The position numbers and the translations under genes are program-made. The notes under the pieces are model-generated. The model searched no databases and had not been told where the DNA came from. It saw only the letters and a list, made by a program, of their open reading frames with translations. DNA of 39,188 nt from Bacteroidales bacterium. Lineage in GTDB: Bacteria; Bacteroidota; Bacteroidia; Bacteroidales; JAAYJT01. This document shows, one piece after another, positions 1 through 39,188 of this stretch (position 1 is its first letter; each line of letters opens with the position of its first letter). The stretch covers positions 1 through 39,188 of the forward strand of contig JAAYJT010000001.1 in the NCBI GenBank assembly GCA_012522795.1, written 5' to 3'.

Positions 1-10
1 TCATCTCGCT
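1..10 (+). tRNA. probable 3' end of a tRNA gene, cut by window edge
   Basis: The first ten bases read TC-ATCTCGC-T. This fits the last two bases of a T-stem, a seven-base acceptor strand and a U discriminator, without an encoded CCA. A T-run and a strong hairpin follow at once, as expected for a tRNA transcript. A U73 discriminator would suit Gly, Thr or Cys. The body of the tRNA lies outside the window, so this is inference from ten bases and downstream context only. Confidence 0.35.
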
Positions 11-64
11 TTTTTTGAGAAACCCCGATTTTGAGACTTTATGCTCGTTTTCGGGGTTTTGTTT
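11..64 (+). terminator. rho-independent terminator
   Basis: The arms AAACCCCGA (20-28) and TCGGGGTTT (51-59) are perfectly complementary around a 22-base loop. They are preceded by a T-run (10-16) and followed by GTTTTGTTT. It would end transcription of the presumed tRNA on the plus strand. Confidence 0.6.
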
Positions 65-83
65 CTGCAAAGATACAACTTAA

Positions 84-224
84 TTATTTATAAATCAAAT
101 ATTTAAGCCTTTTCTGAAAGTGCCTAAGTAAATCAATTATGGCAATTCTCATTGGATGGGCCATAGCTCTTAACTTGCTTGATGCAGCTTCGAGTTTAAC
201 AATGTCTAATTCCGTTTCTTTCAT
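84..224 (-). pseudogene. truncated ArsR-family regulator (N-terminal remnant)
   Basis: This is a 46-codon reading frame. Its residues 18-33 read LRAMAHPMRIAIIDLL, the pattern that opens the winged helix of ArsR-family repressors (LRALAHPxRLxIL). Intact members are about 90-120 residues, with a recognition helix (S-x-S-x-H-L type) after this point. Here the frame runs into an unrelated tail and stops, and no other minus-strand frame continues the domain. A -7 promoter element and an 11-bp inverted repeat lie directly upstream, so it may still be transcribed. It is probably a 3'-deleted repressor, with the deletion close to the presumed tRNA. It could also be a genuine short protein, but it lacks a complete DNA-binding fold. 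Confidence 0.6.
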
Positions 225-227
225 AAC

Positions 228-257
228 GTTAAATTTTTGCAAATATAAAAATTTAAC
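228..257 (-). promoter_or_regulatory. promoter with operator-like inverted repeat
   Basis: The arms GTTAAATTTTT (228-238) and AAAAATTTAAC (247-257) are perfect reverse complements with an 8-bp spacer. On the minus strand the spacer carries TATATTTG (240-247), a match to the Bacteroidota -7 consensus TAnnTTTG. The ArsR-like start codon is 16 bases downstream. A palindrome over the -7 box is what an autoregulated ArsR-type promoter would look like. Confidence 0.5.
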
Positions 258-289
258 ATTAAAAAAAATAGTTATATAGATATTTTTAA

Positions 290-1933
290 CTATGCTTCAT
301 AATTATATAGCGATAAAAACTCAAAAGCATTACCATTGAAAAGACCTTTATCACTTAATTTTAGTTCAGGAATTACAAGTAATGCAAGAAATGAAAGAGT
401 CATAAAAGGAGATGAAAGTTTAGCTCCTAATTCTCTTGCTATTTTATCAAGCATTTTGTATTTTTGAGCCACTTCATAACCATTTTCTAGCGACATAAGA
501 CCTGCTACAGGCAATGGCAGAATAAAATTTTCAGATCCATTAAAAGCTACAACTCCTCCCTGTACTTCTATCAGATGATTCACAGCTTTGCAAATTGCTT
601 CATCATTTGTACCAACTGCAATAATATTATGACTATCATGAGCAACAGTTGAAGCAATTGCTCCATGTTTCAGATTAAATCCATGTACAAACCCAATAGC
701 AGGCAAAGACTGAGTATAACGATTAAGTACTATTATCTTCAGGATATCTCTTTTTATATCACTCACAATCAGGTTATTATCAACCAAAGGGCGGGCAATC
801 ATATGTTTGGTAACAATCTGATCATCAACGACTTCAATAATGTTAATTTTTGACTCTTTGTCACTGACTTCAATATCGGCAGGTTCAATTTTTCTTGCAT
901 TAAAACGATTAACAGGCTTTTCAACTACTGCATCCATTCTGGTATTTCCGTTTTCAGCCACTTTTATACCTTTTATATAAGTCTCCATAACCTTCATATT
1001 ATCTAGTGAATCAACCACAATCATATCAGCATCATCACCTGGCTGAAGCAATCCAACTGGCAGTCTATAATGCTTTACGGGGTTTAAGGTGCACGCACTA
1101 ATTACATCGAATATATCATAATCATTTTTAATTGCCCTTACTATGAATGTATTAATATGACCCTGAATAAGTTCATCAGGATGTTTATCGTCAGAACAAA
1201 ACATGATCATATGCGGCATTTCTTTTAATAATGGAATAAGTGCATCGAAATTTCGTGCAGCACTGCCTTCCCTTATCAGTATTTTCATACCCAGCATGGC
1301 TTTCTCACGCGCTTCTTCCAGTGTAAAACATTCATGATCAGTAGTAATTCCTGCCTCCGCATATTTTCTGGCATCTTTGCCCCTAAGTCCTGGAGCATGA
1401 CCATCAACAGGCTTTTTACGCTTAAATGCAGCCTGTAGTTTAGCTTTCACTTCAGGATCATCATAGAGCACACCCGGAAAATTCATCATCTCCGAAAGAT
1501 AATATATATCATCCCAATCCAGCATTTCACCAATAGTATCAGCGCCAATTGAAGTTCCTGAAGTTTCAAATTCGGTTGCCGGAACACATGAAGGTGCGCC
1601 AAAAAAGAATTTAAACGGAACTTTTTTTCCATTTTCAATCATAAATTTCACTCCTTCTACTCCAAGCACATTAGCAATTTCATGAGGATCGCTCACTGTT
1701 GCTACTGTGCCATGCAGACTAGCAAGGCGGGCAAATTCTGACGGAATGAGCATGGAACTTTCAATATGAATATGCGCATCAATAAGACCAGGCAGTATAT
1801 ATTGATCGGGCACTTTGGTATCATACAGGACATGTTCTATTTTGCCTTTATTGACCACAATGGTACCCGGAAAAATGTTTCTATTGATAACATCAACAAT
1901 GTTGCCAGATAGTTTAAATGTGCCGCTATGCAT
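290..1933 (-). CDS. ade: adenine deaminase
   Basis: Metal-dependent amidohydrolase that converts adenine to hypoxanthine plus ammonia in cytosolic purine salvage. Visible metal and active-site motifs are DAHIHIESSM (about residues 52-61), SDPHEIANV (81-89), DGHAPGLRG (177-185), TDHE (198-201) and CSDDKHP (246-252). The order and sequence match the Ade branch rather than adenosine deaminase. The length of 547 residues is normal. An upstream ATG at 1960 lies only 12 bases from a -7 element (1972-1979), so it would be close to leaderless. The ATG at 1933 starts the conserved N-terminus (MHSGTFKLSGNIVDV) and is preferred. The gene appears monocistronic, with its own promoter between it and the mevalonate cluster. 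Confidence 0.95.
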   Translation of the reverse strand: MHSGTFKLSGNIVDVINRNIFPGTIVVNKGKIEHVLYDTKVPDQYILPGLIDAHIHIESSMLIPSEFARLASLHGTVATVSDPHEIANVLGVEGVKFMIENGKKVPFKFFFGAPSCVPATEFETSGTSIGADTIGEMLDWDDIYYLSEMMNFPGVLYDDPEVKAKLQAAFKRKKPVDGHAPGLRGKDARKYAEAGITTDHECFTLEEAREKAMLGMKILIREGSAARNFDALIPLLKEMPHMIMFCSDDKHPDELIQGHINTFIVRAIKNDYDIFDVISACTLNPVKHYRLPVGLLQPGDDADMIVVDSLDNMKVMETYIKGIKVAENGNTRMDAVVEKPVNRFNARKIEPADIEVSDKESKINIIEVVDDQIVTKHMIARPLVDNNLIVSDIKRDILKIIVLNRYTQSLPAIGFVHGFNLKHGAIASTVAHDSHNIIAVGTNDEAICKAVNHLIEVQGGVVAFNGSENFILPLPVAGLMSLENGYEVAQKYKMLDKIARELGAKLSSPFMTLSFLALLVIPELKLSDKGLFNGNAFEFLSLYNYEA

Positions 1934-1971
1934 AACAATTAATTCTAATTCAAATTGCAATTGTATGTATG

Positions 1972-2000
1972 CAAAATTAAACAGTTAGTCAAAGTATCAA
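1972..2000 (-). promoter_or_regulatory. promoter of adenine deaminase
   Basis: On the minus strand TTG (1998-2000) is followed after 18 bases by TAATTTTG (1972-1979), a good Bacteroidota -33/-7 pair. It points at the start codon at 1933 and argues against the in-frame ATG at 1960. Confidence 0.6.
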
Positions 2001-2026
2001 CTATTGCTAACTATCAAATCTTGCGC

Positions 2027-2992
2027 TTAAGAATTAAGGTAAACCGGTATCACGTTAATACCGGTGGATTTAAGTATTTCTTTTGTTTCCGGATAATTCT
2101 TCGTAAACCCAAGAAGAAAGCCTCCACCACCAGAACCGCAAAGTTTTGTATAATAATTTCCACTTTCAAGACCATATTCCCACATCTTTTCAGTATTAAC
2201 CGGTATCATTTCCTTGAGGTTCTTAAGTGAAAACACTGAAAGTTTATAAAGGTTCGAATAAAAATTATCTGTATCGCCGCTAATCAGGTAAGTAATACAA
2301 TTATTAGTAATAGGAATCATTGTATATTGAATCAGGTTTCTGAAATCCTCATGCTTTGATCTTTCCATAAAAAGATTTACCAAAGGCTCTGTTTTCCCGG
2401 GAATACCGGTATTTATAAGAAAGATTCCGCCTTCTGAATAATGGTTCGTACGTGGTATTTCAACCACTGAAATGTCATTACGTGAACGTATGAGCAAAGG
2501 CTGCCCTATGTAACAATTCAAAGGGTCAATGCCACTGCTTGTTCCATGGAAAAAAGACTCAAGCTGAGAGAACTGCTGAAGGAGCTTATTGTTTTGTTTT
2601 AGTAACGTTTCAGCATCATCATACAATACTCCGTTAACATATTTCTTGTAAAGTGCAGCTACCAAAGCTCCAGAACTACCTACCCCGTAACCCTGCGGGA
2701 TATTGCTTTCAAGATAAAGTCCTCTTTGAACATCATCAGCAAATAAATCTACATTGAATGCACTCTTAAGTTTTTCGCTATTCTTTAATTCCTGAAGATA
2801 TGGAATATATTGCTCAAGCAACGCATTGCTTTTTCTGGCATAATCAAGGTCGGTATATTTGTTTTCTTTGATAAAACTTAGTTCTGCTTTAAAATATGTA
2901 TAAGGAATTGTAAGACCCATTGAGTCGAATAAAATACTGTATTCTCCAAATAACAGAATTTTTGAGTAAAATATATCCGGTTTTCTTTTCAT
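2027..2992 (-). CDS. mvk: mevalonate kinase (GHMP family)
   Basis: Phosphorylates mevalonate with ATP on the way to isopentenyl diphosphate. The GHMP-kinase motifs are present: N-terminal SKILLFGEYSI (10-20), ATP loop GYGVGSSGAL (101-110), the mevalonate-kinase signature E145 followed by HGTSSGIDP (149-157), and C-terminal KLCGSGGGGF (283-292). The HG-SGID pattern separates it from the other GHMP kinase in the cluster. The 321-residue length is normal. It is the last gene of the mevalonate cluster, 148 bases downstream of the decarboxylase. That gap could allow its own weak promoter, but no perfect -7 box is seen. Confidence 0.87.
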   Translation of the reverse strand: MKRKPDIFYSKILLFGEYSILFDSMGLTIPYTYFKAELSFIKENKYTDLDYARKSNALLEQYIPYLQELKNSEKLKSAFNVDLFADDVQRGLYLESNIPQGYGVGSSGALVAALYKKYVNGVLYDDAETLLKQNNKLLQQFSQLESFFHGTSSGIDPLNCYIGQPLLIRSRNDISVVEIPRTNHYSEGGIFLINTGIPGKTEPLVNLFMERSKHEDFRNLIQYTMIPITNNCITYLISGDTDNFYSNLYKLSVFSLKNLKEMIPVNTEKMWEYGLESGNYYTKLCGSGGGGFLLGFTKNYPETKEILKSTGINVIPVYLNS

Positions 2993-3140
2993 CAGCCCGT
3001 GTTCTTCAGTAGTTAATTATTTCAAATACAACTTCAAGCCTGCAATTCTATGTTACAATAATTTAATGTTAGCACAAAATGATGTTGTTGTAATCTTTTT
3101 CAGCTTACTTTTAATGTACATTTTTCTCTTCCTTCTCTTT

Positions 3141-4214
3141 TCATTTTATCCTTACTGGACCATTTCCAATACGATCATGTATTACCAGATCATCTTCACA
3201 AAACGCTCTTAATTCATTATCAATAAACTTTTTAACTTTTTCCTGGTCTTCTACAGGGTAAATAATATGAATATTCGGTCCTGCATCAATAGTAAAAGTC
3301 ATTCTCAGATTTTGCCGTTTTCTGAAATCAATGATTTTTTCGATAGCATTAATTGTATTTGCTTTAATAAGAACAAATCCAGGTTCAGAACTCATCATCA
3401 GTCCATGCAGAGTAAGCGCCTCATTCTCAACAACCTGTTCAAAACTATCCCAATCTCCTCTTTCAATAGCTTTTATAATTGTAAACAAGCGATCATTTGC
3501 CTGTTTTATACGTCCTTTCTTAAAATAATGATGGTTCATTTTTTCATGACCCATACTGCTTGAAACAGTTTTCTTACCTTTATCAATAATTAAAATGCTA
3601 TTGCATAGATTCTCAAATAGAGGATGAGGTTTTTCCGGTAGCGGAATAGCATACTTATTATCTGAACCATTAACAAAATCTGAGCGCCCCCATAAAACAA
3701 AACCACCATAAACAGAACGGCTGGCACTACCAGAGCACAATCTTGCAATATGAGAAGCTTTTTTATAAAAGGCTGTGTTATCAACCTCCTTACCTATGAT
3801 CTGATTCTCAATACTTAATAAACAAAGAGCCAAAGCACTCATTGAAGAGGCGGATGAAGCAATACCAGCTGAATGAGGAAAAGTATTTAAGCTTTCTATT
3901 TCCAGTGAAAAATCTTTTAAAAATGGAAGTTCAGAAGTAAGTTTTCGGAGCATGATTGTAGTCTTCACCTGAAACTCAGAATGCTCCTTACCTTCAAACA
4001 AATACTTAAGCAGAATTTCATCTGCTGTATTGATCTTTTGTCTCGCAGAAACAATTGTTTCTGTATACGAAAAACTAAGAGTAATACTTAATGAAGGATT
4101 GATCGGCATTTGATTTCCGGTTTTCCCCCAATATTTCACTAAAGCAATATTGGCAGGACTCTGCCAGCCTGTTACAAATTCTTTCGTGCTGTTATCTGTT
4201 TTCTGAGCTGTCAT
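3141..4214 (-). CDS. mvaD: diphosphomevalonate decarboxylase
   Basis: ATP-dependent decarboxylation of mevalonate 5-diphosphate to isopentenyl diphosphate. The hallmark ANIALVKYWGK is at residues 21-31, the nucleotide loop FPHSAGIASSASSMSA at 112-127, the GSASRSVYGGF segment at about 162-172, and the catalytic-region DAGPN near residue 308. The length is 357 residues. The start codon lies inside the 3' end of the GYDIA kinase gene (23-base overlap), so the two are probably translationally coupled. It completes the lower mevalonate pathway with its neighbours. Confidence 0.95.
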   Translation of the reverse strand: MTAQKTDNSTKEFVTGWQSPANIALVKYWGKTGNQMPINPSLSITLSFSYTETIVSARQKINTADEILLKYLFEGKEHSEFQVKTTIMLRKLTSELPFLKDFSLEIESLNTFPHSAGIASSASSMSALALCLLSIENQIIGKEVDNTAFYKKASHIARLCSGSASRSVYGGFVLWGRSDFVNGSDNKYAIPLPEKPHPLFENLCNSILIIDKGKKTVSSSMGHEKMNHHYFKKGRIKQANDRLFTIIKAIERGDWDSFEQVVENEALTLHGLMMSSEPGFVLIKANTINAIEKIIDFRKRQNLRMTFTIDAGPNIHIIYPVEDQEKVKKFIDNELRAFCEDDLVIHDRIGNGPVRIK

Positions 4215-5130
4215 ATATCATTTCCTTAAATCCAAAAAATGTATTCAATCTTTTGTATGAAAGGTATTCTTTTAATTCCTGCCTGCTTTTAGTCCAAAGA
4301 GCCATTGCAAAATCCCCTCCCCAGGCACCAAGAGATTTAATCTGACCATCAAAATCATTAAAAACACCATTTTTCAAAGTTGGTTCATTAAGTACTGCTG
4401 ATAAAATTGCTTCATGCTCCTGCATCAGCTTCCCGAAAACCTGGTAATCCATACAATGAACCATCTGTCGGGTTATATTATTTATTTTTTGGATTTCATG
4501 ATAAAAATCATTGCTCTGATCATAGAATTTATTTACAACAGATTCAGTATCCATTTTCCTGCCCAGGTAAATAAAATAAATCTTGTTAGAAAAAGGAGGA
4601 TTAAAATCCACTTCCTCAATCACTCGCTGGTCACCAGATTTTTTGTATAAAACAGACTTCGAAGCTCTGGAGCAGGCAATATCATATCCTGAACCTTTTG
4701 ACACTTCAGAATGCAAATCATAAGGATCAATATTAGCCCAGTAAGCAATATTTGAAATCAATGAAGAACTTGAACCCAGCCCCCAGTCAATATTAAAGTC
4801 CAGCTCACTATTTACCTGATAGCCAAGACTATTAACCAAAAACAAAGGATTGTGTTTTTTGGCTGCAAGTAGAATTTTCTGAATATATTCGGCCGACTTA
4901 CTATTATTTGATTTTAAAATAAAAAAGTCTGGCAAGCTAAAACGGGATTGAAACCAAGATTTACCCTGAACAGAAGTGTGCCAGTCAATAACGCCCTTAT
5001 GTGCGGTATTGTCAATGCTCATGCTCTGCCCAAACCTTGTTGGAACAGCAAGCGCTAATGCTCCATACAATACAAGATACTCGCCTGAAACAAGAAGTTT
5101 TCCTTTTGAAAAATATTCTTTGGAAATCAC
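4192..5130 (-). CDS. GYDIA-family GHMP kinase, candidate phosphomevalonate kinase
   Basis: This GHMP kinase has KLLVSGEYLVLYG near residues 11-23, an ATP loop GLGSSSS (117-123), GSGYDIACS (146-153ish, the motif naming the family) and GAWGGDFA (268-275) as the third motif. The family is conserved in Bacteroidota mevalonate clusters. It occupies the slot between reductase and decarboxylase where a phosphomevalonate kinase is needed, and that role is inferred from context. The start overlaps the HMG-CoA reductase stop by 4 bases and the end overlaps mvaD by 23 bases, so this is a tight operon. The 312-residue length is typical. Confidence 0.85.
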   Translation of the reverse strand: MISKEYFSKGKLLVSGEYLVLYGALALAVPTRFGQSMSIDNTAHKGVIDWHTSVQGKSWFQSRFSLPDFFILKSNNSKSAEYIQKILLAAKKHNPLFLVNSLGYQVNSELDFNIDWGLGSSSSLISNIAYWANIDPYDLHSEVSKGSGYDIACSRASKSVLYKKSGDQRVIEEVDFNPPFSNKIYFIYLGRKMDTESVVNKFYDQSNDFYHEIQKINNITRQMVHCMDYQVFGKLMQEHEAILSAVLNEPTLKNGVFNDFDGQIKSLGAWGGDFAMALWTKSRQELKEYLSYKRLNTFFGFKEMIYDSSENR

Positions 5131-6467
5131 GTTGGCAATGTTTGGAATTCGTGAATCTTTCTAAGCTGTCCCAAAAAATTTGATACGCTTTTATTTGACA
5201 CCTTATGAATTTTAAAATACTCAATTGCTTGTTCTTTTTCCTTATCCGTAGCATTAAAATTATTCAGGATATTAAGCAAATGCATTTTCATATGTCCTTT
5301 TTGAATGCCTTTGGTAACCAGCGATTTCAAAGCACTAAAATTGTTTGCCATGCCAATTGTTGAAGAAATCATCATCAGTTTCTCGGCATCAGGGTTCCCC
5401 ATAAGTTCAAGTGAAAACTTTGCCAATGGATGCAGTTTTGTCAATCCTCCCACACTTCCCAAGGCAATAGGTATTTTTAGAGTGTATTTGAAAACATTGT
5501 TTTTCAATTCCAAACTGGTAAGTCCCTGGTATGAACCCGAACGTGCCGCATAAGCATGCCCACATGCTTCAATAGCGCGAAAATCGTTACCGGTAGCAAG
5601 AGCAATAGCATCAATGCCATTGAAAATCCCTTTATTATGTGTAGTAGCACGGTAAATATCAATCTGAGAGATCCTAACTGCTTTTGAGAACTTATCAACA
5701 AATTCTTCAGGAGTAATTTCGTCAACACCTTTCAAATCTGAAACCGGACATTCCACCCATGTTTCAACAAGGCAGTCAGGAGTATAATTTGACAATATTG
5801 ACATGATCACCTGACATTCAAAGCCTCCATACATAGGATTCATATCCAGATGAGCTTTTAACACTTCAGCAAATTCTTCAAGGCAGGTATTTATAAAATT
5901 AGCGCCCATAGCATCACGCGTATCAAAATACGCTAATATCTGATAATAACCAGGTATTTCGTCACGCTTGTTCAACAGCTTAATATCAAGAATACCTCCT
6001 CCCCTTTTTTCCATATTGGAAGTTATGGGCTTGGTATGTTCTAACATCAAGCGGCGCAGTTCAGGAAAACACTGTTTTAAAACAGCATCATCCCCTTCCC
6101 ATATAAAATGAACCTGACCAACCTTAGTAGTTGAAATAACCTGGCTATGAAATCCGCCACGTTCACTCCAAAAGCGGGCACTATTAGCAGCAGCAGCAAC
6201 TACCGAACTCTCTTCAATAACCATGGGAACAATTAATACTTCATTGTTAATCATAACGTTTGGAACTACGCCATATGGGAAGAAATAATTTGTTACAGTA
6301 TTTTCACTAAATTCATCCAGTAATTTCTGCACTTCGGTATTTTCGTGCCAAAATGACCGCAAAAGGTCAATTCCTGCCTGCGGATGATGCAGAAATGAAG
6401 TAATTTTCTCAATTTTACTATCCTTCCCTAATTTTGAGAACCCTTTAATTATTTTATTATTTTCCAT
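5127..6467 (-). CDS. mvaA: hydroxymethylglutaryl-CoA reductase, class II-like
   Basis: Reduces HMG-CoA to mevalonate, the committed step of the pathway encoded downstream. Key segments are IEESSVVAAA (84-93, catalytic glutamate), DAMGANFIN (185-193, cofactor-binding signature) and ATGNDFRAIEACGHAYAA (291-308, active-site region). At 446 residues without membrane segments it matches bacterial soluble class II enzymes rather than eukaryotic class I. It is the first gene of the cluster. Class II enzymes can work biosynthetically or catabolically. Linkage to the kinases and the decarboxylase indicates biosynthesis here. Confidence 0.93.
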   Translation of the reverse strand: MENNKIIKGFSKLGKDSKIEKITSFLHHPQAGIDLLRSFWHENTEVQKLLDEFSENTVTNYFFPYGVVPNVMINNEVLIVPMVIEESSVVAAAANSARFWSERGGFHSQVISTTKVGQVHFIWEGDDAVLKQCFPELRRLMLEHTKPITSNMEKRGGGILDIKLLNKRDEIPGYYQILAYFDTRDAMGANFINTCLEEFAEVLKAHLDMNPMYGGFECQVIMSILSNYTPDCLVETWVECPVSDLKGVDEITPEEFVDKFSKAVRISQIDIYRATTHNKGIFNGIDAIALATGNDFRAIEACGHAYAARSGSYQGLTSLELKNNVFKYTLKIPIALGSVGGLTKLHPLAKFSLELMGNPDAEKLMMISSTIGMANNFSALKSLVTKGIQKGHMKMHLLNILNNFNATDKEKEQAIEYFKIHKVSNKSVSNFLGQLRKIHEFQTLPT

Positions 6468-6761
6468 AATTAATTGTTATTTGCCTAAATATGAAGGATA
6501 TTACTTTTTAAGCAAAATAAAAGTTTTTCAAAATACCCGTTCAAACCAGTAATTGACATTTGTTATACCGGAACAAGAATAATATATCTTTTGTTTGATC
6601 ATTAATCTTATTAGAAAACATTCATCCCGATACTTTTACGGTATAATTAGTTTTACGAAAGTATAAAAAAGTTTATTCATACAGGTGTTTTTAGTCAATT
6701 TACGAACATTGTAATTTTATAAATCATGCATAGGTATTGCTGATGGGCACATTCAGCATGT
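6468..6761. other. intergenic region upstream of the mevalonate cluster
   Basis: No reading frame of interest is seen here. It should hold the promoter of the HMG-CoA reductase operon on the minus strand. Two TATTTTG-like elements (around 6513-6540) are one base off the TAnnTTTG consensus, so I do not assign one. The right end passes into the groEL terminator. Confidence 0.4.
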
Positions 6762-6800
6762 AAAAAACAAAAAAGCCGCCTTAAAAATAAAGCGGCCAGA
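6762..6800 (-). terminator. rho-independent terminator of groESL
   Basis: On the minus strand GCCGC (6792-6796) pairs with GCGGC (6775-6779) across an A/T-rich loop. TTTTTTGTTTTTT follows. It lies just beyond the groEL stop codon. Confidence 0.75.
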
Positions 6801-6825
6801 AAAATTCAATAAAATATATGAGAGA

Positions 6826-8481
<1,656 letters not shown>

Positions 8482-8505
8482 TTAAATTTTATAATTCTTT
8501 GTTAA

Positions 8506-8784
8506 TTAAATAATTGCAAGAATATCACTTTCACGCATGATAAGATAATCCGTACCATCAATGTTTATTTCGGTTCCGGCATACTTTCCATACAATACTA
8601 TCTCACCCGGTTTTACAGTTATAGGTTCATCTTTTTTTCCGGGACCGGCTGCTACAACTGTGCCTTTTTGTGGTTTTTCTTTTGCTGTGTCAGGAATGAT
8701 AATTCCAGCTGCTGTTTTTTCTTCTGCAGGTGCAGGCTTAACCAAAACTCTGTCGGCTAATGGTTTAATGTTTACTTTTGACAT
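8506..8784 (-). CDS. groS: co-chaperonin GroES (Hsp10)
   Basis: Heptameric lid of the GroEL chamber. The 92-residue protein starts with [21 protein letters not shown]. It has the mobile-loop region, then [21 protein letters not shown] and a C-terminal half ending [13 protein letters not shown], all standard. No CIRCE element is seen upstream. A different palindrome at 9017-9043 is the only repeat nearby. Confidence 0.98.
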
Positions 8785-9016
8785 CTTCTGATTGATTTTA
8801 TATTATACATATAATTAATTAAACAGATTTTACTCTGACGGAGGGTTTGACATATTTCATGCCAATAAAATAATTTTGCTCCCGGGATTATTTAATAACT
8901 AATTAAAACTCGATATCATTTTATTGATTATCAGCATACTATGGCGACGAAAAACGAACCAAGTCCATTTATGTTCCAAATCTCATTTTATTATTTTTTA
9001 TTTATTTGCAAAAAAA

Positions 9017-9043
9017 ATGTCATAATATATGACATTATGACAT
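9017..9043. repeat. palindrome plus direct repeat upstream of groES
   Basis: ATGTCATA (9017-9024) and TATGACAT (9028-9035) form an inverted repeat with a 3-bp spacer. TATGACAT then occurs a second time at 9036-9043. It lies between the 3' end of secG and groES, about 230 bases before the groES start. It does not match CIRCE and has no T-run typical of a terminator. It could be a regulator site, but its distance from groES makes that uncertain. Confidence 0.4.
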
Positions 9044-9069
9044 TCTTAAAATTCCTGTGAGTATTTTCT

Positions 9070-9402
9070 CTAATCTTCCTGCGGAGGCATTTGATAATCC
9101 TGCACAGGCTGTTGGGTTGTGCCGGTTTCAACATGTTGCCTTAACTCAGTATCACTAATGGCTTGTACCTGACTGCGGGGAATAACAAAAACGCTAAACA
9201 GGCTCAATACCAAAAGAACTATAGCCAGGGTCCAGGTTGCTTTTTCAAGGAAGTCAGCAGTTTTACGGACACCCATAAACTGATTTGATGAAGCAAAATT
9301 GGAAGCAAGACCTCCTCCTTTTGAATTTTGAACAAGGACTATTAATGCTAATAAAATACAGGTAATTAGTATTAATACCGAAACTAAGATATAGCCACCC
9401 AT
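9070..9402 (-). CDS. secG: preprotein translocase subunit SecG
   Basis: Small accessory subunit of the SecYEG inner-membrane channel. Two membrane segments (about residues 3-24 and 55-76) flank the conserved cytoplasmic loop VLVQNSKGGGLASNF (22-36). A polar tail rich in Gln and Pro follows. The 110-residue length is typical. It is the last gene of a four-gene minus-strand run with the sigma-54 regulator, lptE and a TPR protein. Confidence 0.95.
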   Translation of the reverse strand: MGGYILVSVLILITCILLALIVLVQNSKGGGLASNFASSNQFMGVRKTADFLEKATWTLAIVLLVLSLFSVFVIPRSQVQAISDTELRQHVETGTTQQPVQDYQMPPQED

Positions 9403-9429
9403 AATAAAATGTATTAAATTGATTTTGCG

Positions 9430-10092
9430 TTACTTATAATCTTTTTCTATTTTTTCAATCTGGGCTGCAAAAGTACTACTTTTTTCGGGATATATCAAAA
9501 TCAAACGTTTAAAAACTCTTATGGCTTTTTCTTTATGCCCCTGTTGAAGAAATATTCTTGCAAGTGTTTCACTTACAATGGCTTCATCATCAATGGTACT
9601 TTGTTTTGCATAATTGACCGGATTGAAAAATTCTTTCTGCGGTCGGGTTATATGAGGTTCCTGTTGGATAAAACGATTAATGATTTCTTCTTTTGATAAA
9701 ATTTCAGCCCTCTTTTTATCAGGTTCAGCAATGAGTATATCATCCTGAATTTCTGTATCATCAGCCTGAACCGATATTTCGCTTATTTTCTCTTCTGTAT
9801 CATAATTACTGATCACATTTTCTGAAACCGGCAAATATAATTCACTGGTTTCCCTGGTGTATTCTAAAAACAGCAAACTCCGTAATTTACTTCTGTCGCC
9901 GGCATAAGCAGCCACAATGCTCAACTGTGAATTATACGAAATATGCTGAATGTTTTTAAGGTTACAGGCATATAACATATGAGCGGTCTGACAAAATGGA
10001 TATTCTTCAATTACACTTCTGATCATTGTTAACGAACGTGAATCAAGAGATGCAGGATGCTCAATATAATATTGAAATTTTGCTAAACTCAT
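9430..10092 (-). CDS. TPR-containing protein of unknown function
   Basis: A 220-residue soluble protein without signal peptide. The N-terminal half (about 1-85) is helical, with a Bacteroidota-type opening (SLAKFQYYIEHPASLD). The middle is acidic and low in complexity. The C-terminal 60 residues resemble one or two tetratricopeptide units (ETLARIFLQQGHKEKAIRVFKRL). It starts 4 bases after the lptE stop and precedes secG by 27 bases, so it belongs to this envelope operon. An adaptor role in envelope biogenesis is only a guess from location. Confidence 0.8.
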   Translation of the reverse strand: MSLAKFQYYIEHPASLDSRSLTMIRSVIEEYPFCQTAHMLYACNLKNIQHISYNSQLSIVAAYAGDRSKLRSLLFLEYTRETSELYLPVSENVISNYDTEEKISEISVQADDTEIQDDILIAEPDKKRAEILSKEEIINRFIQQEPHITRPQKEFFNPVNYAKQSTIDDEAIVSETLARIFLQQGHKEKAIRVFKRLILIYPEKSSTFAAQIEKIEKDYK

Positions 10093-10096
10093 TGGT

Positions 10097-10624
10097 TTAC
10101 CAATTTACAACTGAACGATTAAAAATATCCTGAACCAGTGCGTCAATTATCTGTTCCATAAGCTGATCTTCAACTTCAGAAAGCGACCGTGAACTTTCAT
10201 ATTCCTCAAAACGCGAAAATGATGCTTCAAAATTTTGTTTTTCATCAAACCGGTTACTATACGAAACCTTTACCGATATTGTAAGCCGGTTTAATGCGGC
10301 AGTTTCATCACCAGTAATTGCAACCGGTTGGGTATTGTAATCACTAATATATCCTTCAAATGTAAGATCACCATTTGCAGATACCTGGCTCAGATTGGTC
10401 TGTGAACTGAACTTATCTCTCAAAGCATCAGTTAGTCGCTGACTTAGCATAGGTTGAACGAGGGGTGCATTATTTATAAATTGCTGAATTGAAATAGTTT
10501 TTGCTTCAGGTGGTATGGAAGCACCAGTAAAAGAATAAACGCCACAAGCCTGCAAGATCGAGATCATGAAAGCAAGTGTGATAAAAGCAATAAGATTGCA
10601 GCCTCTTTTACAGATCAATGTCAT
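10097..10624 (-). CDS. lptE: LPS-assembly lipoprotein LptE (Bacteroidota type)
   Basis: Outer-membrane lipoprotein that plugs LptD during lipopolysaccharide insertion. From the ATG at 10624 the protein is 175 residues, with a short signal peptide and lipobox LQAC (Cys27), then GVYSFTGASIPPEAKTIS and a C-terminal DIFNRSVVNW, all typical of the Bacteroidota family. An ATG at 10708 in the same frame would add 28 polar residues before the signal peptide, inside the upstream gene, and is rejected. The chosen start overlaps the regulator gene by 17 bases, suggesting coupling. Confidence 0.9.
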   Translation of the reverse strand: MTLICKRGCNLIAFITLAFMISILQACGVYSFTGASIPPEAKTISIQQFINNAPLVQPMLSQRLTDALRDKFSSQTNLSQVSANGDLTFEGYISDYNTQPVAITGDETAALNRLTISVKVSYSNRFDEKQNFEASFSRFEEYESSRSLSEVEDQLMEQIIDALVQDIFNRSVVNW

Positions 10625-11837
10625 ATTCTTTGATTTTCCTGTACAAAGTCCTTTCTGAAATACCAAGTTCCTTTGCTGCGTTTCTTCGCCTTCCTCCATG
10701 CTTTTCAAGGGCTTTGGTAATAAGTTCTAATTCTCTTTTCTCAAGCGACAACGATTCTTCTAGTACTTCCGACTCAGCAAGAGGTTCACTGCTAGTATCA
10801 TAGGTATGATGTATACTCATATCAGCAGGATCACGGTCATATATATCGCTTTCGCCAATAAACTTATGTAAGTTTTGCGGAAAATCCTTAGGCCATGTTT
10901 CAGGTTTTCCTCCTGTTTTCATAATTTCGAAAACCAATTTTTTCAGTTCTGTAATGTCGCGACGCATGTCGAAAAGCACTTTGTAAAGTATTTCCCGCTC
11001 AGAAATTTCGGAAAAAGCATTTTCTGACTTATATAAAATCGGCAAATCACGATGCTGCCCTTCAGGAAGATAGTTTAATAAGGTTTGAGCACTTATTTTA
11101 CGATTTTCTTCAATTATAGAAATTTGCTCAGTAATATTTTTTAACTGCCTGATATTTCCATACCAGCGATAATCCCTTAGTATCCGGCGTGCATCTTCAT
11201 CAAGTTCAATAACCGGCATACGGTAGCGTTCAGCAAAATCAGAAGCAAATTTTCTGAATAAAAGTACAATATCATCCTTTCGTTCGCGCAATGGAGGAAT
11301 ATAAATAGGAACTGTATTTAATCTGTAATACAGATCCTGCCTGAATTTTCCTTTTTGAACGTAATCGTTTACATCAACATTAGTTGCAGCTACAATTCTT
11401 ACATCTGTTTTCAGCACTTTTGATGAGCCAACTTTAATGAATTCGCCTGACTCAAGTACCCTTAATAATCTTACCTGAGTAGAATGAGGCAATTCAGCAA
11501 CTTCGTCAAGAAATATTGTACCCTTATTGGCAACTTCAAAATATCCTTTACGAGCTTCATGTGCTCCGGTAAATGATCCTTTTTCATGTCCAAACAACTC
11601 AGAATCAATAGTTCCCTCAGGGATAGCTCCACAATTCACGGCGATATACGGGCCATGTTTACGAGAGCTGAGCTGATGAATGATTTTGGGAAAAACCTCT
11701 TTCCCAACCCCGCTTTCACCGCTAACAAGCACCGAAATGTCAGTAGGTGCCACCTGCCGTGCAATATCAATAGCTCTGTCAAGCAAAGGCGAATTACCTA
11801 TAATCCCAAAACGCTGCTTGATTGATTGAATATCCAT
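10608..11837 (-). CDS. sigma-54 interaction domain transcriptional activator
   Basis: A 409-residue bacterial enhancer-binding protein without a receiver domain. The AAA+ domain is intact: Walker A GESGVGKE (40-47), the sigma-54 contact loop GSFTGA (87-92), Walker B FLDEV (109-113), and arginine fingers in FRQDLYYRLN (165-174). A Fis-type helix-turn-helix ends the protein (RRRNAAKELGISERTLYRK, from about 383). With no sensory domain, activity may be set by partner proteins or by expression. It is the first gene of the lptE-TPR-secG run. This is a useful contrast to the degenerate homologue at 21353-22732. Confidence 0.93.
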   Translation of the reverse strand: MDIQSIKQRFGIIGNSPLLDRAIDIARQVAPTDISVLVSGESGVGKEVFPKIIHQLSSRKHGPYIAVNCGAIPEGTIDSELFGHEKGSFTGAHEARKGYFEVANKGTIFLDEVAELPHSTQVRLLRVLESGEFIKVGSSKVLKTDVRIVAATNVDVNDYVQKGKFRQDLYYRLNTVPIYIPPLRERKDDIVLLFRKFASDFAERYRMPVIELDEDARRILRDYRWYGNIRQLKNITEQISIIEENRKISAQTLLNYLPEGQHRDLPILYKSENAFSEISEREILYKVLFDMRRDITELKKLVFEIMKTGGKPETWPKDFPQNLHKFIGESDIYDRDPADMSIHHTYDTSSEPLAESEVLEESLSLEKRELELITKALEKHGGRRRNAAKELGISERTLYRKIKEYDIDL

Positions 11838-12052
11838 ATATATAGTCTGATTTTATTTGCAAAGTTCAACTATAATCCATACAAGTTAAACGATTTAATT
11901 GCAAAAATAGCTTAAATTCAGAATTATAAAAAATTAAAAACAAATATGGTAAGGTTTATTTGAAATATTCCTTATTAATAATATAACATGAAATTCTGGC
12001 TAATTAATATTACATATCCCTGATAATAACCTATTTACAAAAGACTGATCCA

Positions 12053-13066
12053 CTATTTAAACATTTTTTGCATAAGCTCTACCAGTCGGGCTGCATATCC
12101 CATTTCATTATCATACCATGCAACTACTTTTACAAGCCTGTTTTTATCACCAAGGACTGCAGTAAGCCCGGCGTCAAAAATAGCCGAATGGGTGTTTCCT
12201 ATAATATCAACTGAAACAATGGGGTCTTCGGTATATTGAAGTATTCCCGGAAATCGCACTTGAGCAACATCTTTAAATGCCTGATTAATTTCCTGAATAC
12301 TAGTTGATTTTTTCACAGTACAGGTAAAATCAGTTAAGGAACCATTTGGAACCGGCACTCTTATCCCTGCTCCACCCAGCTTGCCTGTAAGATGCGGAAA
12401 AACTTTTGTAGCTGCTTTTGCTGCCCCGGTTGTAGTAGGAATAATAGAATAAGCAGCAGCTCGTCCGCGTCTCCAATCCTTATGAGGAGCATCAATAAGG
12501 TTCTGATCTCTGGTATAGCTATGAACTGTAGTAATAAAACCCTCGTCAATACCCCAGAACTCATCAATAATTTGAATCAGAGGGGCTACACAATTAGTTG
12601 TACATGAAGCATTTGACAAAACAATATCTTCCTTGTCTATAGCATGGTCATTAATACCAAGCACAATATATTTAACGTCCTCGGATTCATTTTTTGCAGG
12701 TGCCGAAATAATTACTTTTTTAGCTCCTGCCTTAATATGCTTCATTGCATCAGGAAGGTTTGTAAAATTTCCGGTTGATTCAATAACAACATCAATATCA
12801 AGTTCATGCCAAGGGATATTTTGTGGTTCAGGTTCACAAAATACTTTAACAGTTTTATCACTGATCACTAAATTTTCACCTTCTGTAGTTATATTAGCAG
12901 GAAATAATCCATGAACCGAGTCATATTTCAGTAAATGAGCAAGATTGTCAGCACAGGTAAGATCATTTACAGCTATAAGTTCCAAAGCATTATTGTTAAA
13001 CATGGCACGAAATGTTACCCTGCCAATTCTACCGAATCCATTAATAGCCACACGTATCCTCTTCAT
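12053..13066 (-). CDS. gapA: glyceraldehyde-3-phosphate dehydrogenase
   Basis: Glycolytic and gluconeogenic enzyme that oxidises glyceraldehyde 3-phosphate with NAD(P). The Rossmann motif INGFGRIGR is at about residues 8-16 and the active site SNASCTTNC at 151-159 with Cys155. The C-terminal WYDNEMGYAARLVE is normal. The upstream in-frame ATG at 13105 falls inside a -7 box (13103-13110), so it cannot lie in the transcript. The ATG at 13066 gives a 337-residue protein with the standard N-terminus. No neighbouring glycolytic genes are seen. Confidence 0.97.
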   Translation of the reverse strand: MKRIRVAINGFGRIGRVTFRAMFNNNALELIAVNDLTCADNLAHLLKYDSVHGLFPANITTEGENLVISDKTVKVFCEPEPQNIPWHELDIDVVIESTGNFTNLPDAMKHIKAGAKKVIISAPAKNESEDVKYIVLGINDHAIDKEDIVLSNASCTTNCVAPLIQIIDEFWGIDEGFITTVHSYTRDQNLIDAPHKDWRRGRAAAYSIIPTTTGAAKAATKVFPHLTGKLGGAGIRVPVPNGSLTDFTCTVKKSTSIQEINQAFKDVAQVRFPGILQYTEDPIVSVDIIGNTHSAIFDAGLTAVLGDKNRLVKVVAWYDNEMGYAARLVELMQKMFK

Positions 13067-13102
13067 AATGATTTCTTCAGGAGTGTTAATATTTATTTTC
13101 GA

Positions 13103-13110
13103 CAAAGGTA
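13103..13110 (-). promoter_or_regulatory. -7 promoter element of gapA
   Basis: TACCTTTG on the minus strand matches TAnnTTTG, 36 bases from the chosen start codon. No TTG is found at the usual -33 spacing. It decides the gapA start. Confidence 0.5.
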
Positions 13111-13248
13111 GTTATTTGACTTGTTTCTAATTTGTTTTATTACAACCAACTTGAATTACATCTTGAAAAATTTTATACTGCATAGCTTATTAATAAGTCA
13201 TTTTGTCATTGCACACAATGAAAAATGAGAGCTTAGACAAAGAATTCC

Positions 13249-13256
13249 TATTTTTG
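13249..13256 (+). promoter_or_regulatory. -7 promoter element of the M20 dipeptidase gene
   Basis: TATTTTTG matches TAnnTTTG and lies 43 bases before the ATG at 13300. No good -33 TTG is seen. Confidence 0.45.
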
Positions 13257-13299
13257 TACATTCAAATCTTAATTATCAATCAACTAAAATTATTTAACA

Positions 13300-14670
13300 A
13301 TGCACGATGTTCAAGACTACATTAAGAGAAACAAAGATCGTTTTCTCGAAGAATTATTTGATTTAATCCGTATTCCTTCAATCAGTTCTATTGCTGATCA
13401 CAAGCCTGACATGATTAGGGCTGCAGAATACTGGAAAAATTCAATTCTGAAAGCCGGCGCTGATAAAGCTGAAATTTTTCAAACTCCCGGAAACCCTATT
13501 GTTTATGGTGAGAAGATCATTGATCCTAATCTGCCTACTATACTTGTATATGCGCATTATGATGTGATGCCTGTTGATCCAATTGAGAAATGGGTTTCTC
13601 CACCTTTTGAACCAGAAATCCGCGACAACAAAATATATGCACGTGGTGCTGACGATGATAAAGGACAGGGATTTATCCATGCCAAAGCATTCGAGGCAAT
13701 GGTTAAAACAAATTCATTGCCTTGTAATGTAAAATTCATGATTGAGGGAGAAGAAGAAATAGGTTCACCTAACCTGGGTAAATTTTGCCAGGACAATAAA
13801 GAAATGCTTGCTGCCGACATTATTCTGGTTTCAGACACAAGTATGATTGCCAAGGATATCCCTTCAATTACAGTCGGACTTCGTGGTTTATCCTATGTAG
13901 AAGTTGAAGTAACCGGTCCCAGCCACGACCTTCATTCGGGTTTGTTTGGTGGTGCTGTTGCCAACCCTGCCAATATTCTTGCAAAAATGATTGCTTCATT
14001 GCATGATGATGAAAACAGGATTACCGTTAAAGGATTTTATGATGATGTAGAGGCTGTAAGTGCTGAAGAAAGGGCTGAAATGGCAAAAGCTCCGTTTGAC
14101 CTGGAGCAGTACAAAAAAGCACTCAAGATAAACGAAGTATGGGGCGAAAAAGGCTATTCCACAATAGAACGTACCGGAATCCGGCCTACGCTTGATGTAA
14201 ACGGCATTTGGAGTGGATATACCGGTGAAGGTGCAAAAACAGTATTACCTGCAAAAGCTTTTGCTAAAATTTCAATGCGCCTCGTTCCGAATCAGGATCA
14301 TCAGAAAATAAGCAAGTTATTTGTAGAGCACTTTAAATCAATTGCACCGCCTTATGTAACCGTTGATGTACAAGTTCATCATGGCGGGCAGGGTTATGTA
14401 TCACCTACTACAAGTCATGCCTATCAGGCTGCCAGCAAAGCATATGAAACCTCTTTTGGTAAAAAGCCTGTTCCAACCCGTAGTGGTGGCAGTATTCCTA
14501 TTATCTCAGCTTTTGATCAGATATTAGGGATCAAATCAATTTTGATGGGTTTTGGTCTTGAGGCAGATGCTATTCATTCGCCAAACGAAAACTTCGACCT
14601 GGATATATATTATAAAGGTATAGAAACAGTACCCTATTTTTATAAATACTTTGCTGAACTGATGATTTAA
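13300..14670 (+). CDS. M20-family dipeptidase
   Basis: Cytosolic zinc metallopeptidase of the carnosinase-like M20 group, probably cleaving dipeptides. Metal ligands are visible in YAHYDVMP (His86, Asp88) and ARGADDDKG (Asp119 region). The catalytic glutamates are in EGEEEIGSPN (149-158). The lid domain carries DLHSGLFGGAVANP, and another ligand region is HSPNENFDL near the C-terminus. The 456-residue length and absence of a signal peptide fit. It is the only plus-strand gene between gapA and the OmpA/TPR gene and has its own promoter and terminator. Confidence 0.93.
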   Translation: MHDVQDYIKRNKDRFLEELFDLIRIPSISSIADHKPDMIRAAEYWKNSILKAGADKAEIFQTPGNPIVYGEKIIDPNLPTILVYAHYDVMPVDPIEKWVSPPFEPEIRDNKIYARGADDDKGQGFIHAKAFEAMVKTNSLPCNVKFMIEGEEEIGSPNLGKFCQDNKEMLAADIILVSDTSMIAKDIPSITVGLRGLSYVEVEVTGPSHDLHSGLFGGAVANPANILAKMIASLHDDENRITVKGFYDDVEAVSAEERAEMAKAPFDLEQYKKALKINEVWGEKGYSTIERTGIRPTLDVNGIWSGYTGEGAKTVLPAKAFAKISMRLVPNQDHQKISKLFVEHFKSIAPPYVTVDVQVHHGGQGYVSPTTSHAYQAASKAYETSFGKKPVPTRSGGSIPIISAFDQILGIKSILMGFGLEADAIHSPNENFDLDIYYKGIETVPYFYKYFAELMI

Positions 14671-14711
14671 AATCAGCAAGTGTAATAGGCTTTCAGCGAT
14701 TTTATTTATAT

Positions 14712-14757
14712 AAAAAAGAAGCTGCTTCAATATATAACGAAGCAGCTTCTTTTTTTT
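14712..14757. terminator. bidirectional rho-independent terminator
   Basis: AAAGAAGCTGCTTC (14715-14728) and GAAGCAGCTTCTTT (14739-14752) form a 14-bp stem with a 10-base loop. Runs of A before and T after serve both strands. It separates the convergent dipeptidase and OmpA/TPR genes. Confidence 0.85.
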
Positions 14758-14773
14758 ACTGATTTGATTTCAA

Positions 14774-17224
14774 CTACTGAACCAATGCTTTAAATTCAGA
14801 GTTATCGAAGAATTTAATAAATTCACGATCAGTCTTAGCAGTGTTTTTCAGCTTAGCATCTGCAGCAAATGCTTTTTGTAAATTGGTAACAATTCCCTGA
14901 ATATCATTGGCACGAGCAGCAATTACACCAAGTAAATAATGAGTCTTTGCATGCTCAGGAGCACATTTTGCATTTTGGTTTGCACCTGCAAGATCTCCTG
15001 ATAGCATATGAGCAAGTGCCACGTTATGATTACAGGTCTTGCTTCCAAAGTTAGCAAGTGCCTGTTTATAATTTCCTTTAGGTATCATAAGCATACCAAG
15101 GTTATAATCAACATTGGCTCCCAGCTTACGGGCTTCATTATAATAGGCTTCTGCCTTTTTATAATCTTTTGTTTTTGAAGCCATAGCACCTAAGTTATTG
15201 ATAACTTCGGCCTTTCCTGCTCCAAGTTCTTCAGCCTTTTTAAGATGTTTGGTAGCTTCTGACATTTCGTCAAGCCTCATCTCAATTGCTGCAGCATTAT
15301 TGTATCCCTTGTAATTCTTCGGGAAGAGGTCAATAGCGGTCTTATAAATATTCAACTGATCATTTGGGTCATCTGTCAGAGTAGCAGCATAAAGAAGTTC
15401 TTGTTCAGTTAACTGACCGGGATCAGAAACTGCAAGCTGAGCAATCTGCTCATCAGTTTTCTTTGGTTCAAAAACATTAACCTTAACAACTACGCGACGA
15501 AGTGGAGGTAAAATATCTTTCTCAACTTCTTTATAAACATATGACATGTTTCTAATTTCCTGTTCACGTTTTTTAGGATCTGTTTGCGAATTTACAATAT
15601 TAATAATAACGTTTTTATCCTTAATATCCGATGCCTGAACAGCTTTTACAAAGCCATCCCAATCTTCACCATGAGCACTAACATTATACTTAATATCCTT
15701 TTCAACATCTGAAATTTTGATATTACTATTCTTTTCACGAACAAGCTTCTTAAGCAAATTGTGTGTGTATCTTAAACCGGTTTTCGAACGTCTTTCTGAC
15801 AAGCCTATGTTGTGGCTTTCTTCACCTTCGGGGGAGGCATAAGCATCAACATCAATATCACGTATCTGCCATCCTTTGCGGATAAAATCTTCAAGATCAC
15901 GAATTTTCTGTTTTGCATCCTGATTTCGGTTCAGTGACAGATTCCAGTTTAAATTATGCATATCAACCTGGAAATAAATTACAGCTTCACTGCTAACTAT
16001 AGTTTCTTTCTCATATCCATGAGCTGCCATCATTGGTTCCTCATCATTCAAAATTCTTAATGGTGTAATTATAACACCATCAGCCAGCTTAACCTGAGGT
16101 CCATCAACATATCTTGAATATTCCTTAATAGTTTCAGCATTAACACCTGCTACTACCGGAGTTTTAGGTTCATAGATCAATGGTGTAACAACGAGGTCAG
16201 CCACTTCCATACCAGGTTTATAAGCTATAACATCGGTATAGGTAAAAGTACCGCCTTCTCTTTTGATAGTAATTCCATCACCAGTAACATCTTCACCCAG
16301 AAGATTGATTGATTTCAGCGGAACTTCAGTATTTCCATATTTTAATGTAGGGGTAAAAAGAATTGCAGCTTTTTTATGGAAATAATTTTCAGGAACCTTA
16401 CCAATAATGGTTACACGAATTGAATCGCCGTGCATTTCAAGAACTTCAGGAATGGTTGTAAATTCAATCTGATCAAACTCTTTAGCCATTTTATCAAGGT
16501 CAACACCACCAATAAATTTATAAGTAACACCAAGAGTAGTTATACCATACTGGTCGTATTTTTTTGAGGTCCAGCCATCAAGTTTATCAGTTCCGGTGTA
16601 GCGAGCGCTGGTTTCCAGTGTTAAATCCCAATTGTCCGAGAGAGCATAGCTGGCTCCAACTCCATAAGGGAAAACAAGTAATAACTCACGCTTACCAAAA
16701 CCTTTTCCATCAAATCCAAGGCTGTCGTTAGTTTTATATCCTCCCGGAGGTCCTTCTTTTATATCTTTTGTAGTTGATCTGAAATGGCTTTGACCAATAC
16801 CACCAAAAGCATAAATGTCGAGCTTGCGATCAGGATTGTAACGTGAGAACAAATTAACCAGGCTTAGTGTGGGGTTTAAATTGTACTCGAAATAGCTGCC
16901 TTTCATACTCATACCTTTATCTTCGTACTCAGCTCCGAGTCCGGCATATAGTAATTCACCACGTAATCCGAGCAGAGGAATAAACTGATGACCAATATAA
17001 AGACCTCCACCAAGATTCCAGTTACCTGGATTCTGAACAAATCTGAATTTATTCAAATCTCCATAGAATTCACTAAAACCCACATGGCCATTTAAAAACC
17101 AGTAGGGAGAAAAAGAAGAACTGGCGGGTTTTTCTTTATTATCCTGCGCATTAACGCTAATAGCTATAAATAGTATTGCAAAGGCAACACCCAGCATTTT
17201 TAGAACATGATACTTTTTTCGCAT
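14774..17224 (-). CDS. large outer-membrane protein: beta-barrel, OmpA-like and TPR regions
   Basis: An 816-residue exported protein. A signal peptide ends around residue 26 (AISVNAQ). An outer-membrane beta-barrel-like region follows (about 30-245). An Ig-like or repeat middle comes next, then an OmpA-like segment (DIDVDAYASPEGEESHNIGL, followed by an SERRS motif). The C-terminal 250 residues carry several tetratricopeptide-like units (ATKHLKKAEELGAGKAEVIN). It probably links outer membrane and peptidoglycan and may act as a scaffold. An upstream ATG at 17278 falls on a -7 box (17276-17283), so the start at 17224, directly before MRKKYHVLK and the signal peptide, is chosen. Function is inferred from architecture only. 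Confidence 0.82.
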   Translation of the reverse strand: MRKKYHVLKMLGVAFAILFIAISVNAQDNKEKPASSSFSPYWFLNGHVGFSEFYGDLNKFRFVQNPGNWNLGGGLYIGHQFIPLLGLRGELLYAGLGAEYEDKGMSMKGSYFEYNLNPTLSLVNLFSRYNPDRKLDIYAFGGIGQSHFRSTTKDIKEGPPGGYKTNDSLGFDGKGFGKRELLLVFPYGVGASYALSDNWDLTLETSARYTGTDKLDGWTSKKYDQYGITTLGVTYKFIGGVDLDKMAKEFDQIEFTTIPEVLEMHGDSIRVTIIGKVPENYFHKKAAILFTPTLKYGNTEVPLKSINLLGEDVTGDGITIKREGGTFTYTDVIAYKPGMEVADLVVTPLIYEPKTPVVAGVNAETIKEYSRYVDGPQVKLADGVIITPLRILNDEEPMMAAHGYEKETIVSSEAVIYFQVDMHNLNWNLSLNRNQDAKQKIRDLEDFIRKGWQIRDIDVDAYASPEGEESHNIGLSERRSKTGLRYTHNLLKKLVREKNSNIKISDVEKDIKYNVSAHGEDWDGFVKAVQASDIKDKNVIINIVNSQTDPKKREQEIRNMSYVYKEVEKDILPPLRRVVVKVNVFEPKKTDEQIAQLAVSDPGQLTEQELLYAATLTDDPNDQLNIYKTAIDLFPKNYKGYNNAAAIEMRLDEMSEATKHLKKAEELGAGKAEVINNLGAMASKTKDYKKAEAYYNEARKLGANVDYNLGMLMIPKGNYKQALANFGSKTCNHNVALAHMLSGDLAGANQNAKCAPEHAKTHYLLGVIAARANDIQGIVTNLQKAFAADAKLKNTAKTDREFIKFFDNSEFKALVQ

Positions 17225-17275
17225 GTTGTTGAGGTTTACGTTTATAATACAATTGAGATTAATTCTATTTTGGTG

Positions 17276-17283
17276 CAAATATA
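17276..17283 (-). promoter_or_regulatory. -7 promoter element of the OmpA/TPR gene
   Basis: TATATTTG on the minus strand matches the consensus exactly, 51 bases before the chosen start codon. It rules out the ATG at 17278. Confidence 0.5.
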
Positions 17284-17413
17284 TATAGAAAAGTGTTAAA
17301 TGCTAACTTATGTTTATTATTTTATTGAAAAATCCTCCTTCAAATACTAAAAATTCAACACGATTATTGTAGTAAATAAAATTGAATGTGTTTTTCTTAA
17401 ATTAACTAAGTTT

Positions 17414-17971
17414 CTAATTATCTGATAAATAACCAGGGTTATGTGAAATGAATTTATTAAAAACATCCCAAATAATTATCCCAGCGCTTACTGCTACGTT
17501 TAATGAGTGTTTTGTTCCATACTGCGGTATTTCAATACAAGTATCAGCAAAATCCACAATTTCCTGACTTACTCCATCCACTTCATTACCGAATACTATT
17601 CCCAAACCATCACAAGAATTAAAGACGAAATTGCTTAAAGAAATACTGCCATCAGTTTGTTCAATTGCACAAATATTAAAATTCATTTTTTTTAATTCCA
17701 GTAAAGCATCCTTAGTATTCTCAAAATACTTCCAATCAACAGATTCAGTAGCGCCAAGAGCTGTTTTATTCATTTCTCTGTTTGGCGGAGTAGCACTGAT
17801 CCCACACAGATATACTGCTTTGAGTCTGAAAGCATCAGCAGTTCTGAATATTGAACCGATGTTATGCTGGCTGCGCACATTGTCAAGAACAACTACAATG
17901 GGAATCTTACGAGCTTTTCTGTGCTCTTCAGTATTCATGCGCCCAAGTTCCGCAAGACTTAATTTTCTCAT
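17414..17971 (-). CDS. SpoU/TrmH-family RNA 2'-O-methyltransferase
   Basis: SPOUT-fold methyltransferase with all three family motifs: LDNVRSQHNIGSIFRTADAF (motif 1), FGNEVDGVSQEIVDFAD (motif 2) and IPQYGTKHSLNVAVSAGI (motif 3, knot). The substrate, tRNA or rRNA, cannot be told from the sequence. The ATG at 17971 gives 185 residues beginning MRKLSLAELGR, the common start in Bacteroidota homologues. An ATG five codons upstream (17986) is less likely. It may be read alone, with no close partner. Confidence 0.92.
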   Translation of the reverse strand: MRKLSLAELGRMNTEEHRKARKIPIVVVLDNVRSQHNIGSIFRTADAFRLKAVYLCGISATPPNREMNKTALGATESVDWKYFENTKDALLELKKMNFNICAIEQTDGSISLSNFVFNSCDGLGIVFGNEVDGVSQEIVDFADTCIEIPQYGTKHSLNVAVSAGIIIWDVFNKFISHNPGYLSDN

Positions 17972-18007
17972 TACTCTGTATAACAATTGAATGCTTTTAA
18001 CTACAGA

Positions 18008-18712
18008 TTACATCAAATTGAAATACTTATCCCTTATTTCTTTAATTTCATCAATTGTGAAATTTTCACGATAAATCCTGATCATATCATTTATTTCACC
18101 ATTTTCATAAAAAAATGCAATCGCTCCATCAAAATAAAAATAATTAGGATCGTATTTTACCTCCTTAGTAAGTTGTTTAAATCTCTCATAATCCATTTGT
18201 TCAGGTATAAGAAAATATGCATGATGTGGTTCTGCACGGTCCATAAACATGTTAACATCATATGGTTCAAGATAAAAAAACTTTCGAAGCTTAATCATAG
18301 TCTTTCCATTTGAGATTTTCCAAAGCCTTTTCCGGAATGTTATTCCTTCGTCAAGATAAAGACTTTGAATAATGCGTACATCGTCATAATGTTCAAGGTT
18401 GCGCAGTCTTATTACCTGTGTTGTAACACCAAACAGTGTAATATTTCCGGTTACTGCATCAATAGGGCGTTTTAAAGCTTTATGAACATTTTGTGTGGCA
18501 CGAGAAATTGTTTCAAAAGAAAAATAGCCGTTTAAAGCCAAATACAAATACTGAGGTTTATGTGCCTGTGGTTCACAACTGTAATACCCGTCAAAAGGGG
18601 CAGATGATTCGAGAATACATGTGTTTGGCGCCAATTTATCGTCAGAAATACAATTAAGGGTTTCCTCCTTAATGAGACCACCAAAACGTTCGATAATGTT
18701 ACCTTTATTCAT
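18008..18712 (-). CDS. conserved protein of unknown function
   Basis: A 234-residue soluble protein with no signal peptide and no motif that I recognise. It is rich in aromatic and charged residues, with a hydrophobic core around LYLALNGYFSF and a C-terminal helical end (DEIKEIRDKYFNLM). The ATG at 18763 is close behind a -7 element (TATATTTG, 18739-18746, minus strand) and upstream of it, so the start is placed at 18712 (MNKGNIIERF). It lies between the methyltransferase and the TPR protein, which gives no functional hint. Confidence 0.7.
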   Translation of the reverse strand: MNKGNIIERFGGLIKEETLNCISDDKLAPNTCILESSAPFDGYYSCEPQAHKPQYLYLALNGYFSFETISRATQNVHKALKRPIDAVTGNITLFGVTTQVIRLRNLEHYDDVRIIQSLYLDEGITFRKRLWKISNGKTMIKLRKFFYLEPYDVNMFMDRAEPHHAYFLIPEQMDYERFKQLTKEVKYDPNYFYFDGAIAFFYENGEINDMIRIYRENFTIDEIKEIRDKYFNLM

Positions 18713-18787
18713 AGTTGCCGGATTTAAGTATTTGACAGCAAATATACAATATAATACGGTCAAATCAGCCCTGAATTATATAAAAGC

Positions 18788-21013
18788 TTAACTGTTTTGC
18801 TCGAATTTGTATTTGATATAATCAAGCAGAACCGGCAACTCATCCGTATTAACTCCGTTCCCAGTCAGATAGGGTATATCTTCTTCAAAACCTGTAACAA
18901 ATTGCTTTACAGAATTATCCTTTTGTTTAAGACTCCGTGAATAGCAGTCTATTGCTTTATTTGTTTCGTTCATACATAAAAACACATGGCCTAAATTCAT
19001 GTAATCATATTTGGTAGGCTCATCTTCCATTAATTTTTCATAATAATATTTTGATTCTGAGAGCTTACCATTAACAAACAAACACCATGCAATAGGACGA
19101 AGCACCTTGATATTATTGGGCGAAGCTAATTCAACCTTGTAATAATAATTTAAAGCCTGGCTGAAATCTTTAATATGCAGGTAACAATTGCCTATTGTAA
19201 TAGTAAGATGAATATTTTCGGGATTAATAGCTTCAGCTTCTTTGTATGCAGCGATAGATTCTTCAAACCTCTTCATTGTCCATAGAATACGGGCAATTTT
19301 TCTGAGGTTCCAGACCCTGTTTTCATCAAAAAGTTCAGCTTTACGATAATAAATCAATGCATCATCAAAACGATTCAATTTTTCATAACAATAAGCTATT
19401 TTTTCAAAAATTAGTTGAGAAATATCACCTTTATCTCTGAGTTTCAAATAAATATCCAAAGCGTGTTGGTAATTGTCGCGTTCAAAATAAAAATCCGCAA
19501 AATTTCGCCAAGATGAATCATTGGGTACTATATGCTGCATAAATTCTTTGTTGTGAAAATCAAAACTGCTAATAAAAATATCATCCAGTTCCTGCCTGTC
19601 AGGATGTAGTTTGAAAAAGCGATATAAATCCTGAATATATTGGGTGTAAACAGAATTGATCTTTTTTCGGGAATCCAGAATATTTTCCTCAGCTTCCAAT
19701 TCCCTCATACCTTCCATCTCAGCATTAAACATTTGTGTTACCATTTCCTTCTGTTTCGGTGGTATCATTCCCAGACCAAGGCAAAATGAATACTTATCAG
19801 AATTGCACATGTGCAGCGAAAGGTTCAAACCGGAAACTAAAACCTCTCTGAAATTATCATCTTCGCTTTCAAGTACTTTTTCAATTTCCTTATGATGAAG
19901 ATGAAAAGGAACAAGCCAATTTGATATTTCGTTGAAAAACGGATATTGTTTCAGATTTGAAAACGTACTCATAAAAACATCCATCCCTTCAAGCTGCATA
20001 CGTGTAAGCTCCTCGAGTTTATTAATAAGGTCAGGGCTATCTTCAAACAATTGCTTCCATTTGGGATTTTTATCTTCTGTGTATTCATCTGAAAATATCT
20101 GATCCAAACCCAGTTTATCCTCAAATCCTGGAGCAATCTTGATAATATCCGGCATTATTTCATCGTGCAATTTTTTAGTGACCTTATCAGTATCTTTAGC
20201 TTTCATTAATTGAAATATCACTGCCATGGCATCGAGTTCAAAAAACTCATCACCCTGCATTGCTTTCAGCCGATTTATAACAGAAGGATATAAATACAGG
20301 CGATGATCATAAAAGTATAATCCAAGCAGTAGACCGGTAAATGCACGTTGAGATATTTCCGGAATATTTAAATCATATGCTGTAAAAAGAACTTCAAACC
20401 TGTAAACATCAAAACCTTTAAGCAATCCCATTGTTACTGCACTTACAACGAGACTTTTCTCGTACCACTCTAATTTATCAGAACCTAAAGTGGTAAGAAC
20501 CAAATTTTTATCATTTTCTGATAGTTTAGGTCCAAACCATAACCATAAAAACAAATTAGAGATAAGTTTTTTTCTCGTCTGCTCTCTTCCAAAACCCGCT
20601 TTTTCATCTTCAATTCCGGGTTCAACAAATATATCGCTCAGCTCAGAATCAAATGTAAAGGCTTCAAATAATCCTCTGACAAATTCGCCACTCAGTACTG
20701 ATATACCTTCTGATCTGGTATATAAATTAAAAAATCTGCCGGTTTCAAAAATCTTTTGTTTCATACGGTCAGACAACTCATACAGATTCAGTTTTAAGTC
20801 GGTATAAATTTTCTCCTGTTGCGGATCCTCAACTCCCATAAATTTGTATTTCAACATACTATAATATACATCATTGATCTGCATAAGATTATCGGAAAAG
20901 CCGGAAAAATCAAAAGCCAGGAGCTGAAGGATCTCTATTGCATCCTTCAAACGACTGGTAATCATATAATTATTGAAAGCAGCAAATGTTCTGTCAATTT
21001 CTTTTTTCTGCAT
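18788..21013 (-). CDS. large TPR-repeat protein of unknown function
   Basis: A 741-residue soluble protein. The N-terminal two thirds is helical with no recognised domain. From about residue 520 to 700 there are at least four tetratricopeptide units, for example ALDIYLKLRDKGDISQLIFE, DDALIYYRKAELFDENRVWN and SIAAYKEAEAINPENIHLTI. These mediate protein contacts. No signal peptide is present. A TAAATTTG element on the minus strand (21048-21055) is a plausible -7 box 35 bases before the ATG. Confidence 0.82.
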   Translation of the reverse strand: MQKKEIDRTFAAFNNYMITSRLKDAIEILQLLAFDFSGFSDNLMQINDVYYSMLKYKFMGVEDPQQEKIYTDLKLNLYELSDRMKQKIFETGRFFNLYTRSEGISVLSGEFVRGLFEAFTFDSELSDIFVEPGIEDEKAGFGREQTRKKLISNLFLWLWFGPKLSENDKNLVLTTLGSDKLEWYEKSLVVSAVTMGLLKGFDVYRFEVLFTAYDLNIPEISQRAFTGLLLGLYFYDHRLYLYPSVINRLKAMQGDEFFELDAMAVIFQLMKAKDTDKVTKKLHDEIMPDIIKIAPGFEDKLGLDQIFSDEYTEDKNPKWKQLFEDSPDLINKLEELTRMQLEGMDVFMSTFSNLKQYPFFNEISNWLVPFHLHHKEIEKVLESEDDNFREVLVSGLNLSLHMCNSDKYSFCLGLGMIPPKQKEMVTQMFNAEMEGMRELEAEENILDSRKKINSVYTQYIQDLYRFFKLHPDRQELDDIFISSFDFHNKEFMQHIVPNDSSWRNFADFYFERDNYQHALDIYLKLRDKGDISQLIFEKIAYCYEKLNRFDDALIYYRKAELFDENRVWNLRKIARILWTMKRFEESIAAYKEAEAINPENIHLTITIGNCYLHIKDFSQALNYYYKVELASPNNIKVLRPIAWCLFVNGKLSESKYYYEKLMEDEPTKYDYMNLGHVFLCMNETNKAIDCYSRSLKQKDNSVKQFVTGFEEDIPYLTGNGVNTDELPVLLDYIKYKFEQNS

Positions 21014-21352
21014 TTAACTATTGTTGATAAGTTTGTTAGCTGTTTTCCAAATTTAAACAAAACTAAAGCTTTTTAAAAACAGCCTTTGATTAGTAATTAA
21101 TTGTTACCTGCAAAAATCGTGCTGATAAACTTAACTGACAAAATGTAAGATAAAACATGAGTTTTACTTTATTTCAACCGATATTCTTTCCGGTGGTAAA
21201 CAAAATGATCAATTTTATTTCACGCGTTAACACTTTTAATGATTCTCAATAATGCCAGATAGCAAACAAATATTAATTTAGCGAAACCAAACCATCAACA
21301 ATAAGTCATCATTATTGATAAACCATGGCATGGTCAAAAACACTTTCCAGGT
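21014..21352. other. divergent intergenic region
   Basis: Separates the minus-strand TPR gene from the plus-strand regulator. It holds the -7 element at 21048-21055 (minus) and a 6-1-6 palindrome ACCATG-G-CATGGT at 21322-21334, just before the regulator's start. The palindrome could be an operator or chance. No gene is seen. Confidence 0.4.
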
Positions 21353-22732
21353 ATGAACTCAAAGTCAAATGCCAAAATACTGATCATTGACAACGAAGCC
21401 GATATTCTTCGTAACGCAAAGCTTGTTCTAGACGAGCATTTCAATATGGTTCATATAGAAAATGATCCCAAAAACGTGATAAACCTGCTGCACATTGAGA
21501 AATATGACATTATACTGCTAAACGAAGATTTCTCGCAAAAAGATAAAAATGATACGGAAGGATTTCTATGGCTAAAAAAAATTCTTGAAACCAACCCTTT
21601 TGCCATAGTAATACTGATAGAAGAATATATTAGCATTGATAAGGCTTTGCAGGGAATTAAAGAAGGTGCATCAGAATTCATTTTAAAACCCTGGAATGAT
21701 AAAAAATTGATTGCAACCATTAATGCCAACCTTAAAGCCGGGTTTACAAAAGCAGAGACAGAAAGTACGCCATCAAAAACGAAATCTGATGATCAAACAA
21801 TTGATGATCATGGTATTGTCAGCGAATCGCTTTCAATGCAAAAGGTTTTAACCTTAATCAAAAATGCTGTTAAAAGTGACGATAATATATTGATCACCGG
21901 TGAAAATGGAACTGGAAAAAAGTTTATAGCTCAGTTAATTCATAATATTTCGAACCGAAAGGACAAGGCCTTCATCAATGTTGATTTCAATATCATTGAT
22001 GAAACCCGGTTTGAAAGTGAACTTTATGGATTTGTAAAAGGCGATTTTGGCGATGCCACAGAAGACTATACCGGGCTAATTGAAGCAGCAAATAATGGGA
22101 CTATTTTTTTAAATAAAATTAACAAACTGCCACTTCATCTTCAGACTATGCTTCTAAACACGTTACAAAACCAAAAAGTAGCAAGACTTGGTTCAGAGTT
22201 TGAAATTCCGATAAATATCCGCATAATTTCAGCCTCAAACATACCGATTCATCAGATGGGAGTCAAAGACAAATACAATAAGAGTTTCATTAACCATCTG
22301 AAAACCGTTGAAATAAAATTACCACCGTTAAGAAGCAGGGCTGAAGATATCCCTCGCTTGTCAGAATATTTCCTTAATTATTATTCTAAAAAATACAAAA
22401 CAGGATTCAAAAAAATAAGCAGCTTAACCCTTGATGTGCTTAAAAAATACAACTGGCCCGGAAATATTACTGAATTACAACATGCTGTTGAAAGAGCTGT
22501 AATAATGAGTGAATCAAATATTCTAGAGCCTCATGATTTTTTTCTTCCTCAAACTGACAATAAACACATTGAATCAACACCTCCAACAAGTCTGAATACA
22601 GAAACAACCGAGAAAGCATTGATTGTCAAAACACTTGAAAAATATAGTAATAATATTCGCAAATCAGCTAAAAAGCTTGGAATTACACCAGCAACATTAT
22701 TGCGAAAGATTGAAAAATATGGTTTGGAGTAA
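21353..22732 (+). CDS. degenerate NtrC-like regulator (receiver, AAA+, Fis HTH)
   Basis: A 459-residue protein with the layout of a sigma-54 response regulator but with eroded active sites. The receiver domain (8-125) has Asn57 in LLNEDF where the phosphoacceptor Asp is expected. Its acidic pocket is DN (13-14), while Lys112 is kept. In the AAA+ domain Walker A is GENGTGKK (183-190). The sigma-54 contact loop is GDFGDA (230-235) instead of GAFTGA. Walker B is FLNKI (Asn254, Lys255) instead of FLDEI, and the arginine-finger region reads SFINHLKTV. The Fis-type helix-turn-helix (about 433-459) looks intact. It probably binds DNA without phosphorylation or sigma-54 activation. The reading frame is open throughout, so it is not a simple pseudogene. 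Confidence 0.88.
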   Translation: MNSKSNAKILIIDNEADILRNAKLVLDEHFNMVHIENDPKNVINLLHIEKYDIILLNEDFSQKDKNDTEGFLWLKKILETNPFAIVILIEEYISIDKALQGIKEGASEFILKPWNDKKLIATINANLKAGFTKAETESTPSKTKSDDQTIDDHGIVSESLSMQKVLTLIKNAVKSDDNILITGENGTGKKFIAQLIHNISNRKDKAFINVDFNIIDETRFESELYGFVKGDFGDATEDYTGLIEAANNGTIFLNKINKLPLHLQTMLLNTLQNQKVARLGSEFEIPINIRIISASNIPIHQMGVKDKYNKSFINHLKTVEIKLPPLRSRAEDIPRLSEYFLNYYSKKYKTGFKKISSLTLDVLKKYNWPGNITELQHAVERAVIMSESNILEPHDFFLPQTDNKHIESTPPTSLNTETTEKALIVKTLEKYSNNIRKSAKKLGITPATLLRKIEKYGLE

Positions 22733-22826
22733 AATACAAAACAGGCTTAAAATAACAATGGCATCAATTCCGGAAATTTCCTGATAAAATGGAAACTAAC
22801 ACAAATTGTTCCTGATAGTCTCTAAT

Positions 22827-23303
22827 TTATTTCCTGATCTCTTTTTCTTTTACCCAATAAACAGTCTTACCCAATCCCATCCAAGAACTGCCAATATAAC
22901 CACGAATTTTAAGCTTACCATCATTTTCAAATTTCAGGTAAGCTTTATAAGTTTTACCGGTTTTAGGACTATAAATAGTACCTCCACTCCATTCATCTGA
23001 TCCCTTATCATAGGAAAAATCGTTTAATATCTTCATCCCCATTATTTTACGATTTTGTAGTTTGGGATCCGGATTTTTATCGTCAATCTTAGCAGTGCCA
23101 TCTTCATTAGTAGGTTCATCTAACCAGACAATTTCCCCATAATATTTTCCATTGGCGGCTTTGAATATTTTAACCTGTGAATTGGCATTGCCTTCATCGT
23201 CATTGGCAAGATAAATACCTACTACTTTATCTGCCTGAGCTTTGACTTCAGCAGCTACGGTTAACATCATGGCCAATGCAGCAAAAATGATTACTTTTTT
23301 CAT
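22827..23303 (-). CDS. DUF2147 family secreted protein
   Basis: A 158-residue protein with a cleavable signal peptide (about 1-22, ending VKAQA). A DUF2147 lipocalin-like domain follows, with VGIYLANDDEGNANSQVKIF, YYGEIVWLDEPTNEDG, LQNRKIMGMKIL and the C-terminal IRGYIGSSWMGLGKTVYWV, all characteristic of the family. The role is unknown; location is probably periplasm or cell surface. It is read alone, converging with the degenerate regulator gene. Confidence 0.88.
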   Translation of the reverse strand: MKKVIIFAALAMMLTVAAEVKAQADKVVGIYLANDDEGNANSQVKIFKAANGKYYGEIVWLDEPTNEDGTAKIDDKNPDPKLQNRKIMGMKILNDFSYDKGSDEWSGGTIYSPKTGKTYKAYLKFENDGKLKIRGYIGSSWMGLGKTVYWVKEKEIRK

Positions 23304-23374
23304 AAAAATTTGATTTTTTAATTTAATATTCAGATAGTTTATTTTTTCAGATACAAAAATATTGCCAAATAAGA

Positions 23375-24367
23375 TTATTCCAATGCGGGTTCATAACTGA
23401 ATAAAATTGCCTCCAGCTGTCTTATCAAATCTCGCTTATTTTCGTTTGGCGCATATACGTATGCATCCAGAGATAATATTTTAGTACCCGTTTCATCCAC
23501 AATTGAGTAATTAACAAATGGTCCTCCCATGTAATCTCCTTTTACTTCCCACAATCCCCGTATTTCAACCGCAAACCTGCCATTAAAATCAATACGTTCT
23601 GAAACAGGAGAAATAAATTCATTTTCAACCTTCATATAAGTACCATCAAAAGTACCCGGTATATGCTGTTTGGTAATAATATCACGCATAGCAAGTATAT
23701 GTCCTGGATTAAAATCAATGGTATCTTTATAATCGTATGAATAAATAAGAATTGCCTGGCTTATCTCGGCAGTTTCGCGCCTTATCCACATAAAATCCGT
23801 CTGATTTTTAGCTGTATAATAACCTGATGGAATTACAAGGGTGAAGCCAAAGTTATCAGAAATCTCTTTTACAACAGACTGATTAAGAACTGATTTATAT
23901 GCTTTCTGAATTCTTTCTCTTTCAACCTGTTCAAATAATTTCAACACAGCATTCTGATTTTCTTTAAAAATCCTGATAAATGCAGTATCAGAGCCTGCAT
24001 TGATTTTAACAACGCGTTGTGGTTTAGCCCATAGATCGCGCTTTGTTTCAATAAATGGCTGAGCAATTTCCGGCTTTATGCTTGCTATGAATATATTTCT
24101 ATGTGACTGCATAAGGGTTGCGAAATCTGATTCAGGGACCCAGGCAAGCTGAAACAAAGGCTCAACCTGTGGTAAACCTTCCATTTCCTGGCCAAAAAAA
24201 TCCCTGATTTCTTCGCCTGCTGAACCATTCCAGTAATGCTTTTCAATAACTATCAGCATCTCGGATGATTTTCCTACGGAATTAGGTATTGCACGCTCAT
24301 CAGAGCTGCATGAAACCATAGTAATAGCAGTAAGGCACAGGTAAAAAAAGAGATCCACTTGTTTCAT
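23375..24367 (-). CDS. DUF4837 family lipoprotein
   Basis: A 330-residue lipoprotein, start chosen at 24367 so that MKQVDLFFYLCLTAITMVSC forms a signal peptide with lipobox Cys20. The in-frame ATG at 24388 adds seven polar residues. The body matches the Bacteroidota DUF4837 pattern (IPNSVGKSSEMLIVIEKHYW near the N-terminus; IVDETGTKILSLDAYVYAP near the end). Function unknown; it presumably sits in the inner or outer membrane facing the periplasm. No operon partner is evident. Confidence 0.87.
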   Translation of the reverse strand: MKQVDLFFYLCLTAITMVSCSSDERAIPNSVGKSSEMLIVIEKHYWNGSAGEEIRDFFGQEMEGLPQVEPLFQLAWVPESDFATLMQSHRNIFIASIKPEIAQPFIETKRDLWAKPQRVVKINAGSDTAFIRIFKENQNAVLKLFEQVERERIQKAYKSVLNQSVVKEISDNFGFTLVIPSGYYTAKNQTDFMWIRRETAEISQAILIYSYDYKDTIDFNPGHILAMRDIITKQHIPGTFDGTYMKVENEFISPVSERIDFNGRFAVEIRGLWEVKGDYMGGPFVNYSIVDETGTKILSLDAYVYAPNENKRDLIRQLEAILFSYEPALE

Positions 24368-24435
24368 GGCTTTGTTATTATGAATCATTTATAATGGTAG
24401 TTATTATTAGTTTTAAGAACTAAAAAAGTATCAGA

Positions 24436-24468
24436 ATATAAAGAACACTGTTTTAATTACCAGTGTTC
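24436..24468 (-). terminator. rho-independent terminator after the transglycosylase gene
   Basis: GAACACTG (24461-24468 read on the minus strand) pairs with CAGTGTTC (24443-24450 on the same strand) with a 10-base loop. TTTATATT follows. It lies 10 bases beyond the transglycosylase stop codon. Confidence 0.6.
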
Positions 24469-24477
24469 CGGACTTAA

Positions 24478-26232
24478 TCAACCAGCCATGCCAACCTTTA
24501 GTTTTTGTCCGGGTTTTATTCGATTCGAATTTTTCAGATCATTCCATTCTTTTATCTGATCAACTGTAACACCTGTATACTTTTTCGCAATATCCCATAA
24601 AGTATCGCCCGGCTGAACAGTATAATAAATGAACTTCCCCGCTTGATTTGTATCCTGCAGTACAGCTTTTTTATTCGGATCGGAAACTATCAGCTTTTGG
24701 TTCGGATGGATAACTGATTTACTTGTAAGATTATTCCATTTATAAAGGTCGTTTAATGAAATTTTATAGCGAGTAGCTATTTTGCCCGGGTTTTCACCTT
24801 TCCTTACAGTATGATAAGTAATCCCCTGTGATGTAGTGCTTGTTTGTTTTTCCGAACTTGCTGAAGCCTGGTAATTACCCCCTGGATACACAATTAATCT
24901 TTGTCCTATACGAATTATATTACTCCTCAGGTTATTCCAACGTTTTATTTCACTCACAGTACAACGATATTTTTTTGCAATTCCTCCAAGAGTTTCGCCA
25001 CTTCTCACTCTATGATACTGCTGTTCCCTAATATTTTCCATTTTTGCAAGTAGAGTTGAGCGTTCAACTCCCTTCTGGGTTTTATAAGTATATAATTCCT
25101 CCTCAGCTGATAAAAATTCAGTGACATACTGCTTAGGCAATCTCAGCACATATTGTTTTTCGCTGGTTGAGGGAATAATTCCATGGCGATACGAAGGATT
25201 TAAAAAAGAAAGCTGTTCGGTGGGGATCCTTAACTTTTCGGAGATCTGATCAAACGATAAAACATCTCTCACCATAACCGTATCAATATCGTAATGCATA
25301 AATACAGGTGTTATGGGATAAAGATTATGCTCGGCTGCATGGTTCATAACATAAACAACTGCAATAAATGCAGGAACATATCCTCTGGTTTCTCTTGGTA
25401 GATAAGGACTGATTTCCCAGAAATTCATTTTTCCACCCGAACGACGAATTGCTCTGTTAACATTTCCTGCTCCACTGTTATAAGCAGCTAAGGCAAGCAA
25501 CCAGTCGTTATATAGTTTGTACAGATCACGCAAATGCTCGGCAGCAGCTATTGTTGATTTATAAGGATCGCTGCGATCATCAACAAAAGAAGTAACATTT
25601 AGCTGGTATATTTTTCCGGTGCCGTACATAAATTGCCAAAGTCCTGTTGCGCCGGCTCTCGAACGAGCATTGGGAATAAGAGCAGATTCAACTACAGCAA
25701 GATATTTTAATTCCAGAGGCAAACTTAAACGGTCGAGATGCTCTTCAAATAAAGGAAAATATAGTTCGGCAAGTCCTAAAATGCGTGAAGTTAGCTCTCT
25801 TTTCTTGTTTGCGTATAAACCTATAAAATCCTTGACCTGTGCATTATATGTCAATTCAATGGGAGTGGCAGCATTAAGCTTGCTTATACGTTCAAAATAC
25901 ACTGAATCAGAATAATTTGGGATCTCATTGGGTTGAAAACCATATTTGTTAAGCAATGCTGTATCAGCAACAAAACCATTGCCGGAAAAAAAAGATGAAA
26001 ACAACAGACTATCAAGCATATCAAGAATTGGACCACGGTTAAGCATGTCGAAAACAGCAAGAGAATCCATCAAAGGAATACTATCGTTCTTGAAAGCCTC
26101 ATCAGCATTGGGAAATTCTGCCTCAAATTCCGATACGCCTTTAATAGTATCATTTTGAGGGGTAATATGCTGAGAAAATATATTTATATTAATGAAAAGA
26201 GAAAATATAAACATAAGAGAATATGATTTCAT
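24478..26232 (-). CDS. LysM-domain lytic murein transglycosylase (MltD-like)
   Basis: Exported peptidoglycan-cleaving enzyme. After a signal peptide (MKSYSLMFIFSLF, ending near IFSQ) comes a family 23 transglycosylase domain. Its catalytic Glu is at about residue 182 in VESALIPNA, followed by SRAGATGLWQF and ALAAYNSGAGNVNRA. Three LysM modules occupy the C-terminal third, opening with HRVRSGETLGGIAKKY, HTVRKGENPGKIATRY and YTVQPGDTLWDIAKKY. An ATG at 26262 is only 9 bases from a -7 box (TATTTTTG, 26271-26278), so the start at 26232 or the adjacent ATG at 26235 is preferred. The 584-residue length is typical. It is the last housekeeping gene before the CRISPR region. Confidence 0.92.
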   Translation of the reverse strand: MKSYSLMFIFSLFININIFSQHITPQNDTIKGVSEFEAEFPNADEAFKNDSIPLMDSLAVFDMLNRGPILDMLDSLLFSSFFSGNGFVADTALLNKYGFQPNEIPNYSDSVYFERISKLNAATPIELTYNAQVKDFIGLYANKKRELTSRILGLAELYFPLFEEHLDRLSLPLELKYLAVVESALIPNARSRAGATGLWQFMYGTGKIYQLNVTSFVDDRSDPYKSTIAAAEHLRDLYKLYNDWLLALAAYNSGAGNVNRAIRRSGGKMNFWEISPYLPRETRGYVPAFIAVVYVMNHAAEHNLYPITPVFMHYDIDTVMVRDVLSFDQISEKLRIPTEQLSFLNPSYRHGIIPSTSEKQYVLRLPKQYVTEFLSAEEELYTYKTQKGVERSTLLAKMENIREQQYHRVRSGETLGGIAKKYRCTVSEIKRWNNLRSNIIRIGQRLIVYPGGNYQASASSEKQTSTTSQGITYHTVRKGENPGKIATRYKISLNDLYKWNNLTSKSVIHPNQKLIVSDPNKKAVLQDTNQAGKFIYYTVQPGDTLWDIAKKYTGVTVDQIKEWNDLKNSNRIKPGQKLKVGMAG

Positions 26233-26279
26233 CATTATCAGATTTAAAATTTCAGTTTTCAATTTTTTTGCAAAAATAA

Positions 26280-27147
26280 CTTAAATAACAGTTTCACCAG
26301 CTAAACACCAAGCTGTTAAAACAAAAAAGGGCTAAGACAGTAAAACTACTGCCGGCTTATTATCCTGCTTGCAATAAACGAAGACAATAGATTCTTTCGT
26401 ATCATTTTGTGAATTTTTAGCAATTTCTACGTTTTCTATCTCTTCAAATTACTTTTTAATTTGGATAAACTTTCTGAATAGAACATAAAAGGCCGGCTAA
26501 GTTCGGTCATTTGTCTTAAAATAAAGAATTATGAAATTGCTTTGGCAGCTCCAGGCTTTTTACCAATGGATTAAAGATTCGACATTAAATTTAACGAAGA
26601 GCAAAATGATAATCTAAAAACCATTGGTGTTATCACAGAAATATGTGCTTAAACATTGAAGACGGAGATTAAACATAAGTTAAACATCCAGATTTGTGTT
26701 GTTCTGCTACAACCAAAAGAAAGTTAATTTGAAAATAGAGTAAGGAATGCTGCAAAAAATAGAAACCATTATCAAAACAAAGAATGATTTTGTTAAGCTG
26801 ATAAATATACAGCCAACGGAGTAATAGTATTTGAATTCTATGAGCCATTGGCTTGGGGAATATCTATTTTTTAAACGGGCTTAAGTCCGCATCTATTTAT
26901 AAATACCTGAAAATCAATCTACATAAGATCATATTTGTAAAAAATAAAAAAAGATTATTAATTTCTCTTAAAATAGCTTTTTATTTCAATAACAATTATA
27001 TTTGCAAAATATGTTGAAAGGGCATAGAAGGTCACATAATTATAAAACTTTGTGTGCTGACTAACCCTATAAATTAACAATAAAAGCCTTTGTACTAAAA
27101 ATTGAGTGGAAATTTAATGTACTTTAGGTTTGTGTATGTTTAATATT
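26280..27147. other. gene-poor, probably decayed region left of the CRISPR operon
   Basis: No convincing gene is present in about 870 bases. Short coding-like stretches are broken by stops: one plus-strand frame around 26534-26650 reads EIALAAPGFLPMD, stop, then RFDIKFNEEQNDNLKTIGV, and a 25-codon frame starts at 26747. There is also a 14-base imperfect palindrome near 26874-26888 (CGGGCTTAAGTCCG) and a stray TATATTTG at 26997-27004. I see no CRISPR repeats, transposase or terminal repeats. It looks like remnants of lost genes at an island boundary. Confidence 0.45.
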
Positions 27148-27177
27148 TTGACTTTACGTTTTTCAGGTTTATATTTG
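27148..27177 (+). promoter_or_regulatory. promoter of the CRISPR-Cas operon
   Basis: TTG (27148-27150) and TATATTTG (27170-27177) are separated by 19 bases, a full match to the Bacteroidota promoter consensus, 41 bases before the first start codon. It is the clearest promoter in the window. Gene gaps downstream are very short up to the Cas6-like gene, so it could drive the whole effector operon. Confidence 0.75.
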
Positions 27178-27218
27178 CGATTCAATTTTACCTAAGACAA
27201 ACTAATATTAAACTACTA

Positions 27219-27776
27219 ATGAAACATGAAGCCATGGAAAACCAACAATCCATAATAATCAAACGTATTGTTCTGGATACCGAATTCACTGCTCTTCAAC
27301 AAGATACTCAACTAATTTCACTGGCGCTGGTGACTGATAGTGGAGAAAAATTTTATGCGGTATTTAATGATTTTGATAAGGATAGATGCAATATTTTTGT
27401 CAAAGAAAATGTACTGCCTTTTCTTAATAATAAAGACAGCAATACCATATCAGGTAACACAAACGAAATTGTCATCGCATTAAAAAACTGGCTTTCACAA
27501 TTTGATCAATTCCAACTTCAATTCTGGGCAGATGTTCCTCATTATGACTGGGTGCTTTTTTGCGAACTGTTTGGAGGATCATTGAAGTTGCCACCAAACA
27601 TCCATTTTATGTGCCTGGATATTGCCACTCTCCTGATGGCAAGCGGATTTAATTACCAAACCGAGCGAATCCGGATATTACAACATTTAGGCTTGAAAGG
27701 AGAGTTTCAAATACATAATTCCCTAAGCGATGCCGAACTTGGAATGATACTTTTACAAAACCTTCTAAAAATATAG
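27219..27776 (+). CDS. DEDDh 3'-5' exonuclease linked to the CorA effector
   Basis: A 185-residue protein of the DnaQ-like exonuclease fold, closest in pattern to the Rv2179c/DUF5051 exoribonucleases. The four acidic residues and the histidine are visible: VLDTEF (Asp20, Glu22), WADVPHYDW (Asp104 or Asp109) and HNSLSDAELG (His165, Asp170). It is the first gene of the operon, four bases before the corA frame. In related type III systems a phosphodiesterase beside corA degrades the signal molecule. That role is a reasonable inference here, but an RNase or ancillary nuclease role is equally open. An ATG at 27234 is an alternative start. Confidence 0.82.
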   Translation: MKHEAMENQQSIIIKRIVLDTEFTALQQDTQLISLALVTDSGEKFYAVFNDFDKDRCNIFVKENVLPFLNNKDSNTISGNTNEIVIALKNWLSQFDQFQLQFWADVPHYDWVLFCELFGGSLKLPPNIHFMCLDIATLLMASGFNYQTERIRILQHLGLKGEFQIHNSLSDAELGMILLQNLLKI

Positions 27777-27780
27777 TATT

Positions 27781-28215
27781 ATGTACAGCTATCATATTTT
27801 TCTGTTTCCATTCAACTGGTCTTTTGAAAAAAATGAAAATGAACTTTTTGAGAAACAGGTGGCATTAACGAATATAGTACCAGACAGGCTCTCCAACTGG
27901 ATTCGTATGACCGTTCCCGGTACAGAGCGGGAAATAAGAGAGCTTTATGATGAGCAAAACTATTATTATGACTTTGTTCATGATGTGTTGTACGACAATG
28001 GACAAGATACAACCATAGTAAAGCATTACGAACGTAAGGAACTGAAAGATGAAAACTCTCGGCTTACGTTCAACATTGAAGTGCGGGACAAAAAAACCTA
28101 CCGCTTGAAAATTGATGACATAGCCCTTAACTTTTATAGTACTGGGGTTGGTACCCTGATTTTCTATCTTAGAAATGAAAATGAGGATCAAAAAGAGCTC
28201 TCCGATATCAAATAA
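27781..28215 (+). pseudogene. corA: CRISPR-associated CorA-like effector, N-terminal part, ends at an in-frame TAA
   Basis: This 144-codon frame encodes the start of the cytoplasmic domain of a type III-B CorA-like effector (MYSYHIFLFPFNWSFEKN, later NFYSTGVGTLIFYL). It ends at TAA 28213-28215. The same frame then continues without frameshift as INQFGRRIMPPFIEDVD into the C-terminal part, so together they look like one protein of about 479 codons cut by one nonsense codon. It could be a recent inactivating mutation, a sequencing error, readthrough, or a true split gene. It lies four bases after the exonuclease gene. Confidence 0.72.
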
Positions 28216-28239
28216 ATTAATCAGTTTGGAAGGCGCATC

Positions 28240-29217
28240 ATGCCGCCATTTATTGAAGATGTGGATAAACGATTTGAAACAGCCGAACGGGTTTATATTG
28301 ATGGATTATGGGGCGGGAGTCCATATGATGAAGACTTTAATGACTATAGCCGGCATTTGGAATCATGGAAGCCGGCTTCATATATTTTACAGCTGATAGA
28401 AGATTTTTCACCTGAACTGCAAATCAAACCGGTGATAGACGATCGGATGATAGTGAACTGTTGGTATGCCAATGATCAGTTGTCTAAGCGTATCAAAACC
28501 GATTATGAGAAATTTCTTCAAAGTGACGACTGGTATTCGTTTGTCTTTATTGATTCAACAGATCCTACTTGTCAAAACGATAAATTTTGCAAACGCATCA
28601 TAAAAAAAGCTACCAATCCACGCTGGCAAAATTATGGTGTCCTATATGCTATAACCCGCTATTCAATGGTATCGCTTGGTGCTGAGGAATGGTTCTATCA
28701 AACCATCATATGTAAGCATATGCGAACCTTATATACTCGTATGCTTGAGTTGGTGCTATTACAACGCTCGTCCCGCTTGCGTTTTTCTGCCGAAATAACG
28801 AAAGTGGGGGCCATGAAAAAAGCCGAACATCACAGAATAGCAGACCATATCAGCTCGCTTTATAAAGAATATATGCTGTTTATGAATCAGATATATTTCC
28901 GTGAAGTAACTTCACAGGATCAAGGTATAGAATTTTACCAATTATTTTTGGAACAATTTGGGTGTACCAATCAAATTTCCGACCTGGAAGAAGAATTGGG
29001 TGAACTGCATAATTATTATCATTTGCTGTTGGGACAAAAACGAAATAAAAACGCCGAAATACTGAATATTATTGCAGCCACCTTATTACCGGCTTCTTTG
29101 TTGACTGCCATTTTTAGTTTGTCCAAACCACCAATACATAAGGGACTGCAAGTATTATTTATCGGTTTAGTTATAGTCTTTTTTTATTTTAACACCAAAC
29201 GTATCTTAAAAAAATAA
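28240..29217 (+). CDS. corA: CRISPR-associated CorA-like membrane effector, C-terminal part
   Basis: A 325-codon frame starting at an ATG 24 bases after the TAA that closes the preceding frame, in the same phase. It has a long helical stalk (about 150-270) and two C-terminal membrane segments (about 274-294 and 301-319) in the CorA arrangement. The segment between them reads LSKPP, without the Gly-Met-Asn signature of magnesium channels, as expected for CRISPR-linked CorA proteins. GGAAGG (28228-28233) lies six bases before the ATG and could allow reinitiation. Known relatives respond to a nucleotide messenger such as SAM-AMP and disrupt the membrane. Whether this split form works is unknown. 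Confidence 0.75.
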   Translation: MPPFIEDVDKRFETAERVYIDGLWGGSPYDEDFNDYSRHLESWKPASYILQLIEDFSPELQIKPVIDDRMIVNCWYANDQLSKRIKTDYEKFLQSDDWYSFVFIDSTDPTCQNDKFCKRIIKKATNPRWQNYGVLYAITRYSMVSLGAEEWFYQTIICKHMRTLYTRMLELVLLQRSSRLRFSAEITKVGAMKKAEHHRIADHISSLYKEYMLFMNQIYFREVTSQDQGIEFYQLFLEQFGCTNQISDLEEELGELHNYYHLLLGQKRNKNAEILNIIAATLLPASLLTAIFSLSKPPIHKGLQVLFIGLVIVFFYFNTKRILKK

Positions 29218-29221
29218 AATT

Positions 29222-29635
29222 ATGGAATCTAATGAAATTTACACTCTTATTAAGTATTCACTGTGTTTAATCTTTATACTATTCACAGTGGTTTATATTC
29301 TTAAGCCGTGGCTTCAACATTGTTTCGTTCAATGGCAAAAGAAACTTGATTTTAAGCAAAAAAAAGAAATGGAATACCAACTGTTAGCAATGTCAAAAGT
29401 AAAAGTTGAAAACCAGGAAATAGTTAAACTTAAAGGCGAAAATGAAAAATTTAAAGAAAAAATTGAAGAACTTGAAAAAGCACTAGAGCAAGAGCATGAA
29501 AGCTTTAATCGTACAGCACTTATCTATAAATTGCTTCAAATTAATAGCGAACTGACAGCCGACAAAATAAAAAAGCATCAAAAAGAGATTGGGGATATTT
29601 TTGAAAACCTAGATAAAATTGTAAACAAAAAGTAA
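29222..29635 (+). CDS. one-TM coiled-coil protein in the CRISPR operon, unknown function
   Basis: A 137-residue protein that I do not recognise. One membrane segment (about residues 10-28, SLCLIFILFTVVYILKPWL) is followed by a basic stretch (QKKLDFKQKKEMEYQ) and a long charged heptad-like region (about 55-95, KLKGENEKFKEKIEELEKAL) that should form a coiled coil. A short helical tail follows. It sits four bases after corA and five before cmr1, so it is in the operon. A partner or anchor for the CorA effector is a hypothesis from position and topology only. Confidence 0.75.
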   Translation: MESNEIYTLIKYSLCLIFILFTVVYILKPWLQHCFVQWQKKLDFKQKKEMEYQLLAMSKVKVENQEIVKLKGENEKFKEKIEELEKALEQEHESFNRTALIYKLLQINSELTADKIKKHQKEIGDIFENLDKIVNKK

Positions 29636-29640
29636 GCACC

Positions 29641-31065
29641 ATGTATAAACTTGAATTCACACTAAAGCAACACACACCCCTTATCCACTTCCAGCATTAC
29701 CAAGAAGGTGCAACCCTACGGGCAACAGAAGTGAAACCTAAACTAGATAGGTTTATTATTGAGAAACTTACTGGGAAGTCCGGTAAAGAAGCATTTGAAG
29801 TTTTCAAAGCAAATGCTGAATGGAGAAAGTGGCTTGTGGGAAAAGGTGAGCATCCTGCTTTGGATTATAAGATGAGGATAATTTCAAAATCTGAAAATAG
29901 GTATTTCTTACCATTAGCTATGACTCCAAATACAAGAAAGTATAATAATAGAGAAAATAAATTAAAAGAACATATAAAAAACTCAATTAACATAGATGTT
30001 GAATTATTAACTTCAACAGCTTTCTTTGCTAATCAAGATAAGTTTTCATTTAGATTCAACGAAGTTGATACTATAAAAACTAAATGCTCTAATATGCAAT
30101 TTGCAGTATTACAAAAGTCCTTAGATTTAGTTATTTTAAGCAGGTTAGAGGACAACTTTAAAAATCAAATAGAAAAATTAATAAAAGATTTTTTTGCATT
30201 ATATAATTTTGGAATGCGGAGTAGTAAGGGATTTGGCTCTTTTTCAATTAATGATAAAAATAATCAAAACAAAAATAGTTTTGAAGAATCATTAAAATCT
30301 ACTTTTGATGTTGTTTTTAAATACAATAATAACATTATAAATAACTTTAAATCTGCACTTCAAAAAGCAAACGAATTAAACAATTTAATAAGATCTGGCA
30401 AAAATCATGGTGGCTATTCAAAATCGTTATTATTCCTCTACTTTGTAAATCAATCAACTCCTATAAGATGGGAAAAAAGGAAAATCAAACAAAATATCAA
30501 TAGCAATAAACTCAAATACAAAAAATCAGATAATAATTTAATAGATATTGACTTAAAATACACTCATAAACCGATTTATGATGATTCTAATAATAATTGG
30601 ATAGATATTCCAAATAAATTTGAATATAGATACATTAGATCCTTACTTGGACTCAATGAAGTATTTGAATTTCAAACTAATGAAATTATTGATACAATCG
30701 GAGGGGGACCAAAAAAAATCAAACATACATATATAGTTGAAGTTAAATCTAACAACGTAATTCAAAGAATTACTTCTCCATTAATTTGGAAATACAACGG
30801 AACTAATCTGTATCTGTGTGCAAATGATATAAATCCAGATATACTAAACTCAAGCAATAATTCTGTAACATATAATTTCGACTTGAAATTAAAAAAGAAC
30901 AATAAATTAATTGACAGACCTTTTGCTAATAGAGATGATTTTCTGAAGAATATAGCTGCACCTAATTCATTCAATATAGGAAAATTTTTAGAATATTGTT
31001 TTATAAAATGTAATAAAACTGAAAAAATTAGTGGATTTACACAAATAAAAAATAATTTAATCTAA
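29641..31065 (+). CDS. cmr1: type III-B CRISPR RAMP protein Cmr1
   Basis: RAMP subunit near the 3' end of the crRNA in the Cmr effector complex. The N-terminus (LKQHTPLIHFQHYQEGATLR, residues 8-27) is the Cmr1 pattern of Bacteroidota. The glycine-rich loop GMRSSKGFGSFSIN (191-204) is typical of RAMP domains. The C-terminal half is Lys/Asn-rich and poorly conserved. The 474-residue length is normal to long. Base composition is uneven: about 40% GC over the first 120 bases, falling below 20% in parts of the body (for example 29941-30000). The next gene starts 5 bases after the stop. Confidence 0.86.
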   Translation: MYKLEFTLKQHTPLIHFQHYQEGATLRATEVKPKLDRFIIEKLTGKSGKEAFEVFKANAEWRKWLVGKGEHPALDYKMRIISKSENRYFLPLAMTPNTRKYNNRENKLKEHIKNSINIDVELLTSTAFFANQDKFSFRFNEVDTIKTKCSNMQFAVLQKSLDLVILSRLEDNFKNQIEKLIKDFFALYNFGMRSSKGFGSFSINDKNNQNKNSFEESLKSTFDVVFKYNNNIINNFKSALQKANELNNLIRSGKNHGGYSKSLLFLYFVNQSTPIRWEKRKIKQNINSNKLKYKKSDNNLIDIDLKYTHKPIYDDSNNNWIDIPNKFEYRYIRSLLGLNEVFEFQTNEIIDTIGGGPKKIKHTYIVEVKSNNVIQRITSPLIWKYNGTNLYLCANDINPDILNSSNNSVTYNFDLKLKKNNKLIDRPFANRDDFLKNIAAPNSFNIGKFLEYCFIKCNKTEKISGFTQIKNNLI

Positions 31066-31070
31066 AACTA

Positions 31071-32696
31071 ATGAGAACAACATACACCGCCCTTACCATA
31101 GGCCCCATATTCGACACAATTTCAAGAGCAAAACGCACCCGAAGTATTTGGGCAGCAAGCTACTTCTTCTCCATGGTTATTAAAGAAATCCTAAGAAGTA
31201 TGATTAATTCAGGCAAAAAGGATAAGATCATATTACCATTTAGAGAAGATATATATGATTCTAATTATGGTTCTGGGCTTTATGCCGATCGCTTGTACTT
31301 TAAAGGTATAACCAAAGATGAACTACAAAATGCAGTAAACACACAAATCGAATTTTTTGCAGATGATTTTTATAATCAAAATATTTGTACTAAAAATGAA
31401 GCACTTTCATTTCTTAATAAATACATGAATCTGCATATAGTTGAGTTTACTCTAACTAATGATGAACTGGAAACAATCAAAGCTTCGATAGATACCAATG
31501 GATTGTCAAACAATTCTGTTCTGAAAATATTAAATCAATTACTGGACAATAAAGAGCTAAATAAGCGTTATGTTTTTGATTTTGACAATGATTATATCAT
31601 TGACTATTTATCTTTGAAATGGAGTGCCAACACAGCTCTTAAAATAAATGCTTTTTCTCAAAATAGTGGCAGATATTTTACCTCTATAGGAGAGATTGCA
31701 ACAGTTGACCTGAAAGAGAAGTACAAGAATGAATATTCAGCGGCTCTACAAAAAGATTTTAAAAACGATGACCTCGAATTTATTGATGAACTTAGCAAGA
31801 CAAAAAAGAAAGATGCTGACGGTAAAGATGTTTCAATTATTGAAGATTACCACAAGTATTATGCTGTACTTTATGCAGATGGAGATAATATAGGTGATTT
31901 ATTACGGAGCGTGGCCAATGATGATGTCGCGCTTCAAACATTTTCCAAACTATTGTTGGATTTTGGCTTAAAAGCTGAGGAAACTATCGCCAACTTTGGC
32001 GGTAGTGGTATATATCTGGGTGGTGAAGATATTTTTGCTTTTTTACCTATTGCAAATAAGGCCGACGATCAAATTAAGACCCTAGCTGAATTGATTAAAA
32101 ACCTCGATAAAGACTTTAATGATACATTAGTGCAGTATGCTAAAAAGATTGGTAATATAAAAACCCCAACATTGTCCTATGGAATTATGCTATCCTACTA
32201 TAAATTTCCTATGCAGGAAGCCATGAGTCAGGCTTATGAGCAGTTGGAAATTTGTAAAAAAAACAGAAACTTATTTCCAGATAAAAATGGCATTGCCATT
32301 CGTTTCCAAAAACACAGTGGTAGTTTTATGGAATGTTATATTGATAAAAATAAATGGAAATCTTCAATTTTGGTATACCGTTTACTTACCCGGCACTTAA
32401 ACGCTCCTGACAAAAAGGATATCTTAAATGGACTAATTCAACGATTGAGAGATGGAGTGTTCTTTTCTACATTTATGGAAGCTGTTAGAAACAATCAAAT
32501 TGATGCTTTTTTCGAAAACTTCTTTAATGAGGCAATACATCAGAAAAAACAATCTTTTACAGATTTTTTTAAAGAATTAGTCAAAGTCCAGAAAGATGAT
32601 TACTTAATGCAAAATCCGACTGATAAAGAAGAAGAAAATATTCGGCTACGCGATATATTGTTTACGGTATTACGCTATTATAAGTTTGTTAAATAA
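31071..32696 (+). CDS. cmr2: Cas10/Cmr2 without HD domain, type III-B
   Basis: Large subunit of the Cmr complex and expected source of the nucleotide second messenger. The cyclase-like palm has YADGDNIG (268-275) and GGEDIFAFLP (317-326), a GGDD-type motif in GGED form. The N-terminus starts directly in the palm-like or linker region (TYTALTIGPIFDTISRAKRT). No HD nuclease motif and no cysteine zinc-binding set are seen, consistent with its short 541 residues. This fits systems that rely on signalling rather than on Cas10 DNase activity, as in CorA-linked relatives. The first 110 bases are much richer in GC than the rest. Confidence 0.9.
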   Translation: MRTTYTALTIGPIFDTISRAKRTRSIWAASYFFSMVIKEILRSMINSGKKDKIILPFREDIYDSNYGSGLYADRLYFKGITKDELQNAVNTQIEFFADDFYNQNICTKNEALSFLNKYMNLHIVEFTLTNDELETIKASIDTNGLSNNSVLKILNQLLDNKELNKRYVFDFDNDYIIDYLSLKWSANTALKINAFSQNSGRYFTSIGEIATVDLKEKYKNEYSAALQKDFKNDDLEFIDELSKTKKKDADGKDVSIIEDYHKYYAVLYADGDNIGDLLRSVANDDVALQTFSKLLLDFGLKAEETIANFGGSGIYLGGEDIFAFLPIANKADDQIKTLAELIKNLDKDFNDTLVQYAKKIGNIKTPTLSYGIMLSYYKFPMQEAMSQAYEQLEICKKNRNLFPDKNGIAIRFQKHSGSFMECYIDKNKWKSSILVYRLLTRHLNAPDKKDILNGLIQRLRDGVFFSTFMEAVRNNQIDAFFENFFNEAIHQKKQSFTDFFKELVKVQKDDYLMQNPTDKEEENIRLRDILFTVLRYYKFVK

Positions 32697-32708
32697 AAAA
32701 TAGTCAAC

Positions 32709-33767
32709 ATGTGCAAATATCAGATATTATTAACTCCTGTAGAAGCCTATTTTTTTGGTGGAGAGAAGCATTCAAAAAGCCAGCAAGGCATTGTGATGGA
32801 TTACTTTGTTCGATCAGAACTTTATCCTCAGCAAACAACTTTACTTGGCGTGTTGAGATATTACCTTTTAATGAAAAACCAATGCCTTAATCCCCAAAAA
32901 ATAGGTAAAACTAACGAAGCAAATCAATTAATTGGAAAAATTAGTTTCTCCTATGCAAATTCAGGTGAAGAACAAGGATTTGGTAAGATTAAAAAAATTT
33001 CACCACTCTATTTTGAAAAAAAACACTCCTGTTTTTATAAAGAAAACCAAAAATATCTTATTCCACCTCTTGACAATCAATTTAGGCTTAAGAAAGAATA
33101 TGGAGAATACTTGTTAGAAGGCTATGATGCAAAAAAAGGATATCCATCTGTACTGATGAATATCGTCGATAATGATTCAGTGGTAGATTTTTTTAAAGAT
33201 GTAAATAAATCACCTGATTCCGATTTTGTATTCTTACAAGTTGACACTGTAGGTAATAAAAAAGGATTAAAAGGGAAATCTGTAGATGACGGATTTTATA
33301 AACAAGTAAGGTATAAATTGAATACAGACTGGTATTTTTCTTTTGAAGCTGAGATTGATAAAAAATTAGCTGAAGAAAAACAATTTGTGACTTTTGGTGC
33401 TGAAAAACAATTATTCACCCTTAAAATTAAACAAATTAAGGAATTTACAGAATTAAAGCTACCCTTATCTGATAGGGGTTTACCTGCTATATTTTGTGTA
33501 TCAGACTGTTTTATTAAGGAAGATATATGGGATTATGTAACATTTGCCGTTAACGAGAACATATCTTTCCGAAACTTACAAAGTTCTAATACGAGTCAAA
33601 ACTATAGTAGCTTCTCAAAAGGCTACAACCGTAGTAAACGCTATAATCTTTTAAAAAGAGGTAGCGTGCTGTATTTTGAAAATGAGGTGAAAAGAAATAA
33701 CGCAATTGCATTGTTTTCAAATACAAATTCAGAAAACATTGGTTTTAACAGAATTCAAACATTTTAA
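32709..33767 (+). CDS. cmr3: type III-B CRISPR RAMP protein Cmr3
   Basis: Cmr3 binds the 5' handle of the crRNA next to Cas10. The N-terminus LLTPVEAYFFGGE (7-19) is the family signature. LYPQQTTLLGVLRYYLL follows as the first RAMP helix. The C-terminal part has SFSKGYNRSKRYNLLKRGSVLYF, near the usual glycine-containing loop. The 352-residue length is normal. It lies 12 bases after cas10 and 11 before cmr4. Confidence 0.86.
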   Translation: MCKYQILLTPVEAYFFGGEKHSKSQQGIVMDYFVRSELYPQQTTLLGVLRYYLLMKNQCLNPQKIGKTNEANQLIGKISFSYANSGEEQGFGKIKKISPLYFEKKHSCFYKENQKYLIPPLDNQFRLKKEYGEYLLEGYDAKKGYPSVLMNIVDNDSVVDFFKDVNKSPDSDFVFLQVDTVGNKKGLKGKSVDDGFYKQVRYKLNTDWYFSFEAEIDKKLAEEKQFVTFGAEKQLFTLKIKQIKEFTELKLPLSDRGLPAIFCVSDCFIKEDIWDYVTFAVNENISFRNLQSSNTSQNYSSFSKGYNRSKRYNLLKRGSVLYFENEVKRNNAIALFSNTNSENIGFNRIQTF

Positions 33768-33778
33768 AAAAGACTATA

Positions 33779-34606
33779 ATGGAGACACAAGCTTATTTAA
33801 TTCAATGCATTACAAATATGCATGTTGGCAGTGGTGATGCCACTTATGGTATCATTGACAAAATGGTGCAACGAGATCCTGTTACCAATTATCCGACTAT
33901 TCATGCCTCCAGCTTGAAAGGTGCATTGCGTGAACGGTTCGAGAAAGTCTGGGAGAATGACTTATCAAAAGTTAATGAAATATTTGGAAAAAAAACAGAT
34001 AATGATCAGGATGCAGAAAGCGGAAATTGTAATTTCCTGAATGCTGATTTATTGGCATTGCCGGTTCGTTGCACGCACAAGCAGTTTGCACTCAGTTTAT
34101 GTCCACAAAGTATTGAGTTTATCAATAAAAAAGCGAAGTTATTGCTTGATAAAGAAATTATAAAATCACCAACTACTCATGATAAACTGTTTACCAATGA
34201 TAGTGTGGATGATATTTATATTGAAGATGATCAACTGGGGCCCGCATCTCACAGCCCTTTATTAGAGAATGATATATCTATTGATGATTTTGATGCCTTC
34301 AATCAACAATATGCTATAGTTGAAGATACAAAATTTGATAATTATACTGCAAATTTACCTGTAATAGCCCGCAACCGTTTGGGGAAAGATAAAAATTTAT
34401 GGTATGAAGAGGTTGTGCCGCATCAGTCTGTTTTTATAACCAATTTTATTCCGGGGCCAAGTATAAATAAAAATGTTTTTGATAATTTTTTAGCAGAATT
34501 AAAACAAAATATTTTTCAAATTGGGGCTAATAGCAGTGTGGGTTTTGGTCTTTGTAAGTTTTATAAAGTGAGTGTTGAATATAATAAAAAAGAAAATCAT
34601 GAATAA
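33779..34606 (+). CDS. cmr4: type III-B CRISPR RAMP protein Cmr4 (target RNA cleavage)
   Basis: Backbone subunit, present in several copies per complex, that cuts target RNA every six nucleotides. The N-terminus has HVGSGDATYG, then IIDKMVQRD with Asp27 at the position of the catalytic aspartate of known Cmr4 proteins. IHASSLKGALRERFE follows, and a C-terminal glycine loop reads GANSSVGFGLCKF. The 275-residue length is typical. The last bases overlap the start of cmr5 (ATGAATAA), so translation is probably coupled. Confidence 0.93.
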   Translation: METQAYLIQCITNMHVGSGDATYGIIDKMVQRDPVTNYPTIHASSLKGALRERFEKVWENDLSKVNEIFGKKTDNDQDAESGNCNFLNADLLALPVRCTHKQFALSLCPQSIEFINKKAKLLLDKEIIKSPTTHDKLFTNDSVDDIYIEDDQLGPASHSPLLENDISIDDFDAFNQQYAIVEDTKFDNYTANLPVIARNRLGKDKNLWYEEVVPHQSVFITNFIPGPSINKNVFDNFLAELKQNIFQIGANSSVGFGLCKFYKVSVEYNKKENHE

Positions 34607-34985
34607 TATTCAAGAATATATACCAATTGCTCTGGAAGTTTTGGCTGAACAAGATTTAGGTATTGTCAGAAAAGGGAAAATCAATAAAACCTATAATGGC
34701 TATATTTCATCTTTTGGTGCCAGTATCATTACATCAGGGCTTTTACCGACTATGGTGTTTTATTCAAAAAGCACCGGAGGTGAGGAAGATGCTAATAGGA
34801 GTTTAATATTGAAAGCAATTGAAAAAATGCTTAAACATCAAAACATAGCAATATTTAACACGAATCAACAGTTGCTGAAAGAAATAATCACACGGTACAA
34901 TGACAGAAGGTTGAAGAAAAAAATTGAAGAGTGTGCTATTGCACTAAAATTAGGAATGCGTACTTATCCAATGACTAAAAATTAA
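34599..34985 (+). CDS. cmr5: type III-B small subunit Cmr5
   Basis: Small all-helical subunit forming the belly filament of the Cmr complex. The 128-residue sequence has the typical opening EYIPIALEVLAEQ and the segment TYNGYISSFGASIITSGLLPTMVFYSK matching the family. It ends with MRTYPMTKN. The ATG at 34599 overlaps the cmr4 stop. An in-frame ATG at 34572 would add nine codons within cmr4 and is less likely. Confidence 0.88.
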   Translation: MNNIQEYIPIALEVLAEQDLGIVRKGKINKTYNGYISSFGASIITSGLLPTMVFYSKSTGGEEDANRSLILKAIEKMLKHQNIAIFNTNQQLLKEIITRYNDRRLKKKIEECAIALKLGMRTYPMTKN

Positions 34986-34990
34986 CGGCT

Positions 34991-35887
34991 ATGGAATGGA
35001 AAAATATGGACACACCCAATTTAGGCCTTTTGGTATACAAAAAACTTTATACGGAAGAGGCGATAAAAAGTTTGATTAAATATCAGCCGGCTTTGTCCGC
35101 AAGATCAGACGAAAAGGAAAGGCTTTATATTGATATTGCTAAAGATGCAAAAACGACTCCCTTTGACCCGTTCTACAAGGCAGTTTTTGATCAGAAATTA
35201 GAATCAACATACAAAATCATAAATCCTGTGGCCACACATCATATACTGTTGCAAACAACTTATCCTGGTTTGTTAATAGGCTCAGGATATACACACGATA
35301 GCAATGCAAAAGGTGATTTAAAGATTGGTTTCTATTTTGATCACACTACAGGACAACCAGTTATACCAGGTAGCTCTGTAAAGGGTGTGTTTAAGAGTGT
35401 ATTTGAAAACGAAGATTACAAAACAGATGAAAAATCTTTAAGAACCATTAGGTTTATTATTGATGAAATAATTAACAAAGAAGATGGTGATACAGAATTA
35501 AAAGAAGAATGGACTAATATTAAGGTCAGCTTTAGTGTTGAGATTTTAAAACACCTAAAAGATACTTTATTCGGGACACAAAATGATGAAGGGGTCGACA
35601 TATTTTTTGATGCTGTTATTAATATAGCCCAAACAGGTGAAAAAAAATATATTGGGAGTGACTTTATTACTCCTCATGAGCACCCACTTAAAAATCCGAA
35701 TCCGCTTATGCTTTTAAAAGTATTGCCTGGTGTAGTTTTTGAGTTTAGATTTAAACTGAAAGATTATAGTAATGGCACATTTAAATTAACTGCAAACCAA
35801 AAACTCAAACTTTTCCGGCAAATCCTTCTCACAATCGGCATAGGCGCTAAAACCAATGTCGGTTACGGGCAGTTTGACCCCGTTTGA
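34991..35887 (+). CDS. cmr6: type III-B CRISPR RAMP protein Cmr6
   Basis: RAMP subunit that caps the Cmr backbone with Cmr1. Residues 125-138 read IPGSSVKGVFKSVF, the conserved RAMP helix motif. ITPHEHPLKNPNPLMLLKVLPG and the C-terminal glycine loop IGAKTNVGYGQFDPV follow the Cmr6 pattern. The 298-residue length is normal. It starts five bases after cmr5. GC content rises sharply in the last 80 bases and stays high through the next gene. Confidence 0.88.
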   Translation: MEWKNMDTPNLGLLVYKKLYTEEAIKSLIKYQPALSARSDEKERLYIDIAKDAKTTPFDPFYKAVFDQKLESTYKIINPVATHHILLQTTYPGLLIGSGYTHDSNAKGDLKIGFYFDHTTGQPVIPGSSVKGVFKSVFENEDYKTDEKSLRTIRFIIDEIINKEDGDTELKEEWTNIKVSFSVEILKHLKDTLFGTQNDEGVDIFFDAVINIAQTGEKKYIGSDFITPHEHPLKNPNPLMLLKVLPGVVFEFRFKLKDYSNGTFKLTANQKLKLFRQILLTIGIGAKTNVGYGQFDPV

Positions 35888-35903
35888 TTCATTAGCTGCA
35901 GTT

Positions 35904-36662
35904 ATGCCTCCCGGAATTGAAATACACAGCCTGTTGTTGCCTGATTTGAAATTTGCAAATCGGGAAAAATTTTTATATCTGCGTAAGCAGTTTGTGATAG
36001 AACCGGCCTTGCGACATCACGATTTTTTCAGCAGAAAGGGCGGAAATGCCTCACATTTTCACAAGCGTACGGAGGATACCGGCTTTGGTGTGCCTTTGAT
36101 ACACTGTCTGGATTATAACAATGTATTTTGTCTGCGGGCATATGGAGCGCATGCAATACAAACCTTAAAGCTTTGGCAGGAATGGGCAGGGGCGGTTTAT
36201 CCGCATATGATGCAGTCAGTTGCCTCCATGTCAGAAAGCTATTTGTTGGGGCATACGGATGAGCCTGTATTTTATGGCTCAAGCAACTATATTCCTTTTA
36301 ACAACTGTATTCGGGTTGACGGCTGTTTTGCAGATGCCGACAGACTGTCGAATGAAGTGGCACCAATGCTTCAAAACCGTCTCATTGGCAATTTACGCAC
36401 TTTTTTGAAGAATATCGGACTGGATGACCGTGGCATGCACACCATATTTAAGTTGCAGCAATATCCTGCTGAGGGAAGAAGCTATGCCGCCTTGCTAAAA
36501 GACGAAATCATTCGTAAAACTGCTTTTGAAGTAGTGGTGCAGACCAATCTGCAGTTGCCGCTTTTTTTCTCCCTCGGTCAGAATGTAGGATACGGCTGTG
36601 GATTGTTTGAAAGAGTGATGAAAAAGTCACAAAATCAAGTAAGAAATATTAATGTATTTTGA
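35904..36662 (+). CDS. cas6: Cas6-like RAMP endoribonuclease (crRNA processing)
   Basis: A 252-residue protein placed after cmr6, the usual position for the crRNA-processing nuclease. A C-terminal glycine-rich loop (FFSLGQNVGYGCGLFE) marks it as a RAMP, and the middle has FYGSSNYIPFNN and LIGNLRTFLKNIG. Several histidines (for example RHHDFF) could be catalytic, but none can be assigned. Sequence identity to characterised Cas6 cannot be judged by eye. The ATG at 35904 is favoured. An earlier ATG at 35856 overlaps cmr6 by 32 bases. Its GC content (about 47% in 36061-36120) differs from most other cas genes here. Confidence 0.68.
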   Translation: MPPGIEIHSLLLPDLKFANREKFLYLRKQFVIEPALRHHDFFSRKGGNASHFHKRTEDTGFGVPLIHCLDYNNVFCLRAYGAHAIQTLKLWQEWAGAVYPHMMQSVASMSESYLLGHTDEPVFYGSSNYIPFNNCIRVDGCFADADRLSNEVAPMLQNRLIGNLRTFLKNIGLDDRGMHTIFKLQQYPAEGRSYAALLKDEIIRKTAFEVVVQTNLQLPLFFSLGQNVGYGCGLFERVMKKSQNQVRNINVF

Positions 36663-36757
36663 GATAGAGTTAACTATTTAACGATCTTAAATGCTCATAG
36701 AAGATGAAGTAACCCGATTAGTTTATAGTTTGAAAACAATTATAAAATTCAAACCTG

Positions 36758-37801
36758 ATGAAAATCACTTTTAAAAAATTAAAGAAAGAAGCAGACTTAT
36801 TCTGTAAATTATCTACACTCAATGATTTAGCAGCTGTAATATCAGTGTCGAAAAATGAAATTTTATTAATGGCTTTCGAACCTGTGTATTATCATTTTAC
36901 CGTACCTAAATCTACCGGAGGACAAAGATATATCGAAGCACCTGATATAGAGCTAAAAAAAATACAAAGACGTTTAAATTATTTCTTGCAGAAAGTGTAT
37001 TACTTAAATCAAAGTCGGGCAGCACATGGATACATAATTTCTGTTATTGGTGAAAAGAATCCAAAGACTATTTTAAGCCAAGCAGAAAAACATCTTGGAG
37101 CAAACTATATGTTGAATGTTGATTTCTCTGATTTCTTTCATCAGATTAGCATTACTGATGTTAAAAACATATTCCAATGTTCACCTTTTAAATTCAACCA
37201 ATATGCGGCATATACTTTAGCCAAAATATGTTGTTATAAAGACCGATTGCCAATGGGCGCACCAACTTCACCGGTATTATCAAACTTTTATACACGCAGT
37301 TTAGACGAAGACCTTATAAAATGGTCAATGCCACAAAAAATAACTTATACACGCTTTGTGGATGACCTAAGTTTTTCATCACTTGATTCCCCCTTTAACA
37401 TAACGCATTATGAGCAAATTACTGAAATTACAAATAATTATGGATTAGTACTTAACCCTTCAAAAACTGTTTATTACGATATTAAGGATGAAAAAATAGT
37501 AACAGGATTAATTTTACGAGAAACTGTAGATATTTTACCCGAATTTTATGAAGAATTAGACAAAGATATTAACAGGTTAAAAGCTATTAATGAGGTAGTA
37601 TATATAACGGGAAAAATTCAAAAACCCCTGATGTTAAGTACATTCAAGCAAGAAGTAATGGGTAAAATAGCATTTATTGCTCAAATTGAAGGTAAAAATA
37701 GTCCTGAATATAATCATTATATGGAGAAGTATGAAGATGCCGAAGCTCCTGATGAGGAACTTTCTGTGCGTTGGACTAAGTTTGGTAATTATTTAATATA
37801 A
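36758..37801 (+). CDS. CRISPR-associated reverse transcriptase, retron-like
   Basis: A 347-residue standalone reverse transcriptase with the full motif series: LNVDFSDFFHQI (catalytic Asp122), LPMGAPTSPVLSN (164-176), YTRFVDDLSFSS (FVDD at 200-203), NPSKT (233-237) and VTGL (248-251). The APTSP, YTR-xDDLSFSS and VTGL patterns resemble retron-type enzymes more than group II intron enzymes. There is no fused Cas1, maturase or endonuclease domain. It is separated by 95 bases from the Cas6-like gene and lies 7 bases before cas1, so it may supply cDNA for spacer acquisition from RNA. A separate promoter in the 95-base gap is possible, but no clear -7 box is seen. Confidence 0.9.
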   Translation: MKITFKKLKKEADLFCKLSTLNDLAAVISVSKNEILLMAFEPVYYHFTVPKSTGGQRYIEAPDIELKKIQRRLNYFLQKVYYLNQSRAAHGYIISVIGEKNPKTILSQAEKHLGANYMLNVDFSDFFHQISITDVKNIFQCSPFKFNQYAAYTLAKICCYKDRLPMGAPTSPVLSNFYTRSLDEDLIKWSMPQKITYTRFVDDLSFSSLDSPFNITHYEQITEITNNYGLVLNPSKTVYYDIKDEKIVTGLILRETVDILPEFYEELDKDINRLKAINEVVYITGKIQKPLMLSTFKQEVMGKIAFIAQIEGKNSPEYNHYMEKYEDAEAPDEELSVRWTKFGNYLI

Positions 37802-37808
37802 AATTAAA

Positions 37809-38807
37809 ATGAAAGTACAACTTTATATTGATACCGCCCAAACCAAACTTAGTGTAAAAGATCGTTTGTTTTTTATTCAAAGTCCGCATCGTAACCAACA
37901 AATTAGTCCTTTGCGTATAGATAGTATAGCTATTACATCCGATGTTCAAATTAACTCTGCTGCAATAAAATTAGCAGCCTTAAATAATATCCCTATATTT
38001 TTTTATCAAAGAGAGGGGAAATTAATTGCACAACTACGAAGCCCTGTATTTTTAAAACATGCAGATCTACGTTATAAGCAATTGATTTTTATGAAAAGTG
38101 TCTATGGAAATAAATGGATAACTCAACAAATCATCCAAAAAATAAAGTTGCAATCCCTCACTATAAAGCGTTGGGCCAAAATACTCCCTTCAACTGCTTC
38201 AATTTTAGAAGAAAATATTTTAAAACTTGAAGATTATATTTCAGTTATCAAACTACTGGATGCCAAACAAATAAATCTTGATAAAACCATAATGGGATTA
38301 GAAGGCAACACTGCTCGCATTTACTATAAAAGCATTAATCTCATTATTCCGGAAGCCTATCGGTTTGAAAAAAGAAGCCGACAGCCTGGTGCTGATTATT
38401 TTAACGTAGTATTAAACTATCTTTATGGGTTAACATATGGAAAAGTTACAAAAGCACTTCATGCTGCTGGCTTAGATACATATGTGGGAGCGCTTCATAA
38501 AACAGCACATAAAGAAACTTTGGTTTTTGATTTTATTGAATCTTTTAGACCTATTGTTGACAGGCTGTTAATTGATACTTGTAATGAGCATCTGTGGCAA
38601 CCACAGCATTTTAACACTATTGAAGGAGGCTATTTGATAAATAAGGAAGGCAAAAAGCTACTTTTTACTTCTTATAGTGATTTTATAAAAAAAAGAATAA
38701 ACTGGAAACAAAAGGTAACTACCATAGAAAATCATATGTTTCATGAAGCCAGACGACTAAAAATAGAAATTGAAAATACTAAAATTCATGTATCTGATAT
38801 TTTATGA
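37809..38807 (+). CDS. cas1: CRISPR integrase Cas1
   Basis: Metal-dependent integrase that inserts new spacers with Cas2. Catalytic residues are visible as Glu165 in MGLEGNTARIYY, His230 in DTYVGALH, and Asp241/Glu244 in FDFIESFRP. The 332-residue length and the N-terminal beta domain (LYIDTAQTKLSVKDRLFFI) are standard. The gene follows the RT by 7 bases and overlaps cas2 by 20 bases, so RT, Cas1 and Cas2 form one adaptation unit. Confidence 0.95.
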   Translation: MKVQLYIDTAQTKLSVKDRLFFIQSPHRNQQISPLRIDSIAITSDVQINSAAIKLAALNNIPIFFYQREGKLIAQLRSPVFLKHADLRYKQLIFMKSVYGNKWITQQIIQKIKLQSLTIKRWAKILPSTASILEENILKLEDYISVIKLLDAKQINLDKTIMGLEGNTARIYYKSINLIIPEAYRFEKRSRQPGADYFNVVLNYLYGLTYGKVTKALHAAGLDTYVGALHKTAHKETLVFDFIESFRPIVDRLLIDTCNEHLWQPQHFNTIEGGYLINKEGKKLLFTSYSDFIKKRINWKQKVTTIENHMFHEARRLKIEIENTKIHVSDIL

Positions 38808-39078
38808 CATAGAAAAAAACAGTTTACGCAAGAAGATAGCTGATCTGTTACTTTATCATGGTTATATAAGGATACAGCTTTCAGTGTTTGCTGGAAATAT
38901 CAATCCTGAAAAACTCCACCTTTGGAAAAAGATATCATTGCTGATGAAAACCGAAGAAAACGATAAGGTATACTGTTTGAAAATAAATGACGATCATTTT
39001 CGGAATATAAAAAAAATTGGTACTTTTGACGCAGATATAGAGTTTATTCTGGGTACCAGAAAAAGTATGATTTTTTAG
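38788..39078 (+). CDS. cas2: CRISPR adaptation protein Cas2
   Basis: Small ferredoxin-fold protein that bridges Cas1 dimers. The start at 38788 gives 96 residues, MYLIFYDIEKNSLRKKIADL, with the conserved Asp7 after the first strand. YIRIQLSVFAG and the C-terminal EFILGTRKSMIF fit the family. An ATG at 38770 would add six residues and break the usual short N-terminus before the first strand. It overlaps the 3' end of cas1. Confidence 0.92.
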   Translation: MYLIFYDIEKNSLRKKIADLLLYHGYIRIQLSVFAGNINPEKLHLWKKISLLMKTEENDKVYCLKINDDHFRNIKKIGTFDADIEFILGTRKSMIF

Positions 39079-39082
39079 TCCA

Positions 39083-39188
39083 ATGATAAAAAAGGGCATA
39101 TTGCAAGGATGGGGAAAAGTAGTAAATAGCTTATTTTTAGATGATTATAAAATTAACGGGTCTAACCACTACGATAAATTAGAAACGA
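39083..39188 (+). CDS. partial ORF after cas2, unrecognised, cut by window end
   Basis: A frame opens four bases after the cas2 stop and stays open to the edge (35 codons: MIKKGILQGWGKVVNSLF, then LDDYKINGSNHYDKLET). Tight spacing and plausible amino-acid composition suggest a real gene in the same operon. I do not recognise the family. It could be a further accessory effector or a non-CRISPR gene. CRISPR repeats would have been expected around here but none are seen. Confidence 0.45.
   Translation, partial: MIKKGILQGWGKVVNSLFLDDYKINGSNHYDKLET

Follow-up and report, generated by a model that had tools for sequence, protein, structure and literature searches.

Genomic Context of the Regulator Gene

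The window, i.e., the whole stretch of DNA analysed (39,188 bases), is contig C8 of a 100-contig, 2.88-Mb assembly, which we read as Bacteroidota from its named relatives. The preliminary description of this DNA had reported a full-length frame for an NtrC-like regulator, and this was confirmed: the frame is open throughout from ATG to TAA and encodes 459 amino acids (Table 1). Response_reg, Sigma54_activat, AAA_lid_14 and HTH_8 each exceeded the Pfam cut-off in the protein, and the domain order (receiver, PF00158 AAA+, lid and Fis-type HTH) matches the NtrC-family layout. A sigma-54 gene is present in the genome; PF00158 is matched strongly by four other proteins (222-238 bits) and weakly in four more cases. 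The regulator at 10608-11837, which had been named as an intact paralogue, is without a receiver domain. The nearest intact paralogue is encoded on contig C47, at 39% identity, with a kinase gene beside it. Rfam and tRNA searches gave no match.

Table 1. Features of the regulator locus, with positions in the window.
Feature	Position	Strand	Details	Basis
Orphan NtrC-family response regulator	21353..22732	+	catalytically eroded, 459 aa	ORF, Pfam, alignment
Receiver domain	21371..21736	+	residues 7-128; D57N, D14N, T90E; Asp13 and Lys112 kept	
AAA+ core	21812..22327	+	residues 154-325; Walker A kept; L1 GDFGDA; Walker B FLNKINK; arginine fingers lost	
AAA+ lid	22328..22543	+	residues 326-397; only domain still conserved, yet sensor II Arg373 is Thr	
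Fis-type HTH	22589..22729	+	residues 413-459; fold recognisable; recognition helix R446P, Y450L, R452K	
Divergent intergenic region	21014..21352	.	between TPR gene and regulator; exporter genes of G002 gone from here	
TPR protein gene	18788..21013	-	left anchor of the gene order common to G002 and G001	
Rearrangement junction	22733..22826	.	kinase gene absent; followed by DUF2147, DUF4837 and LysM genes	

Gene order was compared in three genomes of the family, all from one genus: the window genome (G000), G001 and G002. In G002 (contig C25, L121), next to the TPR gene stand an ABC ATPase, an FtsX/MacB permease, two ORFs, an intact regulator and a histidine kinase gene that overlaps the regulator gene, and then nitroreductase-like, M28-peptidase-like and PhoH-like genes; the ATPase, permease and kinase were identified by Pfam, and the last three genes were named by eye. 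In G001, the TPR gene leads directly to the nitroreductase-like, M28-peptidase-like and PhoH-like genes, with no module at this place. In the window, only the eroded regulator comes next to the TPR gene, ahead of genes of another locus: the DUF2147, DUF4837 and LysM genes, which lie together elsewhere in both G002 and G001. The nitroreductase and M28 genes of the window genome are found on contig C31. Three genomes of the same genus thus show three states: a complete module, a stranded eroded regulator and no module.

A kinase gene lies directly 3' of the regulator in all 36 intact orthologues checked, and it is absent after the window copy. The best kinase in the window assembly was a paralogue at 34% and the best permeases were paralogues at 36%, all on contig C47, while no kinase or exporter remnants were found within the window. 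The exporter and the kinase are thus missing, with the regulator left behind. Identity to G002 is 59% for the TPR protein and 53% for the regulator, whose alignment with its positional orthologue contains a single internal gap, two residues long.

In a FastTree phylogeny, the window copy and the G002 copy were not immediate neighbours (support 0.66, long branch), and orthology was based on gene order and on the excess of shared codons instead. With codon usage allowed for, 120 codons are identical with G002 in the regulator versus 95.8 expected (z 3.4), compared with 155 versus 126.1 (z 3.5) in the other sigma-54 regulator and z values from -0.25 to 2.4 in five other genes. Fourfold-site identity with G002 was 50% in the regulator and 21-35% in the five other genes. 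Horizontal gain or recent conversion was considered and set aside, as the excess of identical codons, once codon usage is counted, resembles that of the other sigma-54 regulator, though it exceeds that of the five other genes. Vertical descent, as these sequence comparisons suggest, was taken for the window regulator. A scan of genome contigs with patterns derived from the window copy gave nothing above 44% identity in the best 80 of 150 loci, and a plasmid search reached at best 38.5% identity among the matches listed.

Loss of Catalytic Residues

The regulator was aligned with 86 relatives at 38-53% identity to the window copy. Of these, 76 were drawn from 103 listed matches (one of them the window copy itself) and 10 came from other searches; 26 listed matches, all at 41-44% identity, were left out of the set.

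Fifteen residues were taken as textbook positions for receiver and AAA+ function, and nine of them are lost in the window copy. In the receiver, the phospho-acceptor D57 is replaced by Asn, as is the second Asp of the acidic pocket (D14N), and T90 is replaced by Glu. In the AAA+ core, the family L1 loop GAFTDA reads GDFGDA (T233G), Walker B changes from FLDEIGN to FLNKINK (D254N, E255K) and the arginine-finger stretch from FRQDLLYR to YNKSFINH (R309N, R315H). Sensor II changes from GNIREL to GNITEL (R373T). All 86 relatives retain the Asp pair, D57, T90, the Walker B DE, the L1 Thr, the finger arginines and the sensor II Arg. Because the motifs are intact in every relative, the losses are not a family trait, and family-wide degeneracy was ruled out. 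Chance or a misreading of the motifs was ruled out as well, since the aligned positions are unambiguous.

The losses of the phospho-acceptor (Asn57), of the Walker B DE (to NK) and of the arginine fingers given in the preliminary description were all seen in this alignment. Its statement that every catalytic motif is eroded holds for the nine residues above and goes too far for the rest: Walker A (GxxGxGK) survives as GENGTGK, and sensor I Asn296, receiver Asp13 and Lys112, and L1 Phe232 are also kept. Similarly, the L1 Thr is indeed lost, but the change was not from GAFTGA, because the relatives carry GAFTDA or a close variant.

With D14N, D57N and T90E, the receiver lacks residues that a phosphorylatable response regulator has, despite the kept Asp13 and Lys112; key active-site residues are gone and no partner kinase gene adjoins it, as in pseudo-receivers and atypical orphan regulators. 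The GAFTGA-like L1 loop with the Thr that serves sigma-54 contact is missing, and so are the Walker B acidic pair, the arginine fingers and the sensor II Arg required for ATP hydrolysis. The Walker A motif is present, and the protein may bind nucleotide. As had been proposed, activation dependent on phosphorylation, ATPase activity or sigma-54 should therefore all be dead in the window copy, judging from the residues lost.

An AlphaFold2 model of the window copy had a mean pLDDT of 76.2, compared with 71.2 for the intact orthologue. The best structural matches of the model were NtrC1, NtrX and NtrC4 (Z about 31, rmsd 14-17), and VpsR was also among them (7v2b, Z 27.1, rmsd 21.4 over 365 residues). 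The modelling result is weak evidence because the alignment carries the family fold.

Rate of Change and Selection

The window copy has changed about 7-10 times faster than its G002 orthologue. Against the same 57-member core, which spans many families of the order, the G002 copy had a mean identity of 78% with 0 of 201 invariant columns changed, versus 50% and 73 of 201 for the window copy. Unique changes against four outgroups numbered 140-150 in the window copy and 15-21 in the G002 copy. The speed-up is specific to this regulator, because the neighbouring sigma-54 regulator (10608-11837) and its counterpart in G002 share 81% identity. A uniformly fast genome was ruled out by the 59-81% identity to G002 of the other genes of the contig.

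The pattern of change was compared with a neutral simulation, in which the G002 gene was mutated until as many conserved columns had changed as in the window copy (100 of 264). Between 10.4 and 11.0 stops were expected and none is present in the window copy; no stop-free run was obtained in 200 runs in each of two settings, nor in further sets of 400 and 3000. An internal start giving a Fis-like product was set aside as an explanation, since residues 1-325 are also stop-free with 7.4 stops expected. The replacements were more conservative than neutral ones, with a mean BLOSUM62 score of 0.07 versus -0.59±0.17 (P 0.003), and less conservative than those of nine distant intact relatives (0.33-1.18). 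The lid was clearly protected, with 5 of 36 conserved positions changed versus 13.6-13.7 expected neutrally (P 0.0007). The remaining domains changed about as in the neutral runs: 27 of 74 conserved positions versus 28.0 in the receiver, 51 of 116 versus 43.9 in the AAA+ core and 15 of 34 versus 12.9 in the HTH. Ten strongly hydrophobic conserved positions had turned polar, versus 13.2±3.0 under neutrality (P 0.2) and 0-6 in the nine distant intact relatives. With such changes about as frequent as under neutrality, a stable fold can only be presumed.

The nine catalytic losses compare with 5.8±1.8 under full neutrality, which is not a significant excess (P 0.07). Full neutrality is, however, limited by the open frame. 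Were 25 of these 100 changes at conserved sites neutral, an absence of stops would have a probability of 0.05-0.08, and 25 neutral changes cost 1.5 catalytic residues on average and at most 5 in 1000 runs. The absence of stops thus caps the neutral share at about one quarter, and therefore the catalytic residues went while selection still held the frame open; the simulation does not separate steady weak selection from selection that ended recently.

A branch codon model with ten sequences gave w of 0.11 on the window branch and rejected both w = 1 (2dlnL 13.8) and the background w (2dlnL 27), the latter with a branch length that ran into its upper bound. These values are rough because synonymous sites are near saturation, and our own estimate, which is a judgement rather than a computed value, is w of 0.1-0.3 for this branch. 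Overall, the gene has neither the stops and frameshifts nor the wholly neutral pattern of a pseudogene, though part of the pattern is neutral-like. The earlier view that this is not simple decay is upheld by the 0 stops versus 10.4 expected and by catalytic losses beyond the allowed neutral share. Intact orthologues together with neutral evolution of this copy had been named as the finding that would speak for decay; the first part was found, as the orthologues do have intact motifs, but the evolution of the window copy is not plainly neutral.

DNA-Binding Domain and Putative Operator

The HTH domain is recognisable in the window copy (HTH_8, 37.3 bits versus a cut-off of 22). It had been described as intact, which does not agree with the alignment, where 10 of the 25 family-invariant HTH positions are changed. 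These include, in the recognition helix, R446P, at a position that is Arg in all 86 near relatives, and Y450L, at one that is Tyr in 85 of 86. The Arg446 column aligns with Arg85 of Fis (numbering assigned by hand), which is described as essential for DNA binding by Fis (PMC7145599). Proline occurs in this column in 11 of the 118 sequences of a wider alignment, all of them distant (L055, L061, L066, L068, L071, L080, L086, L088, L103, L105 and L110).

A putative operator was found upstream of intact orthologues as an inverted repeat with the consensus TTGTnCG-N4-CGaACAA. In 17 of 37 upstream regions the score was at least 19 of 22, versus 0.1 expected from single-base shuffles, an enrichment that is partly by construction, as these regions also served to derive the consensus. 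Among the 37, L004 is a paralogue from the window genome itself and L151 was wrongly cut (its contig starts at the gene); both lie below the threshold. The copy in G002 (L121:9814-9831) is 134 bases upstream of the regulator start. The putative operator also occurs upstream in L014, L019, L146 and others, and some upstream regions have the tighter TTGTACAA in place of the consensus.

Upstream of the window gene (21014..21352), the best operator score was 16, which is at chance level, with none above the shuffles. Whole-genome scans for exact copies gave none in the window genome, none in G001 and one in G002. Scans allowing one mismatch gave fewer matches than the reversed control in each genome (2 versus 7 in G000, 9 versus 18 in G002 and 5 versus 8 in G001), and therefore only the exact site upstream of the G002 regulator was used. 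Sigma-54 promoters scoring at least 13 of 15 were not found in the upstream regions of the window gene and its relatives; scattered scores of 12 were seen.

The window copy thus has neither the ancestral recognition helix nor a match to the inferred operator upstream. The proposal that its DNA-binding function was kept is not borne out, since the recognition Arg is now Pro, the HTH has changed at about the neutral level and the inferred operator was found neither upstream nor as an exact copy in the genome. Likewise, the altered helix and the missing operator argue against competition at ancestral operators, and the suggested role as a repressor or competitor of paralogues finds no operator of the inferred type upstream of the gene and no exact copy in the genome.

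Comparison with Known Regulators

The closest comparison is the G002 regulator, the positional orthologue at 53% identity with the same domains, which differs from the window copy in its intact catalytic motifs, the inferred operator and the adjoining kinase and exporter genes. Among described proteins, VpsR of Vibrio cholerae resembles the window copy in combining a receiver with an AAA+ domain in which GAFTGA is broken. It is described as working at sigma-70 promoters without need for phosphorylation or ATP, with its conserved Asp used in phosphate sensing (PMC10274813), and as binding c-di-GMP according to the title of structure entry 7v2b. Unlike VpsR, the window copy has lost the Asp, along with Walker B, the two arginine fingers and the Arg of the recognition helix.

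Rhodobacter capsulatus NtrC, HupR, TyrR, DhaR, VpsR and Caulobacter NtrC are listed as NtrC-like regulators whose GAFTGA is not functional and which act at sigma-70 promoters (PMC10274813, PMC3162934). The first four are similar to the window copy in deriving from sigma-54 activators and having lost the L1 motif, but they are described as working regulators, whereas the window receiver is predicted to be dead; R. capsulatus NtrC is reported to still require phosphorylation and ATP binding (PMC10274813). FleQ of Pseudomonas aeruginosa has a phosphorylation-incompetent receiver on a bEBP and, in contrast to the window copy, is described as an active ATPase with the arginine finger and the sensor II Arg kept (PMC10723142). 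HP1043 of Helicobacter pylori is likewise an orphan with a degenerate receiver, but it is described as OmpR/PhoB-type and essential, while the window protein is NtrC-type. In a review, several percent of receivers are counted as pseudo-receivers, and orphans make up 18 of the 20 atypical regulators from bacteria that are described there (PMC12632262). Since NtrC-like regulators without GAFTGA and pseudo-receivers have already been published, the kind is known. Among the titles and abstracts that searches of an open library listed, none described a regulator with this whole set of losses.

Origin and Possible Fate of the Regulator

The data are best explained by a stranded, kinase-less regulator, catalytically dead as far as its sequence tells, whose frame has been kept under weakened but non-zero selection; we give this reading a probability of about 0.6. 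The regulator would have belonged to a two-component system located beside, and probably controlling, a MacB/FtsX-type ABC exporter. By gene order, the exporter cluster and the histidine kinase are gone from the locus. Without the kinase, the constraint on the switch and motor parts would have vanished. According to the simulation, most of the change probably came while truncation was still selected against, and the lid and the general chemistry of the residues appear to have stayed constrained. The outcome would be a folded, possibly ATP-binding protein that neither hydrolyses ATP nor can be phosphorylated. Its remaining role may be at most weak and non-canonical, such as binding DNA or a partner with changed specificity, and its course could lead toward a new minor function or toward loss, as at the G001 locus. 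Only tentatively, selection may have kept the protein as a full-length scaffold in which the lid is protected best, acting through protein contacts or altered DNA binding and not as an activator.

Plain decay, with the gene as an unselected pseudogene in the making whose frame is open by luck, would agree with the loss of the kinase and exporter, with the whole module being missing at the locus in G001 of the same genus, and with the near-neutral change of the receiver, AAA+ core, HTH and hydrophobic positions. The catalytic losses also lie near the neutral expectation (9 of 15 versus 5.8±1.8, P 0.07). This account is nevertheless rather unlikely, as it has to accommodate 0 stops where 10.4 are expected. 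Even a neutral share of 25% leaves a probability of only 0.05-0.08 for no stop and accounts for 1.5 catalytic losses (maximum 5 in 1000 runs), not 9. The protected lid (P 0.0007), the conservative replacements (P 0.003) and the alignment with the G002 copy, with its single two-residue gap, speak against it as well. An assembly or binning artefact, i.e., a foreign or chimeric piece in the draft assembly, is highly improbable: the change of downstream neighbours at 22733-22826 could mark a misjoin, but upstream gene order agrees with G002 and G001, the shared-codon excess (z 3.4) is within the range of the other contig genes (-0.25 to 3.5), and a misassembly does not yield dozens of in-frame replacements and no stop.

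Two further accounts overlap with the stranded regulator favoured here. The protein could have been repurposed as a DNA binder independent of phosphorylation and sigma-54, a repressor or competitor of sigma-54 activators, as originally suggested. The frame was kept while catalysis was lost, the HTH fold is recognisable, and VpsR, R. capsulatus NtrC, Caulobacter NtrC and FleQ are described as acting at sigma-70 promoters or without phosphorylation. This is unlikely, given that R446P takes away the counterpart of Fis Arg85 (though Pro stands there in 11 of 118 sequences, distant ones), that the HTH is not protected (15 of 34 versus 12.9) and that the inferred family operator was not found upstream of the gene, with no exact copy in the genome. 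It is very unlikely that the protein acts as a dominant-negative partner, joining hexamers of the C47 paralogue through receiver or lid surfaces and poisoning them. No part is better conserved than the lid, Walker A is kept and an intact paralogue with an adjoining kinase gene exists in the same genome, but identity to that paralogue is only 39%, and changes have hit the arginine fingers and a large part of the AAA+ core.

Although orphan regulators and pseudo-receivers are common, how they arise is difficult to observe. The three states of this locus let one ask in which order a two-component system is dismantled, and they bear on whether a kinase-less regulator is recruited or simply lost. 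The window regulator is a small natural example of the fate of a signalling protein whose partner vanishes, and binding could be tested directly with the operator inferred from its intact orthologues.

Other Features of the Window

A mevalonate pathway cluster lies at 2027-6467 (-), with genes for a GHMP kinase, a diphosphomevalonate decarboxylase-like protein and HMG-CoA reductase. It is followed at 6826-8469 (-) by the gene of a Cpn60/TCP-1-family chaperonin, which has a short 9-base tandem repeat (6832-6861) at its 3' end.

Downstream of the regulator, a type III-B CRISPR-Cas locus occupies 27219-39078 (+). It encodes a DEDD-type nuclease, a CorA-like protein, Cmr1, Cas10, Cmr3, a RAMP protein, Cmr5, a second RAMP protein, a weakly Cas6-like ORF (below the Pfam cut-off), a reverse transcriptase, Cas1 and Cas2, with the contig end just past Cas2. 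The CorA-like protein (27781-29217, +) is split into two ORFs that share a reading frame and are separated by a stop, 27781-28215 covering profile positions 6-129 and 28240-29217 covering positions 142-436, and represents either two subunits or a broken gene. The reverse transcriptase (36758-37801, +), located between the Cas6-like gene and Cas1, matched best with stand-alone defence or retron-type models, below the NCBIfam cut-offs, and not with Cas1-linked reverse transcriptases.
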